Source of the DNA: Pseudeuparius sepicola
Lineage: Eukaryota > Arthropoda > Insecta > Coleoptera > Anthribidae
Length of the DNA stretch: 64,000 nt
Assembly: GCA_963920635.1 (NCBI GenBank)
Contig: OY987308.1
Location: 8,312,225 to 8,376,224 of the forward strand
Direction: 5' to 3'
Shown: piece by piece, positions 1 to 64,000 of the stretch
How positions within the stretch are numbered: the stretch's first letter is position 1
Layout: each line of letters starts with the position of its first letter
The notes under the pieces: model-generated
What the model was told of the DNA's origin: nothing
What the model saw: only the letters and a program-made list of their open reading frames with translations
Database searches by the model: none
Translations under genes and position numbers: made by a program

Positions 1-1
1 T

Positions 2-31
2 TATTATATATATATATATATATATATATAC
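2..31. repeat. (TA)n microsatellite
   Basis: A run of about 14 TA dinucleotides opens the window. It is simple-sequence DNA with no associated gene. Confidence 0.9.
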
Positions 32-123
32 ATACAGGGAAATATAACGAATCCAACTGGTCCACAACTCTTAAGCTATCGAAGACGCTTTAAATTATAA
101 TATTTTTAAATTCTACTTTTATC

Positions 124-435
124 GCACACGAACGACTAGTCTTTTGGAAAAATCCATCGTTCGAAGAACTGCTTTTTATTTTAGAAATTATTGTTTAATA
201 TACAAAATTCCCCCATAATCCATCGCAGGCACGGTAAAAAGGGATTAACATAATCCATAGGTATAATAAATTATTTGCACAATTTCATTAATTTCAATAA
301 AAATTCAATACGATATTATAGCATTGTGATTTATATAACACCTATTTGCTTTCGAACGATTAGTCTTTTGGAGAAATTTTTCGTTCGAAAAACAGTCCAT
401 TTGAAAAACTGTCCATTCGAAGAACTGCCCATTCC
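124..435. repeat. Short direct repeat in AT-rich flank
   Basis: The string CGAACGACTAGTCTTTTGGA near 130 recurs with two changes near 353. Both copies are followed by a CGTTCGAA-type box and then GAAGAACTG. This is a roughly 50-bp degenerate direct repeat, perhaps from a decayed element. I see no gene in 32-888. Confidence 0.45.
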
Positions 436-888
436 AAAAACTGTCGTCTCATGTCTGCTGTTTTCTGGTATTTTTGAGGTTATCGGCGTTGCAAATGCTG
501 GAAAACATCAGTTTATTTTTTATAACATTAAAAAAATTGTTTATCTCTGAATCTACAAAAGTGAATACCACGCTGGCCCTGAAGGTTCCCCTTTGCTCTG
601 CTAGCGTCGATATGGCTCCATCAAGAAAAACTGTAGTACTAGTGTACAATTTGAAACAAAGAGGCATTTAAGAAAACTTGTGCGCCTGCAAGTTGGGCAG
701 GAAAATAATGAAATTTTACTAAGACGACGACTTTTATCTAGAGCAACACCATCTTCCTTTTAATCCCAATCGCAGATTGCTGCCAGTGACTCCAGCGTGC
801 AAGTTAACAGTAGCCATGAAGGAATCAACGATTTTGTTGCCGAGTTATGTGAAAATACCCCGGAAAATATTATTAATGACACCATACG

Positions 889-2340
889 ATGACCGAGACG
901 ACAACCAATTCAGTTAAAAATGTTGCTCATGAAAAAATAAAGTATGTTGCCGATTTCAATATACCCATTGTAAATCTTTCAACTAAAATGCCAGAATTGA
1001 TTTCTAATTTTCCAAAAAGTGCTATGAAAAATATTGATATGTTTGTTGAAAATATTAAGCAGTGGGTCCTGCGTTATAGACATTTACTCTCCCAAGAATC
1101 AATAAATGGTTTTTTTAGAAGTAGGCTTTGAAAATTATTTTCCAAAAGATTCTAGAACCTTTTCAAAAACTTCCAAAGAGCCTTTTGATATAATTTCTAT
1201 TGCAGGAGGTAACTATCAACATTTAGGCATTGAAAATGGCATAAAAGTTGCTTTTAATAAAAACACTGCAAAGCTTAATGAGGAGTATGTGTCCGTAGGC
1301 CTAAATATCGATGGGCTACCTCTAACAAAAAGTTCAGGGAGTAAGTTTTGGCCAATATTGTTGTGTAAATTCCAACGGTCCGCAAATAAGTTGTCCATTA
1401 TTGCGGGCATTTATCATGGATTCAAAAAACCAGATAATATGAAATAGTTTTTACGACATTTTGTAGCAGAATTTAAAGAATTTCAGAGAAATGGAATGTT
1501 TATTGGCATTTAAAAAGTTTCTGTAAAAATAGTCGAATCACATGTGACGCTCCTGCAAAATCATTTGTTTTGTGTGTCAAAGGGCATACAGGTTCGTTTT
1601 TATGTGTTTCACTGAAAGTGATTTTATTAATAATAGAATGTGCTCTCCTGATCTCAATGAATCGTTGCGAACAGATAATATTTTTAAAGAAAAAACTGAT
1701 AATGACTATCACAAAGAAAACTGTGTAAATCTAAATATTGGAATGGTGTCACAAGTTCCATTAGACTATTAATCTGATTAGGTGTAATGAAGAAATTATA
1801 AAAAAATTGGGTTCAAGGCCAAAAAGACGTTCGAATTCACGATACAAATTTAAACGTTGAAAATAATCGGTTAGCAGCCATACAAATTTGTGGAGTTTTC
1901 TCGGTTACCGGGAAGTTTAAAAGAAGTAGATCGTTTTAAAGCTACCGAATTCAGACAACTTCTTTTATATACTGGGCCATTTGTATTTAAAGGTGTTTTA
2001 TCAGACTAATATATGCTCACTGGCACTTCATTGTGCTACTAGAATTTTATGTTCGGAAGAGCTGTATCTTACCTTTAATGATTATGCTAATGAGCGTACG
2101 AGACATTTTGTAAAAAAAATTGGCACAATTTACGGTCAAGATTTAATTTCCCACAATATTCACAATCTATACATCTTGCTAGTGATTGCAAACTCCACGG
2201 ACCCCTTGATAATTTCAATGCATTTGTTTATAAAAACTTGTAAAATATCAAATGTTCTCACGATTTCCATTGCAGCAGGTAGCCAATAGATTCCGTGAGA
2301 AAAACGCTTAATTCATTTCTAAATGAAGAATTTCCGTTTA
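889..2340 (+). pseudogene. Decayed CACTA-type (Tnp2-like) transposase
   Basis: Several + strand reading frames join into one recognisable transposase. The order is an N-terminal region ending in a tract like LRYRHLLSQESIN (889-1131), then a core with HLGIENGIK and NIDGLPLTKSSGSKFWPI (1106-1447). Next come NNRMCSPDLNESLRTDN and MVSQVPLDY (1572-1772), and a C-terminal part with LYLTFNDYANE and DLISHNIHNL (1981-2289). In related insect transposases these blocks are collinear in one protein, with an Asp in the GIDGLPL-type motif. Here they are separated by stops and frame changes and the start is uncertain, so it is a dead copy. The family name comes from remembered motif order, and another cut-and-paste family with the same domain is possible. 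No terminal repeats were found. Confidence 0.7.
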
Positions 2341-2947
2341 AAAGAAGAGATTAGTGGTAGCTCCAGTTACTTTCAAGATAATGTTGGTATATGCTGCTAT
2401 AAAACAGTCGTACTAAATGAATTTCAGATAACAATTAATGTCTAAAAAGTAATCAAGTTATTGCAATAGAAGAAATATTTAAAACATTTAACAAATAAAT
2501 ATTTATTGTTGGTAGAAAGTTTGAAGAACAATTGCCATTTTATGATTCTGGCAATTCTACAGATTATTTTAATATTAAATAGTAAAAAATGTCAAAGATG
2601 TGTTATAAATTCTCTATTACTCAAAGTAAGAAAAAATATATAATGTATCTTGTAAACGATATTTCTTATCTTGTAATACCTTTCTTGCATAATGAAATTC
2701 ATTAAACTATTTTTCACAAACAAACACTAATTAACAAACACATTTGCATAAGCATAGACATAAAAAAGAGCAATAAGATCTATTGTTGTAAAGTAAAAAC
2801 GAGGGTAGCAATAAAAAATAAATAAGTGATTAAACTAAGCATTTCAATCAATCAGTAATTTGTATTTAAAAATGTAGCCCTGAGAAGTTGGCATGATTGG
2901 TTGAAGTTAAAATATATAGAGTGTTCCATTTAAAAAACATAAGTTTG
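2341..2947. other. AT-rich DNA, no feature seen
   Basis: About 600 bp of AT-rich sequence between the transposase remnant and the giant palindrome. I see no reading frame or repeat that I can support. Confidence 0.6.
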
Positions 2948-2953
2948 GTCGGT
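2948..2953. repeat. Left 6-bp target duplication of the palindrome
   Basis: GTCGGT immediately precedes the outer end AGTAGTATAGC of the left arm. The same six bases follow the mirror end at 18364-18369. Inverted arms do not generate a direct repeat in their flanks, so this looks like a target-site duplication. Confidence 0.8.
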
Positions 2954-3008
2954 AGTAGTATAGCTATGCCGGTTCAAGGCCAATTTCCCCATGTATTTCT
3001 TATGGGGG

Positions 3009-3395
3009 CTAAAACGTGGTCAAAACGTGACCAAACTTACCCCCTCCACTCCCAAACCACGCCCCCCAGCCAATCGCGCCGACCGTTGACCCAGCCGTGA
3101 CCTTCGCGCGCTCGACTTTCTCCGACGCGACCGAAGGTGCCCGAGCTCGCCGACCGTTGACCTTCGCTCTCAACCCCGGGGTGCCCGTCATTATCCCTCA
3201 GACCGTTGACCTTCGCTCCAGCCGCGACATGTCACGACTCGCAACTAATAAAAACCCTAAATCATAATTAAGCCATGACGTCCCCCTGTCGACCTTTAGC
3301 CGCGGCCATGCATGGATTTTTGCTACCACCTCTGCCTGCGTATTTTTGCGTCCGCGACGCCGAGACATGTCGAGACTCGCAACTAATAAAAACCT
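3009..3395. other. GC-rich terminal block of left arm
   Basis: In otherwise AT-rich DNA this block is rich in CG dinucleotides, with repeated GACCGTTGACC/CCTTCGC motifs. The phrase GACATGTC-GACTCGCAACTAATAAAAACC appears twice in slightly different form (3226-3256 and 3363-3392). Short open frames across it are low-complexity and I do not believe they code. It could be a regulatory or replication end region; that is inference. The mirror block is 17923-18308. Confidence 0.6.
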
Positions 3396-4126
3396 AACAC
3401 CTATAGAAAAATACCAGCTTGCAATATGTACGTGATGTAATTCCTCGGAAAAAAGTACTTTCTCTTTGTCGGAATAAGCGCCTATGAAACGAGCACGCTG
3501 ATCTCATCGGTACTGGCGATAAAAAATTTGTAGGAAAAGTGTAATAAAGAATAGATATGAGATACATATGAGTGTATACATTTTCTTGACTACATTACCT
3601 AAGGATGTATCAAAAATCTATCTTCCTATATTTAGAGACTGCTTCTCAAAGGAAAGTGGATATTAAATTTGGGGCATAAATTAACCATTTTTAGTTGAGT
3701 TTATAACCATCTAGGTAAGTAAATTTCTTTAATTCCGAGAAAGCCAGGCCTTGTTTTAAATTACTTGACTAAAATATAATAGGTGCAAAGTTCACCAGTT
3801 TTTAAAAATATCCCGTCACACGATTATCAAGTTGAAAGACTAGCTGCAAAATCGGATTTTGTACAACGCGTTTCCTGTTTAAAATTTCACCCAGAAAAAA
3901 AAGGTACTAATTCTCACTTATGCCATGTTCACCGTATGATTTTTATACTATTCCGACTTCGAAAACCCCAAGGTATAAGTGTAGCGTGTGGAAAAAGGGT
4001 TTAAAACCCTTAAACGGTCTATATATGGAATAAAATGAGGGCATGCAACATGTTCTTCAATAATGAAAATTAAAACAATGTTCATTTTTGACTGTCCATT
4101 ATCCAACCAAGAAAAAGCTTATAGCG

Positions 4127-4320
4127 TCTAAGCGACTATAAAAACGACTCTAAAAACGTCTAAACGACTCTAAAAAACGACTAGACGACTCGTAAAAACG
4201 ACTAGACGATTCGAAAAACGACTAGACGATTCGGAAAAAACGACTAAACGACTCTGAAAATGACTAAACGATTCTGGAAAACGACTAGACGATTCTGAAA
4301 AACGACTAGACGACTTGAAA
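4127..4320. repeat. Degenerate CGACTAGACGA tandem array (left arm)
   Basis: About ten imperfect units built on ACGACTAGACGATTCGAAAA, roughly 19-24 bp each, in direct orientation. Variation is mostly in the A-run and in CTAGACG versus CTAAACG. The - strand reading frame through it (repeating Ser-Arg-Phe) is a product of the repeat. The mirror copy is at 16997-17190. Confidence 0.85.
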
Positions 4321-4327
4321 AAGCGAC

Positions 4328-4426
4328 ATACCATTGAATACCATCGAGTACCATGGAATACCATCGAATACCATGAAATACCATCAAAGACCATGGAATA
4401 CTATCGAAAACCACGGAATACCATAA
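4328..4426. repeat. ATACCATCGA/ATACCATGGA minisatellite (left arm)
   Basis: About nine direct copies of an 11-bp unit ATACCATSGAA follow the previous array at once. The open frames MVFDGISWYSMVFHG-like on the - strand arise from this repetition. The mirror copy is at 16891-16989. Confidence 0.85.
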
Positions 4427-4851
4427 ATGGTCTTGGATATCCCTGTGAAAAAATTTGCCTCGGGGAGAGCATAAAAGGAAATTATCCGTGATCGATGCTC
4501 TGTGATCGAAAGATCGCCTTTGATAATACAATCACTCTCAGTTAAAGACATGTTTTTGTCACTTGAGATTGAACCTAGGAGTTATGGTATCCAACACACC
4601 AATGACGGATTAGTCATGGGACAAATACCAGTAACTGTTGAAGATAACGTATTATGTATTGGAGATCAAAATTACCCTTACACCAGGTCTGTCTCAACTG
4701 CTTTTGAAGAACAAACCACAAGGTATTAATGAGAGTGACCTAAAAATATACAAACAATTGTTGATTACTAATTTTCGATAGGTTCAACAAATCAGGTTTT
4801 AAAAGTATTTGTGTTTAGGTGCCTATGGTTTCATCTGGTATATGTTCCATA

Positions 4852-4900
4852 CAGGATTCGAACCTTAGCCCACATTCCAAAGCCAAACACTCGGCATTTA
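4852..4900 (-). other. tRNA-like (Pol III box) sequence, left arm
   Basis: On the - strand the sequence reads TGCCGAGTG (A-box-like), then about 24 bases, then GGTTCGAATCC, a perfect tRNA B box. Spacing and GCCGAGTG suit a class II tRNA such as Leu or Ser, but no acceptor stem or full cloverleaf forms. I take it as a tRNA-derived relic, perhaps a SINE head. The mirror copy is at 16417-16465. Confidence 0.5.
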
Positions 4901-7900
4901 AGTAAAATTCTAGGAAATGCTTGGCAGTGTGGTAATAATCTCGACGCGCTGTTGTAGCAGGGCTCCGCTGGCTCCCGCAGGCCTCGCCGGTCTCTGTAGA
5001 CTCAGCAGGTCCCTTTAATGATGTGTACCGCAGGCTCCGATTAAATTAAAAAAATTACTATTAATACTAAAATACCCGGACAATAACCATCATTCCAACG
5101 CCAAAACACCCAACAGTAGTATTTCTGCGAATGCATCGCAGCCGGGCGCAAGGTGGATGACTCACATCCGCTAGCCGGAACTTGTCAGGACAGGTTGACG
5201 ACCTAAAAACAATTCTCTCTACTTAGATAAAAATAGAATGTCCAATAAGATTTTTTTCACACACTTTTATATATAAGCACAGATAACGTAACCATATAAG
5301 TATATATTACAATATTATAAAATATTTAAGCCCCATATAGTTCGAATTTGAATGGGATATTATGTTACATGGGTAATATATCTCAACACTTCGTACACAA
5401 ACAAAACTCGCTCGTTCTTTACAGTTTTATTACTGTGAATTCGGTACCTACTAAAGCGGCAGACTTGGGATGCCGCAGTAGCAAATACAATATGAAGCGC
5501 AGCTCTGATGTATACTAAAAATGTTATTATCAAACTTGAGACGCACACATATTTAAAAATATAAATACCGCCGGATGAATGCAAGGCCAATTTACGGAAT
5601 ATAGCAAAACAATTAGATTATGGACATGGATATTAATTTCTTTAGGTAAAGGTAATAAACATTTGATACTATCGACAGGAGTCTACGCAAAATAATTGTA
5701 TCAGTATTCAGCAAATAAAAAAGTTATGGGTACCCGTCACCGATGAAAAAGTATACAAAACTGATAAAATGTTCGTGGGATCTTGTATATTAAAATATTT
5801 AATCGCGTATCTAAGTTGTTATTTTATTCATTGCCCATCCCACAAATTTGGATTTTTAGCTCTTGTAATCGCTCGATCACGATTGAAACTACACTCATAA
5901 AATGTTTAAAAAAATGCCCACCCCACGTGATCGCTCGACAAAAACAAAACGTGCAAAGTGGCTACTGCTCGAGGTTTGACCTTTGTCCTTAGGGACACGT
6001 GTGACCCAGTTGATGTAGAATCTAAAAAAAACCCTGTAAATCATACTTCCATAGCATAGAATCTAAAATCCCCCGGTACAGTACGGATGAAAATTTCAAA
6101 CCAGGCATAATCAACATGTACGTTCAAAGTAAAAAAAACTTGTCGGTCAACTGTTTAACCCCGAAATTTTGTTGATTTCTAGGAATAAAAAGAAATACTG
6201 CAATTGTAAGTCCAAAGCTATTTACGCTATCAAATTCGTTTAAAATGCGAATGATAATTTGCCGCATTAAAACCAGGCGTGAAAAATTCAACATACGTCC
6301 CTAAGAAGTTCAACCAATTTTACCCTGGAAAACATTTTTAATGAATAAAATATCGAACATACAACAACCCCCTTCTAAATATAGTATAAATCATGGTTTT
6401 TTTTTTGATAATGTAGAAAGCTAAACTGAAAATTGTTGCTAGAGGTTCTAAAAACCGGGGTGCCAAAAATCAACTATTATTAGAAAATACACTGATGTCA
6501 TAATATAGCCGTCGATGTCACCGTTAGCGTGTCCTATGAAAAAATGCGTTCTGCTTAATAAGGTGTAAAAAAATCCATGACGGGGCTTAGATGAATAAAT
6601 AAAGTTTGATGTATGTGAAAGTATAGACTAAATTTTCGTATAGCCCGCGTGATCGCTCGAGGTGGCGGTATCCTCTGGACTAGAAAATATCATATCGGCT
6701 CAATCTCCAAACATTTTCATTTTGAATTATACGTTTTCATTGATGATAGATCTAGCAAGAAAATTGGACTGGACTCGATATGAGAGACATTAATCTAACT
6801 TTCACTAAACTGCACGTACTACTTAGAGGGTTGTAAGCCGTTTTAATAAAAGCACCAGACTTGCTTAAAATTCATGGCTAAACGTTAACATAATGTCATA
6901 CAAACATGCGGCACGCAAAATATTAAGAATAGATATATGAGCTCAAACATGTTGATCAAAAAATATATTTATTTCTGGCGATTTAGTTTACCAGTTATCA
7001 TTTAAAAACAAAACCTGGTCCCAATATTCAGTGAAAATAATAATTGAAAACTTTGTACCTTATAAACCACCACTAAATAGCAAGTCGGAAATAAGTAAAA
7101 AAATATATATAAATATATTATTTTGATATTATAGCCGAAACTGAATTTATTGGGGTGAAGATGTAAGGAAATATTTTTAGCTAGGAAAAAGTAATGCAAT
7201 TATCATAGGTACTGGTTGCAGAACCCGTTGTCAGTTTTGCAAGGATTTTTGATACAAATATAATTGCTAACGTTTAATTTGTTTACCCCATTTACGAAAA
7301 TGATAACAAAATTGGATCAGACAAGATGTTTTTTCGAAGTATAGTTTTTAAACACAGGGTACCATCACCGGTTTTACGATATAGGTTTAAAAATGCGACG
7401 CAAATACATAAAAAAATACCCTAGAGATAAGAAAACAAAATACAACTCACCAAAAGATTCTTGGTGATGTATAAAAAGAAATCAGGTTACATCTAATGCC
7501 CCAGACAGTAGAATAAACATCCCCGAGCGATGAGATATAACCAAACATCATTTTTCCAACGGCACAGTCATTTTCACGGGAAAAACAACCAGTAACCGTT
7601 CAAATTCCATAGATAGATACTGCCGTAATCCAAAATTTCACTGAACTACGCGTATCTATTATACTGAAGTAGGTACTGATACACTTCCATCTTTCCAAAG
7701 AAAAACAAACACGAAACTCAGACTTTTCATATATTACAACGCCTCGATAGAGTCTTTGTGGCCACGACCGAGAATCTACTGAAGCAAGTGCGACGCATAG
7801 GACGTGAAAAGTGCCGAGTTGGTTTTATTAAACAATGAAACTTATACCTACGTATATATATATAAAATAAATGAGAAATATGCCAGAGATTTGAAACCTA

Positions 7901-8136
7901 ATTGTGTTGCTAGTTTGAGGTCCAAAAAAATATTGGTTTTAATTTTTTAAGGTGAGAAACACATCTAACAGCCAGTTTGGAAATATACAAGGCAAAAAAA
8001 AGTAGTGATGTGGCTGCCCCATTTTATGTTTTATACAGGTTGGATTATTTTAGAATAGTTGTTCAATAGACCGAGACAACATCATAAACGCTTCCCGTTA
8101 GAACAGAATCTGATGAAAAGAAAAATTCCATCTGGG
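4901..8136. other. AT-rich left-arm DNA with sparse motifs
   Basis: No gene is supported. Short open frames such as 5360-5590 and 7002-7199 recur in the other arm only because the arms are copies. I note a GC-richer patch at 4935-5045, a possible hairpin at 5140-5195, and three GATCGCTCGA motifs (5864, 5930, 6651). At 5975-6004 a sequence closely resembles part of the Polinton terminal repeat. Confidence 0.6.
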
Positions 8137-8372
8137 TCAAGCTACTAGATAACCAAAATAAAAAATACTGAACGTTATAAAATTTAAAAAATCATATTTT
8201 CAACGGATTTTTATCCTCTGAAAATGGCGTAAAATTCAGTTTCACTGGGTCAAGCTAGGTGGTAACTATATAACCAAAATAAAAAAATACTGAACGTTAT
8301 AAAATTTAAAAAAATCATATTTTCATGGGATTTTTGTCCTCTGAAAATGACGTAAAATTCAGTTTCAATAAG
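8137..8372. repeat. ~120-bp tandem duplication in left arm
   Basis: Two adjacent copies begin with GGGTCAAGCTA and run through ACCAAAATAAAAAATACTGA to AAATTCAGTTTCA. They differ by a few substitutions and a short insertion. The mirror pair is at about 12945-13180. Confidence 0.85.
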
Positions 8373-9394
8373 TTACTAATAGGTAATAGGGGAAAAATCT
8401 TAAATAGGAATTCTGAGACAACGAGGCTGAGAGTAAATAACATACAAAAATCTTATGCGTTGACTTTGAACTGAATTTAATAATTAGGTTTAATAACGAC
8501 AATTTTCTCGATTATCTAGAATCAAAAATATTGCAAGTGACAATTCACTATTTTCTCGACAATATGTAAAGCCTTATTATTGCGTCGTAAATTAAAAGAT
8601 CCAAAAATATTGGCATCAATTGTTTAGTAAATGTGGTTAAAATATGTCTACTTTATCAACAGTTATTTGTAACAGCTTATTATCTTGGAAGCGTAAACTC
8701 TTTGAATTTTTTAGACAAAAAGTTGTAGTTTAATAATGGTCAGTTGGATTCCTTTTTGAATCATGTTTGCGTATTACCTACAAGGATTTACAACCTCCAA
8801 ACATAGAAATCGCTCATTTTAACCCGATTTAATAAAAATTTCACCAAAAACAATACTTTCAGTCATATAATACACTTCTGATTAATAAAAAAGGCACTAT
8901 AGTAATAATGAGATTTTCAATGGAATTTTTATAGACTGTTTGCCCATTTTGAGAGTCTGTTTGCTAGCTTTTGGGGGTATTCCTTGATATTTTAGACGGA
9001 TAAAAATGAATAACATTGGGTTTCCTAACTAAAATACAAAACGCACTGTTGACTTTACTTCCGTGGATAGTAAGCCTATAATACGTATCGAAAACAGAGA
9101 AATATTCAGGTCAAGAAAAAAGTAGCCTAATTTACAAGTTTGGGAATCAAAAACTACCTTTTGTCTTTTAATTTTGATGAGAAAATACGTCTAATTCGTA
9201 AGTCAAATAAATGGGACATCATGAAAGATATACTAATAATTGAACAAATGCTATCTCAGTTCTATAGGCACAAATTTACTATGGGTAGTAATAGTTTTGG
9301 GATCAAAAGACAAGCTTTTAAATTTGTTAAGAAAATACGTCTAATGAAATTGAAAGTAGTAACTAGATTTTGGTTAACATTTCGTTAACGCGTT

Positions 9395-9983
9395 GATGAA
9401 TGTTTGATGCAAGTGAAAAGTAGATCGAATTTTCCAAAAAACGGTGACTGACCAAACAAGTTATTATAAAAAGTTGCACAGGAGACCGATGTAACCTAGA
9501 AAACGCCTTTCCTTCGAATAGAAAGTGACATAAATAGTTACAAAATGGGACTTAGACGGATATTCGATGCAAGTGAAAAGTAGGCAGAATTTTCGAAAAT
9601 CGGGACGGACCAAAAATTATTAAGTTGATCGGGAGGTTGAGATAACCTATGAAACGCCTTTCATTCGAATAGAATCTGACAAAAAAATCCAAGAAAATTT
9701 TAGACGACTGTTTGCAAGTGAAAAGTATACAGATTTTTTTCGAAAAACGGCGACTGACAAAAAAAAATACTTATTAAAAAATTTTGCTCGGGAGACCGAG
9801 GTAACCTAGAAAACGCCTCTCGTCCGAATATAATCTGAAATAAAATTCCATGATGGGGACTTAGGCGAATGTTTGATGCAAGTGAATAGTATAGACCGAA
9901 TTCCCGAAAAAAACGCCATTCGTTTGAATATAATAAAAAAATCGAATAAGGAACGGGACTTATTAGACGAATATTTGATGCAA
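9395..9983. repeat. Inner minisatellite of left arm
   Basis: About four units of 130-150 bp. Each contains GATGCAAGTGAAAAGTA, then a TTTCGAAAAACGG-type box, a gap, and ACCTAGAAAACGCC(T)TTC followed by CGAATA. The array is cut at 9983, where arm pairing ends. The right side carries the complementary array and extends further. Confidence 0.85.
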
Positions 9984-11332
9984 AACTGACTTAATCCGCC
10001 TCTGATACACCTCTCCCAAATCCAATGGCAATCGGTTCACCAGTCGCTAACCTCTTGGACACCGCGACAATAATGTTAGGTTAGGTTATCTACCTAAAGA
10101 AATGTAAGGTAGCATCTCTGTGACGTCACAGGATTCCACAGTTGAGTTTAATCTGGTGTAAGTTGCGATTGTATCTCCTGGGATTAACGAGTTGTCAACG
10201 CATTAATTTAAGGTAGCATCTTTGTGACGCGTGATCCGGTGTAAGGTTGCGAATGTATCTCCTAAGATTTGGAGGGTCCACACTCGTCAACGCTTCGTTA
10301 ACGAGTTGTCAAAGTTAAGTTATCGCGTTGTTAGCACCTCGTTCGTTAACATGTTGTCAATGCTCGTTAACGCCTTGTTAACTATATTTTTACTTTACAT
10401 TATATACGTATTTGACCTGTCATATACTTACTCATGACACATTGGCTAACTAGGGATTCCATAAACAAAGGGTATTATTAATTAGAATAAATTGTGATAA
10501 ATTTCCTAAAATGTGAGCAGACAATGGACGTTTTATTTTTCTCACGTCATTAAGTTTCCAATAATTTGTAAAAATCTCATTGAATCATATGGAAAACACA
10601 CAAATTTCGACTTATTGAGGGGCATTTTCTCCCTTCTGTTTAGGGTTATAGATCACTCCAATCGTCCTTGCATTCTTATTCATCTATGTCTAAATTTTTT
10701 TTTGTCGCATTTTGTTTGAATGAAAGGCGTTTCCTAGGTACCACGGCCCCGAACAACTTTTCTAATAATTTTTAGTCAGCCGCCGTTTTTCGAAAAAAAA
10801 AATCTGTATGCTTTTCACTTGCAAACATTCGTCTAAGTCACGTCTTGGAATTTTTTTTTGTTACATTCTATTCGAATGAAAGGTGTTTCCTAGGTTACCT
10901 CGGCCTCCCAATCAACTTTTCTAATAATTTTTTGTTTCTTTTTCACTTGCAAACATTCGTCTAAGTCACGTCTCGGATTTTTTTGTCATATTCTATTCGA
11001 TTGAAAGGCGTTTCCTAGGTTAAACCTTCCGATCAACTTTTCTAATAATTTTTTTGTTTTTTTTTTTTCACTTGCAAACATTCGTCTAAGTCACGTCTCG
11101 GATTTTTTTTTGTCATATTCTATTCGAATGAAAGGCGTTTCCTAGGTTAAACCTTCCGGTCAACTTTTCTAATAATTTTTTTGTTTTTTTTTTCACTTGC
11201 AAACATTCGTCTAAGTCACGTCAATTTTTTTTTTTTCAGATTTTGTTCAAACAAAATATCAATGTTATCTGGGGGCCTTCCGACTAACTATTTTTATCAG
11301 TCACTCGAAAAAATCTATCTATACTTTTCCAC
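9984..11332. other. Unpaired centre of the palindrome
   Basis: The left half (9984-10715) is unrelated to the arms. It contains two copies of an AAGGTAGCATCT...GTATCTCCT unit (10108-10184 and 10211-10268), a CTGTGACGTCACAG perfect palindrome near 10118, and a cluster of GTTAACG motifs (10290-10380). The right half (10716-11332) continues the minisatellite of the right arm with four to five more units. No credible gene is present. Confidence 0.7.
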
Positions 11333-14300
11333 TTGCATCAAATATTCGTCTAATAAGTCCCGTTCCTTATTCGATTTTTTATTATATTCAAACGAATGGC
11401 GTTTTTTTCGGGAATTCGGTCTATACTATTCACTTGCATCAAACATTCGCCTAAGTCCCCATCATGGAATTTTTATTTCAGATTATATTCGGACGAGAGG
11501 CGTTTTCTAGGTTACCTCGGTCTCCCGAGCAAAATTTTCTAATAAGTATATTTTCTTTGTCAGTCGCCGGTTTTCGAAAAAAATCTGTATACTTTTCACT
11601 TGCAAACAGTCGTCCAAAATTTTCTTGGATTTTTTTTGTCAGATTCTATTCGAATGAAAGGCGTTTCATAGGTTATCTCAACCTCCCGATCAACTTAATA
11701 ATTTTTGGTCCGTCCCGATTTTCAAAAATTCTGCCTACTTTTCACTTGCATCGAATATCCGTCTAAGTCCCATTTTGTAACTATTTATGTCACTTTCTAT
11801 TCGAAGGAAAGGCGTTTTCTAGGTTACATCGGTCCCCTGAGCAACTTTTTATAATAACTTGTTTGGTCAGTCACCGTTTTTTGGAAAATTCGATCTACTT
11901 TTCACTTGCATCAAACATTCATCAACGCGTTAACGAAATGTTAACCAAAATCTAGTTACTACTTTCAATTTCATTAGACGTATTTTCTTAACAAATTTAA
12001 AAGCTTGTCTTTTGATCCCAAAACTATTACTACCCATAGTACCTTTGTGCCTATAGAACTGAGATAGCATTTGTTCAATTATTAGTATATCTTTCATGAT
12101 GTCCCATTTATTTGACTTACGAATTAGACGTATTTTCTCATCAAAATTAAAAGACAAAAGGTAGTTTTTGATTCCCAAACTTGTAAATTAGGCTACTTTT
12201 TTCTTGACCTGAATATTTCTCTGTTTTCGATACGTATTATAGGCTTACTATCCACGGAAGTAAAGTCAACAGTGCGTTTTGTATTTTAGTTAGGAAACCC
12301 AATGTTATTCATTTTTATCCGTCTAAAATATCAAGGAATACCCCCAAAAGCTAGCAAACAGACTCTCAAAATGGGCAAACAGTCTATAAAAATTCCATTG
12401 AAAATCTCATTATTACTATAGTGCCTTTTTTATTAATCAGAAGTGTATTATATGACTGAAAGTATTGTTTTTGGTGAAATTTTTATTAAATCGGGTTAAA
12501 ATGAGCGATTTCTATGTTTGGAGGTTGTAAATCCTTGTAGGTAATACGCAAACATGATTCAAAAAGGAATCCAACTGACCATTATTAAACTACAACTTTT
12601 TGTCTAAAAAATTCAAAGAGTTTACGCTTCCAAGATAATAAGCTGTTACAAATAACTGTTGATAAAGTAGACATATTTTAACCACATTTACTAAACAATT
12701 GATGCCAATATTTTTGGATCTTTTAATTTACGACGCAATAATAAGGCTTTACATATTGTCGAGAAAATAGTGAATTGTCACTTGCAATATTTTTGATTCT
12801 AGATAATCGAGAAAATTGTCGTTATTAAACCTAATTATTAAATTCAGTTCAAAGTCAACGCATAAGATTTTTGTATGTTATTTACTCTCAGCCTCGTTGT
12901 CTCAGAATTCCTATTTAAGATTTTTCCCCTATTACCTATTAGTAACTTATTGAAACTGAATTTTACGTCATTTTCAGAGGACAAAAATCCCATGAAAATA
13001 TGATTTTTTTAAATTTTATAACGTTCAGTATTTTTTTATTTTGGTTATATAGTTACCACCTAGCTTGACCCAGTGAAACTGAATTTTACGCCATTTTCAG
13101 AGGATAAAAATCCGTTGAAAATATGATTTTTTAAATTTTATAACGTTCAGTATTTTTTATTTTGGTTATCTAGTAGCTTGACCCAGATGGAATTTTTCTT
13201 TTCATCAGATTCTGTTCTAACGGGAAGCGTTTATGATGTTGTCTCGGTCTATTGAACAACTATTCTAAAATAATCCAACCTGTATAAAACATAAAATGGG
13301 GCAGCCACATCACTACTTTTTTTTGCCTTGTATATTTCCAAACTGGCTGTTAGATGTGTTTCTCACCTTAAAAAATTAAAACCAATATTTTTTTGGACCT
13401 CAAACTAGCAACACAATTAGGTTTCAAATCTCTGGCATATTTCTCATTTATTTTATATATATATACGTAGGTATAAGTTTCATTGTTTAATAAAACCAAC
13501 TCGGCACTTTTCACGTCCTATGCGTCGCACTTGCTTCAGTAGATTCTCGGTCGTGGCCACAAAGACTCTATCGAGGCGTTGTAATATATGAAAAGTCTGA
13601 GTTTCGTGTTTGTTTTTCTTTGGAAAGATGGAAGTGTATCAGTACCTACTTCAGTATAATAGATACGCGTAGTTCAGTGAAATTTTGGATTACGGCAGTA
13701 TCTATCTATGGAATTTGAACGGTTACTGGTTGTTTTTCCCGTGAAAATGACTGTGCCGTTGGAAAAATGATGTTTGGTTATATCTCATCGCTCGGGGATG
13801 TTTATTCTACTGTCTGGGGCATTAGATGTAACCTGATTTCTTTTTATACATCACCAAGAATCTTTTGGTGAGTTGTATTTTGTTTTCTTATCTCTAGGGT
13901 ATTTTTTTATGTATTTGCGTCGCATTTTTAAACCTATATCGTAAAACCGGTGATGGTACCCTGTGTTTAAAAACTATACTTCGAAAAAACATCTTGTCTG
14001 ATCCAATTTTGTTATCATTTTCGTAAATGGGGTAAACAAATTAAACGTTAGCAATTATATTTGTATCAAAAATCCTTGCAAAACTGACAACGGGTTCTGC
14101 AACCAGTACCTATGATAATTGCATTACTTTTTCCTAGCTAAAAATATTTCCTTACATCTTCACCCCAATAAATTCAGTTTCGGCTATAATATCAAAATAA
14201 TATATTTATATATATTTTTTTACTTATTTCCGACTTGCTATTTAGTGGTGGTTTATAAGGTACAAAGTTTTCAATTATTATTTTCACTGAATATTGGGAC

Positions 14301-17300
14301 CAGGTTTTGTTTTTAAATGATAACTGGTAAACTAAATCGCCAGAAATAAATATATTTTTTGATCAACATGTTTGAGCTCATATATCTATTCTTAATATTT
14401 TGCGTGCCGCATGTTTGTATGACATTATGTTAACGTTTAGCCATGAATTTTAAGCAAGTCTGGTGCTTTTATTAAAACGGCTTACAACCCTCTAAGTAGT
14501 ACGTGCAGTTTAGTGAAAGTTAGATTAATGTCTCTCATATCGAGTCCAGTCCAATTTTCTTGCTAGATCTATCATCAATGAAAACGTATAATTCAAAATG
14601 AAAATGTTTGGAGATTGAGCCGATATGATATTTTCTAGTCCAGAGGATACCGCCACCTCGAGCGATCACGCGGGCTATACGAAAATTTAGTCTATACTTT
14701 CACATACATCAAACTTTATTTATTCATCTAAGCCCCGTCATGGATTTTTTTACACCTTATTAAGCAGAACGCATTTTTTCATAGGACACGCTAACGGTGA
14801 CATCGACGGCTATATTATGACATCAGTGTATTTTCTAATAATAGTTGATTTTTGGCACCCCGGTTTTTAGAACCTCTAGCAACAATTTTCAGTTTAGCTT
14901 TCTACATTATCAAAAAAAAACCATGATTTATACTATATTTAGAAGGGGGTTGTTGTATGTTCGATATTTTATTCATTAAAAATGTTTTCCAGGGTAAAAT
15001 TGGTTGAACTTCTTAGGGACGTATGTTGAATTTTTCACGCCTGGTTTTAATGCGGCAAATTATCATTCGCATTTTAAACGAATTTGATAGCGTAAATAGC
15101 TTTGGACTTACAATTGCAGTATTTCTTTTTATTCCTAGAAATCAACAAAATTTCGGGGTTAAACAGTTGACCGACAAGTTTTTTTTACTTTGAACGTACA
15201 TGTTGATTATGCCTGGTTTGAAATTTTCATCCGTACTGTACCGGGGGATTTTAGATTCTATGCTATGGAAGTATGATTTACAGGGTTTTTTTTAGATTCT
15301 ACATCAACTGGGTCACACGTGTCCCTAAGGACAAAGGTCAAACCTCGAGCAGTAGCCACTTTGCACGTTTTGTTTTTGTCGAGCGATCACGTGGGGTGGG
15401 CATTTTTTTAAACATTTTATGAGTGTAGTTTCAATCGTGATCGAGCGATTACAAGAGCTAAAAATCCAAATTTGTGGGATGGGCAATGAATAAAATAACA
15501 ACTTAGATACGCGATTAAATATTTTAATATACAAGATCCCACGAACATTTTATCAGTTTTGTATACTTTTTCATCGGTGACGGGTACCCATAACTTTTTT
15601 ATTTGCTGAATACTGATACAATTATTTTGCGTAGACTCCTGTCGATAGTATCAAATGTTTATTACCTTTACCTAAAGAAATTAATATCCATGTCCATAAT
15701 CTAATTGTTTTGCTATATTCCGTAAATTGGCCTTGCATTCATCCGGCGGTATTTATATTTTTAAATATGTGTGCGTCTCAAGTTTGATAATAACATTTTT
15801 AGTATACATCAGAGCTGCGCTTCATATTGTATTTGCTACTGCGGCATCCCAAGTCTGCCGCTTTAGTAGGTACCGAATTCACAGTAATAAAACTGTAAAG
15901 AACGAGCGAGTTTTGTTTGTGTACGAAGTGTTGAGATATATTACCCATGTAACATAATATCCCATTCAAATTCGAACTATATGGGGCTTAAATATTTTAT
16001 AATATTGTAATATATACTTATATGGTTACGTTATCTGTGCTTATATATAAAAGTGTGTGAAAAAAATCTTATTGGACATTCTATTTTTATCTAAGTAGAG
16101 AGAATTGTTTTTAGGTCGTCAACCTGTCCTGACAAGTTCCGGCTAGCGGATGTGAGTCATCCACCTTGCGCCCGGCTGCGATGCATTCGCAGAAATACTA
16201 CTGTTGGGTGTTTTGGCGTTGGAATGATGGTTATTGTCCGGGTATTTTAGTATTAATAGTAATTTTTTTAATTTAATCGGAGCCTGCGGTACACATCATT
16301 AAAGGGACCTGCTGAGTCTACAGAGACCGGCGAGGCCTGCGGGAGCCAGCGGAGCCCTGCTACAACAGCGCGTCGAGATTATTACCACACTGCCAAGCAT
16401 TTCCTAGAATTTTACTTAAATGCCGAGTGTTTGGCTTTGGAATGTGGGCTAAGGTTCGAATCCTGTATGGAACATATACCAGATGAAACCATAGGCACCT
16501 AAACACAAATACTTTTAAAACCTGATTTGTTGAACCTATCGAAAATTAGTAATCAACAATTGTTTGTATATTTTTAGGTCACTCTCATTAATACCTTGTG
16601 GTTTGTTCTTCAAAAGCAGTTGAGACAGACCTGGTGTAAGGGTAATTTTGATCTCCAATACATAATACGTTATCTTCAACAGTTACTGGTATTTGTCCCA
16701 TGACTAATCCGTCATTGGTGTGTTGGATACCATAACTCCTAGGTTCAATCTCAAGTGACAAAAACATGTCTTTAACTGAGAGTGATTGTATTATCAAAGG
16801 CGATCTTTCGATCACAGAGCATCGATCACGGATAATTTCCTTTTATGCTCTCCCCGAGGCAAATTTTTTCACAGGGATATCCAAGACCATTTATGGTATT
16901 CCGTGGTTTTCGATAGTATTCCATGGTCTTTGATGGTATTTCATGGTATTCGATGGTATTCCATGGTACTCGATGGTATTCAATGGTATGTCGCTTTTTC
17001 AAGTCGTCTAGTCGTTTTTCAGAATCGTCTAGTCGTTTTCCAGAATCGTTTAGTCGTTTTCAGAGTCGTTTAGTCGTTTTTTCCGAATCGTCTAGTCGTT
17101 TTTCGAATCGTCTAGTCGTTTTTACGAGTCGTCTAGTCGTTTTTTAGAGTCGTTTAGACGTTTTTAGAGTCGTTTTTATAGTCGCTTAGACGCTATAAGC
17201 TTTTTCTTGGTTGGATAATGGACAGTCAAAAATGAACATTGTTTTAATTTTCATTATTGAAGAACATGTTGCATGCCCTCATTTTATTCCATATATAGAC

Positions 17301-18363
17301 CGTTTAAGGGTTTTAAACCCTTTTTCCACACGCTACACTTATACCTTGGGGTTTTCGAAGTCGGAATAGTATAAAAATCATACGGTGAACATGGCATAAG
17401 TGAGAATTAGTACCTTTTTTTTCTGGGTGAAATTTTAAACAGGAAACGCGTTGTACAAAATCCGATTTTGCAGCTAGTCTTTCAACTTGATAATCGTGTG
17501 ACGGGATATTTTTAAAAACTGGTGAACTTTGCACCTATTATATTTTAGTCAAGTAATTTAAAACAAGGCCTGGCTTTCTCGGAATTAAAGAAATTTACTT
17601 ACCTAGATGGTTATAAACTCAACTAAAAATGGTTAATTTATGCCCCAAATTTAATATCCACTTTCCTTTGAGAAGCAGTCTCTAAATATAGGAAGATAGA
17701 TTTTTGATACATCCTTAGGTAATGTAGTCAAGAAAATGTATACACTCATATGTATCTCATATCTATTCTTTATTACACTTTTCCTACAAATTTTTTATCG
17801 CCAGTACCGATGAGATCGGCGTGCTCGTTTCATAGGCGCTTATTCCGACAAAGAGAAAGTACTTTTTTCCGAGGAATTACATCACGTACATATTGCAAGC
17901 TGGTATTTTTCTATAGGTGTTAGGTTTTTATTAGTTGCGAGTCTCGACATGTCTTGGCGTCGCGGACGCAAAAATACGCAGGCAGAGGTGGTAGCAAAAA
18001 TCCATGCATGGCCGCGGCTAAAGGTCGACAGGGGGACGTCATGGCTTAATTATGATTTAGGGTTTTTATTAGTTGCGAGTCGTGACATGTCGCGGCTGGA
18101 GCGAAGGTCAACGGTCTGAGGGATAATGACGGGCACCCCGGGGTTGAGAGCGAAGGTCAACGGTCGGCGAGCTCGGGCACCTTCGGTCGCGTCGGAGAAA
18201 GTCGAGCGCGCGAAGGTCACGGCTGGGTCAACGGTCGGCGCGATTGGCTGGGGGGCGTGGTTTGGGAGTGGAGGGGGTAAGTTTGGTCACGTTTTGACCA
18301 CGTTTTAGCCCCCAGAAGAAATACATGGGGAAATTGGCCTTGAACCGGCATAGCTATACTACT
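11333..18363 (-). repeat. Right arm of giant inverted repeat
   Basis: Reverse-complement copy of 2954-9983, of nearly the same length. It contains mirror copies of every sub-feature of the left arm: minisatellite 11333-11922, 120-bp duplication 12945-13180, tRNA-like sequence 16417-16465, short arrays 16891-17190 and GC block 17923-18308. Confidence 0.9.
16417..16465 (+). other. tRNA-like (Pol III box) sequence, right arm
   Basis: Mirror copy of 4852-4900, here on the + strand: TGCCGAGTG followed by the B box GGTTCGAATCC. Same interpretation and doubts. Confidence 0.5.
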
Positions 18364-18369
18364 GTCGGT
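18364..18369. repeat. Right 6-bp target duplication of the palindrome
   Basis: GTCGGT directly follows the right outer end TATACTACT and matches 2948-2953 in direct orientation. Confidence 0.8.
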
Positions 18370-18929
18370 ATCTCGAAAACACGATGCTCAATTTATTTTT
18401 CTGAAAAATACGTTAAATTCAACGGAAAGTTTGCTGTAACTATGTTCTCAACCATTTTCTTCTAAAGTGAAAAATTAAAAACTTAAAGTGGGGAAATGTT
18501 GTTTGGATAACCCGGTATACATCTGACAAATAAATATAATTAGAATCGGTGTCTGATTAAATATGAATGCAAACACTTGAATTGCTTGGTATCCTTAGAG
18601 CCAGGGATTTTGGTACTTTTTTCTAATTAGTATTGTTTAGTGTTATTTAACGTGTTTTGCTATTATTTGTCAATTTTTGGTATTTTAGTGAAGGGCGTAA
18701 TTTCACTAGTGATTTTCCTCCCGCACACACACCATCACCCAATCGCATATTTACACAACCGCACACCGTCACACTCTTGTACTCAGGCAAGCACACATTA
18801 GGTATAGATACATTAATAACATTACTTTCTTTAAACTTCAGTGGACTGGGGTGCAATTCGCACCAATAAGTTCTGACAATGATGTTGAAAAACTATTATA
18901 ATATAAGGAATAACCAATGAAAATGCTTT
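18370..18929. other. AT-rich spacer, no feature seen
   Basis: About 560 bp between the palindrome and the gypsy LTR. It contains a C/A-rich stretch (18720-18800) and nothing I recognise. Confidence 0.6.
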
Positions 18930-18934
18930 TAAAA
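18930..18934. repeat. Candidate 5-bp target duplication of gypsy element
   Basis: TAAAA precedes the left LTR and recurs at 52901-52905 directly after the right LTR. A 4-6 bp duplication is usual for Ty3/gypsy integration. The motif is AT-rich, so chance is not excluded. Confidence 0.55.
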
Positions 18935-18935
18935 T

Positions 18936-19307
18936 GCGTATTTAAAACACACTATCCTTAAGGCGGACGGCAGTTGTTCGCCTGGAGAACAATATGAACG
19001 TGGATAAGGAAGCTTCTCGTAATTGGGTTAGGCTGAAGTAGATGTTATGATGTTATTTTATATGTACTAGGGCGCCACTTCGTTTGTTAGCTTCAAACTA
19101 AGAAAAAGCATAAATTAAATATAGTTTACTCAGGTGCAGATATAAATAAACAGCCACTCTAGAGCTATAGACTTTTGCACAAATACTCGCTTTATTGCTG
19201 ACAGGTTATGTCGTTATACATGAGAACAGAATGCCTGCGTATGATATAACATTAGATAGATATCTTACTTGTAGTCATACTAACTCTTAACCACTGTAGT
19301 ACTATGG
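18936..19307 (-). repeat. 3' LTR of gypsy element
   Basis: About 372 bp matching 52298-52900 in direct orientation, from GCGTATTTAAAACACACTAT to CTGTAGTACTATGG. Several substitutions separate the two LTRs (for example TGTTCGCC context, GAAGCTTC versus GAAGATTC), consistent with an old insertion. It lacks the ~236-bp insertion present in the other LTR. Confidence 0.9.
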
Positions 19308-20100
19308 ATTTTCTTTATAAATATCGTTATAAAAAAAGTAGCTATACTTGACTATTGTATCTCTTTATATCAAAATTAATTAGCTACTGCGGCGAAGTTC
19401 GTGAACTTTTCCTTGTTAACAAGCGCCTACCGGCCCTGGCCTACCGGCCCTGCCGGACCATAGGCCTTGTTATGGCTCCTGATGCTGAGTAGTAATAGGT
19501 GTACATACTTTATCGTCTACAGGTCGAATTTTTCGATTTTTCGAGCCCAAATTTGGCGTACGGTCGGCCCAGCTGATGGGCAAGAAGCCTTTTGATGGGC
19601 GTTCGAATTGGAAGAGCCGTTCGGCCCCCGGAATTTTTGTTTTCCATTTTTTTCGATTTTTTCGGCTAATATGGCTATTGATTCGAACTGAAAGCGCCGG
19701 TCGAGTTCAATTTTCGCGTGGGGCCGCGGAGGGATATGGGCCTCCCGCCTACGAAAGAGCCCCCCCGATCGAAAAAGCCGTTCGGCCGTTTGGGCCCCTT
19801 TTGAGCCGCTTTATTTTCGCGATTTGACGAGGTCCGCGGGATCATACTGTATACTTACATCGTGGTCGAGGCGAGGCGACGCCCCGCCCCCCGATCGATA
19901 CGTATTCGTACAATGACATTTGATATTATTTTGATGAATTTCCAAATTTCGTACCCATTTCGGATTTTGGGGGTTCGCAGAGGCCCATCTGTTATTCCAT
20001 ATGTGACTTTTTCAGGTACGGGCGCGCTGTATTTTTATGTAAAATCTCGAATATTTTAGGAAACGCTACGCCTTATAGAGCTGTATGGTTCATATCAAGT
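19308..20100. other. GC-rich unidentified sequence inside gypsy span
   Basis: From 19420 to 19920 the DNA becomes GC-rich, with repeated TTTTCGATTTTTTCG-type and GAAAAAGCCGTTCGGCC-type phrases. An open frame of 83 codons at 19576-19827 is Arg/Pro-rich and unconvincing. This is probably an inserted repeat of unknown family. Confidence 0.5.
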
Positions 20101-20104
20101 ATTT

Positions 20105-20169
20105 GTGGCGCAGTGGCAGCGTGCTGGGCTCATAGCACGAAGATCCGGGGTTCGAAACCACGCTCTGGA
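20105..20169 (+). other. Initiator tRNA-Met-like sequence (tRNA relic or SINE head)
   Basis: The sequence runs GTGGCGCAGTGGCAGCGTGC (A box), an anticodon-arm region containing CAT, then GGTTCGAAACC (B box) and CACGCTCTGG. This is close to metazoan initiator tRNA-Met. The 5' half of the acceptor stem does not pair with the 3' half, so it is not a functional tRNA as written. A T-rich tract follows from 20174, as after a Pol III transcript. Confidence 0.7.
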
Positions 20170-20326
20170 ACGAGTTTTTTTTATTTTTTTTTTATTTTTT
20201 ACTAAAGTATTTTTAAAAATATGTAGTGTTAAATATTGTACGGTGTACGGAACACTTCGTGTGCGAGTTCTACTCGCACTTTGCCGATTTTTAACTTTAT
20301 ACCTACTCACTTGTGTATTGTTATAG

Positions 20327-20933
20327 ATAGTTGCAGTATTTGGCATTGCAGGAGCATGCCGCAGAGACGAGTTACAGAAATTACCATTAAATAATATTAA
20401 CCAAATGGATTCTATCATAACTGTAAAAATTGCCGATAGCAAGATACAAACCTCGATCATTTGTTAATACGCGGAAAAATTAGAAGTTTTAATTTTGTTG
20501 AAATGTATTGCAAATATGCATCCCTTCGTCCCCAGCCTACCAGCTACACTATATTTTTTACAAGATATTGGAAAATGCTCCGTTCAACCTGTTGGTGTAA
20601 ATACTTTTAGTAAAATTCCAAGTGATGTTGCAAAGTATTTAAATATTGAAAACCCAATGCAATACATAGGACACTGTTTTCTGCAACATTGATTGTGGAA
20701 TCTAGGGCAGACCTGTTAACATTAGTCATTAAAACGCCATGGAGGATGGAAATCTTCAACTGTAGCTGAGGGCTATATTTTGAGGAGTCAATTTGTAAAA
20801 AAAACTGAAATAGGTGCTCAAATTCTAGAAGATAAACCAAGTACGAGTACCGGAAACTTCACAACAATTCTAAAAAGAGTTTTAAGTGAAGAACCTGAGA
20901 CCTTCACAGGCAATGAAGAAAACAAAATTTAAA
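20327..20933 (+). pseudogene. Crypton-type tyrosine recombinase fragment
   Basis: The C-terminal catalytic half of a tyrosine recombinase is readable in pieces. The first is FGIAGACRRDELQKL (box I Arg). Then PVGVNTFSKIPSDVAKYL leads to YIGHCF, then SLKRHGGWKSSTVAEGYI with the HGGW and the nucleophile-context Tyr. Related proteins have GHCFRR followed by SATLLA. Here that segment is destroyed by a frameshift and stops near 20690-20720, removing the box II Arg. Another stop is at 20461-20463. The first piece begins just after GTTATAG, a plausible splice acceptor, so the upstream part may be an intron or lost exons. Tyrosine recombinases of this type mark Cryptons and related elements; the exact clade is uncertain. 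Confidence 0.7.
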
Positions 20934-21302
20934 AAATTACTGGAAATGAAGTTTGTCCATCAGTTACCTCGACTGCGTCTCGAGTTGACAACTTGATGCC
21001 TCGTGCAACAAATATGCACTTTTTGCACTATATAGTTACCTAAACAAATAACAAGTGTAATAGAATTGTGTTTTTCGCATTGCAAAAAGATAAACTTTTT
21101 CAGGGTACCTAATATATTAGGTTCTCAAATAAAGCCCGATTATATCGTTAGTTTTTTAAAATAAAGAGACTAGCTTAAAACCAGGATGATGCAGTTTTGT
21201 CTGGAGAATCCGAATATAGCCGTGTTCTCGAAAAGTTAAGAACAAAAATACAGGGTGTCTATTTAAGAAGGGCGACTCGAGGAAATCTTGACAAATATTC
21301 AA
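20934..21302. other. No feature supported
   Basis: AT-rich sequence. ACAGGGTGTCTATT near 21250 resembles the ends of common insect mariner-like MITEs, but no partner end was found. Confidence 0.5.
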
Positions 21303-22010
21303 TTTTCTGAGAACTTAATTTGAAAAAAAAAAAGCTTTTTATGGGCTAACTTTGCGTAAAAACACACTTGAGACCCATGGCCTACTTTCCGAGATATTTT
21401 TCAAAATCCCAAAAATCGCCGAAATTTCTTCGGCATGTAACTTTTTTGTTTCAAGGGTTACCGAAGAAATTTCTTAATGAAATTTATGAGCAAAACTGAT
21501 TGCTTTAAACCTAGTTTATCAGAATTTGAAAAAATGGTTTGATATGTGATATGTTAACACTTTATTTTTTTTATTTATAACTGTCATGCATACCTACTAG
21601 AAAATTTAAAAAATGTGAAAAATGGACAAGATGCCGATACCTCGCAAGAAATTTTCAAGATTTCCAATGTAGTATGTTGGGAAAAAATACATAAAGCATG
21701 AAGGTACAGGATTCGAGGCCACGGCTCGCTACAATAAAATGGGCACATTTTTCGGTGGGTATACTAAGATAGCACCCATTAAACCGAGTTTTAAATTCTG
21801 ATAAAGTAGGCTTAAAGCAATTAGTTTTGCCGGCAATTGGGGAAAATTTTTCGGTAACTCTTGAAACAAAAAAGTTACAAACCGAAGAAATTCTGGCAGT
21901 TTTCGGGTTTTTCAAAAATATCTCTGAAAGTAGGCCATGGATCTCAAATGTTACACAAAGTTACCATATCAAAAAAGCAATCATTTATTTCAAATGAAGT
22001 CCTCGGAAAA
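21303..22010. mobile_element. Imperfect fold-back repeat (non-autonomous element)
   Basis: The left arm (21303-21548) pairs with the right arm (21766-22010) in inverted orientation. Shared phrases include CATGGCCTACTTTC, GTAACTTTTTTGTTTCAAG and TTTATCAGAATTT. Arms are roughly 80 percent alike by eye, around a 217-bp loop. No transposase is present. It is an old foldback element or an inverted pair of one repeat. Confidence 0.75.
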
Positions 22011-24174
22011 ATAAATTGTAATATATATTGAGGGATTTGTTGGGCGAAAATTGTTATTTGTCAAACAGGCTTCAATAAATGGAGTATTATGCGTAGGCGC
22101 TTGTAAGTCTGCCATGGTTTCAGCACGGCCACAACTGGGCACTCCTCAAGTTGGTGGCGCTCCGAGGTCTGTGCTTGTTTCTTTTCATATATCGCAATCC
22201 AAGTGATACTTACATTCCAGCAGTATGTATAAAAATATCATAGAACTTTAATTAAATTGAAAATTAATTGATACCGTATAGTTTAGAAATAAAATATTAC
22301 GCAAATTGATAATAAGAAAATGGATGGGACTGGCCTGTAACTCCAGCGGTGATTGAACATTCGAAAACGACGGGTGCGAGTAGTCTCGAACACCTCCTGT
22401 GTAATTGGTTTCAAACTCAATGGTCCGTGTTCAAAAAAGCAAGTAGGTATCCGGTATCAAACTCTTACAGATGACGTGCAGGAACAACATTAACGGAAAC
22501 TTGTCGTAGGCGAAATTCTCGAGTATTGGCAGGAACACGAGAAGTACAAATAAGAACTTCGTAGAAGGACGTTGTGTACAATTAAAAAGAAAGATAAGGA
22601 AAAAATCCCTAAAAAAGAACATTAATTGTAGGTTGTGAAAATCGCGTTAATCTTGCTACTACTCACCTCATTTGCATGAGGGTTTCCCTTTGATAGGATA
22701 TAGGTACTCCATAAACATGATATGTCTTAGTCAAGGATGCTAAAATACAATAAGAAACTGTTGTAGAACATATTACAAGTATTTTTGAAAGAGTAACTTA
22801 CCCTTATGGTATTGATAAGGCCGAAAAGATAACACAACCAGTAAGGATGGTACAAAGAATCTTACGCAGGAATGACAACAAAAATCAGGTCGAATCGTAC
22901 CCAGAAATCACGGCACCCTCCAGTATTTCTTCAGAGATTGGTTTACTGTTTTGCTAAACATTCGATTCAATTAAATCCACTCCGGGAATCTAACATTTTG
23001 GGCTTTTGCCGTATTCGGTACCGCCGCGGGGGACGCTTCTTTTCAAAAATAAAAATAACATAAATAAACAAACAAACGCCTACTGAAAAAGTAACGCCAT
23101 GAACACGTCATCCGCTACGCTAGCGCGCCTTATTTGAAAATTGGAAATATAACCAGATGTATTGTTGGTTGGATCCTATTATATTTTGGGAACTAATGTA
23201 CGGGGTAGTGAGGAAGTAATAAGCAATAATCACAATGTAGCAAGAAGTAGAGTAGAAATGGAGCATTTTATAAGTTTGGAGATATCGGAAAATAAAAATG
23301 CTACACTACCTCCCTCCGAAAAAATAAAAATAAAAAAGGAAACGTAGTATGCTTTTTTATAGTGTCTATCAGCTCATCAGCTGTGGTATTGCGAAGGCAT
23401 AAGTAAGTAGCAAACATTGATATTTTAAATACTGAACCGAAGCATACAGAATGGAACAAATGATAGCGTGAAGTATGGATTGCACACATCTCAAAATTTA
23501 TTCTCGGTTTAAGTAATAACATAATAGAAGCTATAGTAAAAAACTGAACGGAACCTAACAACTTTTGTAATTTAAACATTATGAGATAATATGGACAGAG
23601 TCAAGATGTTATGTGTCGTGCTCAATGGAATTTAGATATATAGTGCTATTGCTAAAAACCAAGGCAAGGAAAATAATAGTTTAGTACCCAAATAATGCTG
23701 TACTTGACACAAGAACTGAAGTATACCAGTGCACATAGCATACTTAACTGGAGAGAATGGATTGTATTAGTCAATGTACGTCATTGTTCGAAAGTCACTC
23801 CTCCTAAGTTCTATGAAACATATGCGTCTACATGTCCATGAATTAAGAAGAGATATTAACGGAAATGAAGTTGACATATCTTAGTATAAGGGAGCTCAAT
23901 AGGACATTGATATATAACAAACAAAACTGAACATGACCGAACTATACTACAATAGAGGACTACTAAAGAAGAATAACCTTTTTCTGAACGTTGAATTACG
24001 TTAAGGTAAGGTAAACGTGATAACTGAAAAGTTGGCCAGGCTTCCAGATTTACTGATCACGCCTGCGGTAAGGTAATAATATATGTACACAATGTACATA
24101 ATAAGATACATACACGGTATGTACAAACGGAACGATATGTAGGAAAGGTAATAGTGCAACGAGCACATTGCCCG
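22011..24174. other. Unidentified sequence, 3' region of gypsy span
   Basis: Two kilobases downstream of the integrase end (element orientation - strand). Small open frames (22872-23063 +, 23301-23579 -) show no family motif that I recognise. It may include the untranslated 3' part of the gypsy element plus other decayed repeats. Confidence 0.5.
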
Positions 24175-24474
24175 CTAGGCATAAAAGGGTTTCAAGTCCT
24201 TGATGTGCCAGTTGCCAGCGCAAGTGCTATCCATATTCGACAAAGTATGCACCAGGAGAGATAACCTTTTTTCAATGGTACTAAGGATGAACTTTGGAGC
24301 TAGCTTGGCAGAAAACTTTTTAGCAGCATTCGATAGGACTTTGTTTCTTCGCCAGACCTTATCTCCGACATCGTTTCCTGAGGTTATAAGCCTTGGCGTT
24401 ACGAACATAGGCAGTATGCAAACTCTTGCGAACTGTAGAGAAAATGTCTCGAAGACCGGTAATTTCAGAAGCAT
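24175..24474 (-). pseudogene. Gypsy integrase C-terminal domain
   Basis: The frame contains VWRRNKVLSNAAKKFSAKLA followed by a degenerate region and NWHIKDLKPFY. In gypsy integrases this is the C-terminal region after the catalytic core, ending with a W-H-x-K-D-L-K-P motif. It lies directly downstream, on the - strand, of the core at 24564-25019, with one or more frame changes between (24475-24563). The ancestral protein therefore ran through both. Confidence 0.85.
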
Positions 24475-24563
24475 AAGTATCTCTACTTACAGGTAAAATT
24501 TCTATGTCTTCTGTAATTGGACCAGTAGCATAATAATTACCAGATAAAGGTACAGTGCAAAAT

Positions 24564-25025
24564 TTAGAAAGGCAGTAGATAATTTAGTAACTTCATGCTT
24601 AGTGGTATTAGCTTGTTGTAGCTTAGGCAATTCTTTATCCCAGTTTTGGTGTTCGTCAATAAAACGACGAATTTTTTGTTAGTGCGCTCAACGAAATTGC
24701 ACTGGGTGGAATAGACAGCGTTAAACCAAATTTTCTGAACGTTATATTTGTTACACAAATTACGTAATTCATGACCAGTAAGGTTTGGTGCGTTGTCACA
24801 AATGACAAACTGTGGTACTCCAAAGACAAGGAAAACCTTATTTTCTAAGAAATCTATGATATTTTTAGACTTAGCATTGCGTAAGGGGTGGACGAGAGTA
24901 TATTTAGAAAACCAGTCACCAACAACTAAAAGCCAACTGTAGTCACTTTTCGACCGAGCCATAAGATCTAAAGCGATAATTTGCCATGGAAACTTAGCTT
25001 TTTTTCTTTGCCCAGGAAACCCATT
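24564..25025 (-). pseudogene. Gypsy integrase catalytic core, split by Polinton
   Basis: The - strand frame shows the DDE core of a retroelement integrase: PWQIIALDLMARS (first Asp), VICDNAPNLTG (second Asp) and NFVERTNKKF (catalytic Glu), with VVGDWFSKYT between. Its N-terminal side stops exactly at the Polinton insertion point. The preceding residues, including GAQKKPITARMG, are found on the other side of the Polinton at 48539-48590, in the same frame. The first 60 nt of the open frame past 25026 belong to the Polinton terminal repeat and are not integrase. The core ends in a stop after LLNYLLPF. Confidence 0.92.
25020..25025. repeat. Left target duplication of Polinton
   Basis: CCCATT directly before the element end AGTAGATATAC. 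The identical hexamer follows the other end at 48533-48538. Joining the flanks through one copy restores a continuous gypsy integrase frame, which confirms the boundary. Confidence 0.95.
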
Positions 25026-25634
25026 AGTAGATATACTAAGAGAGTTCCAACTCACGACCCCCATGTTAATCTCCATAAGGCCAGAAATGCGTGCATTTTG
25101 GCTACGTCACAGCCGAGGTCACGTGACGTCACAGCTTGACCTCAATTGACCTTTGGGACACGTGTGATTCTTGGAAGCCGGCCCCCACCCCTGACCCCAC
25201 TCTGTACGGCCCCCACTCCTGACCCCACCGCCGGTGGAGGGGTGACGCCTATATGTTTGATGGAGCGCAGTTCCTGCACCATTCTTAAGCCACTTGCAGT
25301 AAAAACAATTTCTAAGCCACAAAATGCAGTCGTTCGTGGAAAGTTTGAACAAGAATTTTGTCTTGAAGATATTCGAGAGTTTGCAGAATTTGAAAGTGGG
25401 AGAAAAATTTCAAATAAAGATGGTGGACAAGGTGAACACGCAGTACGGAGAAGAAATCTTCGTAGAGTGCGACGAATTTAAAACGGTGCTACCGCAACGC
25501 TACACCGCTCAGTTTACATCCGAGATAATTGGCAAGACAAATGGTGAAATTGGTGCTGGCAAACGGTATTTTCTGCGAAGTTTGGGGCCGATCGGAAGGA
25601 CAACAAATATTGAATTTATTGTAGAACCTTGAAT
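25026..25634 (+). repeat. Left terminal inverted repeat of Polinton
   Basis: About 609 bp, complementary to 47930-48532 with small differences. It contains a CACGTGACGTCAC cluster near 25120-25132 (an E-box joined to a CRE-like palindrome), a C-rich tract, and the complete coding region of a 102-codon gene. Confidence 0.95.
25324..25632 (+). CDS. Unassigned protein encoded in left TIR (102 aa)
   Basis: An open frame of 102 codons lying wholly inside the terminal inverted repeat, so the element carries it twice. The protein begins MQSFVESLNK and has a charged middle with VGEKFQIKMVDKVNTQYG. It ends in YFLRSLGPIGRTTNIEFIVE, a conserved-looking C-terminus also readable in the right copy. I recognise it as a type of small protein seen near Polinton ends in insects but know no function; no catalytic motif or membrane segment is visible. 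A polyadenylation-like TTTTAATAAACATTT lies about 140 bp downstream. The right copy is frameshifted (47930-48239), so only this copy is intact. Confidence 0.7.
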   Translation: MQSFVESLNKNFVLKIFESLQNLKVGEKFQIKMVDKVNTQYGEEIFVECDEFKTVLPQRYTAQFTSEIIGKTNGEIGAGKRYFLRSLGPIGRTTNIEFIVEP

Positions 25635-26323
25635 GCCCGAAGAATGGACAAATTGTATTATAGAAGAAAATTGAAGCAGTATTTAAAAAATTTAGAAACG
25701 TTGAAGCAGGACATTACATTATATGAGGTTAATAAGAAAATAAAAAACCTAACCTTACATAATTGATTTTTAATAAACATTTAAAATTATTTCCTGTTTT
25801 ATTGTTCCACAATATGACATATTCACCCTGTTAGGCTGTAGGCCTATGATTTAGGAAGGCCAGGTCTCGCGGTACAGGAATGCGAGGAATTTATAGTAGC
25901 ACTACCAATGTAGAGATGGCGCCACATGACCCTTCAAGGCACTTGCTATGGTTTTTAACGAGTTTTGATGGTTCCTATATCAAAAATCCTTTGTTGTTAA
26001 GTATTTAAATAAGGTACGAGAATAGCAAAAGTTGAGGAACAAAGGAAATGCTTAGGTACGCGAAATGCACCGAGGTCGTTCGAGTAACAAGCTATACAGG
26101 TAGGAAGAATAATACTTGAACTTTAATATTTTCATACAGTTTTAACTTATGTGGTATGAAAGGATAGGACAAAAGATACAAAACATAGTAAAAAAATATA
26201 TGTAATTAGGTTAGTGTTAAAAATACAAAAAGGATAATAAACAAAATAAATATAAGAAAGAAGCGATTAAAAAACCATGACATAAAAAGGTTGCTAGGCT
26301 AAAAGAATACTTTAAAAAAATTT
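25635..26323. other. Non-coding Polinton segment
   Basis: AT-rich DNA between the TIR gene and the 3' end of the coiled-coil gene. It contains the AATAAA-type signal near 25770 and nothing else I can support. Confidence 0.55.
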
Positions 26324-26906
26324 CTATAAATTAAATCGTTTTAATAATCTCGCACCGACAACCAAATCTTTTTGTAATTGTTGAATTAATTTATCACCCT
26401 TTATGTCCTGTTTTTTTAATCGCTCCAATTCACGTCTTCTTTCTGACTTCTTATCTTGTTCCACCTGTAGCTTCCGCTTCGTCGCTTCATACTTACGTTT
26501 CAGCTCAACTGTCACCCTTTTGAAGTATGAAGATATATCGCCTTTTCCTTCCGGATTCTCGAACTCATCCTCGCTGTCTTGAGTGGGTGGCAAGGTAATC
26601 ACGCTGAAGGCGTCGTCGTCGTCCTTTTGCAGTTTAATTTTTTTCGTAGCTGCACCCATACCGTAGCGGTAGGGCGAACTGCGAGAAGCAACAGGTGGTA
26701 AAAGTTGTTCTTGCGGGGGTGGATATGTTGTAGACTGACTGAAAAAATTTTTTTTAATTACCTTTAAAAAATGATTTTCAATGTTCATAGCAGATAAAAA
26801 CACTTACTGGGATTACCACGTGGCTGTGAATAATTGGTTTCTGTGCAGGTTGAGACTCGGATTGAGACTGCGACAGGTCCGTCAAATCCTGACTCAGTGA
26901 CGGCAT
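26324..26906 (-). CDS. Two-exon coiled-coil protein
   Basis: Exon 2 (26324-26734) encodes a Pro-rich stretch (YPPPQEQLLPP), a basic patch ATKKIKLQ next to DDDDAF, and a long charged helix rich in Lys, Glu and Arg that should form a coiled coil. It ends GARLLKRFNL. Upstream, exon 1 (26808-26906, start ATG at 26906) encodes a short Ser/Gln-rich leader beginning MPSLSQDLTDLSQ. Between them is a 73-bp intron with donor GTAAGTG (complement of 26801-26807) and acceptor TTTTTTCAGTCAG; splicing keeps the frame. Without splicing the frame would start in the intron (MFLSAMN), which I think less likely. ATKKIKLQ could be a nuclear localisation signal. Function unknown. It lies just left of the duplicated block and is single-copy. 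Confidence 0.6.
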
Positions 26907-26936
26907 GTCAGGGTATGTCCGAGAAAAAAAACACTA

Positions 26937-28156
26937 GGTTTTAGGCTAAAAAAGCGTGGTTAAAACTGTTTCCAACATTCAATAGACTTTAGCACATTAA
27001 TTTTGTTAAGAAAAAACAGTACTTACTGTTTTCTTGAGAGAAAGCAGCACTCTGTTGCTAGCCATGATGGAACACTTTTGTAAACACTTACTATAACACG
27101 GAAGTCTGTGAACTAAATGCTCTCTCTGATGTATGACACAATTTATAGGAACGTCAGCAAAAAAAAGGCCTCGTCAGCAAAAATTTAGAAAATGTCCTAA
27201 AAGTAACATCTTCACCAAAGCAAAAAAGTTGAAGTTTGGTTAGGAACAGGTCCCAGAAGTGGTACGCTATCAGCACAAAATCCTAATTTACATGCTTTCA
27301 AAACAACCGTTCAGGCACGCAAATCTACATGCCAGCTGATTCCGTGACAATGCCTCACTACTTAGATGACCTCGTATCCAATGTAGTAAAAAAATAGTAC
27401 GAAAGTGCAAGCTATGCATTCTCGGCCAGACGCCCCGGCTCCTATACCAGGCACGCTTCCGTTCGGCCGAGATCCCGGCGTTCTGTCCACTCAGCAGTTA
27501 GAACAAAGACCCACAGATTTCCGCCGAAAGGCCCAAATATTTCCTAAACGAAAAATCTGGGAAAATCGGCATATAGCGCAAACGATTTAGGTACCCCCTT
27601 GGGGGGGTTACGAAGTTACCAGAGGGGGCTCGGGGGAGGGGGCCTGTCCCCAATTGCGGCCCGTGCCAGGCCGAAGGCCGAAGGCCTGGCCGGAACACAA
27701 TTGGGGTTGGACAAACACGTCAAGATATTTGCGCATGCGCAGTAGCACAGAATCGATACCTATGAAAATTCCAAAAATTTTCTAATTTTTTTTAATGAAT
27801 TTTTAAAAGGTCCTAAGTCGATTGCAGGGTGAAATTTTGAGAAAAAAGTGACAGAAAGGCCTCAAATAAGCCACTAACTTTGACAAGACATAACGTAGAA
27901 GACTCCGTTGCAAGTGGAAATATACAGAAAACGACACTGACCAAAAAAGTTAGAAAAAAATTCAGATAATATAAAAAAAAATCCAATACGAGTAAATAAA
28001 AATTTAAAATTGACACACTGTGGTCTAGGGTCGACTGTCAATCAGACAGGAAAATTGTTGTTTACCAATTTTTACCAATGTTTTTTTTTTCAAATTTTGC
28101 TTTCATTTTCCCAATTTTTTTCCGATTTTGAATTTTGAAATTATTGTAAGTGAAGA
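26937..28156. other. Long non-coding leader of unit 1
   Basis: About 1.2 kb without a supported gene. It includes a GC-rich stretch (27585-27706) with a large hairpin, and T/A-rich DNA from 27770 to 28145. At 28148-28194, 47-54 bp present here are missing in unit 2. Confidence 0.6.
27648..27706. other. Large imperfect hairpin
   Basis: CCCCAATTGCGG...GCCAGGCC pairs with GGCCTGGC...CAATTGGGG around the loop GAAGGCCGAA. The stem is about 24 bp with a small internal bulge. It is conserved at 38475-38533 in unit 2. It lies about 550 bp upstream of the TATA box of the 190-aa gene. Confidence 0.75.
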
Positions 28157-28207
28157 ATGTCAAATATGCTTACAAGGCAAAAAAACCTTAGTCGGCAAAT
28201 AGTGGCC

Positions 28208-28244
28208 TATAAAAGGAGGCGGGGTTTTCACTCCTTCGTCAGTT
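28208..28244 (+). promoter_or_regulatory. TATA/Inr promoter of 190-aa gene
   Basis: TATAAAAGG at 28208-28216 and an initiator TCAGTT at 28239-28244 place the +1 A 33 bp downstream of the TATA start. The first ATG after it is at 28263. This is a textbook Pol II core promoter, preserved in unit 2 at 38982-39018. Confidence 0.75.
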
Positions 28245-28262
28245 CTTTCCAAGTGCTTCAAG

Positions 28263-28835
28263 ATGCAAGAAATGGAGACCGAGCTGGTGCCCTGGTGCAA
28301 GTGTTCCCTCCCCACTGTAACAGAAGAAATGTTGGACGTCTACGACTGGGGGCTTCAATGTGACTGCAACAAAGACTACAAGCCTGCAGAACAACAGCCC
28401 CCCAAAGAAGCAGCACAGGTGATGTGGCATGGAGTGCCATGGCACATCTGTGGTGAAGAGTTTGGTCTCCCAGAATATCCTCAGGACACCAAACAACCCG
28501 CAGAGCAATGGCAAGGCAACCAACAACCAACAGAACAATGCCAAGACAGCCAGCAGCTCCCAGCAGAACACGGTAAACAACCGCCCTCAGAAGAACGGAA
28601 GGGCAGTCAATCTCCCGCAGAAAACACCTGGCCTCCCCTGGTAGAAGAATGGGACGATGTGGGTATTTACACACCTGACCTAGAAGAGAGAAATGTGCTG
28701 CGGCCGTATCCGCCTGGGCTTAGCGAGGCCGCCCGGAGGGTCTTTCGCCAGGCAGAAAGGCTGCGGTTGCAGCGCCTGTCTAGTGAGGGATTAGAGGAAC
28801 GGGCACGTGTTTTTCAAGAAAATTGGGGCTTATAG
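28263..28835 (+). CDS. Unassigned GC-rich, Gln-rich acidic protein (190 aa)
   Basis: The start at 28263 is the first ATG after a TATA/Inr promoter. The N-terminus has paired Cys motifs (WCKCS at 12-15, LQCDC near 32-36) and further Cys/Trp (MWHGVPWHICGEEFG). The middle (about 75-115) is Gln/Pro-rich low complexity. The C-terminus is acidic then basic, with ERNVLRPYPPGLSEAARRVF and a helical Leu/Arg stretch. Codon use is strikingly CAG/CTG/GCC-rich beside AT-rich neighbours. Both copies are fully open and differ by about two residues. I do not recognise the family. Some adintoviruses encode small regulatory proteins at a similar place; this has no perfect LXCXE motif. An AATAAA lies at 28885. 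Recent capture or strong selection on base composition are both possible. Confidence 0.7.
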   Translation: MQEMETELVPWCKCSLPTVTEEMLDVYDWGLQCDCNKDYKPAEQQPPKEAAQVMWHGVPWHICGEEFGLPEYPQDTKQPAEQWQGNQQPTEQCQDSQQLPAEHGKQPPSEERKGSQSPAENTWPPLVEEWDDVGIYTPDLEERNVLRPYPPGLSEAARRVFRQAERLRLQRLSSEGLEERARVFQENWGL

Positions 28836-29033
28836 TATACCACCTATTACAGTATAAAATATTATATTTTAAAATATTATATCAAATAAAATCATTAAAA
28901 ATTGCCTGCCTTTTCATTGTGAATCTTTTCCTAACGTGTGATAATCAACAACAAAACAGTGACCTCTCCTGAACATAATAAAAGAAAAAATAATGAAAGC
29001 GCTATTTGAATGTAAGAAATCGAATTGAAAATT

Positions 29034-29062
29034 GCCCGGGCGGTCCCCGGCGCCGCCCGGGC
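29034..29062. other. Perfect GC hairpin
   Basis: GCCCGGGCGG pairs perfectly with CCGCCCGGGC around a 9-base loop. It lies in AT-rich DNA between the 190-aa gene and the polymerase promoter. A second copy is at 39808-39836. It is not followed by a T-run, so a terminator role is unlikely. A structural or protein-binding role is inference. Confidence 0.8.
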
Positions 29063-29378
29063 GATGGTTAAATTGTCTCATAATTACGTCATGTGCATGA
29101 AAGTTGAATATCTTGGAAACTAATGACTCTACAAAAAAATGTTTCAAATAAAAGTTGTAGCATATCAAAAGGGCTAATCAAATGTTTATAAAAGAAAATT
29201 CAGGTCATATGACAATTAAGTTGGTTTTTCAACGACATCCTGGTGTTTTTATTTGATAAAAGCATTTAGCTTCTTTCACGGAATATATTTCATTAGAAAA
29301 ATTTTTTTCTAAATTGTAGTTTCAGGACATGAATTTTTGCTTCGTTGCAAAATTAATTTTTTAGCGGTTGCGTGTTGG

Positions 29379-29412
29379 TATATAAAGAGCGCACATTTTC
29401 TCCGCACAGCAG
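29379..29412 (+). promoter_or_regulatory. TATA promoter of polymerase gene
   Basis: TATATAAAG at 29379-29387, with a CACAGCAG initiator-like stretch about 30 bp on. The first ATG is at 29444. The unit 2 copy is at 40153-40186. Confidence 0.6.
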
Positions 29413-29443
29413 AGCTGCGTACACACCGAACCACATCGGCATC

Positions 29444-32400
29444 ATGGCTGCAGCAATTGCAGAGGTAAGTGATAATATTGTTAACGTTTGTGAGAGGGCT
29501 TTTCGCTTGATAACAAGCGGTATGGATATGAGAACGCGAGAGCGCTGGCATAAACTGATTAACAAAAATATTAGGGTCGTTTATGGCGTCATAAAAAGCA
29601 TGTCGATACAATCCTGGTACGATGACAAAACTACAAACAAATTTAGGACATTTAAAAAGATTCAGAGCTTACTTAAAAAATATGAAACACGCGGGGTGTG
29701 GAGTAAAAGCGAGTGGACGAGGTTGGGTCAAATGGGAAGACACTAAGTCCGCATTCAAAAGTAGAATTCGTTCGGGAGCCATTATAAATCTTAAGCATAA
29801 AGACATAGTGGATTTCTTGAATGACGCTTTTCGCCTTCTAAAACCAGGCTTGTCTAGAATCGTAAAAGAATACAACATAATAAAGGTTAACACCGTTTTC
29901 TGTGGAGAATTTATAAAAAAATCGGGAGATGAAGAAGTCCAAATGGGGAATGGCGGTGGGTCGTACGTGAAATTACCGGATGAGATTTTAAAGAAAAGAG
30001 CTTGCGTTAACGTTAGAAACGATGATGACGCGTGCTTCATGTGAGCTGTCATTTCGGCTCTACCCCGTAGATCGTACCCCCACTACGCGGAGGTTTTGAA
30101 CCTAGACGGGTTGGAGGACTTTCCCATAACGCTTCCTAAAATAGAAAGGTTCGAAAAATTAAATGAAATTTCCGTAAACGTATACGCCCTAGAGTTAGTA
30201 TGCGAAAATTCGCGTAAATTTTGTACTGGCCCGGTGCGATTGACTAAAAAGAAGATGGATAGACACGTGAACTTGCTACTCATTCAGGATCAATATTTCC
30301 TAAAAATTAATGACTACGAGACCACTCCCGCGGAAGATGTCGAAATGCCAGCTATAAAATATAATTTTTGTTGGATTAAAAATTTTGTCGCGTCTAATTT
30401 CTACGCAAATGAATAAACACAACGGCAAAATGTTCATATGTGACAGATGTCTGAATTATTTTCAAACCCAGGAAAAATTAGACAACCACACTGTTTACTG
30501 TGAAGAATTCAATAATTGTCAGGTGTCGTTCCCCAAAGAAAAATTTGTCAAGTTTAAAAATTACGTCTATAAAGAACGCACCCCTTTTGTTATATATTCA
30601 GATTTTGAGTCCATGTTAAAACCTTATACCGATTCGGAGGCCATGTCGCAGACTTCCAAGTACCAAAAACACGAGGCGTTCAGTGCCGCTTTTTATTTTA
30701 AATGCTCCTACGATGACTCTTTGTCTTTTTTCAAAAGCTATCGGGGGTCCGATTGTATGTCTTGGTATGCGGATCAAATGGAGGAAATCGCAAAATTCGT
30801 TGCGTCGAAATTAACAACCGTGGAACCGATGGATCAAAATATAAGTTTGAAAAATGCCACGGCAAATTGTCACATTTGTGAAAAATCGTTCACTCCCGAC
30901 GATATCATAGTCCGTGATCATTGCCATTTGTCTTCTAGGTTTCGTGGGTACGCCCATCAGGCATGCAATCTAAATTATCGAAACTCGTTCGTGATTCCAG
31001 TGGTATTTCATAATTTCAGCGGCTACGACAGTCATTTCATTATCAGGGACCTTGCCAAGCGCAATCATATCTCCCTTCTTCCCATCAATAAAGAAAAATA
31101 TATAAGTTTTACGATTTTCGATAATAAAACCAGTGTAAAATTTCGTTTTATTGATTCCCTAAGATTCATGGGATTTTCTCTAGAGACACTAGCCTCCTCT
31201 CTTAAAAGCAAGGATTTCGTTAACACTAAAAAATAATTTGGTGACATCCCTTCGGATCAGTTGACCCTATTACCTAGAAAAGGCGTTTTTTGTTATGACT
31301 ACATCGACAATTTAGAGAAATTACAAGAGACTTCGCTTCCAACTATCGATAAATTTTATAACAAACTAAATGACACCAATATCAATGAAAATGAATACGC
31401 TCGCGCTCAACTGGTTTGGGAAAAATTCAATATAGGCACGATCGGAATACTCGGATCTGTACCTCAAAACTGATATAATGTTGCTAAGTGACGTGTTTGA
31501 GACGTTCAGAAAGTCGTGTCACGATAATTACGGTCTAGATCCCGCTTGATATTATACCATGCCTGGTTATACCTTCGATTGTATGTTAAAATTCACCGGT
31601 TGTAAATTAGAAACGTTTCAAGATATCGATATTTTGCTATTTTTCGAGAGAGCTGTCAGAGGCGGCTTGAGCCAATGTTCTAAGCGCTTCGCGCAAGCCA
31701 ATAATAAATACATGAAAGGACACAATCCGGACGATCCCTCTAAATATATTCTGTATCTAGACGTAAATAACTTGTACGGTTGGGCGATGTGTGAGTGTTT
31801 GCCTCAAGGCGGTTTTCAATGGGTAGACGACATTGACAGTATTGACGTTACTAAAATTCCCAACGATGCTAAAGAAGGGTATATTTTAGAGGTTGCTTAG
31901 AGTATCCTGACGGGTTGCACGATTTGCATAAAGATCTCCCTTTTGCTGCCGAACACCGAATACCGCCAGAATCGAAATTACCTAAACTTATGACTAACAA
32001 AGAAAAATACGTGATACATTACAGGGCGCTCAAACAGGCCCTGAACCACGGTCTGGTCTTGAAAAAGACCCACAGAATTTTAAAATTTAAACAGTCCGGT
32101 TTTTTGGCGCCATACATCAATTAAGAACGAAGGCCAAGTTTGATTTCGAAAAAACCATTATTAAACTTATGAACAACGCTATCTATGGTAAAACTATGGA
32201 AATTATTAGGAAACAGAATCGTGAAGTTAGTGAATAAAACTTTAACAAGCCCCTGTATGTTGGAATGGCAATTCTAGACATATCCAAAACCTGCATCTAC
32301 GAATTCCACTATGATTTTATGCTACAAAACTATTCATCCTCCGACTGCCAATTACTATACACTGATACGGACAGTCTTATCTACGAAATTTGTTGCGATG

Positions 32401-32820
32401 GCGTTTATCGGGATCTCATTCTGAAAAATATAGCTAGGTTTGACACCTCCGACTACCCACCAAATAATAGATACAACATTCCGCTTGTAAATAAAAAAGT
32501 ACCAGGGTTAATGAAAGGTGAATTAAACGGTAGTATCGTGACCCATTTCATCGGGCTTAGATCAAAAATGTATTCATACTTAATAGACGAGGGGGAAAAG
32601 TGCGTGAAAAAAGCAAAGGGAGTTAAATACAATGTAGTAAAAAATAAGATTACGCACCAGGATTATGTCGATTGCCTATTTGAAAAGAAAGAAAAAATCG
32701 CCAGCCAGTGCTCGATACGTTCGTATGCTCATACGGTGTTTAGTATCAAACAAACGATATATCCTCGACAATATCATCACCTTGCCTTGGGGTCATAAGG
32801 ATATCATAGATGTAGATTGA
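29444..32820 (+). pseudogene. Protein-primed family B DNA polymerase, broken
   Basis: Motifs in order: N-terminal FKSRIRSGAIINLKHKDI, a Cys-His finger CDRCLNYF...H...C, and Exo I YSDFESM (about 30595). An endonuclease VII-like C..C...DHCHL...RGYAHQACNL insert, Exo II NFSGYDSHFI, motif A YLDVNNLYGWAM and motif B KLMNNAIYGKTM follow, then motif C YTDTDS (about 32358). The family normally replicates linear DNA from a terminal protein. Lesions: a frame change near 29690-29745, TGA at 30042 where Trp is expected, a frameshift near 30380, TAA at 31234 and a frameshift near 31450. Further lesions are TGA at 31547, a frameshift near 31895, stops at about 32122 and 32233, and a frameshift near 32755. 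A segment between the N-terminal part and GGGSYVKLP also seems missing. Start by first ATG after TATA; a GTAAGT donor at 29465 makes a spliced 5' end possible. Confidence 0.95.
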
Positions 32821-32868
32821 AATGTAAGAATGTGGGTATGTAAATAAAAAACACTGTTTTTAAAATGT

Positions 32869-33387
32869 TTAAGAAAACCTTCTCCTATACAAGTCAGCTA
32901 ACAAAAACTCCCTGTCGAGATAAAAGAGTTCATAAATACAGTACTTTTCTATGTTACACATTGGATTACAAAGTAACTTAATAGTGTCTCTAATACTTAT
33001 TCTAAAATTACTTTTTATCAACATCTCATTTGCCGTATCTAAAAAATTATAATAGAAATCAATGCGTAGCAGTTCGATACAGCATGCCTCGCTGAAGTAA
33101 AAATATACACCGTTTCTGCCGAGCGTTACGATTTCTAATCCATCCGCATTAATCGTGTCCAATTCCATGTCACAACCAAATTTCACAGGCAGACCATCTC
33201 CTTGTTCGAAAAACTTATACAGGTGCGACATAAGTTCTCTCCACTCCACGTGATCCATGCTCATTACGCATTCTTCTCGGGTACCTTGCCCGCAAACGAT
33301 ATTTACAGCAGGCGTAAAAAATCGTAGTGGACTCAGCCCGCAATGCCCGCAGCCTGCGTCAGATTCGTAGCCACTACTGTCACCCAT
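32869..33387 (-). CDS. Unassigned Polinton protein (172 aa)
   Basis: An open frame convergent with the polymerase (48 bp between stops) and directly downstream of integrase on the same strand. The N-terminus has a Cys/His cluster (CGHCG) and the centre MSMDHVEWRELMSHLYKFFE. A hydrophobic part follows with NGVYFYFSEACCIELL and a Cys-rich C-terminal half. It looks like a compact soluble protein. I recognise no catalytic motif and assign no function. It is absent from unit 2, so single-copy here. Confidence 0.65.
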   Translation of the reverse strand: MGDSSGYESDAGCGHCGLSPLRFFTPAVNIVCGQGTREECVMSMDHVEWRELMSHLYKFFEQGDGLPVKFGCDMELDTINADGLEIVTLGRNGVYFYFSEACCIELLRIDFYYNFLDTANEMLIKSNFRISIRDTIKLLCNPMCNIEKYCIYELFYLDREFLLADLYRRRFS

Positions 33388-33399
33388 GCTCCGCCACTA

Positions 33400-34341
33400 C
33401 TACAAGACGTCTGTTGCGTCTATCCAAGAGTCGTGGGTCTTATCGAACCCCAGCCAACGGACCAAAATCTTCTTTCCTTTTCTACGCAACACCTTTTCTA
33501 CCAAATAGACGTCCGGATCAGCTGTTTTTTGCAATTCCTCGGCGTAAAAGCCCCCCTGGATAGGTCTTCCGTTCAAATCTTCTAAGAGATATGTGGGAGG
33601 GTTCGTAATTTGAAGTTTTGAGATTTTAAACACTTCAGTCGTCCAGTTGGGCGTGTAACCCTTTCGAAACACGTGCTTGACTTTGCTGATCCTAACTATA
33701 TCACCTAGTTTAAACTTTTGTTTATCAAAAGTCTTTAGGTGATTGAAAGATGCGTTAAGGACGATCCGTTCGTTTGTTTTGTTCACATCTTTAGGTTTCA
33801 TGCCTATGGTTCTATGTCTCCTATCATTGCATTCATCAACTAGCGTCGGTAAAATATCGATCCACTTGTATGTGCCGCTTAAACTGAAATACTTGAACAG
33901 TTGTTCTTTCAAAGTGCGGATCACTCTCTCTACTATCGCCGCTTCCGTGTCGCTAAACGTGCTATAGTGGTTAACGTTGAAAGTATTCAATAACTTCTTA
34001 AAATGACAGTTGTAAAATTTCTTGCCTTGATCGGTCTGCAGATTTCGAGGTCGACGCCCCCCGGAATTTTTGAGAATATCGGCGAAAGCCTTCGTCACTT
34101 CTTCTCCCGACTTGGATTTTAACGGTTTGCACCAGACAAATTTGGAAAAGCAGTCGATTACGACTAGCATGAATTTAAAGTTTTTATTGCGGCTGGCGTA
34201 CTGATCCAGCTGCCCTAGGTCGGCTTGCCAAAGATCATCCAAACCTTTAATAATAGTTATATGTCTAGAGTAATTTTTTCGTATCGGTTTATGTAATTCC
34301 CTAATCAGCTGAACTTTTTCCTTGGTACACTTGGAGTTCAT
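33400..34341 (-). CDS. DDE integrase with C-terminal chromodomain
   Basis: A 313-codon open frame. The catalytic triad is readable: Asp41 in WQADLG, Asp104 in LQTDQG and Glu138 in AIVERVIRTLK, with 33 residues between the second Asp and the Glu as in other Polinton integrases. VVIDCFSKFVW lies between. The C-terminal 40 residues (VYLVEKVLRRKG, VRWLGFDKTHDSWI) form a chromodomain that would bind modified histone tails and guide insertion. The enzyme joins element ends to target DNA with a 6-bp stagger, matching the duplications seen. The frame starts close to the core, so the N-terminal zinc-binding part is missing or encoded elsewhere. This is the only integrase copy; unit 2 deleted it. It is intact as read, despite decay around it. 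Confidence 0.93.
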   Translation of the reverse strand: MNSKCTKEKVQLIRELHKPIRKNYSRHITIIKGLDDLWQADLGQLDQYASRNKNFKFMLVVIDCFSKFVWCKPLKSKSGEEVTKAFADILKNSGGRRPRNLQTDQGKKFYNCHFKKLLNTFNVNHYSTFSDTEAAIVERVIRTLKEQLFKYFSLSGTYKWIDILPTLVDECNDRRHRTIGMKPKDVNKTNERIVLNASFNHLKTFDKQKFKLGDIVRISKVKHVFRKGYTPNWTTEVFKISKLQITNPPTYLLEDLNGRPIQGGFYAEELQKTADPDVYLVEKVLRRKGKKILVRWLGFDKTHDSWIDATDVL

Positions 34342-34379
34342 ATCGAAATTTGTGGCCCGCTTTCTGCGGCGCGACTAAG

Positions 34380-35411
34380 TTATCTGATAACTTTAGCTTC
34401 CATCAGTTCATTCATAATGGCTACGATTTCGTTGTCGTGGGACGTGTTGCCGGCGTTTTTGGATGCCACCATTATCGCAATCTGTCAACTAATTCGTTGA
34501 CGTCGTCCCAAAACATGTACTCCACCGGTTTTTCGTTGTAAGTGAGATGCATACCTTTACCGCTTGCCCCCTCATCATCTCCGCGTTTTAGTAACGGTTT
34601 AATAACATTCGTGTACTTAGATCGAGATAAACCTCTAAATTTACCCGCGCTATTCAGATGTACCGACGTTTCAGTTAGAATTTTACTATAATTTTTCATC
34701 TCCACCAAATTGGCTCGAGGATCGTTATAAAAAATCAATTGAAAAAGTCCTTTGGTACCTTTATACCTCTTCCTACCCACTATTATCTTCGACGATTTTC
34801 TATCGAAATCTAAATTTTCTTTTCCCAAGGTCCATTTTGATTCGCTTGCGCTATACTTGGGTCCGTATACAAAATCGATTTGGGGTGACTTTGCGTTATA
34901 TTTTTGAATATACGGTCGAGCTATTTCCGGATATGCTTCTAGGTAGTCCTTTACAACGGTAGGAGAATACTGAGATACATCTTCAAAAATCTCCTCTTCC
35001 TCTTCATTTTTCTCTTCGACTGATGGCAATGTCGGACTAAAATCTGCCGTTGCCTCTTCGGCGTGTGGTGGATGTTTCGGGGTAAAATCTCCTTTTAACT
35101 TTTCAATCCGTTGCTTTAATGTTTTTACTTTTTTCTGTATTCTTGTATCACTGCTTTCCCCAATTTCTTCCTTTTTAGGTTCCACCTTAGTTTTTTCTTT
35201 CTTCGGTTCGATGTCTAGAATGTCTTTTTTTATTTGTAACGTTTTGATAGATTGCGTCACTGGTTTGAATATTTTTTCCAGTGTCTCGTCTTCCTCGAAT
35301 TTCCCCAACTTCAAAGCCGTGTGTTTTTTTCTAATCACCCGTGCAAGTTCACTAATTTTTTTGCGCGGTGCGCTTTTAGAATTTGATCTTCTGACGTCAG
35401 CGGCATGTTGA
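34380..35411 (-). pseudogene. Conserved Polinton protein, Lys/Glu-rich N-terminus (frameshifted)
   Basis: The main open part (34472-35338, 288 codons) starts MIRKKHTALKLGKFEEDE. It has a charged linker with coiled-coil character (KKVKTLKQRIEKLKGDF), then a folded region with VYGPKYSASESKW, LFQLIFYNDP and EYMFWDDVNELVDRLR. The natural C-terminus, VASKNAGNTSHDNEIVAIMN, lies one frame away (34380-34466), so a single-base loss just after RLR broke it. Upstream residues KKISELARV are also in another frame, and the true start is near 35411. This is a common insect Polinton protein of unknown job. The position between integrase and ATPase suggests a virion or replication role, which is inference. 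Confidence 0.7.
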
Positions 35412-35497
35412 CCACTGACGTCAGAGAAGTACTCACAGCCTTATATACTTGTCGAAACCTTTCCTATACCGCCCGTTTTTCAGACTAAAATCATTAA

Positions 35498-36187
35498 CTA
35501 TGACCAGCTGTCGTTCCAACATTGATAGCACAGCTTTTTGAAATCTTCATACGTGACGTCTGGTGACACATGTTCCTCGTAAACGTGTTTCAGATTTACG
35601 TCGTCTTGTTTAAATAACACGATCACGTTGCAATTATCGCGTATGAGCTGCTTCGGAATTTTCGAATACGTTTGACATAGATAAGCGACGTCCACCGCTT
35701 TGTGGCGCCCCATCGAATAAAATTCCCTGATTTTATTTTGTCTATCACAGGCCACATCATCAAATATGAATATCGAATTTTCTAGAGCTTCCGACGGATC
35801 GATGACGTCCTCGTTTATCGTATACGGAAAGAAGCCGATGCTACCGACTTTTTTTACTACATCCTGCAATAATTGATATTTCGGTTGGTACAACGATTTC
35901 GTATATAAGTAGATATTTTCGAATTCGAAATCGTCTTTCTGAAATTTCAGACCGTTTTCGTTGAAAATCAAACTAAGGAGGGCGTTCGTTTTACCACACC
36001 CGCTAGGTCCACACAAGATTGCCCTAAACGAGTCTGGTAGTAGGGTACCATGTTTTGATTTTACCGTACCCCCTTGTATGACATCTAGATTTTCGATAAG
36101 GAGACAAACTTGCTGTTGCTGAACTTGCATCTTGTCAACTGAGAAATTCTGCGTGCTACTTCTCAATATATAGGCGACTGACCCCAA
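35498..36187 (-). pseudogene. Packaging ATPase, copy 1 (C-terminus frameshifted)
   Basis: FtsK/HerA-like packaging ATPase with Walker A CGPSGCGKTN and Walker B IFIFDD. Compared with the unit 2 copy it lacks 10 bp (AGTGCCATAG-type, near 35510), which replaces the last ~27 residues with WS and a stop. The catalytic part is otherwise unchanged. See 42588-43352 for the intact version. Confidence 0.93.
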
Positions 36188-36240
36188 AATAAAAACAAGT
36201 TTTTTGTTTTAAAACATAAAACATTTACTACATAAATAGC

Positions 36241-36747
36241 TTATGGTAGATAGACACGCACTTTTTCACGTATCATCGTTCTGCACAAAGGACATGAGGA
36301 GATTTGAAGTGCGCATTCTATGCAAAGCATTACGTGTCCGCAGGGAATCATCACAACCTGTATATCGTTGTTGTAGCAAATTTTACATAAATTATTTTTT
36401 GATACGGTTTGAGGTTGACGAACTACGGTATCTTCGACGACCGAGTTTGGTAGTATTGCGACCACTGGCAAGGGTTTAATATCCTCGAACGTCGTATTAA
36501 GTCCCGCATTACTTGCTTGGATGAAAGGGCAACTGGGGCTCCTACTTGCGTGGTCTTGCAATGGATCGTCGCCTTCTTCCCATCGGTAGCCTTCTATGAA
36601 GCAAAATGGACACTTGACTACGTCTTCATAATCTGTGTAATGGAATCCCACTTCAGCCAATTGTATTGGGGAAATCGACCGATTTGACCACTTCGCGAAA
36701 GATTTCAATCTATCATTTCGGTTTCTATAGTCACACACTTCTTCCAT
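36241..36747 (-). CDS. iap: BIR-RING inhibitor of apoptosis protein, copy 1
   Basis: One BIR domain followed by a C-terminal RING. BIR zinc ligands are readable as CPFC, then His in LQDHASRS and Cys in PSCPF, preceded by GFHYTDYEDVVKCPF. The RING is CKIC...CGHVMLCIECA...CPLC. Such proteins bind caspases or ubiquitinate them and block cell death; viruses of insects often carry them. I choose the ATG at 36747 (MEEVCDYRN), because the longer open frame to 36867 adds a Pro-rich leader overlapping the neighbouring 170-aa gene, and TATAAA lies just before this ATG. At 168 residues it is short for a cellular IAP, which usually has two or three BIRs. It differs from the second copy by two residues. 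It is likely a host-derived capture, made long ago. Confidence 0.93.
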   Translation of the reverse strand: MEEVCDYRNRNDRLKSFAKWSNRSISPIQLAEVGFHYTDYEDVVKCPFCFIEGYRWEEGDDPLQDHASRSPSCPFIQASNAGLNTTFEDIKPLPVVAILPNSVVEDTVVRQPQTVSKNNLCKICYNNDIQVVMIPCGHVMLCIECALQISSCPLCRTMIREKVRVYLP

Positions 36748-36778
36748 TTTATACACAGTAGGGACATGCTCGCTGTGT

Positions 36779-37291
36779 TTAAATAGGTATGAAACAGAAG
36801 TGGGAGGCGTTTGTGGTGGGGGGAATCTTAATGGGAGGCGCCTGCCTCCCACTACTGAGCCAGGCAAATAATTTCTCGCAATTTATGAAACTGCACATCC
36901 ACATTGACTCTTGGTTGTGGTGTGCACACATCGAAATGCTTTTTTCAAATTTAGGTACGCCTGAGTGACGTTCCAGGTTAATTACTTCGGCAGCGATGGT
37001 TTCTCGTAGGAAGCGTTCTTTCTGTTGGCCCTTGACGTAGACGCGCTCGACACTGAGATATTTTTTAGGAGACCTTCCATCTCGACGTAGTCCGCTAGTG
37101 TATGCGATCCCCAAATGATTTTTCTCCAAATACCGCACTTGTCTTTTGTCGCGTTCGTTGAGATCACTAAAGGTTTTCGGAGGTCTTATAAGAATATGTA
37201 AAGTTTCATCGTTAACTTTTATTGTCAGCTCTTTAGGACAGAAACGTCCGTCTATCATAAATCCCTGTGCGTCCACTACGGCGACCTTCAT
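36779..37291 (-). CDS. Conserved Polinton protein of unknown function (170 aa), copy 1
   Basis: The protein begins MKVAVVDAQGFMIDGRFCPKE and continues LHILIRPPKTFSDL, VRYLEKNHLGIAY and VERVYVKGQQKERFL. A His/Cys-rich stretch (CAHHNQESMWMC) follows, then ASHFCFIPI. The same layout is common in insect Polintons. The opening VVDAQGF with KELTIKV recalls the first strands of RNase H-like or exonuclease folds, but I see no complete acidic triad, so no enzyme is assigned. It lies immediately upstream of the IAP gene on the same strand. The copy at 43944-44456 is identical as far as I could see, and both are open. Confidence 0.7.
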   Translation of the reverse strand: MKVAVVDAQGFMIDGRFCPKELTIKVNDETLHILIRPPKTFSDLNERDKRQVRYLEKNHLGIAYTSGLRRDGRSPKKYLSVERVYVKGQQKERFLRETIAAEVINLERHSGVPKFEKSISMCAHHNQESMWMCSFINCEKLFAWLSSGRQAPPIKIPPTTNASHFCFIPI

Positions 37292-37454
37292 CTTAATGGA
37301 GATCTGTCTACCCCAACCACTTTATTTATCGATTTCGGAAAATGTATGGTAATGGGAGGGAAAGGAAACACCGATATTTTATTTTTGTTATTTTATTAGG
37401 TCAAGTACAAGTACATTAATACCTTACACCTAAAAAACTCTCCTTAAAATTAAA

Positions 37455-37766
37455 CTACATAAGTTCCCTAACTACTTCACTTAATGGTAAATATTCGATG
37501 GTACTATCATGTATACAATAAGCTCGGGTTGAGGCTGGAAATCCTACATTACTCTCGATGTCCAGCTTTACGTCAACCGTGGTGCTTTTCATGGACTCTA
37601 TTCGTCGGGAACAGTCGATGACAAAGAGAGCTGCGTTATTTTTGTATTCGGTGTAGCTAAGCAAGGGGTGCCTCTCATTCATATAACTAGAGCAAAAGTC
37701 GACGTAATTATGGTAGACCTCCAGATAGTCATTGCCATTAAAATCCAATCTCAGCCGTTCAAAAGG
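37455..37766 (-). pseudogene. Major capsid C-terminal fragment, copy 1
   Basis: Only the last ~98 codons of the capsid protein are present (LDFNGNDYLEVYHNY to EVVRELM). The frame is cut at 37765 by the duplication junction, so it has no start and no N-terminal jelly roll. The longer gene is at 44620-45980. Confidence 0.93.
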
Positions 37767-38980
37767 TTTTAGGCTAAAAAAGCGTGGTTAAAACTGTTTC
37801 CAACATTCAATGGACTTTAGCACATTAATTTTGTTAAGAAAAAACAGTACTTACTGTTTTCTTGAGAGAAAGCAGCACTCTGTTGCTAGCCATGATGGAA
37901 CACTTTTGTAAACACTTACTATAACACGGAAGTCTGTGAACTAAATGCTCTCTCTGATGTATGACACAATTTATAGGAACGTCAGCAAAAAAAAGGCCTC
38001 GTCAGCAAAAATTTAGAAAATGTCCTAAAAGTAACATCTTCACCAAAGCAAAAAAGTTGAAGTTTGGTTAGGAACAGGTCCCAGAAGTGGTACGCTATCA
38101 GCACAAAATCCTAATTTACATGCTTTCAAAACAACCGTTCAGGCACGCAAATCTACATGCCAGCTGATTCCGTGACAATGCCTCACTACTTAGATGACCT
38201 CGTATCCAATGTAGTAAAAAAATAGTACGAAAGTGCAAGCTATGCATTCTCGGCCAGACGCCCCGGCTCCTATACCAGGCACGCTTCCGTTCAGCCGAGA
38301 TCCCGGCGTTCTGTCCACTCAGCAGTTAGAACAAAGACCCACAGATTTCCGCCGAAAGGCCCAAATATTTCCTAAACGAAAAATCTGGGAAAATCGGCAT
38401 ATAGCGCAAACGATTTAGGTCCCCCTTGGGGGGGTTACGAAGTTACCAGAGGGGGCTCGGGGGAGGGGGCCTGTCCCCAATTGCGGCCCGTGCCAGGCCG
38501 AAGGCCGAAGGCCTGGCCGGAACACAATTGGGGTTGGACAAACACGTCAAGATATTTGCGCATGCGCAGTAGCACAGAATCGATACCTATGAAAATTCCA
38601 AAAATTTTCAAATTTTTTTTAATGAATTTTTAAAAGGTCCTAAGTCGATTGCAGGGTGAAATTTTGAGAAAAAAGTGACAGAAAGGCCTCAAATAAGCCA
38701 CTAACTTTGACAAGACATAACGTAGAAGACTCCGTTGCAAGTGGAAATATACAGAAAACGACACTGACCAAAAAAGTTAGAAAAAAATTCAGATAATATA
38801 AAAAAAATCCAATACGAGTAAATAAAAATTTAAAATTGACACACTGTGGTCTAGGGTCGACTGTCAATCAGACAGGAAAATTGTTGTTTACCAATTTTTA
38901 CCAATGTTTTTTTTTTCAAATTTTGCTTTCATTTTCCCAATTTTTTTCCGATTTTGAATTTTGAAATTATTGTATGTGGC
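37765..38980. other. Non-coding leader of unit 2
   Basis: Copy of 26937-28207 without the 28148-28194 segment. The hairpin copy lies at 38475-38533. No gene is supported. Confidence 0.6.
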
Positions 38981-38981
38981 C

Positions 38982-39018
38982 TATAAAAGGAGGCGGGGTT
39001 TTCACTCCTTCGTCAGTT
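38982..39018 (+). promoter_or_regulatory. TATA/Inr promoter, unit 2 copy
   Basis: TATAAAAGG at 38982-38990 and TCAGTT at 39013-39018, same as 28208-28244. The upstream sequence is joined closer because of the small deletion. Confidence 0.75.
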
Positions 39019-39036
39019 CTTTCCAAGTGCTTCAAG

Positions 39037-39609
39037 ATGCAAGAAATGGAGACCGAGCTGGTGCCCTGGTGCAAGTGTTCCCTCCCCACTGTAACAGAAG
39101 AAATGTTGGACGTCTACGACTGGGGGCTTCAATGTGACTGCAACAAAGACTACAAGCCTGCAGAACAACAGCCCCCCAAAGAAGCAGCACAGGTGATGTG
39201 GCATGGAGTGCCATGGCACATCTGTGGTGAAGAGTTTGGTCTCCCAGAATATCCTCAGGACACCAAACAACCCGCAGAGCAATGGCAAGGCAACCAACAA
39301 CCAACAGAACAATGCCAAGACAGCCAGCAGCTCCCAGCAGAACACGGTAAACAACCGCCCTCAGAAGAACGGAAGAGCAGTCAATCTCCCGCAGAAAACA
39401 CCTGGCCTCCCCTGGAAGAAGAATGGGACGATGTGGGTATTTACACACCTGACCTAGAAGAGAGAAATGTGCTGCGGCCGTATCCGCCTGGGCTTAGCGA
39501 GGCCGCCCGGAGGGTCTTTCGCCAGGCAGAAAGGCTGCGGTTGCAGCGCCTGTCTAGTGAGGGATTAGAGGAACGGGCACGTGTTTTTCAAGAAAATTGG
39601 GGCTTATAG
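39037..39609 (+). CDS. 190-aa GC-rich protein, unit 2 copy
   Basis: Same protein as 28263-28835 with two substitutions (Gly to Ser at KGSQ/KSSQ, Val to Glu at PPLVEE/PPLEEE). A longer frame opens at 38974 only because the upstream deletion places an ATG in frame. That ATG lies before the TATA box, so I keep the start at 39037. Both copies intact suggests either a very recent duplication or a maintained frame. Confidence 0.7.
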   Translation: MQEMETELVPWCKCSLPTVTEEMLDVYDWGLQCDCNKDYKPAEQQPPKEAAQVMWHGVPWHICGEEFGLPEYPQDTKQPAEQWQGNQQPTEQCQDSQQLPAEHGKQPPSEERKSSQSPAENTWPPLEEEWDDVGIYTPDLEERNVLRPYPPGLSEAARRVFRQAERLRLQRLSSEGLEERARVFQENWGL

Positions 39610-39807
39610 TATACCACCTATTACAGTATAAAATATTATATTTTAAAATATTATATCAAATAAAATCATTAAAAATTGCCTGCCTTTTCATTGTGAATCT
39701 TTTCCTAACGTGTGATAATCAACAACAAAACAGTGACCTCTCCTGAACATAATAAAAGAAAAAATAATGAAAGCGCTATTTGAATGTAAGAAATCGAATT
39801 GAAAATT

Positions 39808-39836
39808 GCCCGGGCGGTCCCCGGCGCCGCCCGGGC
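39808..39836. other. Perfect GC hairpin, unit 2 copy
   Basis: Identical to 29034-29062. Confidence 0.8.
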
Positions 39837-40217
39837 GATGGTTAAATTGTCTCATAATTACGTCATGTGCATGAAAGTTGAATATCTTGGAAACTAATGA
39901 CTCTACAAAAAAATGTTTCAAATAAAAGTTGTAGCATATCAAAAGGGCTAATCAAATGTTTATAAAAGAAAATTCAGGTCATATGACAATTAAGTTGGTT
40001 TTTCAACGACATCCTGGTGTTTTTATTTGATAAAAGCATTTAGCTTCTTTCACGGAATATATTTCATTAGAAAAATTTTTTTCTAAATTGTAGTTTCAGG
40101 ACATGAATTTTTGCTTCGTTGCAAAATTAATTTTTTAGCGGTTGCGTGTTGGTATATAAAGAGCGCACATTTTCTCCGCACAGCAGAGCTGCGTACACAC
40201 CGAACCACATCGGCATC

Positions 40218-42559
40218 ATGGCTGCAGCAATTGCAGAGGTAAGTGATAATATTGTTAACGTTTGTGAGAGGGCTTTTCGCTTGATAACAAGCGGTATGGA
40301 TATGAGAACGCGAGAGCGCTGGCATAAACTGATTAACAAAAATATTAGGGTCGTTTATGGCGTCATAAAAAGCATGTCGATACAATCCTGGTACGATGAC
40401 AAAACTACAAACAAATTTAGGACATTTAAAAAGATTCAGAGCTTACTTAAAAAATATGAAACACGCGGGGTGTGGAGTAAAAGCGAGTGGACGAGGTTGG
40501 GTCAAATGGGAAGACACTAAGTCCGCATTCAAAAGTAGAATTCGTTCGGGAGCCATTATAAATCTTAAGCATAAAGACATAGTGGATTTCTTGAATGACG
40601 CTTTTCGCCTTCTAAAACCAGGCTTGTCTAGAATCGTAAAAGAATACAACATAATAAAGGTTAACACCGTTTTCTGTGGAGAATTTATAAAAAAATCGGG
40701 AGATGAAGAAGTCCAAATGGGGAATGGCGGTGGGTCGTACGTGAAATTACCGGATGAGATTTTAAAGAAAAGAGCTTGCGTTAACGTTAGAAACGATGAT
40801 GACGCGTGCTTCATGTGAGCTGTCATTTCGGCTCTACCCCGTAGATCGTACCCCCACTACGCGGAGGTTTTGAACCTAGACGGGTTGGAGGACTTTCCCA
40901 TAACGCTTCCTAAAATAGAAAGGTTCGAAAAATTAAATGAAATTTCCGTAAACGTATACGCCCTAGAGTTAGTATGCGAAAATTCGCGTAAATTTTGTAC
41001 TGGCCCGGTGCGATTGACTAAAAAGAAGATGGATAGACACGTGAACTTGCTACTCATTCAGGATCAATATTTCCTAAAAATTAATGACTACGAGACCACT
41101 CCCGCGGAAGATGTCGAAATGCCAGCTATAAAATATAATTTTTGTTGGATTAAAAATTTTGTCGCGTCTAATTTCTACGCAAATGAATAAACACAACGGC
41201 AAAATGTTCATATGTGACAGATGTCTGAATTATTTTCAAACCCAGGAAAAATTAGACAACCACACTGTTTACTGTGAAGAATTCAATAATTGTCAGGTGT
41301 CGTTCCCCAAAGAAAAATTTGTCAAGTTTAAAAATTACGTCTATAAAGAACGCACCCCTTTTGTTATATATTCAGATTTTGAGTCCATGTTAAAACCTTA
41401 TACCGATTCGGAGGCCATGTCGCAGACTTCCAAGTACCAAAAACACGAGGCGTTCAGTGCCGCTTTTTATTTTAAATGCTCCTACGATGACTCTTTGTCT
41501 TTTTTCAAAAGCTATCGGGGGTCCGATTGTATGTCTTGGTATGCGGATCAAATGGAGGAAATCGCAAAATTCGTTGCGTCGAAATTAACAACCGTGGAAC
41601 CGATGGATCAAAATATAAGTTTGAAAAATGCCACGGCAAATTGTCACATTTGTGAAAAATCGTTCACTCCCGACGATATCATAGTCCGTGATCATTGCCA
41701 TTTGTCTTCTAGGTTTCGTGGGTACGCCCATCAGGCATGCAATCTAAATTATCGAAACTCGTTCGTGATTCCAGTGGTATTTCATAATTTCAGCGGCTAC
41801 GACAGTCATTTCATTATCAGGGACCTTGCCAAGCGCAATCATATCTCCCTTCTTCCCATCAATAAAGAAAAATATATAAGTTTTACGATTTTCGATAATA
41901 AAACCAGTGTAAAATTTCGTTTTATTGATTCCCTAAGATTCATGGGATTTTCTCTAGAGACACTAGCCTCCTCTCTTAAAAGCAAGGATTTCGTTAACAC
42001 TAAAAAATAATTTGGGGACATCCCTTCGGATCAGTTGACCCTATTACCTAGAAAAGGCGTTTTTTGTTATGACTACATCGACAATTTAGAGAAATTACAA
42101 GAGACTTCGCTTCCAACTATCGATAAATTTTATAACAAACTAAATGACACCAATATCAATGAAAATGAATACGCTCGCGCTCAACTGGTTTGGGAAAAAT
42201 TCAATATAGGCACGATCGGAATACTCGGATCTGTACCTCAAAACTGATATAATGTTGCTAAGTGACGTGTTTGAGACGTTCAGAAAGTCGTGTCACGATA
42301 ATTACGGTCTAGATCCCGCTTGATATTATACCATGCCTGGTTATACCTTCGATTGTATGTTAAAATTCACCGGTTGTAAATTAGAAACGTTTCAAGATAT
42401 CGATATTTTGCTATTTTTCGAGAGAGCTGTCAGAGGCGGCTTGAGCCAATGTTCTAAGCGCTTCGCGCAAGCCAATAATAAATACATGAAAGGACACAAT
42501 CCGGACGATCCCTCTAAATATATTCTGTATCTAGACGTAAATAACTTGTACGGTTGGGC
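40218..42559 (+). pseudogene. DNA polymerase B, unit 2 copy, truncated
   Basis: Copy of the N-terminal two thirds of the polymerase. It runs through the exonuclease motifs and ends inside motif A (YLDVNNLYGW), where the deletion junction to 42560 follows. It carries the same early lesions as copy 1 (TGA at 40816, the frame break near 41154, TAA at 42008, TGA at 42321). They were therefore present before the block was duplicated. Motifs B and C are gone. Confidence 0.95.
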
Positions 42560-42587
42560 ATGTTGACCACTGACGTCAGAGAAGTAC

Positions 42588-43352
42588 TCACAGCCTTATA
42601 TACTTGTCGAAACCTTTCCTATACCGCCCGTTTTTCAGACTAAAATCATTAACTATGACCAGAGTGCCATAGCTGTCGTTCCAACATTGATAGCACAGCT
42701 TTTTGAAATCTTCATACGTGACGTCTGGTGACACATGTTCCTCGTAAACGTGTTTCAGATTTACGTCGTCTTGTTTAAATAACACGATCACGTTGCAATT
42801 ATCGCGTATGAGCTGCTTCGGAATTTTCGAATACGTTTGACATAGATAAGCGACGTCCACCGCTTTGTGGCGCCCCATCGAATAAAATTCCCTGATTTTA
42901 TTTTGTCTATCACAGGCCACATCATCAAATATGAATATCGAATTTTCTAGAGCTTCCGACGGATCGATGACGTCCTCGTTTATCGTATACGGAAAGAAGC
43001 CGATGCTACCGACTTTTTTTACTACATCCTGCAATAATTGATATTTCGGTTGGTACAACGATTTCGTATATAAGTAGATATTTTCGAATTCGAAATCGTC
43101 TTTCTGAAATTTCAGACCGTTTTCGTTGAAAATCAAACTAAGGAGGGCGTTCGTTTTACCACACCCGCTAGGTCCACACAAGATTGCCCTAAACGAGTCT
43201 GGTAGTAGGGTACCATGTTTTGATTTTACCGTACCCCCTTGTATGACATCTAGATTTTCGATAAGGAGACAAACTTGCTGTTGCTGAACTTGCATCTTGT
43301 CAACTGAGAAATTCTGCGTGCTACTTCTCAATATATAGGCGACTGACCCCAA
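42588..43352 (-). CDS. FtsK/HerA-like DNA-packaging ATPase, intact copy
   Basis: A 254-codon open frame. Walker A is GPSGCGKT at residues 60-67 and Walker B is SIFIFDDVACD around 147-155. Downstream, CQTYSKIPKQLIRDNCNVIVL resembles the sensor region of HerA-type ATPases. In Polintons, adintoviruses and related viruses it pumps DNA into the capsid. A second possible start at Met20 (MQVQQQQV) would still include all motifs. The neighbour upstream is the IAP gene. Compared with 35498-36187 this copy keeps 10 bp that preserve the natural C-terminus (YGTLVIVNDFSLKNGR). Confidence 0.95.
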   Translation of the reverse strand: MGSVAYILRSSTQNFSVDKMQVQQQQVCLLIENLDVIQGGTVKSKHGTLLPDSFRAILCGPSGCGKTNALLSLIFNENGLKFQKDDFEFENIYLYTKSLYQPKYQLLQDVVKKVGSIGFFPYTINEDVIDPSEALENSIFIFDDVACDRQNKIREFYSMGRHKAVDVAYLCQTYSKIPKQLIRDNCNVIVLFKQDDVNLKHVYEEHVSPDVTYEDFKKLCYQCWNDSYGTLVIVNDFSLKNGRYRKGFDKYIRL

Positions 43353-43405
43353 AATAAAAACAAGTTTTTTGTTTTAAAACATAAAACATTTACTACATAA
43401 ATAGC

Positions 43406-43912
43406 TTATGGTAGATAGACACGCACTTTTTCACGTATCATCGTTCTGCACAAAGGACATGAGGAGATTTGAAGTGCGCATTCTATGCAAAGCATTACGT
43501 GTCCGCAGGGAATCATCACAACCTGTATATCGTTGTTGTAGCAAATTTTACATAAATTATTTTTTGATACGGTTTGAGGTTGACGAACTACGGTATCTTC
43601 GACGACCGAGTTTGGTAGTATTGCGACCACTGGCAAGGGTTTAATATCCGCAAACGTCGTATTAAGTCCCGCATTACTTGCTTGGATGAAAGGGCAACTG
43701 GGGCTCCTACTTGCGTGGTCTTGCAATGGATCGTCGCCTTCTTCCCATCGGTAGCCTTCTATGAAGCAAAATGGACACTTGACTACGTCTTCATAATCTG
43801 TGTAATGGAATCCCGCTTCAGCCAATTGTATTGGGGAAATCGACCGATTTGACCACTTCGCGAAAGATTTCAATCTATCATTTCGGTTTCTATAGTCACA
43901 CACTTCTTCCAT
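43406..43912 (-). CDS. iap: BIR-RING inhibitor of apoptosis protein, copy 2
   Basis: Same architecture as 36241-36747, open throughout. Differences are Val to Ala (AEAGFHY) and Glu to Ala (TTFADIK), neither at a zinc ligand. Start chosen at 43912 for the same reasons. Confidence 0.93.
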   Translation of the reverse strand: MEEVCDYRNRNDRLKSFAKWSNRSISPIQLAEAGFHYTDYEDVVKCPFCFIEGYRWEEGDDPLQDHASRSPSCPFIQASNAGLNTTFADIKPLPVVAILPNSVVEDTVVRQPQTVSKNNLCKICYNNDIQVVMIPCGHVMLCIECALQISSCPLCRTMIREKVRVYLP

Positions 43913-43943
43913 TTTATACACAGTAGGGACATGCTCGCTGTGT

Positions 43944-44456
43944 TTAAATAGGTATGAAACAGAAGTGGGAGGCGTTTGTGGTGGGGGGAATCTTAATGGG
44001 AGGCGCCTGCCTCCCACTACTGAGCCAGGCAAATAATTTCTCGCAATTTATGAAACTGCACATCCACATTGACTCTTGGTTGTGGTGTGCACACATCGAA
44101 ATGCTTTTTTCAAATTTAGGTACGCCTGAGTGACGTTCCAGGTTAATTACTTCGGCAGCGATGGTTTCTCGTAGGAAGCGTTCTTTCTGTTGGCCCTTGA
44201 CGTAGACGCGCTCGACACTGAGATATTTTTTAGGAGACCTTCCATCTCGACGTAGTCCGCTAGTGTATGCGATCCCCAAATGATTTTTCTCCAAATACCG
44301 CACTTGTCTTTTGTCGCGTTCGTTGAGATCACTAAAGGTTTTCGGAGGTCTTATAAGAATATGTAAAGTTTCATCGTTAACTTTTATTGTCAGCTCTTTA
44401 GGACAGAAACGTCCGTCTATCATAAATCCCTGTGCGTCCACTACGGCGACCTTCAT
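43944..44456 (-). CDS. 170-aa conserved Polinton protein, copy 2
   Basis: Second copy of 36779-37291, open over the full length and apparently unchanged. See that entry for motifs and doubts. Confidence 0.7.
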   Translation of the reverse strand: MKVAVVDAQGFMIDGRFCPKELTIKVNDETLHILIRPPKTFSDLNERDKRQVRYLEKNHLGIAYTSGLRRDGRSPKKYLSVERVYVKGQQKERFLRETIAAEVINLERHSGVPKFEKSISMCAHHNQESMWMCSFINCEKLFAWLSSGRQAPPIKIPPTTNASHFCFIPI

Positions 44457-44619
44457 CTTAATGGAGATCTGTCTACCCCAACCACTTTATTTATCGATTT
44501 CGGAAAATGTATGGTAATGGGAGGGAAAGGAAACACCGATATTTTATTTTTGTTATTTTATTAGGTCAAGTACAAGTACATTAATACCTTACACCTAAAA
44601 AACTCTCCTTAAAATTAAA

Positions 44620-45980
44620 CTACATAAGTTCCCTAACTACTTCACTTAATGGTAAATATTCGATGGTACTATCATGTATACAATAAGCTCGGGTTGAGGC
44701 TGGAAATCCTACATTACTCTCGATGTCCAGCTTTACGTCAACCGTGGTGCTTTTCATGGACTCTATTCGTCGGGAACAGTCGATGACAAAGAGAGCTGCG
44801 TTATTTTTGTATTCGGTGTAGCTAAGCAAGGGGTGCCTCTCATTCATATAACTAGAGCAAAAGTCGACGTAATTATGGTAGACCTCCAGATAGTCATTGC
44901 CATTAAAATCCAATCTCAGCCGTTCAAAAGGAAAATATTCACCATTTAAAATCAATCTGACATCCTCTATATTTATATTATCGAATACGGAAGGGTCCTT
45001 TCTAGCATTTTCATTGCGACTCCTTTGAAATCCCACGATAACGTATCGAGGACTCGACACGGCCATTGAAGTTTTGACTGACCAAATTTCTCTGTTAGCA
45101 TTGACCGTAAGACTTGGCAGTTCATGAAGTTCCCATTTACGATACGGTATATAGGGCGATCACGTTTAATAGACTGAAGCAGATCCAATTTAATGAAATC
45201 GCTAGGTTGAATATGTTTCACTTTTAACTCGACATTGGAAACTGTTATTTCTGCCGTCAATTCGGCAGCAGATGCAGGATCATCTTCCAGAAATAAAGAG
45301 TTGTTATCGTTTCTAGCTCGTGTTAATCTTAAAGTTTGTTTTCCGCAAGTGGCCAACTGATAATCGTTAAATATTCCAAACAAATGTTTCAGAGGTATTC
45401 TCAAGCTGAATGTTCCATCCAAATTTACGGTGGTTGAACCAGACCAACTTGCAGTTACCAGGAATTTTTCATCGCTGGGGGCGTAGCATAGATATGTTCT
45501 GATAGCACTCACAATTCCAGGATTTCGAACTGTTTCCAATTCCTTTCCATTCAGTTCATATGAAATCGAATCGAAGAGAAACGCACCTCCATTATTAGCA
45601 AAACTACATTTCCCGGTTCCCGTTTTCTTCTCTATTTTACCTTTGATATAAATTGCAGCGTCATACATCAATAACCAAGTGTCTCCTTGGTTAATCGTTA
45701 TCTCCACAATGCCATTATTCAGAAAAGATTTCACAAACGGGTAATATGTTCGTTGCTCTAATCGCTTAATGGACTCATCGAAGGGTGGGTGCCGTGCACG
45801 TCGAATACTTGAGGCATTAACGACATGGTAGCCGAGTGCTTCTAGAAATCGACGGTTTTCCGGCGTTAGATTCAAGTTGCAATGGTGTTTCCACTTCAAT
45901 GACGTCGTCGTCAATGAGGGTCGGAGGTCACTAAACCGCCTTTTATACGGTTGGTAGTTGCCTCCAAAAACCAAACGCAT
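44620..45980 (-). pseudogene. Major capsid protein (double jelly-roll, hexon-like), frameshifted
   Basis: The N-terminal frame (44973-45980) carries the capsid hallmarks EITINQGDTWLLMYDAAIYI, FANNGGAFLFDSISYELNG and NPGIVSAIRTYLCY. The C-terminal frame (44620-45066) continues with SSPRYVIVGFQRSRNENARK, a VRLILNGEYFPFE strand and FVIDCSRRIESMKSTTVDV. The frames overlap near 45050-45090, where one indel breaks the ~460-residue protein. The family builds the icosahedral shell. The start at 45980 (MRLVFGGNYQ) follows the penton-like gene directly. This is the only copy with its N-terminus; unit 1 retains only the end. Motif recall identifies the family; the exact subgroup is not claimed. Confidence 0.93.
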
Positions 45981-46680
45981 TTCACAGACAGTCGTTTCAC
46001 TTCCAATCTAACGATAATTTCTTCACCTCTGAAATTGACAGGCTTGAAATTCTGATCGAGGATGTTTATGGTCAGATTGTTTATTTCACATTTCGTGACA
46101 GGCACGTAGAGTAAATTTTTAGGAGTTTCGTCTATGGCGTAACCAGGATCGACCCCAACGGCGAATTCGTAAATCGTGTGCGTAGGTCGGTTTACGTAAT
46201 AAGCACCGGCAGTGATGTTACGATATCTACTGGCAAATCCGAAAAATATGCTTTTCCTTTGTCTAAATATCGTTCGGAAAAAAAGAAAAGTCTGCCTATA
46301 GACCCGGGCGAAATAAAATCGATGGTATATTGATCGCTGTAGATCTCACACTGCAGAGTACTCTTATTCGCTTTTATCGATATGGTACCGCTATCGTTTT
46401 CGTCTTCCGACTTTTTCAAATTTTTTCTTATGTGCTCTTCTATGTTCTTTATTTCGTACGATTCGGTGGGAAATGTTATTACTCTGCTACCACCGAAACT
46501 GCCGGTTACGTAATAAAAATTGTTGTCACCGCTTTCCTCTTCGATATTTGCTATGCTGTTGTACGTGTGGAATCCCAGTAAAGCTAAGCCGTATTCGGCG
46601 TTTGGGTCCAAAACTATTGGGCTATCGAAATCGATGGAGCGTGGATGTACGTCCGCGCAGAGTAAATAACAATGACATGA
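45911..46680 (-). pseudogene. Penton-like minor capsid protein, frameshifted
   Basis: The N-terminal frame (46192-46680) reads DPNAEYGLALLGFHTYNSIA, VITFPTESYEIKNIEEHI and LQCEIYSDQYTIDFISPGSI. The C-terminal frame (45911-46210) reads AGAYYVNRPTHTIYEF, PVTKCEINNLTINILDQN and FRGEEIIVRLEV. In intact relatives these are one protein of about 200-250 residues forming the penton vertex. A frame change and probable small deletion near 46205-46215 separate the parts. A further shift just after the first ATG (46668) spoils the N-terminus. It lies between protease and major capsid genes. Confidence 0.85.
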
Positions 46681-46690
46681 CTGGCGACTT

Positions 46691-47063
46691 CTAAGGTGAC
46701 CTCCACCTTTTATATAGAAATTCGAGACACAAATGACCGCAATTTATTTCGTTAAAATTTTGATAGGCATCGTTATTTGTACGTGACCTTGACACACCCT
46801 TTCGAAAATATCGAATCAGTTCTTTGGGCGGTTTTAAAGCGCCAAAGCTATCGAAATATTCTACGAAGGAACCTCTTTTTTTGTAAGCTACCCAATGCGT
46901 TCCTTTGTTTCGCTGCACGTCTAAATTTAAAATGGCCACTTCATTAATTCTTGGCGTCGACGGAAGAGTATCTCTCATAAACACGCCTCTGAAATGTGGT
47001 ATTTTTAAAATTTCTACGTAGTTCGATGTCTTCGTCGGACAGCGGTCTATTGGGTAGCTCCAT
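46691..47063 (-). pseudogene. Adenain-like cysteine protease, frameshifted near N-terminus
   Basis: The open part (46691-46984) has NKGTHWVAYKKRG with the catalytic His and YFDSFG with the Asp. INCGHLCLEFL carries the nucleophile Cys, as in the adenovirus protease family. Upstream residues KIPHFRGVFMRD match family members, but the start MELPNRPLSDEDIEL (47063) is in another frame, so an indel near 47005 disrupts it. The family cleaves capsid precursors during virion maturation. Its length of ~120 residues is short compared with relatives. Confidence 0.9.
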
Positions 47064-47094
47064 TGGGAGTTTTTTTGTTTCTTCAGAAACAGTC

Positions 47095-47792
47095 CTACCC
47101 CATTCTTATTTTTTCATAACTATAGACCAGAGCCTTCTTTTCCAATGGCTTCCATCGCCCGATTATGTCGTTTTTGGTCTTCCAACCTTTTCTTGGCATC
47201 TTTTGCGTCGCACCAGCACCAGCGCCGCCTGCCACCGAACCGAGAGCGCCCAAGGCCCCTAGCAAAGGAAGTAAAGGAAGAAATCCACCGGTGTGCTGAA
47301 ACGGAATAGTTCGCGGAATTTTCACGTTTTTCTTTCCACCCGATTTCTTTACGGCTATTCGTGCTGCTTTTAAAGCAACCAGCGATGCCTTCTTCAAGTG
47401 CTTCATGTCGTTCATCTGATTGTCACTTAAAGTTTTTTTCAGAGATCTTTCAACTTTTTTGACAATGTCTCTTTTAAACGAAACTGGGCGCTTCTTTATA
47501 CCCATGCCGACCTTGCGTTTGACCTTCATAGTATTTGTAACGATCCACGCGGCAGCTTTTTCACCAAATTTAGCGTCCCTTGATGTCTCTCTTCCAAAGA
47601 CTTATTTTTGGAGTATGCGATGTCGTGATCTTTACAAGCTGCGTCCAGCTTTTTGATACCAGGATCTCCTCGAGCAAGGCGTTTCTCCAACTTTGTACCT
47701 GGACCACAGTACTGATAGCCGGGAAGGTGTAATTCGACTGGCAACCTGTTGATGACACTATTAACCAATCCTCTTCCAGTAACAGACGGCAT
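47095..47792 (-). pseudogene. PLA2 virion protein with basic and Gly/Ala-rich tail, frameshifted
   Basis: The N-terminal part has LPGYQYCGPGTKLEKRL (Ca-binding YCGPGT loop) and DAACKDHDIAYS (the His-Asp catalytic pair). This is the parvovirus VP1-type phospholipase A2 also seen in adintoviruses. Near 47580 the frame shifts; the next frame gives GEKAAAWIVTNTMKVKRKVG. It runs on through a basic stretch to a hydrophobic GGFLPLLPLLGALGALGSVA segment and a C-terminal WKPLEKKALVYSYEK. The two parts are therefore one original protein. The PLA2 probably opens endosomal membranes during entry, and the Gly/Leu segment resembles small virion core proteins. I prefer the start at 47792 (MPSVTGRGL) over the ATG at 47813. 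Confidence 0.9.
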
Positions 47793-47929
47793 TATACTGA
47801 ACTGAATAAACAACCACGACTTTTATTTATACCTTTTCCCAAGTGCCAAGTTTTGGCATATAAAGATTTTTTGATACATAAATAAAACAAAGGCAATGGT
47901 TTTAAACGTTTATTAAAATAATAATAGGG
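47793..47929. other. Upstream region of PLA2 gene
   Basis: A short AT-rich interval between the PLA2 start and the right TIR. It probably holds the promoter and the 3' end signal of the TIR gene; no clear TATA box was picked out. Confidence 0.4.
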
Positions 47930-48239
47930 TTCAAGGTTCTACAATAAATTTGATATTTGTACTCCAACCAACTGACCCCAAACTTTGCAGAAACTACCTC
48001 CTTCCATTGCCGATATCCTTGTTCATGGCCTCGATCCGTTGGGGCGTAAACTGAGCGGTGTAGCGTTGCGGTAGCACCGTTTTAAATTCGTCGCACTCTA
48101 CGAAGATTTTTTCTCCGTACTGCGTGTTCACCTTGTCCACCATCTTTATTTGAAATTTTTCTCCCACTTCCAAATTCTGAAAACTCTCGAATCTCTTCAA
48201 GACCAAATTCTTGTTCAAACTTTCCACGAACGACTGCAT
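47930..48239 (-). pseudogene. TIR-encoded protein, right copy, frameshifted
   Basis: Same gene as 25324-25632. It is open for 81 codons (MQSFVESLNKNLVLKRFESF to DIGNGRR). The conserved end (FLQSLGSVGWSTNIKFIVE) follows in another frame, so an indel near 47998 broke it. The copies have diverged more than the duplicated internal blocks. Confidence 0.75.
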
Positions 48240-48532
48240 TATGTGGCTTAGAAATTGTTTTTACTGCAAGTGGCTTAAGAATGGCGCAGGAACTGCGCTC
48301 TATCAAACATATAGGCGTCACCCCTCCACCGGCGGTGGGGACAGGAGTGGGGGCCGTACGGGGTTGGGGGTGGGGGCCGGCTTCCAAGAATCACACGTGT
48401 CCCAAAGGTCAAGTGAGGTCAAGCTGTGACGTCACGTGTCCTCGGCTGTGACGTAGCCAAAATGCACGCATTTCTGGCCTTATAGAGATTAACATGGGGG
48501 TCGTGAGTTGGAACTCTCTTAGTATATCTACT
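47930..48532 (-). repeat. Right terminal inverted repeat of Polinton
   Basis: About 603 bp, complementary to 25026-25634. It ends AGTATATCTACT at the insertion point. It has its own CTGTGACGTCACGTG cluster near 48425-48439. Confidence 0.95.
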
Positions 48533-48538
48533 CCCATT
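48533..48538. repeat. Right target duplication of Polinton
   Basis: CCCATT, matching 25020-25025. Confidence 0.95.
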
Positions 48539-48878
48539 CTAGCTGTAATTGGCTTCTTTTGTGCTCCACAAACTAGACCATCTTTTTCCAATAGTAAAAT
48601 TCTTGAATTCTAGCGAGAGTTTTAAAAAAACCTAAGTGAGCAGAAGTGGGAGGATCATGACAAGACTGAAGAATTTTAAGCCTCTGTGGTTTTGGTACTA
48701 AAGTTTTCCATTCGATAGTGTTGGCTTGAAAAGGGATATTTGAAGGAATAAACTTATACACTTTGTCTTGTTCAACTTTCCATTGTGGATAGCTTTGTGG
48801 GGATCTACTAATTTTCTCTGTATCAATTTCAATGAAAGAGATTTCGGGTAGAGAAGAATGAATATCAGACCTCATCAT
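48539..48878 (-). pseudogene. Gypsy integrase N-terminal region
   Basis: Fragments include LVPKPQRLKILQSCHDPPTS, AHLGFFKTLARIQEFYYW and GAQKKPITARMG, the zinc-binding leader and linker that precede the DDE core. The zinc ligands are only partly kept, with the Cys pair degraded to VCGA. A frame change with a small loss lies near 48580. The frame continues at 25019 beyond the Polinton. Confidence 0.88.
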
Positions 48879-49415
48879 CAGAGTTAGTCGAAAACATACG
48901 GCTTAAAGCATCAGGGACAACATGATGAACCAAATCGAAGCTATGATGTCTGAGTCTTACAGACCATCTAGCAATTTTACCATTTTAAGATTGGTAAGCC
49001 AGAGAAGAGAGTAGTGGTCGGTAATGACAATGAATTTTACTCCTTCGATATAGGGGCGAAACTTCTCAATAGAAAATAGCACAGCGAGGCACTCGGGTTC
49101 AGTAACAGAATGGTTGCGTTCAGCTCGGGAAAGAGAACGACTAGCATAAGCGAAACTCTTTCTTCACCTCCGATAATTTGTGACAGAACTCCTCCAAGAC
49201 CAGAGTCTGATGCATCACAATGAATAGTGAAAGGTTGATAGAAATCTGGCTGAGATAGAATAGGTGACGAGATTAATGCCTTTTTTTATTGAGTCAAATG
49301 ACTGTTCAGCCTCTGCTGACCAAGAAATTGAAGCTTTCTTCTCCTTGCCTTTCAGGAGATCATTTAAAGGAGATACTAATGATGACATTTTTTTAATAAA
49401 GCGTCGATACAATGA
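48879..49415 (-). pseudogene. Gypsy RNase H and RT connection
   Basis: The - strand reads YRRFIKKMSSLVSPLNDLLK (49215-49412). Further left, in other frames, are segments like [33 protein letters not shown] and DALSR motifs (48890-49170). These are typical of RNase H in gypsy elements. Several frameshifts are present. Confidence 0.8.
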
Positions 49416-50150
49416 TCACAAGCCTATAAATCGTTTTATTTCGTTGGTATAAGTTGGATGGGGATAGTTTTTCATTACAGAGATTTTTTCTGGGTCTGTA
49501 CGTAATGAATTATCACCTATAATAAAACCAAGAAATCTGAGGGATGTTTTAAAGAATTCACATTTTTTAAGATTCACAGTAATATTTGCTTCTTGTAATT
49601 TTTGTTTGACCTCTTTGAGAAGGCAGACATGTTCTTCAAAAGTGGGAGAACAAATAATTATGTCGTCTAAGTAACAAAAAGTATAAGGTTCATAACGAGG
49701 ACCAAATATTGCATCTACTAAACGCTGTTGTGTTTGGGCAGCGTTACAAAGACCAAATGGCATGGTTACAAATTAAAATAGGCCACGGCCCAGGACACTA
49801 AAGGCGGTTTTCTCACGAGAGTGAAGCTCAAGAGGAATTTTCTAAAATGATTTTCGTACATCTATTGAGGAAATTAATTTTGCATTGCGAAGTGAATTGA
49901 GTATTCGATCGATATGAGGCAAGGAATAAGAATCATGTTTCGTTACCTCATTTAGGGGTCGACCATCAAAACAAAATCGGTATTCTCCTGTCTTCTTCTT
50001 AACGAGAAGCACCGGGGATGACCAAGGACTTGAAGAAGGTTCGACGACTCCTAATTGAAGCATTTCGTCCAATTCGTCATTTAAAATTTTTTACATATAG
50101 GGAGACATGAGAAAAGGGCGTTTTTTAAATGGTTTGGCGTCACCTGTATC
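49416..50150 (-). pseudogene. Gypsy reverse transcriptase
   Basis: The N-terminal half (49842-50072) has SPWSSPVLLVKKKTGEYRFC, GRPLNEVTKHDSYSLPHIDR and the ISSIDV Asp. The second half (49416-49763) has MPFGLCNAAQTQQRLVD, the active-site YLDD in FCYLDDIIICS, and KCEFFKTSLRFLG. Frame changes lie at 49764-49841, where the residues between are garbled, and another break is near 50090. It is clearly Ty3/gypsy RT and not functional. Confidence 0.93.
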
Positions 50151-50790
50151 AATAGTCAGTGTAATTTTGTCAGTGCGACCCAAACGTTCTTCACTACTAA
50201 CTTCAAGAAATGAAGATATAAGGGATTCGGCTAAAAGACGTTGTTCAGAAGATAAGTCGTCCATAGAGAAAATGAAGTGATTACGGAGAGTATTATCAAA
50301 AGACGATTTACTGGAAATTGCGTGGCAATGGGGCGTAGTCTGGATTCGCCATGTCTTTGCTTTGAAATCGACAAGAGGAGAGGTTTCATCAACAAAATCA
50401 CTACCAATGATAAATCAGTTTAATTGAGGGGACAACGAGAGATGGTATAACAAAACGATCGGTTCCTACATCAATGCACGATCATCAATGGGTAAATCAA
50501 CTATACCATTTACTTTTCTTAGAGCACCATCGGCAAGACAAATAGACGCAAAAGGTGAGATAACTAAATCAATCTTCAGTTTCTTAAGAAGTTCTAAGCC
50601 ATCGTTACCAATTACTGTATTTGTCCTAAGAAATCATTGTTAAATATCTTAACCTTAAGATAATGTCTATTATCTGCGCCTTTTTTAATTAATGGCAACT
50701 CCATGGATGATAACAGGGGTGGATGTAACCGTATCGAGCCATTTTAACCAATCAGCGACATTAAATTTAGGGATGGCATGCCTGCCGCCG
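50151..50790 (-). pseudogene. Gypsy protease/linker region
   Basis: Interrupted frames between the zinc knuckles and RT occupy the position of the aspartic protease. I could read connecting sequence (for example residues ahead of RT around 50100-50300) but no certain D-S/T-G motif, so the call rests mostly on position. Confidence 0.5.
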
Positions 50791-50799
50791 GGACATACT

Positions 50800-50960
50800 T
50801 CCCTTGTTAGTTTTTTTGGCAGTTAGGGCAGGTACTAATAGTGAAGTTAGGCTTACCACAGCGATAACAAAATCGTTTTCTAGAAAGTCTGCAATTGTTA
50901 TAGACATGGTTAGACCGACCGCGGTTCCAACAAGTAACAGAAGAGGCAGTAGAATGAAAT
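50800..50960 (-). pseudogene. Gag zinc knuckles
   Basis: The - strand reads CWNRGRSNHVYNNC and then CYRCGKPNFTISTCPNC. These are CCHC-like knuckles at the end of gag, where the retroelement binds its RNA. Confidence 0.75.
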
Positions 50961-51143
50961 TTTTGAATGGGTTGCTGTTTGAGACCAGAGTCCTTTATAT
51001 TCTCCTCAGTATTTTGCTTTCTACTGTTTTCCTGAAAACATTCCTTGAGGTACTCGGGGGTTTGTTTACTGGTAAGGTAACACCTGAAGAAGAAGCGTAA
51101 ACCTGAGGCAAATTTTGTTTCTTAGTTCTAAGGCTAGTTTCTT

Positions 51144-52105
51144 CTAATTTTTTATGCTGAACCGAATCAATTTTATTAAAGCTAACTGCGAAACGTATTC
51201 GGGCAATAAGTTATGTCTAATATGTTTGATTTTTGTTGGTTCGGCAGGTGGTCTACTCAAACGTTTAAATAAAGCATTTGCCTGGGCGATAAAAATGACT
51301 ATAGGCTCATTTTTCTTTTGTTTTCTGTTTTTAATTTGTTCCCAAATCATCATCAATATCTGGCGGTAGAAAATCAACTTTAAGTTTGTCGACAAGAGAA
51401 TCCCAACTATTAACCTTTTCTTTGATACTACTAAACCAAACAAACGCATCTCCCACAAAAAGTTCTACGGCAGAACGAAAAAGGTCTTGTTTATTAACGT
51501 TACGTGCATTAGCAAGTTCAGTAAGACGTTCTAGAAAAGTAAAAACAGATTTTGCGTCACCGTTAAACTTGATATTCCATTCAGATAAATTTAAAGGTTT
51601 ACCTACGTTAATAACCTGTGGTGGAATGTCAACATTAGGTATAGGATGACCTAAAGAACCACCAAGAATGAAAGGACTTACAGGGCGAAAAGGTATTACA
51701 CATCCGTGTAATTCTGGTTCCAGTTGTAAACAGGTAGCGTATGATTCATTTTTAAAAACTAATGCTTCATGCATTGCTTTTTCATCATCAACCTTAGGCA
51801 TAGGTATACGTAACACTCGAGCTTACTGCTCGAGTCTTACTGATGGGATAAACGAGATTTAAGTCTTTTAAAAAGAGAGTCGCTGAACGTATCTTCAAAT
51901 TCATTAACGAGAGACTTAATTAATAGCAAGCTATTTGTAATAGCAGTACATTCTTGTTCATGTGTAACGTCTTATTTGACATGTCGATAAGATATCCAGG
52001 TTTTGTACGTTCTTTTTCTAATAACCTACTTAAAATTTTTCGTTTTTCGTTTATATCACGTTGTGTGACTATGTTACGAATTTTAAGCTCATAGTTCATG
52101 GTCAT
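51144..52105 (-). pseudogene. Gypsy gag protein, frameshifted
   Basis: Pieces in order: MNYELKIRNIVTQRDINEKR (51920-52105); MHEALVF and LNLSEWNIKFNGDAKSVFTF with FVGDAFVWFSSIKEKVNSW (51331-51816); NEPIVIFIAQANALFKRLSR (51144-51458). The central W-x-F-G-D-x-x-x-F and F-V-G-D-A-x-W-F pattern is the retrotransposon gag (capsid) fold. Frames change near 51345 and 51820-51920. Confidence 0.85.
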
Positions 52106-52268
52106 AGTTCATCGATAAGTAAATGACCTACTTGAAATGTGACGGTTTCTATTGTTAGGTTTGGGTCTACCGTTTGCACTAGAAAAGTATAGAAAATATT
52201 AATATAATTAATGAGAGATGACCTCAGTCTACTCTACCTAGGTAATATTAAAGAAAGCAAAAGCCCTA

Positions 52269-52282
52269 CGTTACGTGCGCCA
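52269..52282 (-). other. Candidate primer binding site
   Basis: On the - strand, TGGCGCACGTAACG lies about 14 bp inside the 5' LTR. It starts TGG like sites that pair with a tRNA 3' CCA. I could not match it to a specific tRNA. Confidence 0.35.
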
Positions 52283-52297
52283 CTTAACTTAAGTGCA

Positions 52298-52900
52298 GCG
52301 TATTTAAAACACACTATCCTTAAGGCGGACGGCAGCTGTTCGCCTGGAGAGCAATATGAGCGTGGATAAGGAAGATTCTCGTAATTGGGTTAGGCTGAAG
52401 TAGATGTTATCCTGTTATTTTAAAAGTAGTAGGGTGCCACTTAGTTTGTTAGCTTCAAACTAAGAAAAAGCATAAAGTAAATATAGTTTACTCAGGTGCA
52501 GATATAAATAAACAGCCACTCTAGAGCGATAGACTTTTGCACAAATACTCGCTTTATTGCTGACAGGTTATGTCGTTATACATGAGAACAGAATCCCTGT
52601 ATATGATATAACATTAGATATATATCTTACTTGTAGTCATACTAACTATTATTATTATAAAATAGGGGATGTGCTGACTGAAGCTGCAAATGTGCTGTTG
52701 GCTCCTGCCTGGACTTCATTTGTTGCTTCCCAAATCATGCCTATCTTTTGATTTGGTTAATGTTACACCGTACTGATGATTGCCAAATAGCATGAAACAC
52801 GTGTATGCGGTTACTAGTTTTTTCTTTTTGTTAACTTTGAGTGTTTGCCCATTATCACCTTTTCTTATAATTATTATTATTATTAACTGTAGTACTATGG
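52298..52900 (-). repeat. 5' LTR of gypsy element, interrupted
   Basis: Matches 18936-19307 at both ends. The match to CATACTAACT ends near 52647 and resumes at TTAACTGTAGTACTATGG (52883-52900). The interval is a separate insertion. Confidence 0.9.
52648..52883. mobile_element. Short retroposon inserted in the 5' LTR
   Basis: About 236 bp interrupting the LTR, bordered on both sides by TATTATTATTA-type repeats. The part 52736-52877 (ATGCCTATCTTTTGATTTGG to ATTATCACCTTTTCTT) is over 90 percent alike to 60064-60197. An (ATT)n end suggests a SINE or 5'-truncated LINE. The internal phrase CTCCTGCCTGG is not shared with the second copy. Confidence 0.7.
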
Positions 52901-52905
52901 TAAAA
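52901..52905. repeat. Right candidate target duplication of gypsy element
   Basis: TAAAA following the 5' LTR, matching 18930-18934. Confidence 0.55.
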
Positions 52906-53688
52906 AGACATAAAACCATTTAAAGACAATTTTGGGACAATTATTATTTGAAATGGACATAAATGTAGGCCCGGAAAACTATTTATTTATTTTAAGGTTG
53001 AACTCGCAGTGTATTAAAGTAGCAATCTTTTGGACCCGTTTTTTTCCGTTATTTTCCAACCAATTTTGATGATTTTTTTTCCATTGTATTTAGAAAAGTA
53101 ATAGCAAGAGATTTACCTTTTTGATATTCTGATTTATTTATTCAAAAATCGTATTTCTAGGCCGAAAATCAAAATTCTAAAACCATCAATCGATCGGTAC
53201 AACATCTCTAAACAGTTTCCTTTTTTTTAAATCGGCAATAAAGTGAAAAATGACAGTAAAAAATGGGATTTAGTGACATTTTCTTCGGCTGGCGTACTCC
53301 CCTACGTATGGAACGCGGAGAGGGGCATCGCCGGGGTCGTACGTGACTTGTACCTCCCCTCTCTAGGCAGCGGACATCATTGGCGATGCAGTTTTTATTG
53401 CTTTTTAAAAAATATGATAATTTCGTCGTTCCAGAATTAGCTCAGGAAGTGGTTTGTCGGTTTAACAGCGACGGATTTCCGATATTTCGTGTATGCTTTG
53501 GTGTTATTATTGTGTTGTTTTGTTGATACGTTCTTTTTGAACATTTTGTTGTTTTGTTTTTGACATTGCCGCTGTTATTTTTGCTGTTAGTGTTGTTGTT
53601 TTGTTATCATATTGTTGACTTAACGTTGGCTATAAAAGGTCGCGAAGAGAACCGAAAAGCAGGAGGATTTCTGTTAGGAAAATTTTGC
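52906..53688. other. AT-rich flank, no feature seen
   Basis: Contains a GC-richer patch with an approximate inverted repeat (CTACGTATGG...GTCGTACGTG, 53303-53350) and a T/G-rich TGTTGTTTTG tract (53500-53610). I see no gene. Confidence 0.5.
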
Positions 53689-53696
53689 TATTGACT

Positions 53697-54528
53697 CAGG
53701 GCCTAGCCAGGGGGGGGGGCAAGGCAGGGCATTGCCCTGCCTGGCAATAAGTTTGCCCTGCCTGAGCCACAAGTTCACCGGTCACCTCACCAGGGCAGAC
53801 TTCATGATGATTTTTCAATTTATTATACTTCATTTAAACTGAATTGGTCCTTAACTTCGAAAAAAAAATTGTCTGCGGCGCATTTTAGTAAGCAGACACC
53901 TCTAAGTAGGTACTATTTTTATTACCCGCAATCTTTATTGCCCCACCTTCAAACGAATTGCAATTTACCCATACCTACCTACTACATTGGCCAGCCAGAA
54001 AATTTTTGCAAAAATTATAGACATAATGTGTCCCTTTGAAAAAATATGATAATTTATAGGGCACTATGAGCACTAACTTTTATTTTTACTTCCACATCAC
54101 AAAAGGTGGTGTTCAGTGTTGTTATTGATAATTTTTGCTGGATTTTTGTCAGTTAAAAATCAACAATAAAATCGAAATTTGATACATAACACATTTTTGT
54201 CTCCTGCTCTATGAAAGAAAACAGAGTATTCTTGCTTACTGCACAAATGATTATGCGCCCGCATAATTAGCGAAAAAAATTGCCTACCATTGACTTAAAA
54301 TTGTATATTCATATTATATTTGACCTTGAAAATTTCAGGAATTTTCGCCTGCGGCGCAATTTTTTATAACAAAAATTATATTCAATTTTTTTACCCTCTC
54401 CCCTCCCCTCCTCTCCCCACCAACAAAGTAACGCCCTGTAGGTACCTATCCCTCACTTCTCAAATGTGTACTGCCCTGACAGGAAAGTCCTTTGTCTTGC
54501 CTGAAGTTTCTGTCTGGCTACGGCCCTG
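53697..54528. mobile_element. Non-autonomous hAT-like element
   Basis: Ends are CAGGGCCTAGCCAGG and, inverted, CTGGCTACGGCCCTG, a typical hAT-type terminal repeat with one indel. Flanks are TATTGACT (53689-53696) and TATTGACA (54529-54536), an 8-bp duplication with one change. The interior (832 bp) has repeated CTGCCTG/GCCCTGC words at both ends and no transposase. Confidence 0.8.
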
Positions 54529-54536
54529 TATTGACA

Positions 54537-54890
54537 TTATTATATGATTCACTACTTGTATACCTAACATAATTTATTTATTAATATAAACAATAGAAAG
54601 GGGTGTTTAAAAACAAGGTGCCATAATTTCTAGTACAAATAGAATGTAACAAAATAATGGTCTTTTCCTAGTTTTTTGTTTTTGATACTTAATCGAATTT
54701 TGGTTATGTCTTGGTACAAACATGTTTTTTAGTAGGTATGCTAATTTTGCCGGTATAAGCCATAATAATCGTATCTATTGATAAAATTTCACAGTTCCTT
54801 TGGGGCCAAAATCAAATTTTATATAGCGGGATAAAAATTTGATAAACTAGGTAAATTCACATTATTATAATCATTTGATGGGCAAAATAT
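54537..54890. other. AT-rich DNA, no feature seen
   Basis: No supported feature between the hAT-like element and the Penelope remnant. Confidence 0.5.
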
Positions 54891-56240
54891 CAGGTTGAGG
54901 ACAAAAACAACAATATCTGTTTTTTTTAGAATGTGCCGACTTTTCGAAGTATATTTTTCGTCTTCTTCAGGGCTAAAAATGCTAACTATAGTGTATATGA
55001 TACAACAATAAATTACATAAACATATAACAACTATATAGGTACGCTTGGAAAGTTAGGATAACTTGAGAACAACCATAACTATGTGTACAAACAAACGTA
55101 AAAGAAACAATACAAAAATACAGAGTACTCACCTATTGTATATCACAGATATTTAAGTCAATTATACAAAATTTCATAGAGCACATAGGTATCACAGGAT
55201 AAAATGATACAGAAACGAAACCAAATCATTTGTTAGTCAAAGTTGGCGATCAATGTAGAACGTAAATATATTTATGGTCGGGACGTCAACGAGAACAGGT
55301 ATATAATTAGATTTTTTTCCCCAAAAAACCTCAGTATGTTACAATAAAAAATTAGTTCGGTAGATATCAAGTTATGGATTATTTTTTATTTTTTTTTTTT
55401 ATAATTTAACTACTTATTTTACAGTTATATACTGGGTGTATTCATTTTACTACCTGTAACCATTATCTTTTACTTTTGCAAATTTGATGTATATATCGTT
55501 AACAGGCCTTTATAAATATTACTTAGACCTGCTACATCAGTTCTAAAATTCACCGTTGACTTTGTAGATATGTGAATCATCTCACTAATAGTTCTTTTAT
55601 AATAATATGGCTCTCTGTCTAGAATCTTTACTTCATCAAAGTCAAAACCATCTTTTGTCAAAAAATGGTGCTGTGCTTAGGCAGTTTTTTCAAATTTGTT
55701 TTTTTTTCTCTCACGACAATTATATTGATGTTGGTAGACTCGATTTTTTAAATACTGTTTTGTAATACCAATGTAACACTTATTGCAATTTTTGCAATTG
55801 ATTTGATGCACTAAATTGGAATTGACCATGTGAGGTGTTTTGTCTTTTAAACATGATAATATAGATTTTACCTGTCTGACAGGATAAAGAGGGTGACTAG
55901 ATTTAAACACTTTTTCTATTTTTTCTGACAAATTGCGGATGTATGGAAACATAAAATATAATGGATAGTTGTTTAATTTTAAAATTGATTTTATTTTTTC
56001 TTTGTTTTGTTTGTGAAAATGAGGACTGCTGAGAGAGGCTGATCTACGTATTAAATTTTTAATAGTGCTAACTTTATGTGACTGTGGATGACCGGACAAA
56101 TAATTCAGCACGCTCTCTGAGCTTGTTGGTTTGGTGTACCAGTTGGTGGACAATGTACCTACATGATCTCTGACAACCAAAACATCCAAAAACGGGAGTT
56201 GATCGATTCTGTTTCCATTGTAAATTGTATCTGTGGATGA
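54890..56240 (-). mobile_element. 5'-truncated Penelope-like element
   Basis: On the - strand a Penelope reverse-transcriptase C-terminus and GIY-YIG endonuclease (55470-56230) are followed by a 3' region. That region holds CTGAAGAAGACGAAAAATAT (complement of 54949-54968), a phrase common in Penelope tails. The element is cut at about 56240 and lacks most of the RT. Confidence 0.75.
55470..56230 (-). pseudogene. Penelope RT C-terminus plus GIY-YIG endonuclease
   Basis: Reading on the - strand: LPFLDVLVVRD, TNWYTKPTSSESVLNYLSGH and PQSHKVSTIKNLIRRS, the conserved end of Penelope RT. A linker follows, then NLVHQINCKNCNKCYIGITK, the CxxC and YIG of the GIY-YIG nuclease, with KNRVYQH. A stop at 55677 after KNKFEKTA and a frame change precede the end of the nuclease (DEVKILDREPYYYKRTISEM, 55470-55661). 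The RT active site is missing. The nuclease would nick target DNA for insertion. Confidence 0.88.
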
Positions 56241-58032
56241 AAATTGTTAATAGTCTAATTAAATTACAAAAAAAAGACCCCTCGAGCTTGCATTAAATTG
56301 TAACTGGATGAAACAAATTGTATCTTATGTATTTTGATGCGCTCTGTCCAAAAAAATAAAAAATAAAATGTAGCCCCTGGTCGATATTTTCTAAATTGGG
56401 AAAAACCGGGTTTTCCGAATTTTCCCATAGAAAATTGCTAATTATCAAGTACTACCCCTATGGTAAAAATAAATGCACCAGTCGAAAGAGGAGGCAAAAA
56501 TAGTTCGGAAATTCATATACCCATATTTTTAAGGCGTATTTCTCGCCGCCAGAGGCGCTTATACCAAAAAGTTGCTTTTTTCGTTTTTTTGATCAGAACC
56601 ATGAACACGAAATTCACGTTGAATTTGTGGCGAAACTATAAGTATTAGGCCATAATATGTGCCTATGAGAGATTTTGTTTTTTTTTTTGGCTTTCAAACA
56701 AAATAGGTCCTGCGGCGAAATCTGCCATAGTTTTTCTGAAATTTGCAAAAAACCGGAAAGGGAAATTTTTTGAAATTCTTTCTCGTGCGATTTTGGCGCG
56801 GTTTTCCGGGACTATCTAAAAAAAATTTTTTTGGTAGAAAGCTTACTTCACCTTCGGAAAGAACGCAAAAAAATACACAAAAAATATACTGTAAATAATT
56901 TTAGAAAATTAATCCTAAGCCTGTGTGTAAGTTCCAACTTGGTGATATGATAAGTTTGTTTTTTGTTCTCTAAAATCTGGTTTTTCGTGATTTCAAAAAA
57001 AACTTGAAATACGAGAAGATATATATGCTAAACAAAAAATGCGTATTTTCTGGTTACCTTTCGAATAAGGTCGGGTGGCGAAATCTGTAATATTTTGCGA
57101 AAAATTTGCAAAACATCAATTTTTTGACCTACTGATTATTACGTATTTTCAGGCACTCTTGTAGATGGAAACAAAACGAAATTGCGCTAATGTCTGTAAG
57201 TTGCCCAAATTATGGAAAAGGTCGACAGTGTGCTTGTTCTTACTCGAAAAAATTGAAAATTTTGTATTTAATAGAAAACCACTTTTGTTTTATGAGCAAT
57301 TTCCTAAGACCAAAAAATGAGTATTTTTCGGATATATTTTGAATGTGATAGGTCGCATGCCCAAATCTGCAATAGTATGCAAAAATATGACAAAAAGTTT
57401 TTTCTGAATTTTTTTTCCCCATTTTTTCTCTCTCTTTCAGTAAATCGACAAGTCATTGTTATTCAACGAAATTTTCCTCCATTTAAAAGAAGACGGCGAA
57501 GCAATGGCCTTTATCTCAACGAGAACCTGAACATTGACTTTTGGGATGATTGTCAATAGAAACCATTTTGTATACATTTCTCTGGCAATGTTCGGCACTC
57601 AAAGCGCGCAAATGGAATGCAAGATTTCTGTCTCCATAGCCTACCCATTTTTTTTACTTCAACTGTTATCAGAGATAAATTTCCATCGGGAACCGCTAAT
57701 TTAATTTCCAAATGAACCAAATGTGTTCATTTATTTGTATTCTCTTTACATAACTCTTTTTAGATGAAAGTAGTTAACGACGTGAAAAATAAACTAGGTT
57801 TGTGTTCATCAAAACTTTGAAATTAAATCAACTTTGCATCAAGCTTGACATAATTTTTTAAACCAAATAGAGATTGTTTAAGAAATCAACTGGTTAGGTT
57901 AGGTAAAAATACAACTTTCAATAAATACATTTCAGTTGAAATGTTTGGAATTTTTTTTACAAAAACACGCAAAAGTTAAATTTTATCAAGGGTCTCTGAC
58001 AATTGGTATGTAAGTAGTATAGCAAAGGGTAC
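56241..58032. other. AT-rich unidentified repeats
   Basis: Roughly 1.8 kb with recurring phrases such as GCGAAATCTG.AATA/ATAG followed by TGCAAAA (56714, 57079, 57364) and TTTTTCG runs. These suggest three degenerate copies of a ~300-bp unit. No gene is supported. Confidence 0.5.
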
Positions 58033-59370
58033 TCCAGGGCGGAAGTGACGTCACAAGATGGCCGCCAAGGCGGGAAATTTGAAAATGGCCTTGACCTGCG
58101 GGTTCAATGAACTTTAAGGGGTCACGTTCAGGTAACCTTGACCTGAAGGTTATCTAGAGGCCAAGGGGTTACCAGATCGATAACCTTGAAGGGGTCACGT
58201 TCAGTTAACCTTGACCTAAAGGTCAATGGACTTTAAGAGGTCACCTTGTTAACCTTGACCTGAAGGTCGATGAACTTTAAGGGGTCACCTTGTTAACCTT
58301 GACCTAAAGGTCAATGAACTTTAAGAGGTCACCTTGTTAACCTTGACCTGAAGGTCGATGAACTTTAAGAGGCCACCTTGTTAACCTTGACCTGAAGGTC
58401 AATGAACTTTAAGGGGTCACCTTGGTGGCACTTTTTCTGGGAACGGAAGTGACATCACAAGATGGCCACCAAGGCGGGAAATTTGAAAATAACCTTGACC
58501 TGCGGGTTCAATGAACTTTAAGGGGTCACGTTCCATTAACCTTGACCTGAAGCTTATCTAGAGGTCAAGGGGTTACCAGATCGATAACCTTTAATGGGTC
58601 ATTGACCCGCGGGTTCAATGAACTTTAAGGGGTCACGTTCAGTTCACCTTGACCTGAAGGTTATCTAGAGGTCAAGGGGTTACCAGATCGATAAACTTTA
58701 AGGAATCATTGACCCGCGGGTTCAATGAACTTTAAGGGGTCACGTTCAGTTAACCTTGACCTGAAGGTTATCTAGAGGTCAAGGGGTTACCAGATCGATA
58801 ACCTTTAAGGGGTCATTGACCCGCGGGTTCAATGAACTTTAATAGATCACCTTGTTACCTTGACCTGAAGGTCAATAAACTTTAAGAGGTCACCTTGACA
58901 CGTGGCACTTGGGTTCTACCTTGAAAAATTGAACTTTGCTCACAGTTCTGGGAACGGAAGTGACGTTACAAGGCCGCCAAGGGGGGAAATTTGAAAATGA
59001 TCTTGACCTGTGGTTGTCAATTAAGTGAGACCGATGATCTTTAAGGGGTCACCTGAAGGTTAATAATCTCGTGGTCACCTGACACGTGGCACTTGAGTTT
59101 TACCTGGAAAAATTGAACTTTGCTCGCAGTTCTCGGACGGAAGTGACGTCATTATGGCAAAAAATGCGGGAAATTTGAAAATGCGATGGGGTTACCTTGA
59201 CATGAAGGTCACATATAAGTTAAAGATCTCTAAGGGGTCACCTTGGAGACCAATGAAATTTAACGACAATGATCTCGTAGTCACCTTGACACGTGGTACC
59301 TTGAATTGCAAAAAAATTGAACTTTGTTCGCAGTTCTGGGACGGAGTGATGTCAATATATCAAAATTGCG
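58033..59370. repeat. Complex satellite array with CRE-like and AGGTCA motifs
   Basis: Higher-order units begin GGAAGTGACGTCACAAGATG or a variant (58040, 58443, 58951, 59140, 59338) and continue with GGCGGGAAATTTGAAAAT. Within them a ~44-bp monomer AACCTTGACCTGAAGGTCAA + TGAACTTTAAGGGGTCACC repeats, at least five times in a row at 58205-58425. Every monomer contains TGACCT-2-AGGTCA, an everted pair of nuclear-receptor half sites. The array decays toward its right end. Confidence 0.9.
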
Positions 59371-59726
59371 GGGAATTTAAATAGTTGGTGAATGAGCTGG
59401 CGAGTATCTAAAACTTTAGAAGCCGTAATTGGATGGCAAAAAATTGCGTTACGGAGAAACAATTTTTAGTGGAAGAATTAGTAGAAGTACATCTGGAAAT
59501 TAGCAGAGGACCAAAATTGCTTGGGTCTGAGAACAACAAATATTGAATTTTGCGAAGAGATTGCATCTTATAAGAAAAAGTTACGATCTGAACTAAGAAT
59601 CTTGATAAAAAAAAAATCTAATCATCAAAAAATGCAAAACATTCTCCACAGCCGTGTAGTATCCAACTTCACTCTCACTTCTATACGGTATAGGTATGCA
59701 AAGACGTGTTTCCGGGAACACATCTA
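59371..59726. other. No feature supported
   Basis: AT-rich sequence after the satellite. An AGAACAACAAATATTGAATTT phrase at 59530 resembles the end of the Polinton TIR gene (ACAACAAATATTGAATTTAT, 25599) and may be a scrap of it. Confidence 0.4.
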
Positions 59727-60063
59727 TACAGGGTGTCCCACAACTGTTGGAAACAAATTTAACTAGAGATTCTCTGGCTAAAAATAAGACTTTTTCCAAT
59801 AAACATATGGTCTATCTACCTTCGTTTTCAACATACAGGTTGAAAATTAAACAAAAATCGATTTTTTTAAGTTTATTTCTAAACAAATTGTCGTATCGCT
59901 TTGAAGTTTGGTACGTATTAGCAGTTTAGTCACCATTGTGAACAATATGAGCTCCAAACTTCCATCAGTGGCGTACATACGGGGTTTAAACTTTATATTT
60001 TTCTCAAGATACAATGATAATAAGGGTAAGATTAGCGAGTGTAAATGTAATAATTACAAATCA

Positions 60064-60197
60064 TACCTATCTTTTGATTTGGTTAATGTTACACCGTACT
60101 GATGATTGCCAAATAGCATGAAACACGTGTATGCGGTTACTAGTTTTGTCTTTTTGCTAACTTTGAGTGTTTGCCCATTATCACCTTTTCTTGTAAT
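60064..60197. repeat. Second copy of the short retroposon
   Basis: Shares ACCTATCTTTTGATTTGGTT through ATTATCACCTTTTCTT with 52736-52877. The left boundary (TACAAATCAT) and right boundary differ, so this copy lacks the (ATT)n end. Confidence 0.8.
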
Positions 60198-60886
60198 TTA
60201 TATTTTTCTTTAAAAAATGTGCTTAGCGGCAAGTACCTATTTCCAAAAAGTAAAATTACATTCTCCAATGCACTACGAACAAAAAATGTATCTTGGTATT
60301 TTTGCATATTTCGCTTGGTTGCGTCACAAAACGCATTTTTGTCAACCAATACTTAAATAACTCAGTTTTCGTTTATCATCCAAAAGATTCTGGCGAGGTA
60401 GAGCTGCAGATATCCTCAACGCAGATTCATATCAGACGAATTTAACAAAAACCATATTTAAAATTGACGTGATTAGATCCCAGAGGCTATCAGGCGAAAA
60501 GCGGCCGTGTTATCGACTCAACTAATGCGTTTGGTGACATATATTCCTCAAAAACTTTAACACTATGTAAACTGATCCGTAATTTGATACTTTTCTATCG
60601 GAAACCGTGTGCGAGCGACACCTATGGGTAAGAAACTTGCAGAAACGTGGAATCTAGGTTCCGAACAGCCGGGTTACCTGTCGGCAAAAATCTAAACGCC
60701 ACAAAACTATTACAGAAACGTACTTGCATCAACAATAGTACTTCTAGGTCCCATTCAACAGGTGTATTTACATGGATATTAAAATTTACCTAGAGCGCTG
60801 TCGACACATGAATATTAAAATTAACCTAGAGCACTTGATATTTTTAAGATCAAATTAATAAGAATTTCCAGTGTGGTTGCTTTACG

Positions 60887-61380
60887 CTAATTCCTCATAT
60901 GTTTTCCGCCATTTAAGTTCGTTTTAGTAGACACATTAATGTTAAGAAATCGAAAGAATGTTGAAAAAGTATCAAGTTGCAAGTCTAAAGCTATCGTTTT
61001 ACCACTCCTATATGGAGTTAGACACCCAAGACGAGGTGGAAGTCGAGGTGACTCGAGATTCCACCAAGTCATGACTGCGAAGAAGACCAATGGGGTGAAG
61101 GCGCTGCTACGGAATCCCAATCTTGGGGTGAAGATCAATCCTGAGACAAAGGTTGGACTCAAGACCAATCCTGGGGGTGAAAGCGTTGGGAAGACACCAA
61201 GGACCAATCCTTGAATAAGCGCACAGACCACTACTGGGGGCACCTGGAGCGAGGAGGGGTGCTACCAACCAAGGGCGGTGGAGAGAAACGTTCTCCGCCA
61301 AGTTCCTCCGGGAATGAGCAAATCGGCGGGAATTCCGCAATCAGGAGCTTGATGCAGTGGTTCAGGGGCAATCTGTATAA
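60887..61380. other. GC-richer segment with GGGGTGAAG/ACCAATCCT repeats
   Basis: Within AT-rich DNA, 61010-61320 has short repeats (AAGACCAATCCTGGGG, AAGATCAATCCTGAGA, GACCAATCCTTG). Open frames of 91 codons (+) and 118 codons (-) cross it, but neither resembles a protein I know. The repeats alone could keep the frames open. Confidence 0.45.
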
Positions 61381-61641
61381 CTAAATAAAAAAATTTAAAC
61401 TTATCCTGTTTTTTATGAACTACCACAACATTTAAAAGCAAAAACGAATCATATATTTACAAAAATATCAAAGATTTCAACGAAATCTTTGTACAAGTAC
61501 CGGTCGAATATTTGACCCATTCCTACAGCCTTTATTTTTCAAGAAAAAATAATAAGTTGTACTGAACCGCTAGGATCTGTTAGCAGATGAAACAAATGAG
61601 CATCGCAAAGTTGTGAAAAAACTTTTTAATGGAACACCCTG

Positions 61642-64000
61642 TATATTTATGATTTTTTCCGATAAATATTTCTAGCGTTTCAATATAACTTGGTGACGAA
61701 ATATAGACATTGGGTTTTGGGAAAACATTTGTTTAAAATATACACTCTTTTCTTTTTAGTTATGTATTGCTAAAAACTAATACAGGGTTCTTATTTTAAC
61801 AACAATGTATTGGGAGTAGTTATCTCCGCGTGTGGATGGCGCCACTGGTCCATGTACCTTTAGTTGAGCTATTAAGAGATAGATGTCTTCATGCTAATAA
61901 GTGAATATTTCCTTATCTTTTAAATCAAAACGGCTATTTTTTATGGGATTTTTTATAACTTGTGTGAAAGGAAATTTGGAATCCTGCTTCGTTCTGTTGC
62001 GTCTTGTCGGAGCTATGTAGCGGTTTGTTTTCCTTGTTGCAGTATATTTTATTTAATAATTTATCACTGTAATCTGAACTTAGTACCAGGTAGGTTGAAA
62101 TATTTGCTGTATTAAAAATAAGTATTCTATTTGTTAAAATATTACTACACTTCTGACTTGTTCACAAACGCATGAACGCATCTCACGATTCGTCCACGTG
62201 TGCCTACTCCTAATAAAGACTCCTGTGCAAGAAGTTTTGGAATATAATTGCTAGCCTGAACCCACATATCTGTTACAACTTTAAGTTGTTTTTGAAAAAT
62301 AGTCTCGAGGTGAGAACACCCTCTACATGATTCAATAGCTGTCAATGTTATCAATATAAAAATTTCAATCTTTTCTAATATGACAAACTCAACTAATAAA
62401 AATTCACGCAGTCTAGTGCATTGCTACTTTAACTTGATACTTCCGTTCGTTCATCCTAGATTACAACGTGATAAAATAATAAGATACCTGAAATTACGTA
62501 ATGCATTTCTCACTATACTATTATTTGCAAGGTACTGAACTCTCGCGAAACTAAAACGTGCTTTAGGCGTCTAATCCAGACGGTGAAAAGAAAGTGCTTT
62601 TTTCGAAGGCATTACGTTAGAAAGATATGTACTTTACAGAGTATATTTTTTTAAATTATGTTTCTAGGAAGCTAGGAAATGCAAATATCAACGTCAAAAA
62701 ATTAAAAGAAAGTGCTTTTTCGATGACATTACGTTAGAAAAATATGTACGTGACTTTTACACATTATGTCACAGACTAACAAAGTAATACAGACAATTCC
62801 TTAGTGACGTGTGTATCAAAAGGCGAAATATCTTCTAAAGGGATAAACATTGTGCATTTTATTTGATTTTACATTAATCCGCAATGCTAAGGTAGGTATT
62901 AGGACCAAAGTTATGATTAAGATATTGATTATTTTTCTGTAAATTGAAATGTAGGCTAGTTTTTTTAACACATATCCTTAAGGGAGCTTCTGTTGTGAAG
63001 CTATTTATTCTATGATTATATTCAAATTAAGTTGGCAGTTAATAATAGTGTTAAAAAAATAATTATGTATACAATAAAAACATGCTCCTAAAAATAGAAT
63101 GCTCAACGAGTGAAATGAATCACACTTTCTTGATATGCAATAATTTTGTATGATTAATAATAAAGTGCTATAGATAATCATAGTTTATTGAGAAAGGATT
63201 TTGTCTTTATCAGTTGGGGAAGAAAGCAGGGGTTTAACTGTTACACTATTCCACAGTGTAAGTGGGCATATAAAAAACTTAGTTATTATTAGTGAAAAAT
63301 CAAAGTAAAACTTTCTATTCTCAACGGAAAAAATGAATCTTCAAAAATTAATATACCTACTTAGGACTTTAAAAATCTATTTTTCTCACCGAACAACACG
63401 AATTCAACAGTAAAAAATTGTTAGTAGGTAAATCGCAAATAAAAAACACGCGTCCCTAGCTCTGTCTACTCTCAATATTAAATATAATTAAAACTTCATA
63501 GAGGCATCAGACAAATCATATCAAATTTTCAAAGTAGCACCTCCGAAAGCAAAGTTTGTTGTAAACTTTACCAGGATTGCTAAGGTTTTATATATTTTTC
63601 TATGGTTTTGACCAATATTGGTGAAATAGTGGAGTCGGTCCCTATTTTTTTATTACAAAATATAGGGATTTTTTAGTATTGATATGGCTTTAGGAGTTGG
63701 GTGAATGGATTAAATTGTAACATGTAGTTAAAACTTACGAAGGAAATAGCAACCAATTCTCTAACCATATGTACTTCCCCATGCATTCACCAACATTTTA
63801 AAAGTAGAATGATACAAAAACTATATAGGGAAGAACCAATTTTGTAAACGGAATACATTTGGAAAATCGTAAATGGTAACAAAATATTCCCCATTTGGTA
63901 TATCGAAACTTACGCAATTTTAGTAACTTATAGTCAACAAAAATACTTAAAAAAATGTGTAAATATATACAAATAATTTTTTTTCTACTTTTGTTAGGAA
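61642..64000. other. AT-rich DNA, no gene seen
   Basis: The only structure noted is an imperfect duplication of GAAAGTGCTTTTTTCGA...ACATTACGTTAGAAA (62591-62628 and 62708-62745). A 69-codon - strand frame at 62145-62354 (ending FVNKSEV) has balanced composition and might be an exon remnant, but I cannot identify it. Confidence 0.5.

Follow-up and report, generated by a model that had tools for sequence, protein, structure and literature searches.

What kind of genetic element consists almost entirely of its own reverse complement, and how does it spread? The question is raised by a palindromic element of 15,410 bp (positions 2954-18363) in the window, by which we mean the whole 64,000-nucleotide stretch of DNA analysed here. 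We propose that it belongs to a multi-copy family of non-coding foldbacks of the Polinton/Maverick type, an explanation to which, taken as a whole and including its mechanism, we assign a probability of roughly 0.85.

Structure of the palindrome

The left arm, a terminal inverted repeat (TIR) of 7030 bp on the forward strand (2954-9983), starts AGTAGTATAGC, and the right arm, its 7031-bp counterpart on the reverse strand (11333-18363), terminates GCTATACTACT, giving this copy the termini AGTAGT//ACTACT. About 500 outer bp of the left arm are GC-rich, while some 600 inner bp are a degenerate satellite. Over 7033 aligned columns the arms are 99.744% identical (13 mismatches, 5 gaps) and their axis lies at ~10658, in agreement with the preliminary description, which had paired arms of ~7.03 kb near 10659. 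The target-site duplication (TSD) that it reported, GTCGGT directly repeated outside both termini, is likewise present on the forward strand at 2948-2953 and 18364-18369. Because GTCGGT is not self-complementary, the inverted symmetry turns direct exactly at the element ends.

The whole window was scanned for inverted pairs, excluding 6-bp repeats built from fewer than three different letters. Only two of 14,944 inverted 10-mer pairs had an exact, non-palindromic 6-bp repeat on their flanks: the palindrome and a Polinton at 25026-48532. With 9-mers, 11 of 31,810 pairs had 6-bp flanks, and an AG start was found only in the same two elements. The sole pair with matching 6-bp flanks among the AGTAGT (n=12) and ACTACT (n=20) sites of the window is formed by the palindrome's two ends. 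A further occurrence of the 11-bp AGTAGTATAGC, at 58013, was rejected as an element end, as the remainder mismatches (23/66, 21/66) and a search for an ACTACT partner bearing a duplication found none. On the reverse strand, a candidate Polinton end at 24487 (31/66) was also set aside, no partner having been found.

A multi-copy family with a common core

The palindrome belongs to a family present in multiple copies within the 769-Mb insect genome. Other copies indeed share its outer ends and carry duplications of their own: of the 13 other inverted pairs examined, 11 are bounded by an exact 6-bp TSD that differs from copy to copy, the other two being without a matching duplication. The family ends read AGTAG...CCATGTATTTCTTAT, and 36 of the 38 ends fetched from other copies start with AGTAG, either as AGTAGT (n=11) or as AGTAGA (n=25), the start also seen in the window Polinton; the remaining two start TGTAG.

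In five of nine mappable copies, representing two subfamilies, both arms reach the same ~44-bp asymmetric core. The complete element is therefore ~16.7 kb long with arms of ~8.3 kb, and the transmitted unit is the palindrome itself. The window copy is without ~1.3 kb on one side of this centre. Its left arm, at a junction where CAA is common to arm and core (9983|9984), abuts a 39-bp piece of the core (9984-10022, forward strand), followed by inner right arm that has no left mirror (10023-11332, reverse strand, corresponding to half-unit positions 8341-7031) and that includes 125-bp satellite units at 10812-11222. This inner part is present on both sides in the five other copies that share the core, with changes in satellite length. 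The 1349-bp 'loop', or 'spacer', is a remnant of one-sided loss, made up of the core piece and the unpaired inner right arm. One side of the centre was most likely lost by a microhomology-type deletion.

Concerted evolution of the arms

The arms evolve in concert. Copy-specific states occurring in both arms number 104, of which 98 are in five older copies. In these five the arms are sisters (support 0.92-1.0) and lie 0.04-0.21% apart, as against 0.65-1.1% from the nearest other copy; in a young group (n=6) sister arms are found in only two pairs. Across the outer ~5.6 kb of 11 copies, 82 of 98 differences between arms are private to one copy, so the arms may date insertions as LTRs do. Ten copies have between 2 and 22 single-arm differences per ~5.6 kb, and one has 4 per 3.1 kb. 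Whole arm blocks that include the satellites are less alike than the outer part (96.9% in copy C2_86.14 and 98.1% in C3_18.57). These two copies share three arm differences crosswise, indicating that the arms are not fully reset in each cycle.

Judged from sequence comparison, the concerted arms suggest copying or repair in a putative hairpin intermediate. Ordinary chromosomal gene conversion, rather than element replication, could instead keep the arms alike, and would be compatible with mobilisation by Polintons. Palindromes elsewhere undergo gene conversion, and the 104 states found in both arms are consistent with it. Single-arm differences nevertheless persist in the copies, which argues that conversion in place is not keeping the arms identical now. 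We regard gene conversion as a substantial possibility, though not the favoured one.

A suggested link to Polintons

The Polinton in the window (25026-48532; 23,507 bp, or ~16.3 kb without an internal duplication) has TIRs at 25026-25633 and 47930-48532 and the TSD CCCATT at 25020-25025 and 48533-48538. Its integrase is encoded on the reverse strand (33403-34374, Pfam rve), with residues D47, D115 and E149 kept in 13 of 13 aligned relatives. It represents a candidate type of helper for the palindrome. Beyond AGTAG, the ends of the two elements show a weak similarity that fades past ~66 bp, with 34 of 66 ungapped positions matching and CCCCATGT at equal offset; in a control 19 and 15 of 40,937 positions score as high (~4e-4), and one unrelated window position reaches 35/66, above the score of the palindrome and Polinton ends. 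Neither the palindrome end nor the integrase and capsid of the Polinton found relatives in IMG/VR searches. A 20-base end pattern matched two near-identical IMG/VR contigs, one with densely packed ORFs, which we judged to be chance.

A closer connection is offered by a second foldback element of 16,179 bp, nested within one family copy (TSD TATAAC, arms ~5.6 kb). Its ends are homologous to the TIRs of the window Polinton (79% over 101 aligned tip sites, 64-71% further in), and it shares sequence with the inner arms of the palindrome family. According to PMC8097293, (AGT)2//(ACT)2 is the motif most often seen at the ends of vertebrate Mavericks. The AG..CT ends and 6-bp TSDs, together with the nested foldback, suggest that the palindrome is tied to Polintons. 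In the preliminary description, one proposal was that a Polinton integrase mobilises the palindrome as a non-autonomous element; this is well supported by the ends, the TSDs (11/13) and the nested relative with its Polinton-like TIRs, and it is from the ends and duplications that we infer the enzyme.

A foldback of a cut-and-paste superfamily (Mutator, P/Galileo or IS3EU), with no Polinton link, is an improbable alternative. Mutator and P superfamilies have TSDs longer than 6 bp, and those of the palindrome family are 6 bp. Such an origin would be in keeping with the long repetitive arms with tandem units, which resemble Tetris, and most foldbacks seem to be Mutator members (PMC4079207); Galileo, a member of the P superfamily, is among the exceptions. 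The TSD of Tetris is 8-10 bp (PMC4079207), however, as against 6 bp here. IS3EU/GingerRoot elements do have a 6-bp TSD, but their termini are mostly TA..TA and occasionally TG..CA (PMC10045372), whereas the palindrome family has AG..CT, and the ends of the nested foldback are homologous to Polinton TIRs. We therefore rejected these superfamilies on duplication length and termini.

Coding capacity

The palindrome had been described as devoid of coding capacity, and this holds in the tests run. The longest frame free of stops in the right, longer half of the window copy spans 119 aa. A Markov model gave a mean of 116 aa, with 35.5% of 200 simulated sequences yielding a frame as long. Ten ORFs of the window copy had no Pfam match at cut-off, and tblastn of the Polinton ORFs against the palindrome gave a best match of E=0.001 over 30 aa. 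Ten ORFs from other copies likewise included no Polinton genes, those with Pfam matches sitting inside nested elements. With tblastx, eight family stretches gave matches at or near the ends and a few very short ones, and no Polinton gene. By these tests the PolB, integrase, ATPase and capsid genes of an autonomous Polinton are absent from the palindrome. No Rfam family reached its gathering score anywhere in the window. That these tests found no Polinton genes in the family weighs against our proposal, which has to assume mobilisation in trans.

Proposed mechanism

The palindrome is transmitted whole. A Polinton integrase most likely recognises the AGTAG... ends, and the linear element would be inserted by a 6-bp staggered cut. 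Copying would most likely be carried out by the protein-primed polymerase of a Polinton, since ends of the (AGT)2 type are suited to initiation by protein priming. A single strand could form an 8.3-kb hairpin, where the arms would be re-equalised through mismatch repair or self-primed copying. Arm divergence would then arise mainly after insertion, as in LTRs.

The other suggestion of the preliminary description was an integrated snap-back dimer, a self-primed doubling of one terminus of a linear genome that replicates by protein priming. Near-perfect arms and unequal sides, one being longer, would fit such a dimer integrated in a single event. Against it, there are many copies with differing TSDs, the identical core recurs in five of nine mappable copies of two subfamilies, and in two copies arm differences were passed on through transposition. 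As the palindrome itself is inherited, a one-off dimer is not supported and we consider it more improbable still than a cut-and-paste origin; a snap-back origin is possible for the founder palindrome. Near-perfect palindromes are also a known long-read artefact, but an assembly or library fold-back is a negligible prospect and was rejected, since such an error is not expected to yield differing flanks with exact, non-self-complementary 6-bp direct repeats precisely where the symmetry switches, and the same structure recurs at many loci with different TSDs.

Returning to the Polinton-type foldback, a bolder and rather unlikely extension is that the family may be a gene-less, heritable Polinton satellite, copied by the protein-primed polymerase of a Polinton, packaged in Polinton capsids and folded into an 8.3-kb hairpin that maintains the likeness of its arms, and possibly a defective-interfering one that limits germ-line Polintons. 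The palindrome (~16.7 kb) and the Polinton minus its duplication (~16.3 kb) are close in length, which under this extension would be held by capsid packaging.

Comparison with known systems

The phrase 'nonautonomous Polinton' was unmatched in the literature searched, which lay outside subscription papers and Repbase, and other phrasings returned 'Polinton-derived' only. Repbase includes some non-autonomous Polintons. The family resembles Polintons/Mavericks in its AG..CT termini, including (AGT)2//(ACT)2, its TIRs and its 6-bp TSDs (GTCGGT, those of 11 of 13 pairs, and TATAAC in the nested element). Its size is also similar, with intact vertebrate Mavericks spanning 12.7-24.6 kb (PMC8097293). 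It differs in that nearly its entire length is inverted repeat, with arms of ~8.3 kb as against vertebrate Maverick TIRs of 46-1447 bp (same source), and in that genes were not found by the tests run.

With foldbacks such as Tetris, Galileo, Drosophila FB and Tm1 the family has in common that it is non-coding, with very long inverted repeats and internal tandem repeats. It shares a small middle domain with Tetris, whose arms reach up to 1,735 bp, the palindrome's being nearly fivefold longer (on the description in PMC4079207). Its TSD length, AG..CT ends and Polinton link set it apart. Foldbacks with a Polinton connection would combine known features in a new way, and the family opens two questions to tests on genome data: whether DNA other than their own is mobilised in trans by Polintons, and whether these replicate via a self-annealing single strand.

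In adenovirus-type protein-primed viruses, snap-back or defective genomes are palindromic, helper-dependent linear DNAs with viral ends. The palindrome family, in which viral coding sequence was not found, differs from these in being chromosomal, multi-copy and heritable.

Structure of the palindrome

The palindrome in the window is real: its inverted arms, 2954-9983 and 11333-18363, are 99.744% identical across 7033 aligned columns, and a direct repeat of GTCGGT flanks the pair. The preliminary description had reported the near-perfect palindrome and the flanking GTCGGT. Exact, non-palindromic 6-bp flanking repeats occur in two of the 14,944 inverted 10-mer pairs in the window, namely this palindrome and the neighbouring element at 25026-48532; with 9-mers, 11 of 31,810 pairs pass, and an AG start is found only in the same two. 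The unpaired centre, previously taken for a spacer, is leftover arm after a one-sided loss: the halves of this copy are unequal (8380 bp, core piece included, and 7030 bp), with ~1.3 kb absent on one side. CAA is common to arm and core at the junction, as would be expected of a microhomology deletion. The arms differ at 18 positions, unevenly distributed: the inner 584 bp account for 11 and the outer 6446 bp for seven, a significant skew (Fisher p = 2e-8). The inner part is a degenerate satellite, and four of its 11 differences are one-base length changes.

Two other repeats were seen in the window. A 354-bp dispersed repeat occurs at 18936-19289 and 52298-52651 (94.9% identity). At 58013-59381, a 44/88/107-bp satellite array is adjoined by AGTAGTATAGC, the same 11 bases with which the palindrome starts; the remainder does not match the palindrome end, and no partner end was found within the window.

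A mobile family with a common anatomy

The genome (769 Mb, 16 contigs; the window is G000:C10:8312225-8376224) was searched with the outer 1247 bp of the palindrome, giving 78 matches with 40 of 1476 candidates scored, so this figure sets a minimum for the copy number. Inverted pairs spaced 13-34 kb account for many of the matches. The 38 ends examined (13 pairs besides the window's and 12 unpaired ends) begin with AGTAGT (11), AGTAGA (25) or TGTAG (2), and CCATGTATTTCTTAT lies at a constant distance from the end in all 38. An exact 6-bp duplication, different in each case, flanks 11 of the 13 pairs. The remaining two, C10:7963636-7997540 and C8:6978882-6992006, show no matching duplication and may be recombinants or the ends of two different copies. 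The preliminary description had called for other copies with the same outer ends and their own duplications; such copies exist, 36 of the 38 ends starting with AGTAG. The family has been mobile in the past, occupying many loci with its own duplications.

Ten of the 11 pairs with duplications were examined whole, two halves each. Their main inverted blocks measure 3.1 to about 8.4 kb (96.9-99.9%). One copy, C3_25.52 (L067/L068, C3:25523800-25543174), has no central match and was set aside; it is broken by a nested retrovirus-like LTR element with Pfam matches to RT, RNase H, integrase and envelope, the envelope ORF being baculovirus-F-like. Among the other nine, both sides of C8_13.55, C5_50.81, C2_86.14, C3_18.57 and C3_49.24 reach one common asymmetric core of ~44 bp. 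These five are 16.1-16.9 kb long, and the complete element is therefore ~16.7 kb with arms of ~8.3 kb; they vary in satellite length, and C8_13.55 lacks ~0.4 kb on one side. The remaining four have lost differing lengths of their centre, and one of them (C5_32.57) carries a Tc1/mariner-like ORF.

Concerted evolution of the arms

The outer ~5.6 kb of the arms (3.1 kb in one copy) was compared across 11 copies, including that in the window. Arms within a copy diverge by 0.04-0.39%. In five older copies the two arms are sisters (support 0.92-1.0), 0.04-0.21% apart versus 0.65-1.1% to the nearest other copy. The six copies of the young group, whose divergence is too low for resolution, include two with sister arms (0.88, 0.93) and two without, while C2_86.14 and C3_18.57 pair crosswise. 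The latter two have three arm differences in common, but with the two sides exchanged, the core included; the whole palindrome was therefore transmitted with its differences. Of 98 arm differences in all, 82 are private to one copy, and for 16 each state is also found in other copies. Copy-specific states present in both arms number 104, of which 98 are in the five older copies. The palindrome is thus inherited and its arms evolve in concert. We infer a hairpin intermediate that, repaired or copied upon itself, would leave the arms alike. Chromosomal gene conversion would also keep them alike and is a serious rival.

The neighbouring Polinton

Judged by its content, the element at 25026-48532 is a genuine Polinton: Pfam matches comprise a PolB fragment, an rve integrase, a Pox_A32-type ATPase, a double jelly-roll capsid domain and a BIR-RING protein. 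Its TIRs (~0.6 kb, 90.5% identity) are flanked by the duplication CCCATT. The integrase ORF retains D47, D115 and E149, as do 13 of 13 aligned relatives. Wherever the relatives of its proteins carry an organism name (best 120 of 2234; 85 of 85 in another list), the name is that of a beetle, so the host is probably a beetle too. A tandem duplication (26936-44931) pairs 26936-31790 with 37764-42563 (98.7%) and 35402-37766 with 42557-44931 (99.5%), the second copy lacking ~3.6 kb including the integrase. This duplication seems to be more recent than the TIR divergence would suggest, and the assembler might have created it by duplicating a haplotype. The capsid gene of this copy may be broken, since alignments of the ORF (44976-46007) with its best relatives cover no more than ~63% of its length. 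An rve-domain ORF at 24567-25106, probably from a retroelement, crosses the left end.

Relationship of the palindrome to Polintons

The palindrome has AG..CT ends and 6-bp duplications. Aligned ungapped from base 1, it is identical to the Polinton end at 34 of 66 positions (35 at the right end), with CCCCATGT at equal offset; 35 is likewise reached at one unrelated position out of 127,868. With the first five bases excluded and any length allowed, control positions score as high in 19 of 40,937 cases (Polinton end) and 15 of 40,937 (palindrome end). The end similarity is supportive, not conclusive.

Nested within a 31.7-kb palindrome copy on C6 is an element of 16,179 bp, which has a separate duplication (TATAAC) and the ends AGTAGT (left) and AATACT (right). 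Inverted arms of ~5.6 kb enclose a 4.9-kb middle (L069:1782-6702) with a GNAT acetyltransferase-like ORF (182 aa, Pfam E=3.5e-7) and a second ORF (189 aa) without a Pfam match, perhaps captured cargo. Its left end and the TIR of the window Polinton are homologous, with 79% identity at the tip (101 aligned sites) and 64-71% further in; the right-hand pair of ends agrees at 64-84% over the first ~600 columns before dropping. The arms also include palindrome-family positions 4292-6183 at 86-96%. A foldback with recognisable Polinton ends therefore exists in this genome.

The tests run found no genes in the palindrome family, so it does not belong among autonomous Polintons, and we file it as a foldback-type, non-autonomous Polinton. 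It would most likely be integrated by a Polinton integrase and copied by a protein-primed polymerase. The complete palindrome (16.7 kb) is close in size to the window Polinton after subtraction of its 7.2-kb internal duplication (~16.3 kb), which, as a single match of sizes, hints weakly at packaging in a capsid. Phrase searches of an open-access library turned up no publication about non-autonomous Polintons or Mavericks; priority is not claimed, since the wider literature and Repbase lay outside those searches.

Comparison with known systems

The arm pattern resembles that of LTRs, which enter a new site as a matching pair. The ends of the window copy, (AGT)2//(ACT)2, are the motif given as commonest in vertebrate Mavericks (PMC8097293). 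IS3EU and GingerRoot also make 6-bp duplications, but are described with TA..TA or occasionally TG..CA ends (PMC10045372).
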